Part shown: one piece after another, positions 1 to 64,000 of the stretch
Position numbering within the stretch: position 1 is the stretch's first letter
Layout: each line of letters starts with the position of its first letter
Source of the DNA: Branchiostoma floridae
Lineage: Eukaryota; Chordata; Leptocardii; Amphioxiformes; Branchiostomatidae
Reading direction: 5' to 3'
Assembly: GCF_000003815.2 (NCBI RefSeq)
Contig: NW_023365729.1
Coordinates: 368,994-432,993, forward strand
DNA length: 64,000 nt
Notes under the pieces: model-generated
What the model was told of the DNA's origin: nothing
Database searches by the model: none
The model's input: the letters and a program-made list of their open reading frames with translations, nothing else
Translations under genes and position numbers: made by a program

Positions 1-2737
1 TAAGCGTGTTAGCACCAGACAAAAATAGCAAAAGATAGTCGATATAAGTGGTAACAAGTTCATACCAGCAGGTAAGCGTTTTGGACAACTTTATTTTTGA
101 CAATTTTCTACCTCCAATTTTCCCAGTAATGAGGGAATGGGCGTTATGCGTTTATGACGATTTGCAGCATATTGTTTTAGCACATGCTGCTTGAGAGGGA
201 TCTTGGCGCAAAAGGGATCTTGGCGCATATACACGAAGTAGAACGCAATACGTACATCGCCAAATCAGTTTCATACACTTAACGTCATAGATATTCAAGG
301 GATAAAAATATATTGTATATAGTGAACATGGAGTGTATCTGGTCATTTCCTTGACGCTACAACGTTTAAAATAAATGATCCAAAATTCTAAGAACAAGCC
401 ACTGAGCGTCGCCCAAAAAACGAGTTTACTACAAAGATGACAAACGCATACATAACGCTTGTATGATACACATGTGACAAACATATAAAATAAACATATA
501 ACGTTACGTGTATCAAAACGTATACATCAAACATAAGTAAATTTAATCTGATAGAAATTCTATTTATCTGACAGTTTGTACTTAAAGGCAGACAGTTTTT
601 TGATGTTTCAAATGTAGTATGACGCGCTATAATTCCCAGAAAACAATAATGTTGTAAATTGTTACCTCTTTGTGACTAATAGTCTGATATAACTGACGTC
701 AGTACATTTAATCAACTGTCTGCCATACTGAGCTGTTTGGGCTAGGATCCCTCTTGTTATACATGTAGTTGTGCTTTTTGGCGCTCTCCTCCATCTATTT
801 CTCAACAGACGATAAGCATGAAGAAAGAAGATCCACAAGAGATGACAGACACCTGGGTTATACAAGGGGCGGCATCATCTTTAACACAGGACGTCACTGC
901 AGGTACGTCACAATCTACTATAATAATCGACAGCGTTTTGTTGGTATACGTACATATAATTGCAAATTTCAGTTTTAGTTATGCGTGAGGCAAAGGATAA
1001 GGTCCTATAACTTATCACTAGTCAAAGACATGGGAACCGTGTGAGAATTTATTTTGGAGGATCTAGGACAGAAAGGATACCCATATAATCATCGGTACCA
1101 TGAGCGCGACCTATTCTTATAGGTGGGACTGAAAATATCTAATGGTTTAGTAACGCCTTTCCTTCTCGTTCTTGTATGGAAGGGGGTGGGGTGGGGTATC
1201 GGCAGTGCGAAAAAAAATGCGAATATAAGCTCTCAATACAGGGCCTGATTGCATGAAATTCGGGATGTACAATGGACAAATATATCTTAATATTTCAATA
1301 GGCCAGGTCTTGAATTTATTCTACTTGAGTGAAATGTTTGTCCTCCCTCCCCCCCTCACCACCCGCAATTTTTTTTTTATATAATCAAGGCCTCCTTTAA
1401 TAATATCAAATGACCTGCAGCTAGTTGCTTGGGAATGTGCGGCTAGGACATTTTTCTGTTTCCTAAATGCAATATCCTAGTTATTATGAAAACTAAGGTG
1501 GTACTCAGGCTTAGAATGCAGACCTTTGAATTGATTTCTAATTTTTTTTTTACATTTTTACACAAAGATGGATACTTGCGCTCCTATGTCTATATTCTAG
1601 TAAAAGAAATGGAAAATTATTTGCTATCTGACCGATTTGGGCCTATTTTTGGGTACACTCTTACAAAATGTCTACCTTTTGTGAATTGTTGCAGACCAAA
1701 AATGTATGTATTTTCGGATCATATCATAAGAGCGAAGTGCAATAAACGGGTAGACTAAAAAAATGATATAGGGGTAAACGTTGAAATATGTATAGAAGTA
1801 GTGGAAAATTTTGCAATGAAAATTCTATTGTTGCATAGTAGTTCGGAAATATACTGAGTTTGCTCGGACATAAAGAAATAGAGTTGCAATTCTTAAGGTG
1901 CTGAGGAAAGATAATGAGGCCTCCTAATGTGTCATACTAAGTTTATACATAGAAGCTGCGGTCATTCAACAAGTAAGTAGCAAGCAAACATATCGACGTT
2001 AAGAAGCAAATTGTGAGCATTCATTTAGATGATGTTTAGTATGTTTTATTTGCGTCAAGCCCATAAGATTTCACTCATAGTTCACTCGCAGTCAAACAAA
2101 AATACGCGCTCCATCTTTAAATGATAAGTCTGGGACAACAATACGCCGATTCACAAACGACAGAGCCTTATCATATGATACCCAGATTTCTTTGAACATA
2201 TCAAAAAGGATTTTTTGACTGAAATTGCCTCTTTTAAGAAAATTATAATTACAATAAGTCGGCGTGGGAGGTCACAAATCAATGATAGTTTGTAAGGCTG
2301 GCAGTTTGCAGACCATTGTAACATTTCTCTTTCTTTGTTTTCTGTGAAGAACAAAGGAAAAGAGCGCCGTTTAAGCACGACTTATACAAGACACAAGAGA
2401 AATATAGCATGGGAAGAAAAGCTGCTGATGTTAGTCAGATACTATATGTGTTGGTATAAGACAGGGATGTTTTCATTATATCAAACATAACAAAGTGCAT
2501 GTCACCAGTCTGCTTTGTGTATCTGAGAAGTAAGGAACCCAAGTAAATATTCTTTCCAATACACCCACCCCCACCTCTCCCTTAATGTTAGAGGGACATA
2601 CTGTATTTCGATAGCTTCCTTGTTTGGGACAGTCTTCTGTCCTTCGTGGTATGGACTACGTTATACGTGTAGACGTTACTGGTGGCTTTGTGAATGGGTG
2701 GATTCTCACTTTTGGTGTGAACGAGGCATTCTAACTC
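1..2737. other. No recognisable gene; AT-rich intergenic DNA
   Basis: Only short open frames without family signatures occur here. There are small homopolymer or G-rich stretches near 1180-1200 and a T run near 1540. I see no RNA gene, coherent exon or clear mobile element. It could include upstream regulatory DNA of the membrane-lectin gene that follows, but nothing in the sequence shows that. Confidence 0.6.
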
Positions 2738-2951
2738 TTGTCGTTTAATACTGAAACAGATACAAACCCCAAGGCAGAATTCACTTCTGCCGAAAGGGTA
2801 GACACCAACACACCCCAGCCGACTTCTCAGAATCTTGATGGTGAGAACGCAGCCAATATAGAATCTACCAGTGTATATCCTGTAAGTGTAGGTCGCGGCT
2901 TTATCAACGAGATGTACGGTTGTGGTCCGTCTCAGCAAGCCGGAAACGGAG
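2738..2951 (+). CDS. Candidate first coding exon of the lectin/Vps62 gene
   Basis: An ATG-initiated frame of 71 codons ends in phase 1 at a donor (GGAG|GTATTA). It is rich in Thr, Asn and Glu with no hydrophobic stretch, as expected for a cytoplasmic tail. The phase-1 end fits the other cytoplasmic exons in this window. No homology supports it, the acceptor of the next exon is hidden in the N gap, and an overlapping antisense frame also exists. Treat as tentative. Confidence 0.3.
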
Positions 2952-5900
2952 GTATTATTTTTCACACCATATTTAATCGGGGTGAAATATAAGTAGGAGT
3001 TAGATATAATGTGTCACTGTTTTTCATTTTCAACTTGACAGACATCTAAGAATACTTCATTTGATTTTTATAAATCCTATAAAAGTATTTTTATTCAATT
3101 TCAAAATAATTAGTCCTTATGATAAGTGTTTTATCGTATTCAATTACTTATATAACATTGCCTACAGAGGCCTTTGAAGTATTTTTAAAAGAAACGTTCG
3201 ATTTGCATGAAATTTCCTGTTTACAGAAAATAACGCCTACGGTGATTGTGCAAACTTACGTGGTGACAAGTAACTATGATTAGAAAGTTTGTAATTCTGA
3301 TGAATTCTGGTAGTTTCTATAGTTTTATGACATTTGGTCATCCTTTGTGGCCTTTGAATAAAACGAAGATAATCATTCTTCAGTTTCTTTCGTGACAAGT
3401 AAGTTAACATAGGATGAAAAGTCCTAACTATAAAAAATGTTGATGTCAAGCTGATATTTTGTGTTTACTTTCCGTCAAATGAAAAGCCAAACTGATAGTG
3501 TTAGAACTGGTGATATCGCATGAAAAGTGCCACAAATTCAAACAAAGTAAGTGGCAATGGCATGTTCCATACATCTGAAAACTTATGCACACGTGGCCTA
3601 AATATATATCTATATATTACATCTTTATTGCAAGCTCAAACCGGAAGGCTAATTGCAAACAAAGTAAAGCAGTGATACATAATAATATAACAATATTGAT
3701 AGACAAATTAAAAGGGAAACAACATATTCTATTAAGCCATTTGATATGTTTGACTTCTCTTTTTGTATGCAGTGGGAGATGAATTGTCTAACATTTTCAT
3801 ATATAACGGGCGGGGTTGCACGATTGTGTTTTTCGTCTGTTACGATGTTATCAAAAAGTTATCATTTGTNNNNNNNNNNNNNNNNNNNNNNNNNNNNNNN
3901 NNNNNNNNNNNNNNNNNNNNNNNNNNNNNNNNNNNNNNNNNNNNNNNNNNNNNNNNNNNNNNNNNNNNNACTTCATTGATGCTGACAACCCTGCCAACAA
4001 CGTGTACCAGTCAATCGACGAAGATGACATCATGAACCAAGGAAAAGCTGGTATAGACAGAGAGAATGGACAACAGCCAACTGATGAAGAGAAAGACACC
4101 AGACTACCACACAAGATGCAGAGGGGCCCCTCTGACATGCAAAACAACCCGACATACGCGTCTGCTGCACAAGACGAAGGCAAAGGTACTCCAGCAGCAA
4201 AATTATTGATAAACAATTCTAATAACAATCATGAACCGTTTTTTCCCAATTTAGATGACCCAGTTATCAGTGTTACTATGTTTTTAAGATCTAATTATAG
4301 CAAATCTGTATGTATTATTTATGTTTTATATTTTGGTGTTTACCCTCAACACATCATCATTTTTGCGACTTAAATGACCAGCGAGGTCCAAATGTGTTGT
4401 CTTATATCTTTCTTTCAGTATTATGTTATTTTTACAATTTATAGATGGTAACTGTACATACCTTGTTTCATTAGCATGATAGGAATATTTTGACATGTTT
4501 AGGTGTGAATAATTTCTCATTGGTATCATTATTTGTGCAAAACGATCAGAAGGAACCTGTTTTGCACTAGCGATACTGACAATTCATTCATACTTTTCCT
4601 CTATGCCTTTCCTACTCTCCTTTTCCCCGTTATTTTCTTTTCACTCTAGAGTTTGACAGTTTTAACCTTTCCTAGATTCGCCAATGGTCACAAGTTGCTG
4701 CATGGCCTTTCTCCGTTCCCGTTTGCTCCGTGGCGTCATCGTCGCTGTAGCAGGTTTTGCCGTGGTCGCTATTGGCTTTCTTACCGTTGCATATCTCACT
4801 CTCATACCGGAGACAGAGAACGATGCAGAACCTAGTCTTGTAAGTATAAGATAAGGGTGCGTGTTCTTTTGTTGGGGGGGGGGGGGGCAGCTATGAATGA
4901 CATGAGCTAGGACTACAGCAGAGATACCTAGATGCAGTGCGAAGTATAACCAGTCAGTATTGCTACGAGGAAGGGGTTTTGAAATGTCAACTTAATCAAA
5001 ATACTTGGTTATGTTAGGCCTTCTTAGTAAAAGACTCACCAAACTGATGAAACTATTCCTGGAGTTCGTAGTAACATTTTACCATCTATAGTAATAGCAT
5101 TACCCAGGCTAAAGAGTGAAGCTTTGGAACCTACAAGGGACTATTCTCATGTTTTTCTGATTCTTGCAGTGTGTTGCAAAAAACAACTGTTCTCCAACTA
5201 AAAATATGGAATTTTCGATTGACTCGCCCAATCTTCTTTAGCTGGTTGACCATTTCGCTGAATTAGAAAAATTTATTTCTTCACAACGTAGTTAACCAAT
5301 TCAAATGAATGAATGCTAATTGTATCCAATTTCTTTGCCAACAAAGCACCTGACCAGCAAAACTTCTCCATCTGACCCACCTGCATGGATGTGGACCACC
5401 AGTATTACGGCACCTTATTCTCTGACAAATGTAACAGCCACACTGCCTGAGGACACAACTACACCCCAAGAAGTGACAAATTCTCCAGGTGTACCGACTA
5501 CAACTCCCAAGATTGCATCAGCAGCTGCAGACGCCGGTGAACGTGACACATCAACCAGCGTAAGTCTTTTTGATTCAGTGAAAAATACCGTAGCAGCAGA
5601 AGTTTTCCTCTAAACACAATCAGTCCGCAGACATTTTCAAATACAACAAAACGCACGGGTATATTTGTACATCCTAGACAATCTGGTCACTTAGAATTAG
5701 ATAAAACTTTTTCGGTATTTTTCAACATGATTGTTCCATGCGAGTTTCATTAGTAATGGCTGGGAGTACGTACCGGTAAAGAAACATCAGGTCCAGGTCA
5801 GGCCCAGGTCCAGAGGATCAGGTCTAGGTCCGGACCTAAACCTGGACCTTATTACCTGTGAAAACCTACGTCATGAATGAGCGATACTCAAAACAACAAA

Positions 5901-6687
5901 AACATTGCTAATTTCATTATCTTCGCGCTGCTACTTAACAGTTACCATATATTTTATCTCAAAATTCAGTTTTCTTCAGCTGCAACCAGCTTGAGGACAT
6001 CGGAGAATGCACTTGAGACTGAAAAGCAAGCTAAGTTAGCGACCAAGGAAGGTGAGATCGAGACCACTAATTTTCAATCCAGTTTTCTATTCAACACCAT
6101 TTTCTATTTACCAGTGTTTCAAGCATGGTTTTTATTGTATGACTTGTCTCGGATGATTCTGCCAAGTATTCACTACACTACAATACATGCGATTTGCTAT
6201 AGTGGACCCTAAGTTTGAAACGTAGTAGCAATGACTTACATTAAAGTTGTGCCTTCTACATAGAATTGACCCGTAAATGGGTAAATATAAAGTTATGCAT
6301 TTCGTCCGTTGATACAGAAACCGCCTTTGCCTGCTGGAAGGCGTCCTTGCACCTATCATGCCCATCTGGAAAGACCCTCACAATAGATTACGCCAACTGG
6401 GGCCGAACCACGTCCACACATTTCTGCACCTGCTTCACTTGTGACATCAACTGTCGCGCAGCCAACAGCCTGTCCATCATGAGGGGCGTGTGTGAGGGTG
6501 AACAGCAGTGCACCGTGACAGCAAGTGATCATGTGTTTGGTGACCCGTGTCCCGGTACCCAGAAATACTTGGAGACAACATACCGCTGTGTTTCAGGTTA
6601 GAACAATCATTTATGTTTTTGCAGGTTTGAAAAAGGCAGTCTGGTTTTGCTTTGTTCATTAGGGTGGCCACCTTATCTATCTATCTT

Positions 6688-6746
<59 letters not shown>

Positions 6747-9700
6747 AGGTATATGTATAGGTATATGTATATGTATATAGGTATATATGTATATGTATAC
6801 GTATACGTGTACGTATATTTGTATATGTATATATATACGTATACGTTTTCAAATGACTTTGAAATTGTATTCATCGGATGTAGTCGGGTAATGTCATGAT
6901 ATTCTTGTTAGTGAGAATATAGCGCACTGTTTGCTCTACCCAGAGGACATAGTTCTATCTTTAGACATTTCCTTAATAAATGTTGTTACAGTGACTCCTG
7001 TGACAGATGACGAACTAGGGGTACTAGTGACCAAGTACGCACCGAAAGTTTGGCTGGCAAAGAATGAGAAGTACAACCCTTCCAGTGTCGATTTTCACCT
7101 ACAGAACGTCAAGGTGTACGATGGTGGTAAATCCTATTTCAGCACACCTTCGACCCTTCCCACCTGTTCTGAGACCTGTTACATGAGTACTGCTCAGCCC
7201 CTGCGTTATCCCGATTCCCAACTGCGTTTCTTCGGTGGAGAGCAGGTCGGGCCCACCTATCAGCCTCCTGTCTATGCCGTTGTGAAGAGGATCGATCCGA
7301 CCACTACAGACATCTTCTACTGGATGTTCTACTCCTACAACGGACCGAAGAAAGTTTGTATGGGTAAGTTGATCTGATTAACAATCCAAGGATAATTAGT
7401 ATTGCTGTAATTATACGCCACCAATTACTTCCGGAGAAGATGAAGATGCTGTTATTCTGAAAATCAAAAGATTTGAAACAATTACCTTTTTTGTTTTGGT
7501 TTTACCCATTTAAAGCAATGCAATTAGGGTACAATGCCTGAACTGCCGTATACCTACTAAAATACTGTTAATTCTAATTTCTATGGAGCTGAATTACTTC
7601 ACAAAATTTTGGGTCACTCACTAAGCTCAACCAGTGGCATACTATGCTCTGTAACGGGTCATCTTTGTCCGATTGCGTGTTGGAATTTCGAAACAGAATG
7701 TGGCTGATATAACAATAGACAATAATCAAAAACACCGCTTTTTCGGTAACAAAAAATGGGTTTTGTACAAGACATGAATAAATTTCTCCAGCCCGCTCTT
7801 GGTTTGTAAACGCACGACGATCGTACAACGAACGTAACGTGCTCAAACTGTTACATGTTGACGGAAAGTACGGTGTTTACTTGAACACCTATTTTATCTG
7901 AATACATTAATGCATCATGAGGATAGTTTATTATAAAATTATTACTGATAACTTAAGAATGCTAAAACTTTGACGTATGAAATTATGAATATTTGCTGTT
8001 GCATGCCTTTAACAGGTTTCAGGTTCTTTGGTAAATGCGCCGGCGGCTTAAAGAGTTTTTCGCACCACGTGGGCGACTGGGAACACATGACCATTCGTCT
8101 GGTGGGAAAACAGCCAAGGAGCATCTATGTTTATTCTGCTCACAAATCTGGAGGTACATGACTTTCACTACGGATGTCCTGTAGCTTAACCGGTAGCAGC
8201 CACACATTTGAGCTCGTCGTTCCCATTAGTTGGTCTATCCTTTGTATGGCATCTCAGTTGAAGATGCCCCCGACTTTCGGAAGGGACGTACATGTTCATG
8301 GAAGTGCCAGCAACCCTTCCATGGAAAAATATACCCTGCACCTGAAACATCTAAGATTGCTTGATAAAGAAATATGGCGGAACGATAGTCTTTAGTAAAG
8401 TAAGCAATTAATCAAAACATGATTCCATACCAGCTTAGTACACAATGTAATACATTTCTTGATGATTGTCCAGGTATATACGACTGGGATCCTGCATCGC
8501 AGACTTACAGGAGGGGCAAAGATACCGTACAGACTGAAGGGACACATCCCGTTCTATATGCAGCCCATGGTACCTCTTTTGCACTATTTGTGGTAATACA
8601 TAGAGAAACATGTATTAAGTTCTTAGCACACCACATGCACACACACCACATGCACACACTGCTGCTATTCAATTTATTGCAAGCGAATGAAAAGTAGGGG
8701 CAAGTCTTAGGCACTAGGCAGGCAGGCAAAATGTGTGGCTACGTATACAGAGATTTTGCACTATGTCTATAATTCCTCTGAAACAAAGAACTTGCCAATA
8801 CTGTAACTTGAAAAAAGATAGAGGATGAGTGTCACTTTATTGTTGATTGTACTTTATACAACAACGAATGAAAAGTCCTTTTTGAAAATATACAACATAT
8901 GTTCCCTAATTTCCGATACTTGAATACCACGGAGAAATTCATATTTCTCGTGCAATTAGATAAACCATACATTATTGTTTCCATATGTCCTTTTGTTTAT
9001 AACTGTTTTTAGAAGCGAGAAGAAGTTGAACTTGTACAGACCAGAATGTATTAGCATATGTAGAGGTGATAAGATACCTTTTTCCTATATCAAAATTGTA
9101 CCTTATCACTAGCACTGCGACCTGTACTTAGCTTGTTTCAGGACAAATGTACAAAAAAGGTCATTCATTAATTTTGCTTTGAAATACTAGTACAGCGCAC
9201 ATATCATTAACCAACCAGAATATGAGGGTGGTCCTTGATTAAACAAACGAGCAAAAATGAGAGCCACAATATCTTAGATTGACCGAACAACACACAGACC
9301 CAGCTTAGACATCAAATGGCAGCATGCAATAACCATTGTATCACCCTCACAGGTAGTCACAAGCTGTGGTCCACCCCAGGTACTCACACATACAGGACGA
9401 TTATCATCAACGAGAATCTGAGTGACAAGACCAGTGCGGGTACGGCATGGGACACGTGGAAGAACGTGCCCTTCACCATGTACCGTCCTGATGGAGGCTA
9501 CACCGGGTCCTGGTCATGGCTCAACTACCAGGGACGGTGGGGGAACAGGAAGGTAAGTAACGTGCCCTTCACCATGTACCGTCCTGATGGAGGCTACACC
9601 GGGTCCTGGTCATGGCTCAACTACCAGGGACGGTGGGGGAACAGGAAGGTAAGTAACGTGCCCTTCACCATGTACCGTCCTGATGGAGGCTACACCGGAT

Positions 9701-10251
9701 CCTGGTCATGGCTCAACTACCAGGGACGGTGGGGGAACAGGAAGGTAAGTAACGTGCCCTTCACCATGTACCGTCCTGATGGAGGCTACACCGGATCCTG
9801 GTCATGGCTCAACTACCAGGGACGGTGGGGGAACAGGAAGGTAAGTAACGTGCCCTTCACCATGTACCGTCCTGACGGAGGCTACACCGGGTCCTGGTCA
9901 TGGCTCAACTACCAGGGACGGTGGGGGAACAGGAAGGTAAGTAACGTGCCCTTCACCATGTACCGTCCTGATGGAGGCTACACCGGGTCCTGGTCATGGC
10001 TCAACTACCAGGGACGGTGGGGGAACAGGAAGGTAAGTAACGTGCCCTTCACCATGTACCGTCCTGATGGAGGCTACACCGGGTCCTGGTCATGGCTCAA
10101 CTACCAGGGACGGTGGGGGAACAGGAAGGTAAGTAACGTGCCCTTCACCATGTACCGTCCTGATGGAGGCTACACCGGGTCCTGGTCATGGCTCAACTAC
10201 CAGGGACGGTGGGGAAACAGGAAGGTAAGCCAGGGTTTATGTTGTTGTTGA
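2738..10251 (+). CDS. Type II membrane protein with SUEL lectin and Vps62 domains (multi-exon gene)
   Basis: Gene model built from ten exons: 2738-2951 (tentative), gap to 4185, 4676-4839, 5347-5559, 5970-6051, 6318-6596, 6992-7363, 8016-8153, 8474-8569 and 9353-9552 (or up to 10224/10251). Phases agree across every junction from 4185 onward (1,0,0,1,1,1,1,1). Order: acidic cytoplasmic tail, one TM helix, Ser/Thr stalk, rhamnose-binding SUEL lectin domain, Vps62 (PF06101-type) domain. There is no signal peptide; the TM follows a hydrophilic N-terminus, which implies type II topology with lectin and Vps62 domains outside. Vps62 is named from a yeast sorting factor, but its biochemical role is poorly known. 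The exon plan matches the NHL gene at 46-57 kb. The 5' end falls near a 100-bp gap and the 3' end lies in a tandem repeat, so both termini are uncertain. Confidence 0.75.
3870..3969. other. Assembly gap (100 N)
   Basis: Run of N. It hides the 5' part of the cytoplasmic-tail exon of the lectin/Vps62 gene. Confidence 1.
3970..4185 (+). CDS. Cytoplasmic-tail exon (5' end in gap) of the lectin/Vps62 gene
   Basis: An open acidic frame leaves the N gap and ends in phase 1 at AAAG|GTACTC. It contains VYQSIDEDD and an NPTY tetrapeptide (within NNPTYAS). NPxY is a known clathrin-adaptor/PTB docking motif and SID-E-DD resembles an acidic cluster, so an endocytic sorting role for this tail is a reasonable inference. 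It joins in phase to the TM exon at 4676. The acceptor lies within the 3870-3969 gap. Confidence 0.65.
4676..4839 (+). CDS. Transmembrane exon of the lectin/Vps62 gene
   Basis: Acceptor CCTAG|AT and donor CTT|GTAAGT delimit 164 nt (phase 1 in, phase 0 out). The frame carries Cys-Cys and basic residues (RSRLLRG), then a strongly hydrophobic run of about 22 residues ([20 protein letters not shown]), then acidic residues. Positive charge on the N-terminal side supports an N-in, C-out (type II) orientation. The membrane-proximal CC could be palmitoylated (inference). Confidence 0.75.
5347..6051 (+). CDS. Ser/Thr/Pro-rich stalk exons (5347-5559 and 5970-6051)
   Basis: Exon 5347-5559 (phase 0 to 0, donor AGC|GTAAGT) encodes a Thr/Pro/Ser-rich stretch typical of an O-glycosylated extracellular stalk. 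The next exon is open only if it starts at 5970 (after AAATTCAG), phase 0 to 1; the stronger-looking acceptor at 5979 would break the frame. It ends at GAAG|GTGAGA. Together these space the lectin domain from the membrane. Between them, 5787-5852 is a cluster of CAGGTC/AGGTCC short repeats. Confidence 0.65.
6318..6596 (+). CDS. SUEL-type (galactose/rhamnose-binding) lectin domain exon
   Basis: One phase 1-1 exon of 279 nt holds a whole SUEL lectin domain (Gal_Lectin family). It opens with ACW and [19 protein letters not shown], continues with ten cysteines in all, and closes with [21 protein letters not shown], which matches the family's DPCxGTxKYLxVxYxC signature. This family binds L-rhamnose or D-galactose in fish-egg and sea-urchin lectins. 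The usual YGR sugar motif appears as NWGR here, so ligand preference cannot be assumed. Acceptor GATACAG|AA, donor CAG|GTTAGA. Confidence 0.85.
6680..6850. repeat. TATATG/TATGTA microsatellite in an intron
   Basis: About 170 bp of alternating ATGTAT-type hexamers lie between the SUEL exon and the first Vps62 exon. Simple sequence only; the long Tyr/Thr open frame it creates on the other strand is an artefact. Confidence 0.9.
6992..9552 (+). CDS. Vps62-family domain exons
   Basis: Four exons (6992-7363, 8016-8153, 8474-8569, 9353-9552) carry the hallmarks of the Vps62 family in order: [77 protein letters not shown] and [10 protein letters not shown]. The His/Asp/Glu set in HHVGDWEH is intact. 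All junctions are phase 1. The segment appears near complete; the normal short Cys-containing end after GRWGN is not found, and instead the exon runs into a tandem repeat. Predicted extracellular because it follows the TM and the stalk. Confidence 0.85.
7364..8015. other. Intron, nothing recognised
   Basis: AT-rich intron between Vps62 exons with GTAAGT donor and AACAG acceptor. No repeat or RNA signature was seen. Confidence 0.6.
8570..9352. other. Intron, nothing recognised except a short CACATGCA repeat
   Basis: Intron before the final Vps62 exon. It contains two or three copies of CACACCACATGCA near 8626-8660 and is otherwise unremarkable AT-rich DNA. Confidence 0.6.
9463..10230 (+). repeat. 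Eight in-frame 96-bp coding repeats, each ending in a splice-donor consensus
   Basis: Eight head-to-tail copies of a 96-bp (32-codon) unit, starting at 9463, 9559, 9655, 9751, 9847, 9943, 10039 and 10135. Copies differ at only a few silent-looking bases. Each encodes the Vps62 C-terminal block from [12 protein letters not shown] to QGRWGNRK plus Val-Ser. Val-Ser is encoded by GTAAGT, so each copy carries AG|GTAAGT (the last is GTAAGC) at 9553, 9649, 9745, 9841, 9937, 10033, 10129 and 10225. All eight donors leave the same phase (0). If none is used, the frame ends at the TGA of 10249-10251, with an AATAAA at 10310. Recent tandem duplication or an assembly artefact are both possible. Confidence 0.95.
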
Positions 10252-10309
10252 ACCTCCAGTGTGAGATACCGGTAGATTCCCCTAGCCACAATGAAATAAT
10301 CCTTACCCA

Positions 10310-10315
10310 AATAAA
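10310..10315 (+). terminator. Candidate poly(A) signal AATAAA for the lectin/Vps62 gene
   Basis: AATAAA lies about 60 bp after the stop at 10249-10251 that ends the read-through form of the repeat exon. If real, the repeat exon would be the terminal exon. Not confirmed by any transcript. Confidence 0.35.
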
Positions 10316-10504
10316 CCATTTACTAGGATATACCAGGGTACATACAGCTATAAACAGCATCATTCATAGACCTCCTAAGTGCCTTGAAGTTCGAAAAACT
10401 ATGTTTTCGGTTGTTGTTTGTGTGATGATATGTGTGTATGTGAACAGCACCAGAATTCGTTGATGGATCTTAGATTTGTTATGTTGGTTGTTTTCAAAAT
10501 TAAG

Positions 10505-10690
10505 AAATCATAATATCAAAGGGCTTAGAGGGCGCCTTTCGCGGTACTGCAGCAGGACTTTCAGTTTTGATATCTATTTCGTCCTGATATTGGCCAAGTG
10601 GAAAATATCTAGCTTTCAGAGGTGGTTGGAAAGATAATATCTCAAGAATTGGTTCACGGAATGTCGTGATTGTTGGTATGTAGATAGCTA
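10505..10690. repeat. Probable dispersed repeat fragment (LINE-derived?)
   Basis: The stretch containing GCGGTACTGCAGCAGGACTTT and GAATTGGTTCACGGAATGTC resembles, by eye, the repeat at 44690-45056 (GGTACTACAGC..., followed by GGTATGTAG-like text). It is suggestive of an old non-LTR 3' region. A repeat-library search would decide. Confidence 0.3.
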
Positions 10691-10917
10691 AAGGGATACC
10701 TTACATAATGAAATGATAACACACGAAGGTCAGTGTTTCTCCACAAATCTATATTTCTGTTGTATAAAAAAGGGATGTTGATTATAACGGCTATCAAAAT
10801 GTTTTAGAGGTGATGCGTGTCTAGGGTCTGTCCATATTTGCAGCAAACTTCTGAATGCGAATCCAGCAAAGGAGAAATCCAAAATACAACAGGGACACAT
10901 ACAACTTTAGTGCAACC

Positions 10918-10923
10918 TTTATT
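10918..10923 (-). terminator. Candidate poly(A) signal for the GPCR gene
   Basis: TTTATT on the plus strand is AATAAA on the minus strand, followed by a T-rich 3' flank. It would imply a 3' UTR of about 1.6 kb for the GPCR, which fits the AT-rich non-coding stretch 10924-12501. Confidence 0.35.
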
Positions 10924-12501
10924 CAGGACAATTTTCCACAAAAATATCTTTTTTTGGGTGCAAAATCAGTTCAATCGTCCTTCTGCGGCATACATATACC
11001 TCTCTCGTTATTTTACATAAACCCGACATTCTACTGGCACACATATTGTGGACATTATATATAGGTTGAACAGAAGTATACAGCACAACAATAACACAAA
11101 TTATGATACTTCTACACTATATAGCGCATTGATAAAAGTAATTATATACTGAACTATCATATGACGATTACAATTTCACAAAACTATAAATGCGAACACA
11201 ACTGATTAAATAGACGTCAACATCAAAGTAAACACTTGATATTTTTACACATAAACCGTAAAGTCAAACACAATATAATCATTTCCCATTCAAAATATTT
11301 CCCTTTCGTCACAGTAAGGCACACAGGCTAAGACGATTAGGTAGCCAAGAAAGGATCCAATACGAAGATTTTAGCTAGTTCAACCAACTCCTGCAACTCT
11401 TGCAAAATTGACCTTTGGGGTCATCTTCCCTCATACACAATGTCAACCTGCTGACAAACAAACAAAAATATAAACTCTGTACAAGTAAATGATAAACTCA
11501 CGTCTTTATCTCAAGTCTGGATAAACAAGTCCAAACACTCCAACTACAATATAACGCCAAATGAAATAAGCTCTAAATAGGTATATCTAAAATCCAGACA
11601 TGTGTCCGTTGTATCAGTCGTTTTTGCATTTTACAAAACTGGAGCAAATGCTACAAATATCCTATTACATCATTGGCATTGTTTAACGAAACACTCATTT
11701 TGATTTGACCAAACTAGATACTTAACGTAAACTCGCTTCCCAAATCCTCCTTGTGATAAATGTCCAAATCGGATGCCCATTGTGCCTTCCCTGAGAGGAT
11801 AACTCTACCTGCTTAAATCTTTCGAGGCCAATTTCTTTTAATCCTCCAAGCTGCAAAGGACTTAACCAGGGCTATGTAAATATAATGCGTAAGCTAAGAG
11901 GCTGTCATGGTGACTCAATATTACGAGCTTGTCAAATAAAAACATTTTAAATGTCTACTGAACACAATACCAACTGAACCGAGCCATTAGTATGTTTATA
12001 GTGTTTTTGTCTGCGAGGTAGTTATTGCTACAGCAAGCTGCAAACACTTTCTTATTACCTGAAATATCACAAATGCTCGCCATCATACGCTACTGTCATC
12101 ATAATGTAAACAATCTACTCAACCAATAACATGGAATGAGCGGATAGAGTAAAGCATCTGTAATATGATGATCAGTCGAAGTCATCCTTTTGATCTCATT
12201 ATGTGTGACGCACATCCTTCAGCTTCCAAAGTGATGATAAAATGGGCATAAACATTAATTTAGCGAGAAATTTTCTCTACATTTCATGTTGAAAGCAAGA
12301 AATTACATGCTTAGCTGCCCAGAAGCGATTAGCAAATTGGCATCAGTTTACTTCTTTCGAGTGAGCTAGCATAATTGGTGGTTAATTTCAAACATTCTGC
12401 TCACTGTGAAGTGACTCTGCCCTATTCTATTTCCAAAGATTTGAAGGTTATGAAGAATAGGTCTACAAAGAATTTTCCTGTACGTTTGAAACAGTCTTCT
12501 G
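10924..12501 (-). other. Putative long 3' UTR/flank of the GPCR gene
   Basis: There is no other gene here. The part at about 11950-12330 has a diverged copy at about 15960-16335 (shared blocks include AATAACATGGAA, AAAGCAT and AACATTAATTTA). Retention of similarity over non-coding DNA marks an old duplication of the 3' flank of the GPCR. Confidence 0.5.
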
Positions 12502-13158
12502 TTATGGACCTTGTCCTTCAAGACTTGGTGTCTTGATGTTGATATTTTCAACACGGGTTTGCTTGTTCTTGCTACATCCGCAAAACACATACCCCCATAG
12601 AGCCTTGAGCTCCTTCCGAAACTCCTTGTTTCCAGCAGTGTAAATGATCGGATTCACACATGAATTACAAGTGAAAACAATCCTTGCCACAAGGTTTAGG
12701 ACTCGTAGACTTTCCCCGGTCTTGTACGCGAAGATGTCCATGATCACTTCTGGAGTCACGCAGACGTTGAAGGCGATGTATATTGCTGCCATGTTCTTGA
12801 TCTGGCTCAGGACGACGGGCGGGATTTGGTTCTCGTCTGTCCCGTTGGCGTGGACGCGGGCTTTCGAAGCTTTGACCTCGCGGTAGATCAGGACGTACGC
12901 CACGATGATGACAGCGTTGGCAATGATGGCGAATGGCAGCATGATGCTGATGACGTAGGTGAAGGATGCAACGGCGTCGTAGTCGCATGTCAGGAGTATC
13001 GGGTTGAACCCTGGCTTGCCGAGCCCGGCTAGCAGAGGACTTGTGACAAGGAAGGCAACCGCCCAAGACCCTGACACCAGCAAGGCGCACCTTTAAATGT
13101 AAAAATAAAGTATGGTTATCATTCAGCTCCTTCCCTCTTTCTCTCTCTCTCTCTCTCC

Positions 13159-13233
<75 letters not shown>

Positions 13234-13961
13234 TTGCTATAACCGTTTTTATCATAATTTAGCAGATGCCATCATTCATTTTCATGATTCATTCTGTATT
13301 CCGTAACTAGTCAAGTAAAGATCTTATCTCAACTTTCCTCATATCCTGTCACTTCGTTTGATCCTAATCCTCTATAAAATGTACTTCACCTCGTGTTCTG
13401 CTGCCTATATCAGTAGTACTATCAAAGTAGTGCATATCTGCACATTTCANNNNNNNNNNNNNNNNNNNNNNNNNNNNNNNNNNNNNNNNNNNNNNNNNNN
13501 NNNNNNNNNNNNNNNNNNNNNNNNNNNNNNNNNNNNNNNNNNNNNNNNNTACACAAGCAACGTACAATTCAAGAGAATGCTAAGCACCTTCTATGGGAGA
13601 ACAGCTCATCGTAGCGGTGACTCTTGGTGATGCGGACGCAGCGGCTCAGAGCAATAAGCACCGCGGACAGGACCGACTCGTAACAGCTCAGCAGCCCGAC
13701 GATCCCCGTCACGACGCAGACGGCGTGGTCCCTGAGGCCGCCCGACCGCGCCACCGACACCGCCGACACCGGGCCGTACAGCGCCGTGAAGATCAGGTCA
13801 CTCACAGCGATGTTCACGATGAAGAGATTCAGCCGTGTCCGGAGACGCCTGCATCTTAAAATCACGAAGATTACGTGAAGGTTTCCGACAACGCTAAACA
13901 CAGTCAGTAGACTAAACGTTGCTGGAACTAAATCCTGTTCCAGCCGGCTAACATTCGCCAT
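12502..13961 (-). CDS. Rhodopsin-class (class A) GPCR, orphan, two exons
   Basis: Exon 1 13588-13961 (ATG at 13961, donor AG|GTGCTT, phase 2) and exon 2 12502-13090 (acceptor AAAG|GTGCGC, stop TAA at 12502-12504) give 320 residues with seven TM segments. Hallmarks: GN in TM1 (VVGNLHVIF), LNLFIVNIAVSDL in TM2, Cys before TM3 and Cys in loop 2 (LLTCDYD), Trp in TM4 (SGSWAVAF), Pro in TM5 (IMLPFAIIANA), CVTP in TM6 in place of CWxP, NPIIY in TM7, and a Cys pair in the tail. The TM3 E/DRY motif reads SRC (ALSRCVRI). TM7 lacks the retinal lysine, so it is not an opsin. The general look is closest to melatonin-like or orphan amine/peptide receptors (inference). The intron holds a CT/CA microsatellite and a 100-bp gap. 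Confidence 0.88.
13136..13231. repeat. (CT)n(CA)n microsatellite in the GPCR intron
   Basis: A CT run followed by about 70 bp of CA dinucleotides between the two GPCR exons. Confidence 0.95.
13450..13549. other. Assembly gap (100 N) in the GPCR intron
   Basis: Run of N between the two GPCR exons; it does not interrupt coding sequence. Confidence 1.
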
Positions 13962-15106
13962 ATCTGATCTCTGTCGGTCCCTCTGGTGCCCAAAACATGA
14001 ATGCTAATTCTACGGCCACGCCTCAAACGACCAGATAGGCTATACGAATCTGTTGCTAGGTGATAGTAATCATCATCTTACGTGAGGAGCAGCACTATAT
14101 CTAGGACGGGTGTCCATACATATATATGTCCTTTGAAAAGACGAAAATTCTCTTCATCGCACTGGGGCCGTGGTTTATCATCTAAGAGGATCGGATATCA
14201 ACAGTTTCTTAGCCGCACTGCTGCGTTCAAAAGCTGCACCGACTGAACAGTTCTATCAAGCATCGAATCGAATTCAACATTTTCCTGAACATAGATCCAG
14301 ATGGGCCACAGAAATCTCGTTGTTTGAAATGTTTTGTCTTTGTTTTTGCCTTGTAAGATATAGAAACATGTTATTGATATGATCTCTTTGAAAAGAAAAA
14401 TAAACAAGAAGGGATCAAACTATATCTGCGACAGCGAACAAAATCTGAATGTGTATGATACAAATTACAAACGTTTGGAATTTCAGAATGTTTACACCAG
14501 TTGATAAACGGAGATTGTGGGAGTCGTAGAAACGAACAAGGAAGGCATTTAGGCAAGTGTATTTCCCTTGACACATTTTCTGGTCCATACTAATATAGCC
14601 CAGTTAACTTCATGTCGTGACCCTGGAGCGGTGATATTTTTATAGGATGTTGCGACAGTCATGTACTATATGATTTTGTTTCCTGAAAATAAGAAAAAGC
14701 TTTTTATGAATTTCTAAATTCAAAAGATTATTTTAGGGGGTGACCATAACTTTATCAGTCAACATCTCAATATGATAAGATGTAATGAATTTTCCAACAA
14801 GGAACCAAATAAACTAACATATCTTCATCAACGTTCTTGAGTATTGTTTACACTGCCGAAGCTACGAACTAGGGCTTCAAAGTTTAAAACTCCCAAATGT
14901 GTAGTTTGGTCCCCCTCAATGTGGCATCTGCTTATCTTTCAATAGATTAATTGTTTTGACACCTCCTTGCAAAAACAAACGCCTCCTTGTCTGTAATTAT
15001 CTTTGATTATGCACAGAAGGCAGACAATAACGCAAACTGAGACAATGTCATTCATTCATCCAAGCCCTGATTGAAATGTCGTCAGACCACAGTCAATGAG
15101 ATATCT
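13962..15106. other. GPCR upstream region; nothing recognised
   Basis: Upstream of the GPCR start codon. The promoter should be here, but no clear TATA box or other motif can be defended. The rest is AT-rich with only short frames. Confidence 0.5.
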
Positions 15107-15118
15107 GCTGCAGTGTAG

Positions 15119-15290
15119 TCTCCAAGCAGACCCTACGGTGCCTTAGAAATAGTATCAAAGCTGGCAAGGGACTTAGCATAGCGGCACCAGTTTGACTCCC
15201 TTTAGCCGGCTATCTCCCTTTGGCCGGCTATACTCCTTTGCCAGCTTTGATACTATCTCTTTAGGCACCGTAGGGTCTGCTTGGAGACTA
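15119..15290. mobile_element. MITE-like element with long terminal inverted repeats
   Basis: The left end TCTCCAAGCAGACCCTACGG and the right end CCGTAGGGTCTGCTTGGAGA are exact reverse complements. A second inverted block follows (AGTATCAAAGCTGGCAA / TTGCCAGCTTTGATACT). The same 12-bp GCTGCAGTGTAG flanks the element at 15107-15118 and 15291-15302, a possible target duplication. Related ends recur near 35940-35970 and 62286-62330, so this is a dispersed family. Confidence 0.75.
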
Positions 15291-15302
15291 GCTGCAGTGT
15301 AG

Positions 15303-15957
15303 TAAGGAAGTTAAAAGTAAAAGGACCCCCATTGAGTAGATCTTTTTGGAAGAAAACTGTTTTAGTGGAAATGCTATGAGAGACAATATTCAGGGCTTAG
15401 AACACTTGTTGAGAGCCGTCAACTGATTATAGAATTGTTCAGCATAGGACACAGATGCGCAAGAACTGTCGTCACCAATCGTTGCACAAGTTATCACGCA
15501 ATAAAAATTTACTGATGGTGCCTCATCAAAAAGACCCTCTCAGCCGAAAACAACCTCTTTCCTCATGCATCAAAGAGAGTGATAGTTACCTCCTAATAGA
15601 GACTGACGGCCGAGCGTTAGGTTCAGTGGATAACTGGGACAATCTTGGGCAGCGTTTCCTACCATCAATTGACCTTTCACAAAGCTCTTCAAGCAACGTG
15701 GATTGAATTTTACACTAGAAACCCAATTTCTATTGTTTTATGATACTAATACCAATACCAATATATTATACTTATTCACAAGCAGATAAAAAAACGCCAT
15801 CCGAAGATAAAACTTTGATATTACAAAAATATGCAATTTGGATATGTAGGTGATAATGAATCCTGGTATATTATATCGAAAATAAACTTCTATGTATATA
15901 TTGCAAATTGGATCTAATACGAGAGAATAACTGACAATCACTGATCGTAAGGATCCA
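15303..15957. other. Nothing recognised
   Basis: Short frames only, including one of 83 codons from 15455 with no family features. Confidence 0.5.
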
Positions 15958-15959
15958 TG

Positions 15960-16335
15960 TTATCCGAGAAGGAATTACTGTTTACAGAAGGCAATAAATA
16001 TCAACTCAACCAAGCCAGCATTTTTCTCCACTTTGAATGGTTTTGTCTGTAAGATAGTTATTGTTGCAGCTATGATATATCTACCTAAATACTCGAAATA
16101 CTTGCAGCCTTTCGTTACTGCAATTTTGATGGAGGCAATTCACTCAACTAATAACATGGAAAGCTTACATAGAATAAAGCATTTGATGATATGATGGTTC
16201 AATGAATAGCGGTCCATTCAGCTCGTAACGTAAATGATGAGAATGGGGCAGAACATTAATTTATTGAGGAATTTCCTTGAATCTCGTGTGAAAGCTACAG
16301 ATGAATTTACTCGAGCTTAGCTGCGAATAAATTTT
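15960..16335. repeat. Diverged second copy of the GPCR 3' flank
   Basis: Similar along its length, in the same orientation, to 11950-12330: blocks such as GATAGTTATTG, CTCAACTAATAACATGGAA, ATAAAGCAT, AACATTAATTTATTGAGG and GTGAAAGC occur in the same order. Similarity fades beyond 16340, where the coding exon would be expected, and no GPCR sequence remains there. Suggests a tandem duplication whose receptor copy was lost. Confidence 0.6.
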
Positions 16336-17563
16336 CCCAACAAAACATCTTTGCACAACTAAGGAACACAAGTACTGGCTTCACTCATTGGTAAATGCTG
16401 GAGATTTTATTGGCTGTACACATTGACATATTAGTATGTTTCCTATATGCCGGTTTAGGTACCTATGTTTTGCACTCTTTTTTTCTTTTTCAAACAAACG
16501 CTGATAACATATTGAATTAAGAGACTCTTTTTACATAAACATTAATTCATTATCACCAGCGTTTCGGTGACAATAAGTTCATACTGGACTGCAACACAGG
16601 TGTCGCTGCTCACAGTTGAGATGCAGTTACAAACGCAAATATACAAGTGTACAGATTGGCTATAGAAAGAGTCCCTTTATTGAATGACGTACCAGCTTGC
16701 TTATCTTTCCACGGAGCTAATAAGATATGCTTATTTTCTAGGATGGATGTAATGCATTTATCGAGGGGCTCAGCGGAGAATGCGTACTAAATGATGGGCC
16801 ACAGTCTATCAGCACCAGGCCCCCGATGAAAACTGACAAGTTAGACTAAGAAGGTTAGGAAGAACTATTGAATGGTACAATGGGTTGCAGCTTATCTTTA
16901 GCCTAAGTGCCATCCTGAGTGCACATCTATCCAACAGTGTGAAGGTTCTGAAATTCACACCGTGACAGTAAGTGGGGCAAAATAAACTAACTAATGTTAC
17001 AATTAGGCTACTGTATATTTTCTATGCTATTAGAAAGTTCTAACTGTAATAAATACCGCTCAAGGTCAATTTTTAATGGTGTTATTGAAATACTCCCATG
17101 TTAACCTGGTGTCTTCTGGATTTTCCTGCAAAAATATATAAATGCCCCCAAACTGTATGGTGTCCAAATGCCTTCTATAAGCACGAAATATACTGAAAAT
17201 GGAACATATATTACTAATTGACAGGTTGTTTCCATTTCCTTGTTACAAATCACTGTAGTAAGAACTTCAAGGGGAAATGCGTTTAACAGGTGGATCTTTG
17301 GATGTGATGTTTTGGGCAGATCTGAACCTTACGTTTTGAACTCATCACAAAATTTCATCTAAATTATATCACAAAAGACAGTAACAGTTCCTATGGTACA
17401 ATGTACTGTCTTGCCAACTGTATAAACATATTCTAAACATGATTGATAATAGCCTACGATCTTCATGAGTTAGTGAGTCAACGTGTTCAACCGTTTTCCA
17501 GTTAGATGTACATTGTATAGAATTGTACTGCCAGTTCATTCTAGGAACGTTGAAGAAGATTGA
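16336..17563. other. Nothing recognised
   Basis: AT-rich DNA without a coherent exon, repeat or RNA gene that I can defend. Confidence 0.5.
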
Positions 17564-17754
17564 TACTGTAAATGCAGAAATGTTTGCGGTGGATTAATGT
17601 TCGCGGTTTTCGCGGTGAGCACTTCACCGCGAACTTAAAGCCACCGCGAATATTTTTCTATTATGGTGTTAGACTTCAGTCTATGGTGTTCCGCGAGTCC
17701 TTTTTCCCACTACCGCGAAATTAAATCCCCGCGAACTTAAATGCATTTACAGTA
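17564..17754. mobile_element. MITE with TACTGTAAATGCA ends
   Basis: The ends TACTGTAAATGCA and TGCATTTACAGTA are perfect inverted repeats. The interior is built of CCGCGAA/TTCGCGG motifs (TGTTCGCGGTTTTCGCGGTG, CACCGCGAACTTAAA). This matches a widespread invertebrate MITE style. No coding capacity. Confidence 0.75.
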
Positions 17755-18144
17755 GTTCTAAACGTCCGGAAGTAAATATCCAATTTTTATCCAGTTGTAG
17801 AGATTAAATTGCTTTTGAATATAGTTTTAGCTGAATGTCTAACCTTCATAAACGCATCTATATCACTGTTCTTTTAGCTGTTACCAATAGTGAATCTAGC
17901 GAATACGACATGCCATTAAAATAATGCAACATAGCAAGAACATAATGACCTTTGTATTTCATCTGACATTGATGAGAAACTGTAAGAGTTGTGAAAATGC
18001 GAGTTGTTTTGTAGAAACTGTTGTACGCAATACATTCAATTTATAATTATCACCCTGATACTTAACGCTAGTTCACCTTTCCCCGCGGGGTAACTTATAA
18101 CCGTAGTTTTTAAGAATAATATATTTAAACATATCGAGTCGTTG

Positions 18145-18201
18145 GATGGTGGTTTTAAACTGCAATGTTTTGAAAACATTGCTAACTTTAAAACCACCGT
18201 C
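18145..18201. repeat. 57-bp perfect-looking hairpin
   Basis: GATGGTGGTTTTAAA pairs with TTTAAAACCACCGTC, and the core AATGTTTTGAAAACATT is itself palindromic. Lies just outside the LINE remnant. Confidence 0.7.
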
Positions 18202-18214
18202 CGTCTCACCTCAC

Positions 18215-18610
18215 CTCACCTAGTCCCATCCTCATCAGGAGGGTCGGAGACTATGGTTGTCTCCAGCACAAGTCTTCGCCATTCCTCCCTGTTTTTAGCC
18301 GTCTGGGTGCATTCCCCCAGGGAGCTGCCTGTCCAGTCCCTAATGTCATCACTCCATCTCCCGGAGTTCGTGGTCTCCCCCTGCATCTGGTACCGTTGAT
18401 CTTTCCCTGCAGTATGTGGGTCGTGATGTTCTGTGCCCTAGTGACATGGCCAAAGTACTGTAACTTCCTCCTTTTCACCAGGTTTAGGAGTGTTCGTGTT
18501 ATTCCCAGTTCTGCTAGTACTGAGTCGTTGGTGCGGTGTTCTGTCCAGCTGACCCTGAGCAGTTTCCTGTAGCACTTCATTTCAAAGGCTTGGACCGTCC
18601 GTCTACTAGC
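18215..18610 (-). mobile_element. Degraded 3' end of a non-LTR retrotransposon (RTE/CR1-like reverse transcriptase C-terminus)
   Basis: The minus-strand frame reads VQAFEMKCYRKLLRVSWTEH, then RRKLQYFGHVTRAQN and GTRCRGRPRT, the standard C-terminal tail of many LINE polyproteins (FEMxCYRxLLxISWTDHxTN ... RRLxWFGHVxR ... GxRxRGRPRT). After RPRT the frame shifts, and the remainder (RNGEDLCWRQP, resembling RERWRRLVWKTT) is only partly readable. No upstream polymerase core is present, so it is a 5'-truncated dead copy. Confidence 0.75.
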
Positions 18611-19960
18611 TTGATATCCCTATTGAAAAATACCCTGTTTCAAAGAACAGCGGATATAGGTTACCCCACGGATAAAGGTGAACTAGCATTACACGCCGCC
18701 GAGAAGCCACAGACAGCCTCGTGTCAAACTGGCAACTGTAGTCTGCTATTGATAGATACCAGTTCATGAAAAAAATTTTAAGCAGCGCACAACGAATGCA
18801 GTGGAAAATAAAACAGATTTCATCTGTGAATGTCCCCTATTCTGTACCGTATGTACATTCAACCACTTAATATTTATATGTTAGAATTTAGATTTTTAGT
18901 TGCATTTGGACCACATTCAATTATTTCATGTTTATAAATTAGCCTCATGGGCATGAATTTGGAATAAATTATGTGTGATAAGTGTCAACAATGTGTTGTC
19001 TTTCGTATTGTTCTATAACGTTAATGAATTGAAGATGAAACGAACTTTACAAAGCCAATAGCAGGTACATATCATAATACATCGCCGTAGACGATTGTCT
19101 AGCTATGTGTCAAGAAGAACAGAATAAATCGACGGGAGATTTCTGTATGCATAGATTGCAAGCTCACCTTTTATGAGTACTGTACATACAAAGAGTTTGG
19201 AAGCCAGTGCTTAATTGAACCAACTGGCATAAGTAACCGTTACATTCATCGCCCATGAACTTGTGACGATGATTAAAAACTTAGGAACTTTACTTCGTAA
19301 ACATGAATTGAAACTTACCTGACAAAATAGAAAGACCCACAAAGAAAAAAAAAATGCATACAAAGATGTCAAAAACAAGCCGTGGCCAGAGTCGATAATT
19401 ACCTGAGCAGCTAGCTGGGTATCTCAGTGAATTGCGGTGTCAACGCACTGGCGCCCATCCTAACACTTGTGTTGGTGTTTCATTGTGTGTATGAGAAGTG
19501 TATGAACGCATCGAGAGGTAGCTGTGTGTAGGGGTGATGCAGAAACGATAATTACCAGTAGCTAGCTGAGTATCTCAGTGAATTAAAGTGGCTATTATCA
19601 TCCAGTCAGTAATAGTGCAAATAGTGCAGGATAATAGTGTCAATAGCCCCAGGCTTAGTAACATGTAAATTTTACCATCATAGCGTTATCTGAAAGCTAC
19701 TTCTCTGGAACCAGAGTCCGTGCTACTTCAGGGCGCGAAACGGCAAAGTGACGTAAAATCTAGCGCCACCCGATGTACGACAGTGGAAGTGCAGCCAGAC
19801 GTCACGATCTGCAAACTCAGACCAAGGTCAGACAAAGTCGACTATTTGGAAGCAAACAACCATATTTCCTACGTCTACTGTGGATGAAAGGTAAGCAGCA
19901 TTTTCTGTACTATTTACAGGTTTGCGATAGCACAACCTGTTTTGTTTTCGTTAGCGGAGT
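18611..19960. other. Mostly unassigned; one short direct repeat
   Basis: A block of about 40 bp with CTAGCTGGGTATCTCAGTGAATT (19411-19433) recurs as CTAGCTGAGTATCTCAGTGAATT at about 19563-19585, each preceded by GATAATTACC. Otherwise I see no gene or named repeat. Confidence 0.5.
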
Positions 19961-19965
19961 AGGGC

Positions 19966-20120
19966 GCCGCCATGTTGTATCATAGGGCGCCGCCATGTTG
20001 GATGATGTCAAGGGAGTGAGGCATGCTGGGAGTGAGGCATGCTGGGAGTGAGGCATGCCGGGAAAGTTTTTGCCATGTTGGGAAAGGTGTCGCCATGTTT
20101 GGTGTGGGGCATGCTGGGCG
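19966..20120. repeat. Short tandem GGGAGTGAGGCATGCT/GCCATGTTG repeats
   Basis: Three near-exact copies of GGGAGTGAGGCATGCTG lie between repeated GGCGCCGCCATGTTG-like blocks, immediately before the 163-bp minisatellite. Confidence 0.8.
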
Positions 20121-20124
20121 TGAG

Positions 20125-21060
20125 GCATCTTGAGGAAGCTGTGGTTATGTTTTGAGCTTGTTGTTGCGGTCTTGTCGGAAGATATTGGGACCACAGTTTC
20201 ACAGTTTGTTTGTAACAAGGACAACAAAACAACAACAATGAGATGGTAGTTTCTAATGCGATTTTGATGTGTTAACGGTGCTGTGGAATATTGTGAACTT
20301 GTTGTCACGGACTTGTCGGAAAGACATGTAGGGACGACAGCCGCACAACAGATGATTAGTCTGTTTTAAACAAGGACAACGAAACAACAACAACAACAAT
20401 GGCCATGGGATGGTGGTTTTATATGCGATTTTAATGTGTTAACGATGCTGTGGAATATTGTGAACTTGTTGTCACGGACTTGTCGGAAAGACATGTAGGG
20501 ACGACAGCCGCACAACAGATGATTAGTCTGTATTAAACAAGGACAACAAATCAACAACAACAATGGCCATGGGATGGTGGTTTTATATGCGATTTTGATG
20601 TGTTAACGATACTGTGGAATATGTGAACTTGCTGTGACGGACTTGTCGGAAAGACATGTAGGGACGACAGCCGCACAACAGATGATTAGTCGGTTTTCAA
20701 GAAGGACAACAAAAGAACAACAACAATGGCCATGGGATGGTGGTTTTATATGCGATTTTGATGTGTTAACGATGCTGTGGAATATGTGAACTTGCTGTGA
20801 CGGACTTGTCGGAAAGACATGTAGGGACGACAGCCGCACAACAGATGATTAGTCTGTTTTAAACAAGGTCAACAAAACAACAACAATGTGGTGGTGGTTT
20901 TTGTATTCGATTTTGATGTGTTAACGATGATGTGGAATGTTGTGAACTTGTTGTCATGGACGTCGGAAAGACATGTAGGGGCGAGAGCCACACAACAATG
21001 ATGGTCAGTCAGTGTTATGGTGGGATAGTGGTTTTGTATGAGATTAAAATGTTATATGAG
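20125..21060. repeat. Minisatellite, unit about 163 bp, about 5.5 copies
   Basis: CTGTGGAATAT...GTGAACTTG starts recur at 20281, 20448, 20612, 20775 and 20930 (spacings 167, 164, 163, 155), with diverged partial units at each end. Units share TTGTCGGAAAGACATGTAGG, GACAGCCGCACAACAGATGA and ATGGCCATGGGATGGTGG. The central units are most alike and the edges decayed, the usual pattern of unequal exchange. All open frames here are repeats of each other and not genes. Confidence 0.9.
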
Positions 21061-23985
21061 TCATAGCTGTTAATTTTTGTACATGAAGTTTTGCTTACAA
21101 TATGGAATGATTTGCATTGACAGGGGCGTTTTGGAATTCAACAAGGTAGAATTCGATATGGTAAATGATTCAGAATTGAAATACCCAGATTACCGATGTT
21201 TCTGACAACGCTTTCCTTTCTGTAATAATCAATGGTATGCTTGGACATGTAACGAATTCTTTTGGATGCTGATTTGAAGACGACCATGCTAACGATAAAG
21301 AAATGACACAAAGATAGGGATTCCCGTAAACTGGGCACGGGAGACTTTGAATGTAGGCTGACTGAGACATCGTAATGCTATGTCACTTCGGTTTGTTGCT
21401 CTCCTGAATTGCCACAGAAATAAATCTATATTCTGTCTTACCTGACAGACAGCTCTACACAGCTGTCCGCTACATCACACAACATTGGTTACTAGTACTT
21501 TATCTCGGTCTGTTACAGTATGTATCATCAAACAAATAACCGTCTTAGAATACCAATCATGACACAACAATATAAACTAGTACATACGGCAACCGTTGCG
21601 CTGTATCTTGTTGCAAGTGACGGACTGAAACGCTTTTTTTCAATTCAGATTGCATACACAATAACTCTAAGGTTCCGTTGATGTATTATTCCGAATTCCG
21701 GCCCAAAAACGTAAACGGCTGCACTGAGGTGTATTTTTAGCAGTGATATTGGTGAAAGTTTCTTTCTACCTAAAGAAGTTAACAGGCAATGTTCGATGGC
21801 TGTCTGGGTCGGAGGCACACAGTTCTGGGTTCTGTCTTCTGAGTTGTACGGTCGTAGCTAAAAAGTGCCCGCTCCGGTGCGTGCTAACTGCATATTCGGT
21901 CATAAAAAAGACTGAATGATTAGCTATTGCAATTGTCGTNNNNNNNNNNNNNNNNNNNNNNNNNNNNNNNNNNNNNNNNNNNNNNNNNNNNNNNNNNNNN
22001 NNNNNNNNNNNNNNNNNNNNNNNNNNNNNNNNNNNNNNNNNNNNNNNNNNNNNNNNNNNNNNNNNNNNNNNNNNNNNNNNNNNNNNNNNNNNNNNNNNNN
22101 NNNNNNNNNNNNNNNNNNNNNNNNNNNNNNNNNNNNNNNNNNNNNNNNNNNNNNNNNNNNNNNNNNNNNNNNNNNNNNNNNNNNNNNNNNNNNNNNNNNN
22201 NNNNNNNNNNNNNNNNNNNNNNNNNNNNNNNNNNNNNNNNNNNNNNNNNNNNNNNNNNNNNNNNNNNNNNNNNNNNNNNNNNNNNNNNNNNNNNNNNNNN
22301 NNNNNNNNNNNNNNNNNNNNNNNNNNNNNNNNNNNNNNNNNNNNNNNNNNNNNNNNNNNNNNNNNNNNNNNNNNNNNNNNNNNNNNNNNNNNNNNNNNNN
22401 NNNNNNNNNNNNNNNNNNNNNNNNNNNNNNNNNNNNNNNNNNNNNNNNNNNNNNNNNNNNNNNNNNNNNNNNNNNNNNNNNNNNNNNNNNNNNNNNNNNN
22501 NNNNNNNNNNNNNNNNNNNNNNNNNNNNNNNNNNNNNNNNNNNNNNNNNNNNNNNNNNNNNNNNNNNNNNNNNNNNNNNNNNNNNNNNNNNNNNNNNNNN
22601 NNNNNNNNNNNNNNNNNNNNNNNNNNNNNNNNNNNNNNNNNNNNNNNNNNNNNNNNNNNNNNNNNNNNNNNNNNNNNTTTTAGACATGCCATTGTCTTTT
22701 CATGTCAAGATATGTTTATATGGGTTTGGCAGGTTACTCTGGAACTGCAAGGACTGTCAATGTTAGGACTTCTAATACCGACGAGGCGGGAGGCAGGTCA
22801 CCCGCGATACACATACAATTATTCTGTCTTAGTACATCATATGGAACTTATCGGTCTGGCTTACTCTCAATCTTGATTCGGATTTTCACATTAAAAGAAA
22901 ACACACATTTGTTGATCATGGCTAATACGGTGGCGTACACTCGCCATTAGTCATAGGTGTCACGGACATGTTAGATAAAATCTCTTGGTGTACTGGAAAC
23001 AATAAATCATTTTTGCATACATTATTATTTTCAACGGGCCAGCCTTATGCACCTACTACTATGATCCTTCAAAATTCTAAGTGGAATACATTGTCATTTG
23101 GCCTTTTCTTTTGAGATTAAAGTGGATCAAGAGTAACAGTTAGAACCTGTTAGTAGAAAACCCAACCAGAAGCTTTCAGTGCAGTTTTAAGTTTCTTTTT
23201 TATCAATTACAACTATTTCTGTTGTCCAATACAACAGCGTCATTAATTAATGAATCAAACATACCTGAAAACGACTATGTAAAACTATAGGCCTTTCCTT
23301 ATCAACAGTTGTCATACAAGCACATCAGGAATCTTCAAGGGTCAGAAAATGAACACTTTTTCTGCCGCTTGTGATTTTCACGACATTTGACGTCATTTGG
23401 ACTAGTATTTATTATTTTTCAATTCTGGGTATATTTGTCATTTGTCTAATTTCCATAAAAAGCCCTAGCCCAAAAGAGACCACAATTCATCTAAATATGA
23501 CCAAGAGACACCGAGCTATCATTCAATGGTACTAGACTAAATTTTTATTTTGCATTCAGGGTGTGTAACGTTTTTCATATTTTGATCGAAGCTACTGGTT
23601 GTGCACAAATGGAATTTTGGGGCGATGCTAACTAGTACAACTTTGTCTGATGTCTGACAAAGACATAATTTGAGAAGGGAATCGTTGTTTTGAATAGCAA
23701 AATTATGGGTAAACAGTGATGCTCCCAACAAAGGTCGAATCAGAGATCGAAACTCGAGGCAGAGATCTCGTATCATTTTATATCATGTATATCATTTTGT
23801 AGAAAAATCCCCCCAAGTGATAATAAAAATATAAAGATTGATGTGACTTACTCAGCGTCCACTGTTTGGGCGATCGTCCAGCGGTATGACGACGGTAGGA
23901 GCAGGCGGGCGCTGAGTTGAGTTACCTTACCTGGCCGGAGAAGTTAAGGATCGGTGGCCAGGTGGAGGCAATCATTCCTTGCTTC
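21061..23985. other. Intergenic DNA with a 738-bp gap; nothing recognised
   Basis: AT-rich DNA on both sides of the gap. I found no coherent exon, RNA gene or named element. Any gene here could be inside the gap. Confidence 0.5.
21940..22677. other. Assembly gap (738 N)
   Basis: Run of N. The non-standard size suggests a gap length estimated by the assembler. Confidence 1.
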
Positions 23986-24506
23986 TCAGTCGTGCTTTCT
24001 GGACAGTATGTGTTTCAAACTGGATCGATAACTTGTGATGACCTTCCAGTCCCTTTTGTAGATGTCTTCGGACGACAACCTTACCAGTGACCCGACTTCT
24101 CCGTAGAGATTGTTTCGAGATTCAAAGAACGTGGCCTGGCCAGCGATGTCTGCGCTGTACTGTTTGGGAGGCCGGCACGGCACAACACTTAGTGTGTTCA
24201 GGATTTTTCCTTCCACCATATTCTCAGGAAACGGCAGATGCATCTCACGAGGAAGGCATTCATTCTATGAATTTCTCCTGCTTTGCACAGGTTTACAAAG
24301 TTCCACTCCTTCAGTGTGCCGATAACGCATGCAGCGTACCCCTCCATCTTCGTCTTGTTGTTGTTGTTGACGGACAATTTGCCAGAGTTCTCCAGCACTC
24401 GAGTCTTGCTACGTGAGCATGTGGCCTTTCCGATCCTCCTGTCAACCTTCATGTGGGAAAATCTGCCGCTGACGACGAACCCGAAGGCGGTTTTCTGTAT
24501 CACCAC
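23986..24506 (-). mobile_element. Degraded LINE reverse-transcriptase C-terminal fragment
   Basis: Two minus-strand frames together resemble the LINE C-terminus: VDRRIGKATCSRSKTRV, then YAACVIGTL, LCKAGEIHRMNAFLVRCICR, and in the next frame LYGEVGSLVRLSSEDIYKRD. These align by eye with the standard INxRIGKA ... VYxACVLxTLLYGSE ... LNxFHxRCLRRIL ... LYGEL...RFKDVCKRD pattern. At least one frameshift and several in-frame losses make it a dead fragment. Base composition is more GC-rich than its surroundings, as expected for former coding sequence. Confidence 0.65.
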
Positions 24507-24629
24507 ATCCTAGTGACAGCCAATACGAGACTAAAGAACCAGAGAGAAGAGAGAATCACGTGGAAATAATCCAATCACGAGCTTTCTTTGAAGACGTGAA
24601 AAACGTTACTCCTGCGATTTCTCCCCGGA

Positions 24630-24927
24630 AATCCACACCGTGAGAAAGCCACCAGGTGCAATCCGAAGAAACAGTTGATTGACATTTGAATGACAGGTCG
24701 TGACTTACTCGATATTGCCCGGATTAAGCTTAAGGTGCCCCCAGAGAGACCCGGCCCGGGTCTGGGGGCACGTAGGGGTTACTATCTTTTCAACCCCGTA
24801 GCGTAGGCATTTTTCATCCTACTACAACGAAACTTGGACACAACTTACAGAAGTATATGTACATAACAGCCATCAAGTTATATTTAAGGAAATAGATCTA
24901 GTCAAAGGTTTGAATAAAATTACGGCC
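24630..24927 (+). repeat. 298-bp segment, left copy (also at 26860-27157)
   Basis: Begins AATCCACACCGTGAGAAAGC and ends AAATTACGGCC. It contains a strong hairpin (TGCCCCCAGA ... ACCCGGCCCGGGT ... TCTGGGGGCA). The second copy is the same length with about five substitutions. No coding potential; the pair flanks the AT-rich satellite. Confidence 0.95.
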
Positions 24928-25074
24928 GAATCTCAACTTCCGGTTTCAAAGACTGCCGTCCGTTTGTCTGAAAGTTATTTAAAAACACATCAAAATATTG
25001 CCAAAATGATGGTCACAAGCAGTTATGTGAACACAAAGTTAACGTTGTTAAGAATATTTGTTCACAATTCACAT

Positions 25075-26765
25075 ATATGTAAGTAAAAAGATTTTAAAAA
25101 ATATGTCGAAACCAATTAAAAATATTTTAGAAAATAAGTCGAAACCAAGTAAAAAGATTTTTTTTAAATAAGTCGAAACCAAGTAAAAAGATTTTTAACA
25201 ATAAGTCGAAACCGAGTAAAAAGATTTTTAAAAATAAGTCTAAACCAAGTAAAAAGATTTTTTATAGTTAAGATTTTAAAAAATAAGTCGAAACCAAGTA
25301 AAAAGATTTTTGAAAATAAGTCGAAACCAAATAAAAAGATTTTTAAAAATAAGTCGAAAGCTTTTTATAGTAAAAAGATTTTTAAAAATAAGTCGAAACC
25401 AATTAAAAATATTTTAGAAAATTAGTCGAAACCAATTAAAAAGATTTTTAAAAATACGTCGAAAGTTAGTATAAAGATTTTAGCAAATAAGTCGAAACCA
25501 AGTAAAAAGATTTTTAAAAATAAGTCAAAAGTTTTTATAGTAAAAAGATTTTAAAAAATAAGTCGAAAGTTTTTTTATAGTAAAAATATTTTTAAAAATA
25601 AGTGGAAACCAAGTAAAAAGAGTTTTAAAAATAAGTCGAAACCAAGTAAAAACATTTTTAAAAATATGTCGAAATCAAGTAATAACATTTTAAAAAATAA
25701 GTCGAATTTTTTTTATAGTAAAAAGATTTTAGAAAATAATTCTTTTTATAGTAAAAAGATTTTTAAAAATAAGTCGAAACCAAGTAAAAAAATTTTTAAA
25801 TAAATCGGAACCAAGTAGAAAGATTTTTAAAAATAAGTCGAAAGTTTTTTTTTATGGTAAAAAGATTTTGAAAAATAAGTCAAAAGTTTTTTATAGTAAA
25901 AAGATTTTAAAAAATAAGTGGAGACCAAGTAAAAACATTTTTAAAATAAGTCGAAACCAAGTAAAAAGATTTTTTTAAATAAGTCGAAAGTTTTTTCTTT
26001 TGTAAAAAGATTTTAAAAAATAAGTCGAAAGTTTTTTTTATAGTAAAAAGATTTTTAAAAATAAGTCGAAAGTTTTTTTATAGTAAAAAGATTTTTAAAA
26101 ATAAGTCGAAACCAATTAAAAATATTCTAGAAAATTAGTCGAAACCAAGTAAAAAGATTTTAAAAGATAAGTCGAAAGTTTTTTATAATAAAAAGATTTT
26201 AAAAAATAAGTCGAAAGTTAGTAAAAAGATTTTAGAAAATAGGTCGAAACCAAGTAAAAAGATTTTTCAAAAATAAGTCGAAACCAAGTAAAAAGATTTT
26301 TAAAAGTATGTCGAAACCAATTAAAAATATTCTAAAAAATTAGTCGAAACCAAGTAAAAAGATTTTAAAAAATAAGTCGAAAGTTTTTTTTATAGTGAAA
26401 AGATTTTGAAAAATAAGTCGAAACCAAGTAAAAAGATTTTTAAAAATAAGTCGAAACCAAGTTAAAAGATTTTTTTTAAAATAAGTCGAAACCAAGTAAA
26501 AAGATTTTTAAAAATAAGTCGAAACCGAGTAAAAAGATTAAAAAAATTAAGTCGAAACCAAGTAAAAATATTTTAGAAAATTAGTCGAAACCAAGTAAAA
26601 AGATTTTAAAAAATAAGTCGAAAGTTAGTAAAAGATTTTAGCAAATAAGTCGAAACCAAGTAAAAATATTTTTAAAAATAAGTCGAATTTTTTTTATAGT
26701 AAAAAGATTTTAGAAAATAAGTCGAAACCAAGTAAAAACATTTTTAAAAATAAGTCGAAAACATC
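25075..26765. repeat. AT-rich satellite array (AAGTCGAAACCAAGTAAAAAGATTTTTAAAA units)
   Basis: About 1.7 kb of short units built from AAGTCGAAACC, AAGTAAAAAGA and TTTTTAAAAAT, with a variant unit in which CCAAGTA is replaced by GTTTTTTTATAGTA. Unit length is roughly 30-35 bp with frequent indels, implying two interspersed unit types. No coding capacity. Confidence 0.95.
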
Positions 26766-26837
26766 CTGCATGAGTAACTTTGATATAAAACAGCATCCCC
26801 TAATCTTGTTCCCCTGTTTTGGATAACACAGATCTCG

Positions 26838-27178
26838 ATCACCAACAGTTACTTGCCCTAATCCACACCGTGAGAAAGCCACCAGGTGCAATCCGAAGAA
26901 ACAGTTGATTGACATTTGAATGACAGGTCGTGACTTACTCGATATTGCCCGGATTAAGCTTAAGGTGCCCCCAGAGAGACCCGGCGCGGGTCTGGGGGCA
27001 CGTAGGGGTTACTATCTTTTCAATCCTGTAACGTAGGCATTTTTCATCCTACTACAACGAAACTTGGACACAACTTACAGAAGTATATGTACATAACAGC
27101 CATCAAGTTATATTTAAGGAAATAGATCTAGTCAAAGGTTTGAATAAAATTACGGCCATCACCAACAGTTACTTGCCC
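26838..27178. mobile_element. Second copy of the 298-bp segment, flanked by 21-bp direct repeats
   Basis: The segment 26860-27157 is nearly identical to 24630-24927. It is bracketed by the exact 21-bp repeat starting ATCACCAACAGTTACTTGCC at 26838-26858 and 27158-27178. The left copy lacks those flanks, so this copy looks inserted with a target-site duplication. A 21-bp duplication is within the range of LINE-type target-primed insertion, but no poly(A) tail is present. Confidence 0.85.
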
Positions 27179-27389
27179 GTTAGAAAAACGTTTTGAAATT
27201 GCATGATGTATATAAATGGAAAGATGTCATTCGAAACAAAGGAAGGTAAGAAGACTTTCGTTGGCTTTTCGTTGTCTTTGGGCTTGCTGGTATACTTAGG
27301 ACTTTTGAAACAGCTCATATCACAACAAAATAGGAAATGTCAAATAATCAATAAGCTAATACATATATAAGATGTGATCTTATCCGCAT

Positions 27390-27600
27390 GGAAATTGTCC
27401 GTTTGTCACATGGACTTTCTATATTTGTCAACCTTCAGAGATATAGTCTGTTTGTATACAAACTTTGTAACATGGATATTCTACATTTGTGAAACCTCGC
27501 TGAACTTGTCTGTTTCTGACATGGTTTTTCTGACAAAGTGACATTTGTCAACCCTCACTAAAGTTGTCCGTGTTTGTGACGTGGAACTTTCTTTCCTCTG
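27390..27600. repeat. Imperfect tandem repeat of about 64 bp
   Basis: Three diverged units share a pattern of GTCCGTTTGT, ACATGGA-TTTCT and ATTTGTCAACC-like blocks. Non-coding. Confidence 0.55.
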
Positions 27601-28090
27601 CCTCCTTGTTTCAATTGTGAAAAAAAGCGACCACAAAATCAACTGACTAAACCCTGATTCAACATTTTCTAAGTTTGTCGAGATATTTACAAAAACGGAC
27701 TTGTCATGCAATACGTGTTTTCCACGTATGTTTTATACATGTTATGTAGTTGTGGCTGATAGATTTAGTATAGCATGCGCCAGTCCCCACCACAGCCTAA
27801 GGAATGTTTGTAGAATATGTCCAAGCTTTCGAGGTTGGTGTAATTTTTTTTGGACATTTTTTGTCAACTTGGCAGAAACGAGGTCAGGGCAGTAGGACGC
27901 TGTCAGGAGCAGGATGATCATGAATAAGGGACGAAGAGGAGCGGATATATGAGATGAAGCGATAGGTAAATGCACTTTACCTGTCCTTTTTGGCCGGGTT
28001 GTTAAAGGGTCTTATCATAATGATATTCAAAAAAATTATTGCAACTAAGGCTTGCAGTAAAAAAAACAATTTCATCATCACGGACGCTTC
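27601..28090. other. Nothing recognised
   Basis: AT-rich DNA with short overlapping frames only. Confidence 0.5.
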
Positions 28091-28510
28091 TAGTTGAATC
28101 AAATGTCAAAGTTTGCGCTACCAAAGAATTATTTCTGTACGAAGCAGAAACACTGTCACAACGATCGTACAGATACTTTGAAAATGGAATATATCTTGTC
28201 GTATGCAGTGTCTGGAAAAAGTGTTTGGGTTGTCTCCAGAGGATTGCGCCCCAGATTTAGGACTTTGTGTGTAACATTAGAAGGTACGGGTATATCTTAT
28301 TTTAAAACAGATATAATTCCAATTTGATAACTTAAAAAAACATGTATTATTGCATTTCTTTTCATTCTTATTACCTGTTTGAAAAAGCAGGTCTTGATTC
28401 TGGTAGGGATGTTTGTGATTCCGGACCGTTTGCGATCACGTTTGCTATGGGGATAGATATTGTGAGTCATTGTGCTACAGCGCGCATTAGAAGTTTGCAG
28501 CAGTTTTGTG
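28090..28510 (+). pseudogene. Possible remnant of a transposon-associated Ulp1/C48-like peptidase
   Basis: One frame gives GLDSGRDVCDSGPFAITFAM, resembling the SDCGVFAIAFATAL block of transposon-linked Ulp1-like domains found in many invertebrate genomes. The upstream frame has SGKSVWVVSRGL, where such domains carry a HWVTVSS-like block. The catalytic Cys survives as CDSG, but the frames are broken and nothing intact remains. Weak; a profile search would settle it. Confidence 0.25.
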
Positions 28511-29549
28511 GTTTGTTTAAAAAAAATATTTACACCCCTTTTTGACAGGAGTAGAGTGGTCCTAGTTTATCTGGTAATTCTAGAGCAAACCAGCTGGGCA
28601 ATAAATACCCCTGTCAAGCTGGTCAATTAGGCACCACTGTGTGCAGGGGTGAATCACTATGTACACATTAGGGATATGAAGCCAGTGGCTGCACAGATCC
28701 ACAACTAGGAGAAAGAGGAACTGTGACCATCCCTGTCACCTCTGTATGGATTGAACCAATACACTAGTATACACATTGGGGATATGTGCCAGGTGCAGGT
28801 GTAACAATAGGAAATAAAAATGCAATGGTGAGGTACAAGAAGGTGTAGTTTTGGATCTCACTGTTTACCATAGGTAGATATATAAGAACAATGATGGAAT
28901 AATTTTGCCAAACGTCAAACCCAAACAACCTAACATGATAGTGCAAGAGTCTTTTCTTTGGCAGGTCTTTAGAAGTGTTTTTGAACGTCGATTTTAATTT
29001 TTATGTTAATTCCCTAACATGAGTTACTCACGCGCAAACCTGTTCTCGTATTTGCTGGAACAGCTAATATTACACTCTAGTTTAAAGTATTTCTGTTTCA
29101 TTTAAAGCACCAAAAAGCGCGCATCGCAGTTACAGACTGTGTGCGTGGCAAGTGGGGTGCATGGGAGGGGGGCATATCTCAGTAATGCTTTAGAGACCAA
29201 GGAGGTTTTCAATTGAGAGGCGCCGGCTTCATCATTTGCACGTTTGTCGGTAACGTTGTACGGAGTTGCTGTCCATCACGGAATAAATTGATGTTTGAGT
29301 CATATTTCTTTGTTCCTACCTTACTTGGTACTTACTTTAATGATTGAAAAAATCTCTTTTATAATTTGATGTCCACGTGGCATAGTGGATAACCGATAAG
29401 GCAATGTGCACAGACTTCTCAGCGTCAAATTGATATTATCCTTGGAAAACCAGACTTCTTTTAGAATTATTGATTTAAATTTGTTGTCCTAAATTTTGAA
29501 TGTTGTTAATTTTCCCCAGATTCTAACAAGCATCTGTACTCTATTACAG
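28511..29549. other. Upstream region of the ASB gene; nothing firm
   Basis: A tRNA-like A-box (GTGGCATAGTGGATAA, 29377-29392) lacks a matching B box, so no tRNA is called. Possible 5' UTR exons and promoter of the ASB gene must lie in or before this stretch, because its coding exon is preceded by a splice acceptor at 29546-29549. Confidence 0.45.
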
Positions 29550-29571
29550 GAACATTTTCTGTTAGAAAATC

Positions 29572-30918
29572 ATGAATGTGACAGAGCTTTTCTCTGCTGC
29601 ATCAGATGGGGACTGCGACAAGATCCGCTCCCTGCTGGAGGGAGGGATGGATGTTGATGCCGAAGATGACCAGGGTTGTACAGCACTGCATCACGCAGCT
29701 AAGGCAGGGCACTGTCCTGCTATGGAGGTGTTGTTGGACAGAGGGGCGGACATCGATGTAGCTGGTAACTCGGACTTGACACCCGGAAAGACAGGGCTTA
29801 CAGCGCTTCACCTGGCTGCGATGAACAGTCACTGTGCTGCGATCTCCCTTCTCCTGAACCGAGGTGCAGATGTGGACAAAAGGAACATGCTTAACCAGAC
29901 AGCCCTACACTTTGCTATAAGTAGGGGTAACTGTGATCTTGTTGGATTGTTGGTACATGAAAACTTTGGATTTTGCCAACCTTTAATGGACAAACATCTG
30001 TTGGAAGCGCTTCAGCACAGCTCTGTCTCTACAGAAGGAGACCATGACGAAGCTTGTTCAGTCTTGTTAGCTGGAGGAGCGGATATAGGGGTTGTTGATC
30101 ACTATGGCTGCACCCTGCTACATTACGCTGCCTTTAAAGGAAACAATGATGCCATTCTCCTCCTGTTGGATAGAGGAGCAGACCTTGATGCACGCAATAC
30201 ATATGGTCATTTTCTGCTTCACTCAGCAGCATTGGGCGGACATAATGACACCATTAATTTGCTGTTAGATCGAGATGTGGACATTGAAGCAGAGGACTTT
30301 GGGGGCAGGACAGCACTCCATTTCGCAGCACAGTATGGTCACCACAAGACGGTACAGTTGCTGTGTTCTCGCGGTGGTGACCTAACAGGAAAGGACAAGT
30401 TTGCAGAGATGACTCCACTTTTGTTGGCTGCTCAGAATGGACACTGCGATGTTATCGATGTTGCCTTGTCATTAGGTGCTACCTTTGCTGAAGAGGATGT
30501 TTTGGGCAACAAAGTGCTTCATTTTGCCGTTCTAGGTGGTTGGATGGATGCTGTTACTCATCTACTGGATCTAGGGATAGAGGTGAATGCAAGGAACGAA
30601 GGTGGTGCAACAGCGCTTCACTATGCCGTCTATTGGAAAGAATGCTCCTTGAAAATGGCAGAAGTATTACTTTTGTCTGGTGCAGACTGTAACGTGAAGG
30701 ATATAGAAGGTCGGACACTCGTAGACGTGGCTCTGGAGGATACAGGCATGCAGAAATTCCTCCTTCATCATTTGGAGTGTCACCCGAATCTGAAAAGGTT
30801 GTGCCGAAGGAAGATCCTCAGTGTTCTCGGTAAGAGTGGCCAAGAAGAATCTGACGTCCACCAGTTTACAATACCGCAGGATCTGAAGGACTACCTGTTA
30901 TTCAGAGCTATTTACTAG
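29572..30918 (+). CDS. Ankyrin repeat and SOCS box (ASB-type) protein
   Basis: One uninterrupted frame of 448 codons. Residues 1-400 form about twelve ankyrin repeats (GCTALHHAAKAGHC, TALHLAAMNSHC, TLLHYAAFKGNN, TALHFAAQYGHH and so on), with a longer linker near residue 140-165. Residues 405-448 are a SOCS box: a BC box (LKRLCRRKIL) and a Cul5 box (FTIPQDLKDYLLF). ASB proteins are substrate receptors of Elongin B/C-Cullin5 ubiquitin ligases; ankyrin repeats bind the substrate. The start is the first ATG after a CTATTACAG acceptor (exon starts 29550), so a 5' UTR intron is likely while the coding part has no intron. No stop or frameshift; looks functional. Confidence 0.93.
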   Translation: MNVTELFSAASDGDCDKIRSLLEGGMDVDAEDDQGCTALHHAAKAGHCPAMEVLLDRGADIDVAGNSDLTPGKTGLTALHLAAMNSHCAAISLLLNRGADVDKRNMLNQTALHFAISRGNCDLVGLLVHENFGFCQPLMDKHLLEALQHSSVSTEGDHDEACSVLLAGGADIGVVDHYGCTLLHYAAFKGNNDAILLLLDRGADLDARNTYGHFLLHSAALGGHNDTINLLLDRDVDIEAEDFGGRTALHFAAQYGHHKTVQLLCSRGGDLTGKDKFAEMTPLLLAAQNGHCDVIDVALSLGATFAEEDVLGNKVLHFAVLGGWMDAVTHLLDLGIEVNARNEGGATALHYAVYWKECSLKMAEVLLLSGADCNVKDIEGRTLVDVALEDTGMQKFLLHHLECHPNLKRLCRRKILSVLGKSGQEESDVHQFTIPQDLKDYLLFRAIY

Positions 30919-31960
30919 TGTGAAACCCTGCACTCCATCACATAGCAGCTTGACAAATGACATACATTCCTAAACACAGTGTGTAATTATCAACTCCACT
31001 AGGTTTTTTACTTCATCAGTGTGTTGCTTTTTGAATAGCAACACAATGATAGCCTGACCACAAGTCAGTTGTTGTATAATACATAAAAACATGTAGGTAG
31101 TCTTTTTCCCAAGGAACAAGTGATGAAATCCTGGGAAAGGCACTTGTGTGGTAGGCTTGAGTGTAGTTGTAGGGGTACAGTAGCCTCGTGTGTATATCTA
31201 ATTGTAGAAGTGACACTATTGTGTTATAATTAGCAATGAGTGTAGCTGTAGAAGTGATACTATTATGGTAGCCTTCAGTGTGCATGTACTAGTTGTTGAA
31301 GTGACACTAGTATTCCTATTAAGGTAGCCATGAGTGTAATAGTAGAAGTGAAGTAGCCTTGTTGTACATGTAGAAGTAACACTAGTGTGCTTAAGATTTC
31401 AGTTTAGCTGTAGAAGTCACACCAATGTGGTAGCCTTGAGTGTAATGTAGTGCTACCAAACAGTTATTATTTGTTACCAATTATTGTTCAATTGCCCAGC
31501 AGATCTATAACAAGACAGTAATGAAATAGCCAAGAAGTATATAACAGGCCACATAGTAATTTAACACCATGTATTTAAAATCATATTTCAATGTATTTTT
31601 TCCTAACAGCAACACCTGGCTAGTAGTGTCTTTTGAAAGTAGCCTTGTTTTGTTATCTTAACTATCTATGGTGATTCGAGGTTTGAAACTAATTAGTATT
31701 AGTGCTTGGAATTAAAATTATACTTCATATCTACTAAATGTAGATTTAGACTAAATGTTTTTTTTTCTAACATCTAACCACAGATAGATCATCCTCTTTA
31801 AGATATGATGTCCCCTCATCGAAAACAGCTTTTCAAACTTTCAAACACATAAGATTGCGAAGTCTTTGTAGCATGGGAGTTCAAAATTCATTTTGAACCT
31901 GAAGGTTCAACTGACACTCGGTCTTTGAAAGTTATGAAAGAACAACAATAAAGAATCTAT
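30919..31960 (+). other. 3' UTR of the ASB gene with degenerate repeats
   Basis: About 1 kb of AT-rich non-coding DNA follows the stop. Between about 31140 and 31450 a loose repeat of TAGCCTTGAGTGTAG and TAGAAGTGACACTA occurs about eight times. Confidence 0.5.
31947..31952 (+). terminator. Candidate poly(A) signal AATAAA of the ASB gene
   Basis: AATAAA about 1.03 kb past the stop codon, just beyond the repeated part of the 3' flank. Nearest canonical signal that I see; not confirmed. Confidence 0.45.
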
Positions 31961-32785
31961 TCTTATTTGCACGCTCGCATCTGTTTTTGAATGTCATCTA
32001 CATATCAATGTGGTCTAAACAAAGATAAGCAACTAGTATATGTGCTGACTGTACACTATGGTACACTTCATATCACAGAGTGTAAGAAATTCTCTGTAAT
32101 TTTCGCTGTCATATACCATAAAAACACTGGTGACACCACTTCAGTACTACTGTATATCTGACTATATTATGCTACTTCAATGCTGATGCGACTCCACCAA
32201 TTTTTGCTGTTTTGTCCAACTTCAGAAATCCCAGCTCACCCTGTAGAAAAAAATCATTTGGAATTAGAGCCAAATGTCTGGAGAGAAACGATAACGGTGT
32301 TTAAAAGAACAACACATATCAGACATGTACAGTATATGTGTTGTAATTTTCTTCTTTATATGATGTTTCATATGTACGTGGTGTAAAAGTCAAACAAAAT
32401 ACACTTATTGTTGTTCTATTACCTTATATAGGTACTTTATTACACAAAAGGAATCCATTGCTGCTGGCCTTTGTGTACATGTATACAGTACATGGTCTAT
32501 GCATTCTCAAACTGATTAGGTGCAGAAGTCAGCTAATAACTTGCACCAACAACTGTACATATGGTCCCTCGTACCAGCTAGGCAAAACTACGAAAGCTTC
32601 ACCCCCCTTTTTAACTAAAATTGTTCCAGTGCTGAAGAAGGCTTCAAAACTGGATTTCCGGTGCTGAATGTTCGTCAGCACTGGACTTCCAGTGCTGAGG
32701 CGTTCTCAGCACTGGAAAAGCCGGCGTCAGCACTGGAAACCAGCTAGAAACTGTGGCTGAAAGTGGAGTAGTCTGCTGTACTTAC
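31961..32785. other. Region between convergent genes; should hold the last exon of the Skeletor-like gene
   Basis: The ASB gene and the Skeletor-like gene converge here. The latter ends its last identified exon in phase 1, so a short terminal exon or junction stop is expected on the minus strand in or below this region; I could not identify it. The interval 32625-32745 is a cluster of TCCAGTGCTGA / TCAGCACTGGA. Confidence 0.45.
32625..32745. repeat. Cluster of TCCAGTGCTGA/TCAGCACTGGA inverted short repeats
   Basis: Six or so copies of an 11-bp motif in both orientations (TTCCAGTGCTGA, TTTCCGGTGCTGA, TCAGCACTGGA) can fold into several alternative hairpins. Lies just 3' of the lectin exon of the minus-strand gene. 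Confidence 0.85.
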
Positions 32786-34808
32786 ACACTCGCGGCATCT
32801 GACAGATGTAGGCCTTCCTCTGTCGACACCGGTACAGGTCCCATTTCCCAGACGCCATGACGCCTGCGCAGTCCCTACCCCGGTGACGACGACGACGTCT
32901 TGCCCAGTTCTGGTAACGCAGAGCCGTCCCGTCATTCCACTCGAAATGTCTCTCTCTCGTCCTGTCGTCCAACCCGATCCAGTAGTCCCTGGTAAAAGAT
33001 GATCGCTCAAAAAGCTCCATGATCTATTGTATCATTTTTACTCCAGAGCATGGAGTTAAGGTCGTGTGCGTTGGCCAGTTAAAAACAGAGATAACAGAAT
33101 TCGTCCCCTCGCCGGGTACATGCTAATGTAGCAAGTATAACAAGGTGAACCAATGCTTCACTCCCATCCGTGAATAGCAATGAACCGTAATGAGGGAGTA
33201 AAGGGCAGTTCAGTAATGTTTGAGACCGCATTCGTAACAGGTAAAAGTCAACACTGCAGCAGCGACACCTAGCTGTCGTGTGGTGTACAACCGCTTAGTA
33301 CAGTCAAACCTGCCCGAGCGACCACCTCTTCTCAGCGACCACCTGGCCATTTCGACCGCTTTTTCTCGGTCCCGATTTATTTTCCCATTGACGTAAGCAT
33401 TAAGCGACCTTTTCTCAACGACCACCTGGCCAACGCGACCGCGACCGGCCCAAATTGGGACCAATAACGACCGCCTAATTTTCAAAATTGAGGTATTCAT
33501 CGGTTTTTGATGATAACTGGCGCGATTTTGTGCCGAAATCGGCCAGTTTGCGTCGGATTTTGGGGTTAAATTTACAGTTTACAGTGTGTGTGTCGCTCCT
33601 TTGCGTGCGTGCAGTGTGCTAGCTATTTGCTATTAAACACAACGGAAACCATTTATACTTTGCATCGGGCATGTTTTGAGTCGATACTCTTCTCAGCGAC
33701 CACCTGTCCAAATCGACCGTTTTTTCCCGGTCCCCCGGGTGGTCGTCTTGGGCAGGTTTGACTGTATTGCCCCATTGCAAGATAGTCACTGAAACGTCGG
33801 CTAGGTACAGTCAAACCTGCCCGAGCGACCACCTCTTCTCAGCGACCACCTGGCCATTTCGACCGCTTTTTCTCGGTCCCGATTTATTTTCCCATTGACG
33901 TAAGCATTAAGCGACCTTTTCTCAACGACCACCTGGCCAACGCGACCGCGACCGGCCCAAATTGGGACCAATAACGACCGCCTAATTTTCAAAATTGAGG
34001 TATTCATCGGTTTTTGATGATAACTGGCGCGATTTTGTGCCGAAATCGGCCAGTTTGCGTCGGATTTTGGGGTTAAATTTACAGTTTACAGTGTGTGTGT
34101 CGCTCCTTTGCGTGCGTGCAGTGTGCTAGCTATTTGCTATTAAACACAACGGAAACCATTTATACTTTGCATCGGGCATGTTTTGAGTCGATACTCTTCT
34201 CAGCGACCACCTGTCCAAATCGACCGTTTTTTCCCGGTCCCCCGGGTGGTCGTCTTGGGCAGGTTTGACTGTATTTTAAGTTCGCAACCAAAGCTTTAAA
34301 AATCTTGATACATCATAATTTTGCGGTACCTTTAAGACACCCCTCGTAAGTTTATTTTGTAAGCAGTGCTAATCTATGAAGAGACAGAGTTTGCTGTCTA
34401 TACAATACAGCGTGATTACATTAGCATACTGTGGCAAAACCAACCGACGGCAAGGATCTAAGACACTGGCTTTTCCGTAACAAGAGAGCTGTATTTAAAG
34501 GAGACATACACGACTATGCTGAAATTATGCATACAGCCTGCGATCATAAGCGACTGTACGATGTGCATTACCGGGTCCTTACCTTCGTGGGCCACTGACG
34601 ATTGTCCCCAAGTACTGTTCCACGAAGGCCTGGGTGTCCGCATCCTTAATGAGTGCCAGGGTTGCTCCTCGGTCCCTGTTGCGGCAGTCCGTCTGAGCTC
34701 TCGTGTACTTCATACTCCGGCGGTAATCAGTCGGGGAGAACCAGTAGCACCTGTTGTCGTACACCGCGTACCGGGACGCATCCCTGCTGCTGAAGTAGTC
34801 CTCGCAAG
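32786..34808 (-). CDS. C-type lectin domain exons (16-17)
   Basis: Exons 34808-34583 and 32988-32786 encode a C-type lectin fold: [81 protein letters not shown] and [15 protein letters not shown]. The WIGL core and the four Cys are present. The EPN/QPD sugar motif is absent, with a run of Arg after QNW instead, and WND is replaced by WDL. Canonical Ca-dependent sugar binding is therefore unlikely. Confidence 0.88.
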
Positions 34809-37800
34809 CTGCAGCAGCGGCAAGACAACAGCAGAGAACAAGTCCTTAATGGGTACTCTTAACGACATGTGTTGGTGTAGCCACGCGTCATCCTGTCTCA
34901 TCTAGATATAGCAATGGACGAAATCTAAAACACTGACAAATTCTCCAAGTATCCTATACATCATTTTGCCTAATTAGATTCTTGTATTGTAACTGGCTGC
35001 ATTTTCTGACAAGAGAGAAAAGTGTTTACCGTATTGACAAAGGTCTCCGCTGTATCTGTGGTTACAAGTACAGGTAAAGGTGGTTGGTCCTGTCACTGTA
35101 CAGGCGCCTTGTCTCTGGCAGGGGTTGGGGGAGCAGGGATCGGTGTCTGTTGGTGTCACACAAACACATCGCTGAGTCAAACAGTATTATATGGAATTTG
35201 ATTTCAAGAATCACAGAAGCAATAACAAGGAAATGCCACATCTAAGAAAAAAGATAACTGTTGGCAATGGAAAAGACTTTAGTTCAACGGAGAGCAAAAA
35301 CAAAGGAACAATGGCTATGAGACAGATCGATGGGCTATCAGATAAACTTAAGTCACCAAGTACTTATTTTAATATATGACTCTTTGTGCATGTCAATTTG
35401 CACAAATACAAGAGTTTCATAGATGGGAGTTTTTCAGCACCTGCATCCGCTACATTGATCTTCCATCCAAGGTACTGGTGGGTGTAGCACTGTAAATAAC
35501 AACAACAACAACAGTCAATACATATATCTGGCATTCTGTCCAAGCCATTGCCTCACCGACCACCAACAGGTGAACGTTCCTCGAAGATGTGCTTGAATGA
35601 TATCATTATATTTACTTCTAGTTTTGTCTCTACAACCGATATCGACACAGAGTTGTGTGAGTACAATGCACGATTCGGTCGCTGGAAAATGACAAAATCT
35701 CTCAGGACCCAGCAGATACACTATAGGATGTACAGCACGAATATATACAGCACATGCGTTGCGAAATCGACAAAATATCTTATTGCTTCCTCTCTACTCA
35801 AACAACATAGGGCTCTGTTGGTAGTAATCAATGAGAACATGTAATCTCAAAGCAGATAGTACTAGTAACAAAAGCTACCGCTAATGCACAGTCATAGCCC
35901 AGCTAAACTCCTTTTACTAACTTTCGATACTATATTATGCTACCGTAGGATCTGCTTGGAGATCTGGGGCATGACTGTGAGTTAGGAGAACAAAACCAAT
36001 GATCTGTTCGAAATCAGAACCCACTTGATAGTAAACCAGGTCCGGTGTGTTGTGGTCAGGTGTCCAGGAGAGGCGTGCGGACTGTCCGGACTCACAGGTC
36101 AGGTTCAGTGTACTAAAGTAGTCAGCAAATGTCTCCGATATCTCTGACGTGTCTCCGTCTGGAGATGTGTACTCACAATATCGCCCAGCTAGGGGAATAA
36201 CAATCAAATATGGAGGGCAATATTGTAGCTCAATAGGATGCATCTGTGAAGCTAGGATGCATCTGTGAAGTCACAGCTATCACCACGACGCATGTATTGT
36301 AGGTATTTCATCAAATTGTATTACATAATGTTTCTTTACAGCCAAAATGTAACATGTCATTGGCGACATCGCCCCCCCTCTAAAACAACAGGACTAACGA
36401 ATACACTTTAACAATATAAAACTGAAATGGACCAGGACACTGTAACAGTTATTTTCAACATCACCTATTATTAGATACACTGTGCTCTGCAGACACAAGT
36501 GTCTGCTACAGCAGAAATGAGCAGAACATTCCCATAACGATTTAGTCACTAATATATCAGATGAAAATTTTACGTCCCTTTCCATGGCCAGCAATACTAA
36601 ATGCCATGGTCGGCACGTTTTGATAAGGTAATTCGGGTAACTCTATGTCTAAGGTCTACGTTATTTTATGCAAAATAAGAGAGATACATGTACCTGCTGT
36701 TGGGAGTCCGTCGTCATCAACACCTGCAAACACTCCAACTTGCTGTGCGTGTTTCAAAATTAACAAGCATGTTTTCAACTTGCGAATTCAGATATTGGGA
36801 AAGGTCTAAACTGTAATTGCACTAAGACACACATGACTTAATCATGAGGGATATGATACAGACACAGTAGCAGGGACATGTTTCATTTTGATATCTGGCA
36901 ATATATGCAGTATGAAAATGATTGATTATCTACAATAAAGATACACATTTATTTGCTTAACTGATACTTTCACAGACTTTTTAGTCCAACAGTTTCTGGC
37001 CCCCAGATGATATCATCCTTATAATCACATCAGTATGGCCTACAACAAAATTTTTAACATTTCTCGTATAATAAACTTGTTTGTAACAAATCTTACCTGT
37101 TTCTCAGCTGGAGTTTTCTGTACGAAGCCCCCTAGCGGATCATCTGTGATGTAGAAGGGGTGATATCTGGCAGGTTGGGAGGGGTCGTCTCCACCTTCCA
37201 CTATAAAGGTGTAGTTCTGACCTCTCGTCAAGATCAGCTCTGGGATAAGAAGGTCGTTGATCCAATAAGCGATCCCCCAGCCTGGCTGCCCTGTGTGTGC
37301 ACACCGGAAATCGTTATGTACAGTTACGGGTTGAAGTTACGATTGATCTGTTCGGCTCATACTTGGAACGATGCTATTGCCTCTCTCACATCATCGAAAA
37401 GAAATTTTCTATTACCAATCAAATCAACATCGCCTAAAGACGTCGGCTCTGGGTTGCGTAGACGGATACAAGAAACAGAAGCCTAGGGTAAAGATGGGCA
37501 GAACTTTCAGCTAGTCTTTTAAAGTTAAGTGGACAAATCCATTTGCATAGGTATTAACTAGACCCTTGTGCCTTCTGAAGAAGCAGGATTTCAAGGTGTG
37601 GGTTAGAATTGCCTGCTTTATCAGGAACTGCTGTGTAACTACTTCTAGTCGGAAACTTGGACGGCTACACCGGGGTGGTCATAGCTAGTGTTAATTACTT
37701 CCCACTGTTATCTGGCTTCCAGAAGAGTTTGAAATGCATAACTACGCCTGTTTAATGAAGTTCGTCAGAATACTAAAAGTACTGTAGTCTATACCTGTGA

Positions 37801-39608
37801 TGGCCTCATAACCCCTCGCGAGACCCGAAGGCCCAATGCGGACGGTAAAGGTGGTGACGTCAGCGTTGATGACGTTGGCAGGCCATGGTGTGACAGGGGC
37901 AGGAGTTCCTCGGCCTCGGTCTATCATGCTACACATGTAGGAGGGGCTGCGTCCGAACTGGAGCTGGACACTTCCTGTTTTCACGATGAAAAAAGAATTG
38001 AGCACTGAACCATTTACCGTTCGCAATGGCCTTTTACGACGAAGGCAATGGATCCTATCTGAACCCCCCCCCCCTGATTCATCTTGCGGGTATCTAGTTC
38101 TTTAGGTCCATTTCGCTACAAACTACAAGTAATCTGTATTCTACCTTCATGTAAACGGCGGTAACTGCCTCTATCAACTTAGACCAAGTTTGAATGTAAA
38201 AACGAGTATAAACTATATTTCACTCTTGTGAACACCTGGCGCCTGCCTATATAATATTTTCATTTTCCATTGTTTTCCTTTAGGCCCAACCGGTACAACA
38301 AGAAAAACGGAGCTGAAAATAGTATAATACTACTCCTAACCTTGAGCTCTTGTGTGGTGCTTGGCGGCTACCCCACTCGGATTGATCGGTCCTATAGCCC
38401 AGGAGATGTACATGTTCTGTGCGGAGTCGATCACCTTGTCTGCCGTGTCGCCAGTGTTGATTGGACGAGAATACTTAATCCTTGTGATACCGTTGATCCT
38501 TGTACCTATGACGTCAAAGTTGTCATCTGTGCCCCCTACCCTGTCGTCTGGACACACGCCCGACGTGCCGCTGCACTGTAAACAAGAAATTGAGGAACTT
38601 AGAGTTTGGTCAATTTCTTGTCTTGCTCCTTACTATGGATTTCTCTTAAGCAAATACGGTAACAACTTTGGAGCCGGGCCAAACCAACCTCCACATCCCG
38701 CTTGCCCGTGGGACCAACTTTGGACCTGGGCCAAGCCTTACCCATGCTCGCAGTTTCCGGTTATGCCATCTTCGGCCTCATATTCTAACACTCTACAATA
38801 TCCGAATGAGTAGGCTTCCTTCATGTGGTATCTCACTGCACTTGGGGTACCGGTGCGGCACTGCGGGGTTTGAAAGATGCTCAACGGATTTCAGAGATAA
38901 AGAACGAATTTTCTTACGTTTTGTGTATTTTGTTATCTTCTAAGTCGTACTTTACGTATTACGCAATATCTAAGTAAATCGTCGAAAATAACACAACAGT
39001 GCCTCAGTGAACGAACCCCGTAGTGCCGCACCGGTGCCCCAAGACCAAATGCAGTGAGATTTCACCCTTACGGACTGAAGTCTTTTCAAAAACGTTCACT
39101 ACGGGTGAGTGATTTCAACCCTATACCTCTAGATCCAGAGGCTATCTATTCGACTGCACACACCACTACATGGTCTCCTACCTGTGAATATGCACCCAGA
39201 GTGTAGTCCACTGCTTTCGGAGTGTCGATGTCAAACCAAGCTACGGTCACGTCCGAGCCAACCATGCAGGTACGGTCGGCACACCCACTGATGCCGAAAG
39301 CCATGTAGTCACCGTCCGCTACTCGTCCCGCCAGCTGGAGGTTCAGGTTACCGGCCTGCAGTTCCCAGCTGACCTGGAAGTCGTCGTTCAACTCCTCACA
39401 GTTTCCAAGCTCCTAATGACATAAGCAACAGACGAAATATAGACGTGGAATGGATGGCAAAGGCATTTGTAAAGAGCTGAGAGAGAGGGGGAGGGAGAGA
39501 GAGCGAGAAAGAGAGCGATAGAGAGAGAGAGCGAGAGAGAGGAAGGGAGAGCGAGAGAAAGAGGGAGGGAGAGAAAGAGAGCAAGAGAGAGCAAGAGAGC
39601 GCGCGCAC

Positions 39609-39670
<62 letters not shown>

Positions 39671-42159
39671 CGACAGCGAAATACCTTTGTGTTGGAAGAA
39701 AGTCAAGCATGATTACTACCAACACAGATGAGCTTCCATGATAAAACCTTTTTGTCTCTTTCACATGATTTAGGACGGAAATGGTGAGAAGTTTTTGTGC
39801 TATGTCAGTAAATATATGGATAAATACCGACATGTAAAATGGCATCCACTAAATCATAATTAAAAAAGGCCATACCTGTGGAGGTGATGTAATGTCTCCC
39901 ACGTATGGTGGGACGTTGAGGTCCGTGGGAATGAAGACCTCCCCGAAGTTAGCGGTGAAGCGGATACACCACATGCTGAGCCATTTGATGTCGTACACAG
40001 TCACATCTCCGGGCAGAGTGATGTCTATGGTTTGACCTGTGTAGCGCGGAAGACGTCGGTCAAAACTGTAAAAAAAAGGACAGACTTTCAGTATCACTGT
40101 GCGATGAAACTACACTCTATGCTGAAGTTGAATTTCACTCTATTTGTGCACAGGGCGGCAACCATCTTTGTTTCTTTGCCCTTGGGCCTATTTGGTTCTA
40201 TTCAGAGAAGCCGTATAATGCATGTTTGGGGAAAAAACCCGAAATCCTACATCTCCACCCACTAATTAATAATCTTTCACTGCGCTTAAATCAATATGTG
40301 TAACGAAGATGTGAAGTCTATCGTGCTTTTGTCCCTACCTTCCGCGGTGATCCGGGACCTTGAAACCACGTGAGCTAGGTCTGTCTGTCGTGCCAGCCCA
40401 AAAGAATGCATCTACGTTTGAGGGAGTAAGAACATTGGAAAACCATCAACCATAACTGAAAATAAACGTTGAAATAAGAACTATTACATTAACAGAAATT
40501 TTAATAGAAAAATTATACAGATGCACGGAGGTTTGAAATTACTTAAGTCTTGTTTTCCTTTATCACTATAGGGCTTATTCACGTGACGTCATCACCCCTG
40601 CTCTCCGTAAGCGGCCATCTTGGGGTCCATCCCTGCAGCGAAGTTTCTCGGAGTCCGTAGGTCTCTAAATTTCCGGAAAAAGTGAGGTCGTTTGCCCTGT
40701 TTGACTATGCAACATGCCTCCAACCTCACTCACATCCTATGTTTACAACAAAACTCAAATCAAAATTACCCATCTTTGATCCGAGGGAAAGTTGAAAAAG
40801 TTGAATGAACACGGGACCTGACCCTCGGCCTGCCGTGCTGCGTCTCATGCAAGGACGGGTCGTGCCGCGGCTCTACGGCTGGTTGTTCACAGATAGCTCA
40901 TAGCTAGCATCTTGTACAGCGCAGAAATTAATCACAGAACTAGGAGACATCATCTCCTTGAAATCCACTGTCCAAATCGCCACAGACGTAGCACTGCATG
41001 ATATTTCCGTGTTGTTGTTGTTTTTCCCTTCGTGTTTGTTCCTTCGGCTTTGCTAGTTATCACACAAGAAATTCTAAACAAACCTTACTGTTACCCGATT
41101 TGTGTGCCATTTACCCTTCCTGAACCAACATTCCACCATCAGGCATCACGAAACTAGAAGGTTTGAAGAGAAATTGTGCATTTATACGGGAATATTTACA
41201 ATTTCCACGAAGAGCTGCATTAGGGCGCTGCTCAAAACTGCACCCCAAGATGGCCGACTTCGCTCGTTGCTATAGGCCGGATCACGTGACTGAATAAGCC
41301 CTATACAGAATGGTACCAAACGCTGCCCACATTCCGTAGCCTTAAGCTTAGGGCACAACCCACCGTACGTGCAATTTGTCCGTACGTTTTTTGGGAGGCC
41401 ACGTCCGCCACGTATTTCTGAAAACGTTCAGGTTGTACAGGGCAGGCACGTCGCCCGTACTGGCACGTACGCGGGAGGTGAATCCGCAGCCCGATGGCAC
41501 ACAAAGTTTTGCCTGCACGTAAAGTTCTACGGCGTGTCTGCGTGCTCCAAAATCCGTCGGATTCCCTACGAGTTCGTGCGGAGGCGGCACTTACCACTTA
41601 CGGATCCCAAAATATTGCCCATGTTTTGGCACGTACGGCGGGTTGTGCCCTTAGCTTTAAAAAAAGGCACCTGTAACTCCCTGATATGAAAGAATAAATA
41701 GAAAATGTACAGCATTTTGCTCACCTGGTCCGAACCCATCATAGTGCAGGTTTGGAATATGGAATGTCTTGGCATCCGTGATGTTGACATTCCCGGAGCG
41801 AACTTGGTGTTGCCGTCGGGAGAATTCTCCGATGTTCCGCGGCCGTGGGATAACTAACCCGTCTGGGATGGCGACGTGACCAATGTTCCCAGTCTAAACC
41901 ATTATTTGGAAAAAAGATAATGTTCAAACGGTTGGTGCATTCTTTAAGAGGGACATAGACGGAAGATGCATTGCGTTGTTTTAGGATAGTTTTGCGCTAA
42001 CACTATCATACTTTCATCAATTCTGACAACACGTCAAAGATTTACTTCTTATGAAGACATTAATACTGAGGCAGAAAGCTGATACTTGCAAAAGGTCTCT
42101 CACTTTTCTTTGTTCTGAGAAGGTAGCCTTCTTTCTGTCTTTCTTTCTCTCTCTCTCTT

Positions 42160-42190
<31 letters not shown>

Positions 42191-44340
42191 TTCTTTCTCT
42201 CTTTCTTTCTCTCTCTCTCTCTCTTTCTTTCTTACTTCTTTGTAAATTGAAAGTCTGTGAAAAATTTATTAGGTTTGTATGCTATACTTGTAAGACTAAC
42301 GTTTTGACCCCAGACAGCAATCCATGTAACGCTGTCCAACGTTGTTCCGGCAGGAAGAGTCAGGACGATTCTTCTGTTGTCATAAACACCCAGCGGAGTC
42401 GCTCTGCCGAGGAGAACATGCATCTGCTCATTTTTTTTTCATTGCAACATTATAGGCTTTGTTGATTTGATTATATGAATGTGTGTGTGTGTGTGTGTGT
42501 GTGAAAGAAAGAGAGAGAGAGAGTGTGAGTGTGTGTGTGTGTGTGTATGTGTGTGTGTCTCTCTCTCTCTGTGTGTGTGTGTGTATGTGTCTGTGTATGT
42601 ATGTCTGTGTGCGTGCGTGTGTACGTTTTGCTTCAGTAGGGGACGTATAGAGTATGTGGTAAGGAAACGGAGAAAGCTTAGCATCACCTCACCTGCCTTG
42701 TTCATCAGGTACCACGACTCCTGCACCTCCATCCGGTGAGTCAGTAGAGCCAGTACGGAACTGGACATCTATGAAAACATGGTTAGTAAATAGATACTTC
42801 AACGGCTAGAAGGCTTAAAGCTAAAATAATTGCCAATGGTACGCGGTAAAGGGTATCACTCCTAACCTATAAGCATGACACTTGATAATAAGTCTTAGAC
42901 TATCTAAACCCGTATTTACAAATATCGCCATAGAACCTGCCTGCCCCTGTCTGATATCTTCCCAATCTTAATCTTTCATTCATACCTTCAAGCAAGGTTA
43001 GGGAAACAAAGGATGACGTAACCAGTGTCAGTCTGTACCAACCACCCCGATATACCCGCAAGGCATATAGTCTATGAATAGCCGTACACAACAAATGCAA
43101 TCTCAAGCAGCGTATATGTGGATATGGTTGGTTATCTTGCACCAAAAGAATGAATATTGACAGAAGATTCTAGTCTACAATATTTTTTCAACACCTATCG
43201 CGGTGATCTTACTATTTCAACCTAACTTTCAGTACCTAGATGTTTGCCCAAGCAATAGGCCAATCATAGAATCCCTACAATTAAAATGAGTTAGGTTCAA
43301 ATTATCGAGCTCTGTTATTTAGGAAACAGACACGTGGGGCTATTATAGGTTATTTTCATTATAGATCAGTATTCAAATCACTATGGGTTTATTTCAGCTC
43401 TCTATATATTGGAAATTTAGTTGTCATTACTTTTGGTTCGAAAATCTTCAGGCCTTGTCACTTCCATCGTACGATATCGTACTCTTCAGTACAACAAAAA
43501 TAGAGCGCATTTTACACAGTCATGGATTGGTGGTGTAATATTTAGTGTCTAGCTGTCTTGTGAAGGGAGGGGTTGCCGCATATCCTGGCCTTGATGTAGT
43601 TCCTTTCTGTCAATAAAAGCCTCGCTTCAAACCGTAACCAAAACGAATCGTACGACAGTGTATCGTACGACGAAGCGCGCCTTGCATTTGTAGCTATATA
43701 GGTCCGATGTTGATCTAAAACCGTATACCTGAGACGGAACCGTCGAAGGAGAAACCCACGATCTGTACCCTGTCGGCGTCCACGGCGTACACCGTACCTG
43801 CCACCCCGCCTGGTCCGGCAGGGGTCGGGAAACTGCCGATCAACTGACCATAGTACTGGGTCTGAGCCAAACTGTTTCCTGTAGAAACGCATTACAGACT
43901 TCTATATAACACACATATATGTATGATAACGTTTTTGACTTATCTTTATCATATTTACATGCAAGGCAAGACATAGTGCAACGACAATTAGGTATTCATT
44001 CTCTCTCAAGTTGGGCGAACTCTCCCATGCTACACGAGCTCTCCGCCGCCCTTGTTAGCTGTGGCCCTCGGTAGTAGGGAGGGCCAGCTAGCTCCAACCG
44101 CGTAACTCCAACTGCTACCGAGTGCTGCAGCTAACCCGGGCGGCGGAGAGCTCTTGCAGCCCCGAGGAGAGTCCGCCAAACTCACGATACTGCTTATTAT
44201 CATGCTAGTTCAATGGGTACAGTAAACAATAACAAGTCCATTTCCCTGAAACTTAAAGTACGGAGCTTACCTGTCAGAAAAGCTACAACCAGCACAATTG
44301 CAGAAATCTGAGTTCTGGATTCAACCAGGTGACAATGCAT
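32786..44340 (-). CDS. Skeletor-like DM13/DM13/DOMON protein fused to EGF and C-type lectin domains (17 exons, last exon missing)
   Basis: Exons in transcription order: 44340-44271, 43878-43729, 42768-42693, 42403-42301, 41893-41725, 40411-40339, 40065-39876, 39412-39182, 38575-38341, 37974-37795, 37290-37097, 36742-36694, 36188-36025, 35489-35441, 35146-35030, 34808-34583, 32988-32786. Every exon is flanked by AG and GT, lengths total 2479 nt, and phases match at all 16 junctions (826 residues plus one base). Order: signal peptide, two DM13 domains, DOMON, Skeletor C-terminal module, EGF, CTLD. Drosophila Skeletor carries DM13 and DOMON domains; DOMON domains bind heme or sugars and DM13 is proposed to be redox-linked. 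Secreted or cell-surface by its signal peptide. The C-terminal EGF-CTLD addition is unusual. A terminal exon is not identified. Confidence 0.88.
33301..33764. mobile_element. Tc1/mariner-type MITE, copy 1 (intron 16)
   Basis: Ends CAGTCAAACCTGCCC and GGGCAGGTTTGACTG are inverted repeats flanked by TA, the Tc1/mariner target. 464 bp, non-autonomous. Its sequence is the same as the neighbouring copy at 33808-34271. Confidence 0.85.
33808..34271. mobile_element. Tc1/mariner-type MITE, copy 2 (intron 16)
   Basis: Same 464 bp, same orientation and TA flanks as copy 1, 507 bp downstream of it. I saw no difference by eye, including the same short antisense open frame. Recent double insertion, local duplication or assembly error. 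Confidence 0.85.
35030..35146 (-). CDS. EGF-like domain exon
   Basis: A phase 1-1 exon of 117 nt with six Cys in EGF spacing: [14 protein letters not shown], then [16 protein letters not shown]. It splices in frame from the Skeletor module (NVADA) and to the lectin exon. Phase 1-1 symmetry is typical of shuffled EGF exons. No calcium-binding consensus is evident. Confidence 0.9.
35441..37974 (-). CDS. Skeletor C-terminal module (exons 10-14)
   Basis: Exons 37974-37795, 37290-37097, 36742-36694, 36188-36025 and 35489-35441 encode a run typical of the end of Skeletor proteins: [69 protein letters not shown], then [28 protein letters not shown] and [11 protein letters not shown]. Two micro-exons (49 nt each) are retained. 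Family proteins usually stop soon after the LGWKI-like block; this one goes on. Confidence 0.85.
35870..35985. mobile_element. MITE-related fragment (GGATCTGCTTGGAGA end) in intron 13
   Basis: CAGTCATAGCCCAGC pairs loosely with GGGGCATGACTGTGAG, and CCGTAGGATCTGCTTGGAGA matches the terminus of the MITE at 15119-15290. Confidence 0.5.
38341..39412 (-). CDS. DOMON domain (exons 8-9)
   Basis: Exons 39412-39182 and 38575-38341 encode [59 protein letters not shown] and, after the intron, a second half ending in [13 protein letters not shown]. This pattern (core hydrophobics, GSDV, WAIG) is that of the DOMON domain in Skeletor proteins. The intron contains a foldback MITE at 38830-39060. Confidence 0.88.
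38830..39060. mobile_element. Foldback MITE in the intron between the DOMON exons
   Basis: Left end ATCTCACTGCACTTGGGGTA with CCGGTGCGGCACTGCGGGGTT; right end AACCCCGTAGTGCCGCACCGG through ATGCAGTGAGAT is its inverted repeat. About 230 bp, non-coding. Confidence 0.75.
39478..39672. repeat. (GA)n-rich microsatellite in intron 7
   Basis: About 190 bp of interrupted GA/GGGA. The long Ser/Leu open frames on the other strand come from this simple repeat. Confidence 0.95.
39876..41893 (-). CDS. Second DM13 domain (exons 5-7)
   Basis: Exons 41893-41725, 40411-40339 and 40065-39876 encode [60 protein letters not shown] and [20 protein letters not shown], a textbook DM13 including the conserved Cys after LSMW. 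The intron between exons 5 and 6 holds two MITEs. Confidence 0.9.
40567..41305. mobile_element. 739-bp MITE in intron 5
   Basis: TATAGGGCTTATTCACGTGA at the left and TCACGTGACTGAATAAGCCCTATA at the right are inverted repeats (one base inserted). No long open frame inside. Confidence 0.8.
41348..41653. mobile_element. MITE with GGGCACAACCC ends in intron 5
   Basis: TTAGGGCACAACCCACCGTA and the reverse-complementary TACGGCGGGTTGTGCCCTTA bound about 305 bp full of CGTACG/GGCACGTACG motifs. Open frames in both strands are by-products of this GC-rich palindromic element. Confidence 0.8.
42128..42235. repeat. (CTTT)n/(CT)n microsatellite in intron 4
   Basis: Pyrimidine tract of about 105 bp. Confidence 0.95.
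42301..43878 (-). CDS. First DM13 domain (exons 2-4)
   Basis: Exons 43878-43729, 42768-42693 and 42403-42301 encode a DM13 domain: [73 protein letters not shown] and WIAVWGQN. A canonical reductive Cys is not seen near WIAVW, whereas the second DM13 has Cys there. Confidence 0.85.
42478..42612. repeat. (GT)n(GA)n microsatellite in intron 3
   Basis: About 135 bp of GT runs interrupted by GA and CT. Confidence 0.95.
44012..44175. repeat. GC-rich long inverted repeat in intron 1 of the Skeletor-like gene
   Basis: GGGCGAACTCTCC ... GAGCTCTCCGCCGCCC pairs with GGGCGGCGGAGAGCTC ... GGAGAGTCCGCC. About 160 bp, high GC in AT-rich surroundings. Probably a foldback MITE. Confidence 0.7.
44271..44340 (-). 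CDS. Signal-peptide exon of the Skeletor-like gene
   Basis: ATG at 44340 opens 23 codons with a hydrophobic core ([12 protein letters not shown]) and ends in phase 1 at ACAG|GTAAGC. It splices to [11 protein letters not shown] of the first DM13 domain, which is where a mature secreted protein would start. It is the only in-phase start found upstream of exon 2. Confidence 0.8.
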
Positions 44341-44689
44341 TTTAGGAACCTGTCCTCATACGTACATACGTATACGTACACTCAGCTCTCTGTCCTAGAA
44401 CAGATCACGTATGCTGGGTTTTGATCGCTTCTGAGAAAAGTTCAGCAGGAAATGACCTCGGTAACAGAAGACACCAGGCACATGTGAAAGTGCCCAAACA
44501 GGTAAGGCTAGATCGTGTGCACTTTGACACTGTTAAGTAGGTGTCTCAATAAAGCCACAGTGTGAGACATTGGTGGCATCCCTGTCCGAGCGGTTTGACA
44601 ACGAATTTCATCGGTAAAACCTAATGTTTTAACGCTTTGGTGTTTTGTTGTCTTTTTAGTCATACTTGTACTTTTAGCGTGGTGTCCCC
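44341..44689. other. Upstream of the Skeletor-like gene; promoter region, no defined motif
   Basis: Should hold the 5' UTR and promoter of the minus-strand gene. No TATA box or other site can be defended. Confidence 0.4.
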
Positions 44690-45060
44690 ATTACAGAGTC
44701 AAAGGTAACACAAATTCAACCTGGGACGAAACAACACAGCCAATAATAATGAATGAATGAAGACCTTTATTGCAGATATATACCCACTGAGTTAAGTACA
44801 GGTCGCAACAAAATGATAGTTGACAGATACATGGAATAATTATAATGTCAACCAACACAAGGATCAAACCCGGACGTTCCGCTGTAGTACCGTAACAAGC
44901 CACAAGTGGGCCAAAATCTAATCCCTTCCAGGTCCCACCAGGGTCTACACACAAATTGAAAACCAATACAATCCATCCAGGCATTTTCGAGTTATGCTGG
45001 TCTTCTACAACCCTCCCCCCACACACCCAGACACATACAAACGCTCCCGAAAGCATAACC
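44690..45060 (-). mobile_element. Probable 3' end of a LINE ending in (ATTC)n-like sequence
   Basis: Read on the minus strand it ends ...CTGCAATAAAGGTCTTCATTCATTCATT. A poly(A) signal followed by short ATTC repeats is typical of CR1/L2-type retrotransposon tails. The 121-codon minus frame here lacks any domain and overlaps this tail, so it is not called as a gene. Confidence 0.5.
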
Positions 45061-45369
45061 TTCTTGTCGAAGGTAATTTTCTGGGGGATTCATTCGTGGA
45101 GTACAGTTTTATGCATATAATGTTTAGCAGACTAATATACGCTTGGAATTATATTGTGTTTTTCAAATGAAAATGCAATCTAATTCATTCAGTTTTAATA
45201 TAATGATTAGCAGACAAGTATACGCTTAAAGTTCTATTGTATTTTTTTAGGAACATGCAATTCAATTCATTCATGTTTTTTCTGGGTTTTCATTTCAACA
45301 ATTAATCACCAATTCGTCACACATCTATTGACAAAGTATTCTGACACACAATAGCTGGCGAAAAGATCA

Positions 45370-45967
45370 AACATAAGTATCACGATTTTACACCTACAGT
45401 CGCTGTTTCACACAACAACGTAAGGTATTTTCATGCACTGCGTATACGACCATGAGTTAAGCTCATTTCTCACTACAACATCGAGAACTACCAACTTTCG
45501 CAAAATAACAAATTTGCAAACACATAATGTGTCCGATTTATTTCAATATATGCAGACAATAATGACATAATCAATCCGTCTAGACGCAATGCATGTATTT
45601 TATGTAAAAGACTTATGCATACAATTGACCTGTTTAAAATGTTACGTATCATCTTTAAAAAGCATAACAGGCTATCAGATACGTTTGTGACGGGAAACCA
45701 TTGGAAGCTGTAATATTTGGAAATCATCAAGTGCTGTGTAGTTTTGCCTGAGCTGTGGCTCAGAGATGTAACTGCAAGAATTTTATTTGCCTGTTCTTAG
45801 AAGTAAAAATCGAGGTGATAACATGTCACCGATCTGTAACGATGCCTATAATAGCAGGGCTGTCTAATAGCGAAATCGCGATTCACGCCCGAGACGATAT
45901 TATGGCAGGAAAATCCTGACTACTCTAGAAAGACGAATGAATTTGGTGACGATTTCCTCGAGCCATA
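45370..45967. repeat. Block A: degenerate copy of the promoter/5' exon of the NHL membrane gene
   Basis: About 600 bp similar to the next block (45968-46687): shared GATCAAACATAAGTATCACG, CATGCACTGCGTAT, TGACCTGTTTAAA, AAGTGCTGTGTAGTTTTGCC and CACGCCCGAGACGATATTAT. The copy of the coding part breaks off after GAATTTGGTGACGATTTCC and runs into block B. No usable exon remains. Confidence 0.75.
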
Positions 45968-46479
45968 TCTAAAGATCAAACATAAGTATCACGTATTTAC
46001 ACCTATTATCACAGTTTTACACAACAACGTGAGGTTTACATGCACTGCGTATGGCAATGAGTTAAGCTTAATTCTCTCATATGATATCGAGAATAGCCCA
46101 CTTCGCAGAAGAACCAATTTAACACATTTTGTATCCAATTCATTTCAACATGCAGACAATAACGGAATCATTCATTCGTCTAGATACAACGTATGTATTT
46201 CATGTAAAAGATTTATGCATACAATTGACCTGTTTAAAGTGTTACATATCACCTTTAAAAATTATAACACCATCAGATACGTTTGTGACGAGAAACCACT
46301 GGAACCTGTAGTATTTGGAAATTTTCAAGTGCTGTGTAGTTTTGCCTGAGCTGTGGCTCATAATAGAGATGTAACTGCAAGAAGTTTGCCTGTTCTTAGA
46401 AGTGGAAATTGAGGCTTTGAACGATTTGTTATAACATGTTACCGATCTGTAACGATGACTATAGCAGCAGAGGCGTCTG

Positions 46480-46687
46480 ATGGCGAAATCGCGATCCACG
46501 CCCGAGACGATATTATGGCAGGAAAATCCTGACTACTCTAGAAAGGCGAATGAATTTGGTGACGACTACATCGAGCCATATCTCACGACCTATCATACTG
46601 GGACTTGTGATGTAGAAATACCAGTAGAAACCGCGTCGACGTCGCCCCAACCCGAGCCACCGTGTCATGATGCTTCATTCTCGAAAG
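46480..46687 (+). CDS. Probable first coding exon (block B) of the NHL membrane gene
   Basis: ATG at 46480, 69 codons plus one base, donor AAAG|GTAAGG, phase 1. Contains EFGDDYIEPYLTTYHTGTCD, an acidic Tyr-containing tail. A copy at 59003-59191 holds the same EFGDDYIEPYLTTYH block but reads its upstream part in another frame. Whether it really splices to 54329 needs transcript data. Confidence 0.45.
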
Positions 46688-49600
46688 GTAAGGACTTACA
46701 AAGTGTACTTTTGTTTCAAAATATTGTGTTGACATGTAATGTTTTTCTGTAAGAGAGCTTTTAGAAAACATGACCCATCCATGAGCTATTTGTTTTTCTC
46801 TTTGTATTTATCACAATTTCAACTATATCGAACAGAATAACGAGAAAATATAAGGACCTTGCCCAGTTTCTGTTTAACACTGTTTAACACGCATTTGGTA
46901 GGCATTTCTAGTACTGCGCCGTTTTTCAAACAAGTCTCCTTTTTGATTGACAAAAAAAAAGATCAATACTAAAACGGTATGATAATTTTTTTTAAATCAG
47001 ATGTAAAACTCTTTGACTGAATCACAACATCTATATCTGTTACACTGCCCTAACTACAATCATCAGAGATCTTCCCTCTTCGGCAATTTGAGAAGACTGG
47101 TAGGTTTTGATATGGACAATCTATCTGACGACAATTTAGTACAATTGCTTTTAAATGGATCTTCTTTTCTGTCCTCTGCAGACAACTCCAAAATATTAAT
47201 GTTTGTGCAGACTTTTTTAATAGATACCAATCGCTTCAATAATGACTAATCATCATCCTACCAGTCTTCAGGGACTTAGTTAATCATCATATTCTCAGTT
47301 TATATATTTGAATCTTCATTTGTTGTTTTGCTTCAGTGCTTTGCCTACTTGTTATTTTGTTATCTTGTCTTGTTATCTTGTATTTATCTATCCATGTATT
47401 TGTATTCTTTTGCGGTGGCGGCATGAATATAAGTCACGACTTGAGTGTGCCGTCACCATGTCTTGTAAATATATGTTGCAACAATAAAAAAAAACAACAT
47501 CTATATCTAACTGGACATAGATAAATTTTAGTTAACGAGTGGTATCAAGCAATATAAGAAAAGAAAAAATTAGATGTACATTATATTTGCACACTGGTCA
47601 TGTCTGAGTGGAAAATGATTTTCTATTCTGTCATTTGCAATTATGCAGCCAGGACGCCTTTAGATTTTTTACCCGGTATTTCGCGTTCATTTACCATAGA
47701 GACGATAAGCGCACTCCATCCGTGCTGAAACTGTTTTGTGTACGCTGGCCTTTTTTTTTCTGTTTGTAGATTTCATAGATTAGATCTGATTATTTATCAC
47801 ATTCATTTAGCTCTGAAAAGTATTTAAAATAAATATCGTGATAACTGAAAAAGTTGTGATAATAGATCTTGGGTTTAATGTCTCATTAATTCACCAATTG
47901 AGAGGTATAAGTATCTTCTACTGGAGAATTAATGTGATAGCAACCCCCTTATCACATTAATTCTCCATACAGATATCTAGTATTCTATATGGAGAATTAA
48001 TGTGATAGCAACCCCTTTATCACATTGATTCTCCAAAGAGAGATCCAGGATTCTTATATGGAGAATTAATGTGATAGCAACCCCTTTATCACATTAATTC
48101 TCCATAGAAAGATCCAGAAATCTTTACTGGAGAATTAATGTGATAGCGACCCCCTTATCACATTAATTCTTCAAAGAGAGATCCCGGATACCTATCTGGA
48201 GAATTGATGTGATAGCAACCCCTTTATCACATTAATTCTCCATAGAGATATCCAGGATTCTTCTACTGGAGAATTAATGTGATAGCAACCCCTTTATAAC
48301 ATTAATTCTCCAAAGAGAGATCCAGGATTCTTATATGGAGAATTAATGTGATAGCAACCCCTTTATCACATTAATTCTCCATAGAGATATCCGGGATTCT
48401 TTTACTGGAGAATTAATGTGATAGCAACCCCCTTATCACTTTAATTCTTCAAAGAGAGATCCCGGATTCCTATCTGGAGAATTAATGTGATAGCAACCCC
48501 TTTATCACATTAATTCTCCATAGAGATATCCAGGATTCTTCTACTGGAGAATTAATGTGATAGCAACCCCTTTATAACAATAATTCTCCAAAGAGAGATC
48601 CAGGATTCTTATATGGAGAACTAGAGTTCCTCGAACACACATCTTCGCCAAATAAACATTCTTTATCGAAGGTCGTTGTTTTTGAATGATTAATGTATGT
48701 AATTATGGCTATAATGGGCCGGATAAGCACCAAATACAGCTTAATACGAGATGTTAATATAGCAAAGCTGGATGTAAGGTCTTTAGTTAGGCTAGGTTAG
48801 GTTAGGTCTTTAGTTTTATATAAGATTTCACTCTACAAAATGTACCAAATACAGCTTAATACGAGATGTTAATATAGCAAAGCTGGATGTAAGGTCTTTA
48901 GTTAGGCTAGGTTAGGTTAGGTCTTTAGTTTTATATAAGATTTCACTCTACAAAATGTACATTGCAGTCTTTTCGTAAAAAAAGAAATAATAAACAAACT
49001 TTGAGTGAATATTAGATAATAGGTCATCTAAGGGTTACCTAAGGGTCATACGTAAGGATTGTTACGGCCCCGCCTTGGTGAATGTTTGTGTCCATCTCAT
49101 GAAAATAGTAAGTAAAGTTTTGCAATCGCGAGTTAAGTGAGAGGTATTTTACACAGTCTACCTGGCCTGGCTATCACGTCAGGCTACTCAGATCCCCCCA
49201 TTCATAGCCCCGCAAAGACAAAATAGCTGATTGACAGGCATAGTAATTGCTAATATCCAAGTATTAGTATATTCATAAGCCTTACTTAGATCCTCCTCTA
49301 CAACCTAGCACAAACCGAGACAAGATACGATACCACCCGCGTTCTATGACCGCACTCGTTCAACCCGGAAGTATATGATATTGTCGTAATCGGTTGCACG
49401 GAAACCCCCATGCAGTGTGAAATCGAGGCCAAAATCAGGCAAAAAGAGCCAGTTTGAAGGCCAACTTTGACTCTTCAAATCTCATCCCGAAATAGTATTT
49501 GAATCATTAAGCGTACTGTATGCGATCGAACAACTCATGAGGATTACGTTGGCACCTTTGACAGCCTGATTTGGCCCACCGCGATGTTTTAATCTTTTTT

Positions 49601-52600
49601 TACGTGACCATGTCTTATGCCTCAAACGGGCGGGCGTGTAACACCCTGCCATGGCATGACGATTAGTTCTGCTCCACCTTTGATTTGTCTGTGCTAAGAC
49701 CCGGAGACTGAGGGCAGGGGGTTAATTTGGTGTGACTGGCCCTTGTCAGGGAAAGGAGATCAGGCTTCTGCTTCTGTCTGAAGGGCTTGAATGATAAATG
49801 AAGATTAATGGTCCACACATTAGTGCTGGACTAGGGTGACAATGGTGACAGTGTCATGTTGCACTGCACACCTTTTGTAAGGGATGTGGTTCTCTCCATG
49901 ATAAGAATCCCAAAGTATTTATATTAAGTAGATCGCAATTTACATAATTAGCATCTCATTATGTTGATAATCACCCTAAGTACCTACCTACCAAAAGTAA
50001 AGAATATCCATCAATCCCCTCTGCAGTTATCCTTTTTAAAAGTTACAAACTATAAGACCCACTGCAGTTCCAAACAAGCTGCTAGGGGGCCCAAAATTAC
50101 ACCATTCACTCCTAGTCCCAACAGCTATCCACCACTTAAAAATGATGAACATGGCACTTCTGGAAAATTTAGGCGCAAGCTTTGACGCTCACTTGCAGTA
50201 CCAAAACAAGTCGCTAGGAGGCCCATTATCGAACTTGACCTTCCTTTCTGTGTCCCCTACCTATCAACAAAATATCATTAGCATCCATGTAGAACATCTC
50301 GAGTTACCGTGTTAACAGACAAACGCAATTACATACAAAGCCAGCTACAGCACCATAGGTAAAAGCTAGCTAAACCATTCTCGCACATGACAATCCTTTA
50401 CACAACCGCTACACACCTGCCAAATATCGTAGAAATCGCCCAGCTGCATTTTGAGTTATGCTTCTCGAAACAAACCTCGAAAAAATACAAAGGTCGCTGC
50501 TGTACCGTAGGAAAACGCCAGGTAAACCATTTTCAAACTAGGCATGCCTTTCGACAACCGCTACACACCTACAAAAAATCAAAAAGTTCCATCCACAATT
50601 TCTCGACTTATATGATGTTGACCTACATACAGACCCAAGTAAGCAATCTTATAATCTTCGCTGGCGAAGATAATTAATGTGATAGCAACCCCTTTATCAC
50701 ATATACCTCATATATGATATATGGGTACATATACATATACCACTGTTTGCCCTTGCCCTAGCCATGACTCTAGGTGTAAAGGAGAAACTAGTTTATAAAG
50801 GTGGCACCAATATGGAAGCCATGAGTCACGTTGAGTGTAGTTACCAACTTTGTTTCAAAATGATGCCAGTCTATCACATTAAACGAGTGTCACTTTTTAT
50901 TCACCAGTGCACTTATTGAATACATGAATGCCTTGTTGGCTATGATACCATGTTTTGTCGTGTCAATTCTTGTTTACAATGTTTATGGTGCCTATTTTGA
51001 CAATGTGGCCAACTTGCTTTTGTACCCATCTTTTTTTCGCCCTATCTCGCTATTTTTGCAGTCTGCTAAGGGTGTCTTACATAAAATTTCCTTTCTGTAA
51101 GAATGAGAAGTTAACTGCATGTGTTCCGACTCTATCGGTCTTCTTTAGTCTCAGTACTAGTATATAAATTACCAACGTCTCCACGGCCTACCCTGGGAGC
51201 CAGACAGAAACGGGTAGCTAGCGAGATTTGTTCGCGAGTTTTGTTCAGCCCGCCGACCTCACATTAGCGCTCCGGGGATTTTCAGCCCGGAGGAGTTATC
51301 GCTACCCTCTTCCTAATCGGGCTTAAACTCCCCGGGGCGCTAATAGGAGCTCGGCGGGCCTAATTGTCTTGGGCTACCGAATAACTGTCCTAGCCTGCCC
51401 GATCTCGGATGGCCCCCAGGGTACCACGGCCTAGCAATCTGGATCCAATTCCATGGATCTGCGGGCCTGTGTTCGATCCCAGGGTCGGGTCGGCTCGGCT
51501 CGGACATGTTGTAAGACTTGTAAGAGATTGCTTTAGTCTTTCGGAAGGGACCCCGACCTAAAATGGAACTACCTTGTTCCTACCTGGCCTGACGAACTCT
51601 CAGAGTTCTCTATGATGATAAAAGCTCCTTGGACAAACCCAGATGACTTTCTATGCCCCATCCCGCGGTGTTGGGGGAGTACCCTGTGACGTCTTTTCCG
51701 GTCTCATGTTCCCAAAATAGGGGGCGCTTCGTCAGTTTTCTCCAAAACAAGGGCGTTATATAACCAACTGAAGTATATGTACGTAACATTCATAAAGTTT
51801 TTCCCCAAATAAAGGACATTATGTAACACCAAAATGTAACGTGTCTGGTGTTTAATTCCGTAAACGATTGCATGCTGTGAACTGGTGACGGTAACCACAT
51901 TCTGATGCGAACAGGCCTTTATCACAACTTTGTCAAATTAATTCACCAGTAGAAGAAACATGGATCTCTATTTGGAGAAATAATGTGATAAGGGGGTTGC
52001 TATCACATTAATTCTCCAGTAAAGATTTCTGGATCTTTCTATGGAGAATAAATGTGATAAGGGGGTTGCTATCACATTAATTCTCCATATAAGAATCGTG
52101 GATCTCTTTATGGAGAATTAATGTGATAAGGGGGTTGCTATCACATTAATTCTCCAGTAAAGATTTCTGGATCTTTCTATGGAGAATTAATGTGATAAGG
52201 GGGTTGCTATCACATTAATTCTCCAGTAGAAGATTTCTGGATCTTTCTATGGAGAATTAATGTGATAAGGGGGTTGCTATCACATTAATTCTCCATATAA
52301 GAATCGTGGATCTCTTTATGGAGAATTAATGTGATAAGGGGGTTGCTATCACATTAATTTTCCAGTAGAAGAATCGTGGATCTCTCTATGGAGAATTAGT
52401 GTGATAAGGGGGTTGCTATCACATTAATTCTCCATATAAGAATCGTGGATCTCTTAATGGAGAATTAATGTGATAAGGGGGTTGCTATCACATTAATTCT
52501 CCAGTAGAAGATTCCTGGATCTCTCTATAGAGAATTAATGTGATAAGGGGGTTGCTATCACATTTCTTCAGAAGAAGGTTGAAAATCCTTTGGCGAAAAA

Positions 52601-55600
52601 TGTGACAAAGTTTTTACTTATCGCTATCACATATTTTGTAATTATCACGCTTTTCATGAGAAATACTTTTTTGAGCTAAAAGAATGAGATAAATAGCTTC
52701 ACCTTTTTGCTGCTTGTTCAAAATAATTAAGTGCGTTCCATCCTATGAATAACTCTAGGAGGTAGTACACACTCTGACTNNNNNNNNNNNNNNNNNNNNN
52801 NNNNNNNNNNNNNNNNNNNNNNNNNNNNNNNNNNNNNNNNNNNNNNNNNNNNNNNNNNNNNNNNNNNNNNNNNNNNNNNAAAAAAGGGGGTTGCTATCAC
52901 ATTAATTCTCCAGTAAAGATTTCTGGATCTTTCTATGGAGAATTAATGTGATAAGGGGGTTGCTATCACATTAATTCTCCATATAAGAATCGTGGATCTC
53001 TCTATGGAGAATTAATGTGATAAGGGGGTTGCTATCACATTAATTCTCCAGTAAAGATTTCTGGATCTTTCTATGGAGAATTAATGTGATAAGGGGGTTG
53101 CTATCACATTAATTCTCCATATAAGAATCGTGGATCTCTTTATGGAGAATTAATGTGATAAGGGGGTTGCTATCACATTAATTCTCCAGTAAAGATTTCT
53201 GGATCTTTCTATGGAGAATTAATGTGATAAGGGGGTTGCTATCACATTAATTCTCCAGTAGAAGATTTCTGGATCTTTCTATGGAGAATTAATGTGATAA
53301 GGGGGTTGCTATCACATTAATTCTCCATATAAGAATCGTGGATCTCTTTATGGAGAATTAATGTGATAAGGGGGTTGCTATCACATTAATTTTCCAGTAG
53401 AAGAATCGTGGATCTCTCTATGGAGAATTAGTGTGATAAGGGGGTTGCTATCACATTAATTCTCCATATAAGAATCGTGGATCTCTTAATGGAGAATTAA
53501 TGTGATAAGGGGGTTGCTATCACATTAATTCTCCAGTAGAAGATTCCTGGATCTCTCTATAGAGAATTAATGTGATAAGGGGGTTGCTATCACATTTCTT
53601 CAGAAGAAGGTTGAAAATCCTTTGGCGAAAAATGTGACAAAGTTTTTACTTATCGCTATCACATATTTTGTAATTATCACGCTTTTCATGAGAAATACTT
53701 TTTTGAGCTAAAAGAATGAGATAAATAGCTTCAGCTCTTAGATTTGAGTTTGTAAGAAATCTTTACTGAGGTCCGCCAGAGTTCACAGTAACATCTCAAA
53801 AGACAAACACAAGACAGCACAAACCAGACAGTGTGATTTTTTGCATGACCAAACAGCCCAGGTCAATACTGAATATAGCTACGCCGATGATCACGATTCA
53901 CGAGTATACAATGTACATACATCGACAAGGAGTCAACGGCTTTGGGTAGGCAGGACGTAAAAGAATTAAAAGGGAGCATTTATTAGTTTCCATCACATCA
54001 CATGGGAAGATAGACATTTTTTAGTTAACTTACGTATGACTCAGTTTCAAAGAACATTACTTGAAGTCATCAGTTTACTTGGTTAAAGGGTGTTACTATT
54101 TATTGTCCTGTGACCATAAAAGCCCGGCTAGATTCTTTATGCACTTGTGTTTATGTTTTATCATAAAGTGGAGAGGTTCAGCAATGTTAATTTTACAGGA
54201 CAATAGCTGCAATTCATAGACAATTGGGACCTTCAATCAGACACATTTCATTTGTTTTTAAGAGCTGTTGAAAATATACCTAGCCATTATGCAACTTAAA
54301 ATTAAACGAGAGCGTTTGTATTTCACAGATGCGTCGAGAAGGCCCAGCACAAAAGTCCACGACGACGACGGCATTTCTAAAGACCAAAACAAGACAACTG
54401 AAACCAGGGATGATGATGTTTCGCAAGACGCAACAGATAAAGACGACACTTACACCAGTGACCACGAGTATACTTACATCGACGACACGTCGGTAGAGGG
54501 TAGACGGGATGCAAAAGAAGGGCAACGTTCAGATATCGTAACATCACATGATCTCAATCCATCTCAAACAGACCCGCAGGACCAGACAGATCACGACTAT
54601 ACCTACACCGATGATCACGACTATACCTACACCGATGATCACGACTATACCTACACCGATGATCACGACTATACCTACACCGATGATCACGACTATAACT
54701 ACATCGACAACACATCAACAGTAGATACACAAGCTGCAAAAGGAAGCCCCGGTTCCGTCACATCACATGGCCACTGCCCACCCCAAGCAACCGAGCCTGT
54801 AAAAAACGCATCTCTACAACAAGGACAGAGAGGTGAACAATTCTTTACTAATACATGAATTTCATGCTACATTTCAAGCACATTTCACTCCATATCCCCT
54901 TTATTTTTCTGCTGTGCTCCTTCTTTAGGTGCAGTTTCATGCTATTCCACAGACTTTGTAGTTGTCATCGGAATGAAAGAGGATATGTGGTATTCTGTCA
55001 AATTTCCGTTTGATATCTAAACATGGAAAGTCGATAGTGGTCGATTGTAATCAGATCGATGAAAACAAACGCTTTTCGAGTTTTGTTGTCTTTCTGCCAT
55101 ACCTGTGCGTTTAGCATGATATCCCGATTGTAAAGACAAGAACAACGCAAATTCAATGTCAAGCGGAGCGACGCCGTACGTCAACGTACCGCATGTGCAG
55201 TCCAATGAGATACTCCATCTTTATAGACAAGTCCAGGACATGGACACTCTTTTTAAAATCAATCTTATGAGTGATTTTGTGGTGTTAATTTATCTAGCAG
55301 GCACCCTGGTCTGCCAGCTTCAACAATTCAAGGTTGGGGCAATCGTCATATTTGTTGCCGCCTTGATCGTCGTTGGGCTTCTCCTGTTGACGGGGGTACT
55401 GCCTCCTGACGAGCACAGCCACACGGGAAGTTTGCCTTTTTGCTTTGATTTTGATTAACCACATGAGCTTACGCATGCAGAAGCACAGAAAATTGACTAA
55501 TTTTGAAAGACAGATCCATTAGTACCAAATTAAGAATAGCTATTAACTTGATTAGTAACCAGATTGGTTAAAACGCTGCCGTTGCTATGCACTCTCGTAT

Positions 55601-57307
55601 AACCAACTTATTTAGGGGGTAGAATGGCTAACGTATCTGTAGTTATAGCTACAAGGTATTTTATAGTTATAGTTCTGTCGTCAGAAAAGGTTGAGGCTCA
55701 TTTGCCTTCTCAGTGTTTCAGTGTTTCACGGCTGAACATTCGCATTGTCTGTTCGTTTTGTCAGATAAAAACTATAAAAAACATTGTTTAACGTTCCACT
55801 AAACATACAAACATCTTTAGCCTACATAGACAGCATATTGTGACATGTACTTGAATAATGTAATGATATATACAATTTGGTACATCGTTTATTACAGCAA
55901 TCTACATCTATGTGGCCTGGGCCCGATACAACTCAGTCACCTGCGATGTGGAGTTTGGGCTCTTCATCTGACGCTCCAAGGTCCAGGACAACAGTAGTTG
56001 TGGGCACAACTGACATCGACGTAAGTTAAACCTAATAGATTGGCTTATTCGACAGCATAGTCATTATAACAGTTATTGTGCCCGTACACAGAGGCCATTT
56101 TATGATGAGATGTCTTCCTTTTTTTCACCAAAGGTCCATTCAAACTCAAGCTCTGGAAATCGCATGTCAACAAGAATGGCAAATCCAGAAACGACTGCAA
56201 GTAAGAATATCATTTTGCCTAATCAATATTACCAACAACTTCAAACTTTAAGATTATCATTTTTCCTATGTATTACCGACAACGTCCAACTTTGATTGGG
56301 TGTAACAGATACAGAGTGATAAGTCTAAATTGAAAAATAGTATAACTTTTTTAAAAGATAAAAAACCGCATCGATCACTCATTTTATTGTACAACGAGGC
56401 TAAAACAAGTAAGTCGTAGAAACGTTGAGATATATGGAAATTGAAAATTGTATTCTCAATACCGACAACATTTTATCCCCCAGACATAAAGGTGACACCG
56501 ATCATGACAAAAACCTTTGATGTGGACGGCCGTCCCCACAGAGTCTCTGTGTCGACAAGTGGGAAAATAGCCGTGGCTTTAAAAGGGCGTCAAATCAACA
56601 TCTATGACAGCCGTGGTGCCTACCTCCTGCATTTCGCAACAGTTGTGGTGAAAGGATGGCCCCGGGAAAAGACCCAGATTTACCCTCACGATGTTGCTTT
56701 CGGTACCGTCAACAACGACGACGTTTGGGTTGTAGGCGGGGACAACGTGTCCCATTACGTGGCGTTGTACGGTCATGCTGGGACTTTCTTAACCAGTTTT
56801 GCCATTCCTCGTGTCTCAACCCCTCGTAGACTTGCTCTGAACAGAGGATCAACTCTGACCATTCTGACAGAAACGGTCGTGCATCGTGGGGCGGTAAAGG
56901 TGTTCAGGATGAACGGGATGCTCGTTCGAAGTTTTGGCCGGCGGCAGGGCTTGATGTACCCAACAGGCATCACAGTGGACAACAAAGACTACATCCTAGT
57001 GGCAGACTCCCACACTGCCTACATCTACATGTATCAGGAAAATGGGCGGTTCCTGCTCAAGTTTGGAGGGAAAGGGAGCAACAACGGCCAGCTGAGCCTC
57101 CCCATTGACATCTGTACGGACAGTTCTCGTCACATCATCGTGGCTGACTCGGGAAACCAGCGGGTGGAGCTGTTCACAAGCCGCGGGAAACTCATCCGGC
57201 ACATCGCTACTGATGTGGACCCGCTCAGCATTGCCATGGGTACAGAAGGACAGTTGGTCATGAGTGAATCGTCCAAGAACAAAGTGACTATTATGAAAAT
57301 ATATTGA
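46480..57307 (+). CDS. Type II membrane protein with Tyr-repeat cytoplasmic tail and extracellular NHL beta-propeller
   Basis: Exons: 46480-46687, 54329-54832, 55301-55395, 55898-56020, 56134-56200 and 56484-57307. All phases match (1,1,0,0,1), giving 606 residues. Tail with DHDYTYTD repeats, one TM helix (VGAIVIFVAALIVVGLLLLT), Ser/Thr stalk, then a propeller of NHL repeats. NHL propellers bind proteins, RNA or peptides; here the domain is predicted to be extracellular. The exon phase plan matches the lectin/Vps62 gene at 2.7-10 kb, so the two seem to share an anchor. The first exon is 7.6 kb away across a foldback element, and that link rests on phase and composition only. The donor of exon 3 (GGGG|GTACTG) is the weakest site. 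Confidence 0.7.
47024..47508 (+). mobile_element. 5'-truncated LINE fragment with 15-bp target duplication
   Basis: The direct repeat ACAACATCTATATCT at 47024-47038 and 47494-47508 brackets 455 bp. It ends in AATAAAAAAAA and begins with a LINE C-terminus in frame (LHCPNYNHQRSSLFGNLRRL), like the HYLLHCPxYxxxR motif of CR1/Crack-type elements. It stops at 47246 and is followed by a 3' UTR. Textbook 5' truncation. Confidence 0.85.
47900..48625. repeat. Hairpin satellite array (left), unit 68-69 bp, about 10 units
   Basis: GGAGAATTAATGTGATA starts at 47923, 47991, 48060, 48129 and onward. Alternating spacers ATAGAGATATCCAGGATTCT and AAGAGAGATCCAGGATTC-like give a higher-order two- or three-unit pattern. 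Confidence 0.95.
48726..48960. repeat. Tandem duplication of about 113 bp containing TTAGG-like runs
   Basis: Two consecutive near-identical copies running from ACCAAATACAGCTTAATACG to CACTCTACAAAATGTAC. Each includes TTAGGCTAGGTTAGGTTAGG. Confidence 0.9.
48961..51184. other. Interior of the foldback-like element; no gene
   Basis: Contains repeat-like text (CTGCAGTTCCAAACAAGCTG with GGGGGCCCAAAATTACACC, and CACTTGCAGTACCAAAACAA with AGGAGGCCCATTATCG) suggesting two diverged tandem units at 50050-50280. One isolated hairpin-satellite unit lies at 50673-50702. No open frame over 100 codons. Confidence 0.5.
51185..51424. repeat. GC-rich long inverted repeat
   Basis: CAGCCCGCCGACCTCACATTAGCGCTCCGGG pairs imperfectly with the later CCCGGGGCGCTAATAGGAGC and TCGGCGGGCC; the outer TACCCTGGGAGCC pairs with GGCCCCCAGGGTA. 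Similar in style to the element at 44012-44175. Confidence 0.65.
51425..51690 (+). mobile_element. tRNA-derived SINE-like element
   Basis: Has a B-box-like GTGTTCGATCCCAGG and a degenerate A-box (CGGCCTAGCAATCTGG) about 40 bp upstream, followed by an unrelated body (TTTCGGAAGGGACCCCGACC). Cannot fold as an intact tRNA. SINE is the best explanation, but no family was confirmed. Confidence 0.5.
51950..52565. repeat. Hairpin satellite array (right), inverse orientation
   Basis: About nine units, AAGGGGGTTGCTATCACATTAATTCTCC with spacers such as AGTAAAGATTTCTGGATC and ATATAAGAATCGTGGATC. It is the inverse of the 47.9-48.6 kb array. Confidence 0.95.
52780..52879. other. Assembly gap (100 N) inside the right satellite arm
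   Basis: Run of N separating two near-identical satellite arrays. Confidence 1.
52880..53732. repeat. Second near-identical copy of the right satellite arm
   Basis: Repeats the 51950-52697 sequence unit by unit, including the end block (TTTCTTCAGAAGAAGGTTG ... GAGATAAATAGCTTCA), then diverges. Either two tandem right arms or two haplotypes placed side by side across a gap. Confidence 0.85.
53733..54328. other. Intron sequence before the Tyr-rich exon; one exon-like stretch
   Basis: At 53860-53940 a frame reads TEYSYADDHDSRVYNVHTST, echoing the DHDYTYTDDHD repeats in the following exon and sharing GCCGATGATCACGA at DNA level. Possibly an old duplicated exon. The rest is unremarkable. Confidence 0.4.
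54329..54832 (+). CDS. Cytoplasmic Tyr-rich exon of the NHL membrane gene
   Basis: A phase 1-1 exon of 504 nt (acceptor TTTCACAG|AT, donor AGAG|GTGAAC). Very acidic, with DHEYTYIDD, then a 24-bp tandem repeat (about 54592-54700) encoding DHDYTYTD four times and one DHDYNYID. Repeated Tyr in an acidic setting suggests phosphotyrosine sites or an endocytic tail (inference). Confidence 0.7.
55301..55395 (+). CDS. Transmembrane exon of the NHL membrane gene
   Basis: The frame GTLVCQLQQFKVGAIVIFVA continues into a hydrophobic run to LLLLTG. Acceptor TATCTAGCAG|GC; donor GGGG|GTACTG is the only in-frame phase-0 GT. Phase 1-0 agrees with the TM exon of the sister gene at 4676. Confidence 0.6.
55898..56200 (+). 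CDS. Stalk exons of the NHL membrane gene (55898-56020, 56134-56200)
   Basis: Phase 0-0 (ATTACAG|CAA ... GAC|GTAAGT) and phase 0-1 (CCAAAG|GTC ... GCAA|GTAAGA). Ser/Thr/Pro-rich, with no hydrophobic segment. They mirror the stalk exons 5347-5559 and 5970-6051 of the sister gene in phase and composition. Confidence 0.65.
56484..57307 (+). CDS. NHL-repeat beta-propeller exon
   Basis: 274 codons including the stop. NHL-type blades are clear in the second half: RSFGRRQGLMYPTGITVDNK, YILVADSHTAYIYMYQENGR, LLKFGGKGSNNGQLSLPIDI, HIIVADSGNQRVELFTSRGK; earlier blades (SGKIAVALKGRQINIYDSRG, DVWVVGGDNVSHYVALYGHA) are more diverged. About five to six blades, similar to the NHL domains of TRIM2/3-like proteins. 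Here there is no RING or B-box. Confidence 0.88.
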
Positions 57308-58620
57308 TCATGAAACCTTGTGAGATTAGTGCTCTATGCGATTTTATTCAGTATTTCCGTAGCATGAACCGCCTCATATTGTATTACATACTCATGATGC
57401 ATTACATTGTAATTGCAACGTGGTTTCTGTACGTGTATTAAACTGTAAAATTTTGCTCATTAGATGTGTTAACAAGTAAATGTAATGACTCTCAAAACTA
57501 AATGTACTCGTGAAATGACATCTTAGTCGACAATAGAAAATGTCATGTTTCGCTCTTTTGTTCTGTTATTTGGTGGGCTTAATGATAATTTAAAATATGA
57601 ACAATCACATCCGAAAATAATTGCATCAGGTTGGTAGAATATAGGATATATGAGAATTCTTGTACACAACCAAATTAAACTTACTTGCTGACTCCAGTCA
57701 GAAGCTCTGAGGAAGATCTCTGACAGACATCGAAACGTCAGCAAGTAAGTTTAATTTGGTTGTGTACAAGAATTCTCATATATCCTATGAACAATCACAC
57801 ATTACCGCAATACAAAAAAAAAATTGGCAAGAAGAGCAAGTAGAAAGACAGCTTAATTCTAATATGCTTTGCATAGTTTACCTGCATTTGTGTTTTGACA
57901 AGAGAAGAACAAATACTGTATTTAAGTACATAGAGATTGCATACTTACTTGTGGTTTCAACATTTACGAAACCAACCTAATATCAATACCTAAGCGACAC
58001 CATATGTGTTTTAATAAATGTATCATATGTGTTTTAATAAATGTATCATACATTTCTACCCGGTCACTTGGTTTTTTAAGCTACTGTTTTACTACATCAC
58101 ACGAAATAAACAGTTAAGCACACCTCAAGTAATTAGCAAAATTTTAATTTTTCTCGAAAGTATGCTTTACAAATACTGAGCAGCACCAAGCGTCCCCGCT
58201 TAAACATCTGAAAATGGCATCAAATTTATATCAGATATACTCAGTCACAGATAAGCAATTACAATTACACACTCACAAGTTACATACAATTACTCTCTTT
58301 ATTAGGTTCTATAATCTTAATGCATATCAGTGCCACTAACTTTACGTTCTATCTGTGGATGTCTTTTGTAGTAAGGTAGTTCTGAGTTATTGCAGTTTGG
58401 GCTGCTTTAAATCTGAAATCAAGTTATTTAAAGTTTTGAGAGATCAAAACATTCAGACAAGCTATCCTAGTAATTTCTGAAGAAAAGTAAAAGCTCTTTA
58501 CTCGAAAAGCACATCAGTTACAGACAGAATTCCTACACCTCTAGAAACAATAACGTCCTGTAAAGGAACAAAAGTAGTTGCCATTTTAACATTTTTGTTA
58601 GACAATCGCAGTAAAGTTTG
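57308..58620. other. 3' flank of the NHL gene; includes ATTAAA and a hairpin element
   Basis: A variant poly(A) signal ATTAAA lies at 57437-57442, 130 bp past the stop. A perfect hairpin occupies 57641-57787. AT-rich with no other gene. Confidence 0.5.
57641..57787. mobile_element. Perfect-arm hairpin element
   Basis: Arms of about 50 bp (ATAGGATATATGAGAATTCT ... AACTTACTTGCTGA) are exact inverted repeats around a 45-bp loop (TCCAGTCAGAAGCTCTGAGG). ATGAACAATCACA occurs just before (about 57597) and just after (about 57786). Probably a MITE. Confidence 0.8.
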
Positions 58621-59191
58621 CAAAAACAATTTGTATCCAATCTATTTTAACAAGCAAAAACTATAATCATAGTGAATTCGTCTAGAATAGATGCATACAT
58701 TTCATGTACAAGACTTATGCATAAAATTGACCTGTTTAAAATTAAATCATTTCTATCCAATTTATTTTAACAAGCAAAAATTACGAAATAATCAATCTGT
58801 CTAGACCAAATGCATATATTTCATGTACAAGACTTATGCATACAATTGACCTGTTTAAAATGGTATATTTAGCCTGCGAAGTACGTCATTGAATAAAACA
58901 ATTATCTTGTTTGTATGATTTGTCTAAGCTGTAGCTTTAAAGGGAGAACTGATAAAAGGCTGCCTGTTCTTTTAAAAGATAACAGGTAACCAATCTGTCA
59001 CGATGTCTAAAGCAGCAGGGCCGTCTAATGGCGAAAACGTGATTCACGCCCGAGACGATATCATGGAAGAAACGGAAAATACTCACTGCTCTGGTCAGGA
59101 GGACGAATTTGGTGACGACTACATCGAGCCATATCTCACGACCTATCACTTTGGAACTTGTGATTTGGTAATTCCAGGAGAAACCCAATAG
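58621..59191 (+). pseudogene. Block C: third copy of the 5' exon of the NHL membrane gene
   Basis: Shares the upstream GACCTGTTTAAAAT and TTATGCATACAATTGACC blocks with A and B. The frame from 59003 reads MSKAAGPSNGENVIHARDDI, then EFGDDYIEPYLTTYHFGTCD, and ends at TAG (59189-59191) with no donor. Its upstream half is read in another frame than block B, where five fewer bases change the phase. Either a remnant or a start exon of a further, lost gene. Confidence 0.55.
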
Positions 59192-59270
59192 GGGCTGCAC
59201 GAGCAACCTCCATGGAGGAGCTCCACAGAGCTGACCTCCATGGAGGTTGCTCGTACAGCCCTCCAGCTCC
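59192..59270. repeat. Palindrome CTGCACGAGCAACCTCCATGG...
   Basis: GAGCAACCTCCATGGAGG pairs with CCTCCATGGAGGTTGCTC around a short GAGCTCCACAGAGCTGA loop. It marks the left edge of the palindromic element. Confidence 0.8.
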
Positions 59271-59530
59271 ACCGAGCGAGCTCTATGCGCTATGAATACA
59301 AACACTTGGTTCTCGTCACCTTCATGGAATTTTTTTGTATTACATGGAGGAGCTTCTCTCGTAAAGGACAAACAACCGGACTGAACTAGCAGTTGTACGC
59401 AAAACATGGTACACGGGGTATGAATGTAAACATTTGCCATGATTTGGTTCACGTCACCCAAAACAAATTGGTCTTAGCGCTCTATACGGTAACAGAGGGC
59501 TGTTTGAGCGGCGCTCTACGGGTTATGAAT

Positions 59531-60474
59531 GTAAACACTTGGTTCACGTCACCATCAACAAATCGGTGTTTAGGGCTCCATACAGAGATACTGTAAACAA
59601 CAAACACACGGAGCCGATAACTGCTTGAGCAGCTCCACGGGCTATATGAATGTAAACACTTGGTTCACGTCACCATCAACAAGTCGGTGTTTAGGGCTCC
59701 ATACAGAGATATTGTAAACAACAATCACACAGAGCCGATAACTGTTTGAGCAGCTCCACGGGCTATATGAATGTAAACACTTGGTTCACGTCACCATCAA
59801 CAAATAGGTGTTTAGGGCTCTATACAGAGATATTGTAAACAACAAACACACAGAGCCGATAGCTGTTTGAGCAGCTCCACGGGCTATATGAATGTAAACA
59901 CTTGGTTCACGTCACCATCAACAAATCGGTGTTTAGGGCTCCATACAGAGATACTGTAAACAACAAACACACAGAGCCGATAGCTGTTTGAGCAGCTCCA
60001 CGGGCTATATGAATGTAAACACTTGGTTCACGTCACCATCAACAAGTCGGTGTTTAGGGCTCCATACAGAGATATTGTAAACAACAAACACACGGAGCCG
60101 ATAGCTATTTGAGCAGCTCCACGGGCTATATGAATGTAAACACTTGGTTCACGTCACCATCAACAAATCGGTGTTTAGGGCTCCATACAGAGATATTGTA
60201 AACAACAAACACACAGAGCCGATAGCTGACCAAGCAGCCCCATGGGCTATGAATGTAAACATTTGGTTCACGTCACCCAAAACAAATCGGTCAGAGGTCT
60301 GTCCAAGCAGCGCTCTACTGGCTTTGATTGTAAACATTCGGTTCACGTCACTCAAAACAAATCGGTCAGAGGTCTGTCCAAGCAGCGCTGCACGGGCTTT
60401 GAATGTAAACATTCGTTTCACGTCTGACCCAAAACAAATCGGTCAGAGGTCTGTCCAAGCAGCGCTGCACGGGA
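59531..60474. repeat. Tandem array: six 121-bp units then three 75-bp units (left arm)
   Basis: GTAAACACTTGGTTCACGTC starts at 59531, 59652, 59773, 59894, 60015 and 60136 (all 121 bp apart). The unit then switches to 75 bp at 60255, 60330 and 60405 with AAACAAATCGGTCAGAGGTC. Both unit types share the GTAAACA(C/T)T-GGTTCACGTCAC core, so one derives from the other by loss of an internal piece. Confidence 0.95.
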
Positions 60475-63410
60475 TTATTTTTATTCTTCAAGTCGATGTT
60501 GGGTCGCGGAATTATTAGTGGGTTGGCAAAAGTAGTAGAATTTTACCGGCTCGCTCCCCCCCCCCATTTATGAATAGATACTTGTTTGTTTGCCATTGCC
60601 AAGAATGCGAAAACTTCGCACCTTCATGCTAATCGTCCAGAATGGTTGATTTAGCCCTGTTTGGGAAAATCTGTTGGCCTACTAGAAAAAAAGGGTTTTA
60701 TAAAACAAATATTTAGACCTATTGCGGAGATCTGCAATACCAGGGGTGCCTGTTTTTAGAAGAATTTAACTGCCTGCCAAGAGAAAATAGTCTGTCCACC
60801 CATCCGTGCTGGATACGGGCAATTAGGTAAAACTTCCTTGCTAAGAGGTTTGCAACAGGTCTAAATATTTGTTTTATGAAACCACATGTTGTTGTTTTGT
60901 CATAATGGGCAGCAGAGCGCACGCATGGATGTTGGATACAAAAATTGAAAGAACAATCGTGATGGTGATAAATTTAGAAATCAAAACAACCCGTTTATTG
61001 AATGAAGCAAGCGGTGCATTGTTTATATGTCAGCTCTTGCAAAGAAAGCTGAAAGTTCGCACCTCCATGCTAATTCGAAATCGTCCCAAAGCGCGCTCTT
61101 TCCACGCCAGAACACTGACGCCAGCAGCTGGCTGACTGTCCTATGACGTACTCTTCAAGCAGAGGCTTGTGGGAAAAATCGTGACCATTTCCTTTCATAT
61201 CAATTTGTTTTGAAGGCCGGTCGAAATAACATTATAAAAGGAAAAAGTCACGACCAACCTCTGTTTGGAGAGAAGGTCATATACATGTAGCCCGGTATAG
61301 TGATAAAGTCAAAGTACAATTTGCACAAACTATCTAATTTTAAAGGTTTTAATACTAGTATCCAACCATTGGTGTTTACGAGCAAGAAGGTGAGCAAACT
61401 TCCTTGGTACGAGGTTTGCAACGACGGGCATTATGTTGGAGTTTACTTCTTGCATAGTGTTATATACCAGGGAGCTTTCAGATGAACACCCCATCCAAGC
61501 GTGTATTTGCCTGTTTCGGTCATTCCACTTAGATGTATCTGCGGGGGTTTTATACAGATATCTTTACCTTGCAGATGTCCATGTTACGATAATATCTTTG
61601 CTTTATCTATTTTCCCAATCTATTTCTCTCCGCAGTCTCTTCGTTTTCAGTGTACGTAGAAATAAAAGTGAAAAACAACAATTACGTGTTGTTTGTGCGT
61701 GTTCGTCACATTGGCTCCCCCCTTTGACAGAATGGAGTTATCCAGTAAAAGTTACTCGGGTGGTCTACACTTTGTTTGGCATACCGTCTGTGAGCGTTAT
61801 CTCGTTTTCATTCATACACTGATACAGTTGGAAATCGGTGCAAACCTAACTGGCTGATGAATTTAGACGATAAAATAGACGATAAAAACGACTAAAAAAA
61901 CAGCCGGAGCCTAACCTCTGCTTGGAGAGAACCTCTTGCACTAGTACCTGAAAGTTAATGCTCTAACGTTAACATGCTTAAAATGAAACGTAGCTAAAAT
62001 TATTGATAAAGAGAAAAGGTTATTGTCAGATGACTTTGAAACCACTATATTCATATACTAGAAATTGAGCATGATAGCTTCGACTGAGACATCAGTAGGT
62101 ATGTGATGTATTTTTGATCAGTTGTAATTTTATAATTTTCTGTGAAATATGATTTCTTGAAGGTGCGGCGTGCCATGTCTGTGGTTACAGGGGTGTATTC
62201 AGGAAATATTTGCGGAATTCATACAAGCTCTAATGATCGTATGGATTCCGTAAAACTCATGACAGTCAGATTCGTGAGTTACTTTAATCTCCAAGCAAGG
62301 AAGTTGCTCCAAGCAGATCCTAAAATGGCATAAGATTATAAGTACGAAACTCAGGCCAAGAAGCACAAAAGGTGCCCTTTGCCTGAATTGCAAGGAGCTT
62401 ACAAACTTCGATGTTAAAACCTTTGAGATCAATCTTGAATCAATACTAGTAGTCAAACTCAAAGATAGTTTATTGACAGTATTACTCTACCGGACTACAG
62501 GACCCACTCTCCAAGCAGGCATGTACAGCTTGGTAGAGTCTTCGATATTGTAACCTTCTTATATGCCGGTAAGACCAGCGGGGAAAAGTCAGACCTTCAA
62601 GAAAAAAGTCACACTTTACTCTACCAACGTCTGCTTGAAAAGTTACTGGCCAGTCAGCCAGCTGCTTCCGGCGAGTGTTCTGGCGTGGTAAGGGCACGCT
62701 TTGGGGCGATGTCGGATTAGCAAGGAGGTGCGAACTTTCAGCTTTCCTTGGGAGAGGGACAAACATTTCACCGCTCGCTTCATTCAATGAATGGGTTGTT
62801 TTGAGTTCTTCTTGGACAACAAGAACTTTCTTTGAAATTAAGATCACGGAATTCATACGATCTCTAATAATAGTAAATATATCTTGTGCATTTCGCAACT
62901 CATTTGAGTTCAAATCCGCGTCTTTTTTATAATGAATCGTATGAAAAACATATATATAAATTCATACATATTCCATAAAACTCTTATGAAAGCCGTTATA
63001 TTCTTATAATAACAGGCACCCTGGTTTGGAAATCCCCTCATAACAGGTCGCAATATCGTTTATGAAACCAAATGTTTCTTTTGTTTTGGTAGTGGACCAA
63101 CAGATTTCCACAAACTTGTTACAAGGCTGAAGTAAACCAATAACAGCTATTAGCACGAAGGTGCGAAGCTTCCGCATTCTTTACAATGGCAAACAAACAA
63201 GTCACATCTATTTTCAAAGAAGAGGTTGGGTCCCCATGTGAAGGGAGCGAGCCGGTAAATTCCGACTACTTTTCCCAACTCACTATTCTGTAACCCAAAA
63301 TCCGCATGAAGAAAAAAATATTCAGTTTCTTGGGTCATTTAAAGGTACATGAGATAAGGAGTTTTGTTTTGTCCGCATGGTTTATATTCATAGTGCGTAG
63401 AGGTGCTGGC
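60475..63410. other. Inner arms and spacer of the palindromic element
   Basis: Inner arms as listed for the element, then a 61.3-62.5 kb spacer. A 129-codon plus frame (61433-61822) has hydrophobic stretches but no family signature and is not called a gene. MITE-end motifs (TCCAAGCAGA) occur near 62290 and 62511. Confidence 0.5.
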
Positions 63411-63429
63411 TCAGATCTCCGCTCTGCTA

Positions 63430-64000
63430 AATGATTTTGTACAGACCGGTTTGTTTTGGGTGACGTGAACCAAATGTTTACATTCATAGCCCGTGGAGTG
63501 CTGCTTGGACAGACCTCTGACCGATTTGTTTTGGGTGACGTGAACCAAATGTTTTAATACATTCATAGCCCGTAGAGCGCTGCTTGGACAGACCTCTAAC
63601 CGATTTGTTTGGTTACGTGAACAAATGTTACATTCAAAGCCCGTAGAGCGCAGCTTGGACAGACCTCTGACCGATTTGTTTTGGGTGACGTGAACCGAAA
63701 GTTTACAATCAAAGCCCGTAGAGCGCTGCTTGGACAGACCTCTGACCGATTTGTTTTGGGTGACGTGAACCAAATGTTTACATTCATAGCCCATGGAGCT
63801 GCTTGGTCAGCTGTGTGTTTGTTGTTTACAATATCTCTGTATGGAGCCCTAAACACCGACTTGTTGATTGTGACGTGAACCAAGTGTTTACAATCATATA
63901 GCCCATGGAGCTGCTCAAACAGCTATCGGCTCCGTGTGTTTGTTGTTTACAGTATCTCTGTATGGAGCCCTAAACACCGATTTGTTGATGGTGACGTGAA
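63430..64000. repeat. Tandem array in inverse orientation (right arm, cut by the window end)
   Basis: About five 75-bp units (GTGACGTGAACCAAATGTTTAC) then the start of 121-bp units from about 63800. This is the reverse complement of the left array, in mirrored order. Confidence 0.92.

Follow-up and report, generated by a model that had tools for sequence, protein, structure and literature searches.

Within the window, which here means the whole 64,000-nucleotide stretch of Branchiostoma floridae DNA that we analysed, one coding exon runs into eight tandem copies of a 96-bp unit, and every copy contains its own splice donor. The original prediction took this arrangement for a possible length-variable protein, with one isoform for each donor used. 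In this study, we investigated whether the copies are likely to be read as protein or removed as intron.

The array and its host gene

Tandem Repeats Finder reported a 96-bp unit in 8.0 copies at 9463-10229, with 99% matches, 0% indels and a score of 1506, which is far beyond chance. The array is a minisatellite of the mirage type and occupies 9463-10230 on the forward strand as 8 units of 96 bp. A single unit consists of 90 nt from the 3' part of an exon and exactly six intron bases, GTAAGT, and the eight units depart from their consensus solely at unit positions 30, 45, 81 and 96. The GT dinucleotides of the donors begin at 9553, 9649, 9745, 9841, 9937, 10033, 10129 and 10225. All of them follow the same Lys codon in phase 0, as AG/GTAAGT in units 1-7 and with GTAAGC in unit 8. 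Donors 1-7 are identical, including their 9-mers, and their sequence is near-ideal. The first donor (GTAAGT, 9553-9558, forward strand) lies at the position homologous to the sole donor of the array-less paralogs, and the eighth (GTAAGC, 10225-10230, forward strand) closes the last unit. The reading frame from 9352 passed through all eight units without a stop and ended in KVSQGLCCC followed by a stop codon, the read-through tail QGLCCC and its stop being located at 10231-10251 on the same strand. AATAAA was found at 10310, about 60 bp past the read-through stop. These results bear out the eight in-frame copies, the donor in the same phase in each and the downstream AATAAA that had been predicted.

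The host gene, from a lancelet, combines SUEL-lectin and Vps62-like exons, all on the forward strand. A SUEL lectin domain (PF02140, E 2.1e-21) was found in an upstream exon at 6314-6601, and Vps62 matches were found in upstream exon regions at 6987-7374 (E 7.8e-8 for the open frame 6892-7374) and 8018-8158 (E 3.4e-5). A further upstream coding exon was placed at 8452-8569; its end is given by the donor GT at 8570, and its start marks only where homology begins. If spliced at donor 1, the array-bearing exon is the penultimate coding exon, with 200 nt at 9353-9552, a CAG acceptor directly 5' and an AAG/GTAAGT end. The terminal coding exon, DGCNAFIEGLSGECVLNDGPQSISTRPPMKTDKLD followed by a stop, was located by tblastn with the exons of paralogs at 16742-16849 (phase 0, E 1.8e-9). 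Its acceptor, TTTTCTAG, and its phase both fit, and AATAAA occurs downstream at 16981 and 17048. When 8452-8569, 9353-9552 and 16742-16849 were joined, they formed a single open tail that closes with a stop codon, and the junction from donor 1 to 16742 was open, in frame and led into the conserved C-terminus. Since this conserved terminal exon lies at 16742-16849, the array exon is not the last coding block. The array had been described as the last Vps62 block; however, no Pfam match above noise was found in the array-bearing exon, and Vps62 (PF06101) belongs to the upstream exons of the same gene. The last intron of the Vps62-like gene, between the array and 16742, also harbours a 7TM_1 receptor gene on the reverse strand at 12502-14003, recognized from two open frames (E 5.8e-13 and 2.6e-17).

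Related genes with and without the array

A search of the genome with the 67 residues of the exon gave 21 rows, which correspond to six loci. Besides the window gene, these are an inverted paralog at C171:343845-342968 and four array-less paralogs, of which two are on C5, one on C14 and one on C244. Each of the four array-less paralogs has a single exon end, located where donor 1 lies in the window gene, with AAG/GTAAAA, GTAAAC, GTAACC and GTAAAT. The next exon, which is the terminal one, was directly visible in two of them, and tblastn with these two located the terminal exon near the other loci; at the C14 locus it was matched over its last 27 residues only. The array-less paralog at C244:10069-10277 carries the exon in two frames, apparently from a small insertion. 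The array in the window shows three of the features by which mirages are known: the host is a lancelet, the tandem repeat is of minisatellite size, and the unit crosses an exon-intron boundary, whose place within the unit is given by the four single-copy paralogs. In agreement with a lancelet host, a 185-residue lancelet sarcoplasmic calcium-binding protein, which corresponds to PDB 2SAS over its full length, aligned with contig C18 exon by exon at 58-95% identity in 13 of 15 rows, the other two rows showing 28-40%. A search for the GFP family gave 0 matches, which does not demonstrate that the family is absent.

The inverted paralog (C171:342968-343845, reverse strand) lies about 35 kb from the window gene and holds a collinear 8-copy array. 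In the one assembly used, the unit count is 8 in both array-bearing paralogs, with identical register. Openness through every copy, which would mark a coding repeat, was observed in the window gene and not in the inverted paralog, where copy 5 is 101 nt long, having a 5-nt insertion and a stop, and copies 6-8 are out of frame. The read-through tail ends at once in the inverted paralog, and neither the tail nor the AATAAA is conserved there.

We then compared the two genes. Their array units showed a mean identity of 97.9%, differing in register at 11/768 positions. Identity was 78.2% in the 110 exon nucleotides next to the array and about 60% in the flanking intron, and the remaining exon matches between the two genes ranged from 74.5 to 89.6%. 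The variants 45A (units 3 and 4), 30C (unit 5) and 81A (unit 8) occur at the same places in both arrays, and when the order of the units was permuted 20000 times, 116 arrangements matched equally well. A recent transfer of the whole array between the two genes is probable, because the units are about 98% identical between them and the adjoining part of the exon only 78%. That the array is far more alike than its flanks also suggests a conversion confined to the array. The recent expansion in the original prediction is upheld in the sense of recent turnover. Its other proposal was an assembly error. Inflation from a single copy is improbable, given that the units carry distinct variants and the second gene holds a collinear array; the exact count of eight rests on one assembly.

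Reading frame and other donor-bearing arrays

Given 90 nt of exon in the unit, reading through requires a unit length divisible by three (3n) and a donor phase that keeps stops out of GTAAG. GTAAG reads Val-Ser in phase 0 and Lys in phase 1, and it contains TAA in phase 2. Both conditions are likely enough by chance, at about 1/3 for the length and 2/3 for the phase. The window array stays open because its unit happens to be 3n and its phase-0 GTAAGT reads Val-Ser.

We next examined other arrays in the genome. Triple AGGTAAGT patterns with spacings of 80-110, 111-141 and 49-79 bp matched 90, 70 and 169 places, and reversing the pattern gave 44, 28 and 69; these counts are of overlapping places and not of loci, and the details for 49-79 bp come from 100 of the 169 matches. 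Uniqueness of the window array in the genome was rejected, since arrays elsewhere also carry one donor per unit. The frame was inspected in 14 donor-bearing arrays. A 21 bp array at C3:33807162 (weak Furin-like match, E 0.053) and a 90 bp array at C4:415527 (NBR1-Ig match, E 1.4e-5, under its cut-off) were open throughout with a donor in each unit, and thus resemble the window array in being open through their donors but belong to other genes. The 51 bp array at C2:10584453 had three open units and then a stop, and the 83 bp array at C5:8855580 (M16 peptidase match, E 0.0023, under its cut-off) had a stop after 6 residues.

Several further arrays were observed. About ten Cys-rich, coding-looking 75-bp units, each with AGGTAAGT, were seen by eye at C3:33796619, where the frame is lost at a single spacing of 74. 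Two dispersed families with 51-bp (AAGGTGTGTTTCC) and 68-bp (AACAAGACTGTTGG) units containing AGGTAAGT were found on many contigs. In the window itself, the same 69-bp unit forms two arrays in opposite orientation at 47914-48620 and 51933-53596, related arrays of 75-121 bp lie in opposite orientation at 59499-60473 and 63444-63810, and a 24-bp array of 5 copies with 97% matches lies at 54589-54707.

The periods of 32 regular donor-bearing arrays left remainders of 0, 1 and 2 on division by three in 8, 9 and 15 cases. Since 3n periods (8/32, p 0.35) were not in excess, there was no sign of selection for the frame. One commonest spacing per locus was entered, read by hand among the matches listed, and the position at an exon edge was established for a minority of the 32 arrays. 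The tally omits the two dispersed families (51 and 68 bp), those rows of the 49-79 bp search whose letters were not shown, unless the spacing was plain, and, as irregular, C1:222126, C3:3270846, C5:27498643, C7:1869087, C8:24176113, C11:19394615, C193:177496, C2:2301197, C10:20933357, C13:1015550, C13:22083840 and C14:2452449. C5:4435968, C5:26403084, C7:24065663 and C13:21739601 were retained although only roughly regular.

Variation among the copies was also examined. Across the 15 units of 96 nt in both arrays (the 101-nt copy 5 of the inverted paralog was excluded from the per-site list), seven coding sites were variable, of which 4 were silent and 3 residue-changing (p 0.056). Variants common to two or more units were silent in 4/4 cases (expected 23%, p 0.003), in a split between shared and single variants that was made post hoc. 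The silent shared variants may reflect selection on translated copies, or arrays re-seeded from the real exon copy under selection.

Lancelet mirages and the choice among donors

Mirages have been described as tandem repeats across exon-intron boundaries in lancelets, with Adh3 and other genes cited as examples (PMC3087553). Regular splicing of mirage genes was reported from RT-PCR, the AG/GT signals of mirages were considered able to serve as cryptic sites, and a globin mirage had 6 units in one haplotype and 3 in the other (PMC3087553). In PGBD5, the first copy of the 60-bp and 108-bp repeats abuts the 5' splice site and the copy numbers differ between two lancelet assemblies; the same paper also mentions troponin C (PMC3902484). 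The original prediction had regarded the present arrangement as undescribed, but lancelet mirages are thus already published (PMC3087553, PMC3902484). Our literature search, which covered mostly papers available without subscription, found no translated mirage with a donor in every unit.

The Adh3 mirages (Canestro et al. 2002, PMC117041) resemble the window array as lancelet minisatellites that span a boundary, with splicing reported undisturbed. Papers citing that study report length and somatic instability of the Adh3 mirages, and one of them gives units of 10-72 bp, compared to 96 bp in the window array. The globin mirages of BflGb6 and BflGb9 share with it duplicated exon edges with AG/GT signals, and concerted evolution and a copy-number difference between haplotypes are reported for them; however, in BflGb6 the 3' end of the intron and the start of the exon are duplicated, and the globin units measure 150-160 bp (PMC3087553). 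The globin arrays were compared in two haplotypes (PMC3087553), whereas the window array could be compared in two paralogs. A globin search of the genome gave 9 matches. The PGBD5 repeats also begin at the 5' splice site, and both of their periods are 3n, but their copies are imperfect and the extra copies were excluded from the protein by the authors (PMC3902484). Human internal tandem repeats likewise involve minisatellite expansion that alters exons and introns in recent paralogs; they differ in lying in segmental duplications, and one donor per unit is not described in the accessible part of that report (PMC2812944).

One rival reading holds that all eight donors are used and that functionally relevant proteins of 1-8 copies, or an unspliced eight-copy protein, are made. 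The 3n period, phase 0, eight copies without a stop, near-ideal donors, wholly silent shared variants and the AATAAA after the read-through stop agree with this proposal. It is nevertheless unlikely: copy 5 of the paralogous array is broken, the tail and AATAAA are not conserved in the inverted paralog, the exon is single-copy in four paralogs, 3n periods are not commoner than chance, the published lancelet cases splice normally in the reports cited, and an exon up to donor 8 would measure 872 nt. The background frequency of AATAAA in the 64-kb window is about 0.056 per 80 nt per strand. The original prediction of a length-variable protein is therefore unsupported. An extended form, in which genomic copy number would be a menu of identical donors sampled by splicing, giving a C-terminal 1-8 copy series in two inverted paralogs homogenized by conversion while selection keeps the variants silent, seems to us similarly improbable. 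We attach an equally small probability to a mixed pattern, with donor 1 dominant, donors 2 or 3 used at a low level and minor isoforms with one or two more copies of little function, to which the identical donor 9-mers and the potential of mirage AG/GT signals as cryptic sites (PMC3087553) would point.

Two other explanations are less probable still. Tandem duplication can create introns in a model published for other genes (PMC4974935), and here a donor might be spliced to an AG inside the next copy, so that 96-nt introns are removed between copies. Each unit does contain several AGs, but they have no pyrimidine tract, and removal of 96 nt would merely restore the single-copy exon, which makes this a very remote prospect. 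Inflation of one or a few true copies by the assembler would agree with the high unit identity and with the unequal PGBD5 mirage copy numbers in two lancelet assemblies (PMC3902484). It is hardly compatible with the distinct variants of each unit and with an independent collinear array that has a private insertion in the inverted paralog.

Judging from the sequence comparisons, the array is most likely a lancelet mirage minisatellite in which donor 1 is the main site and copies 2-8 are mostly intronic. It would have arisen by tandem duplication of a stretch straddling the 3' edge of the coding exon and the first six bases of the intron. The spliceosome would recognize a 200-nt exon bounded by the acceptor just 5' of 9353 and by donor 1, this exon would be joined to the terminal exon at 16742, and copies 2-8 would be removed as the start of the intron. 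Because donors 1-7 are identical, donor 1 would be favoured solely by exon length and order. Later donors may quite possibly be used at a low level, since the window array is intact, donors 1-7 are the same and the shared variants are silent. Unequal exchange or conversion may have altered the copy number, and the complete array appears to have been transferred recently between the window gene and the inverted paralog, which lies at a distance of about 35 kb.

These results indicate that reading in frame through such an array needs no selection, as it is enough that the period is 3n and that the donor is in phase 0 or 1. The locus provides a clean example of a lancelet mirage, in which the ancestral donor position is revealed by a set of six related genes, of which four lack the array and two carry collinear arrays. 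It also offers a test case for how the spliceosome selects a donor when as many as eight near-identical ones follow at 96-nt intervals, and for the copying of an array between inverted paralogs while their flanks diverge.
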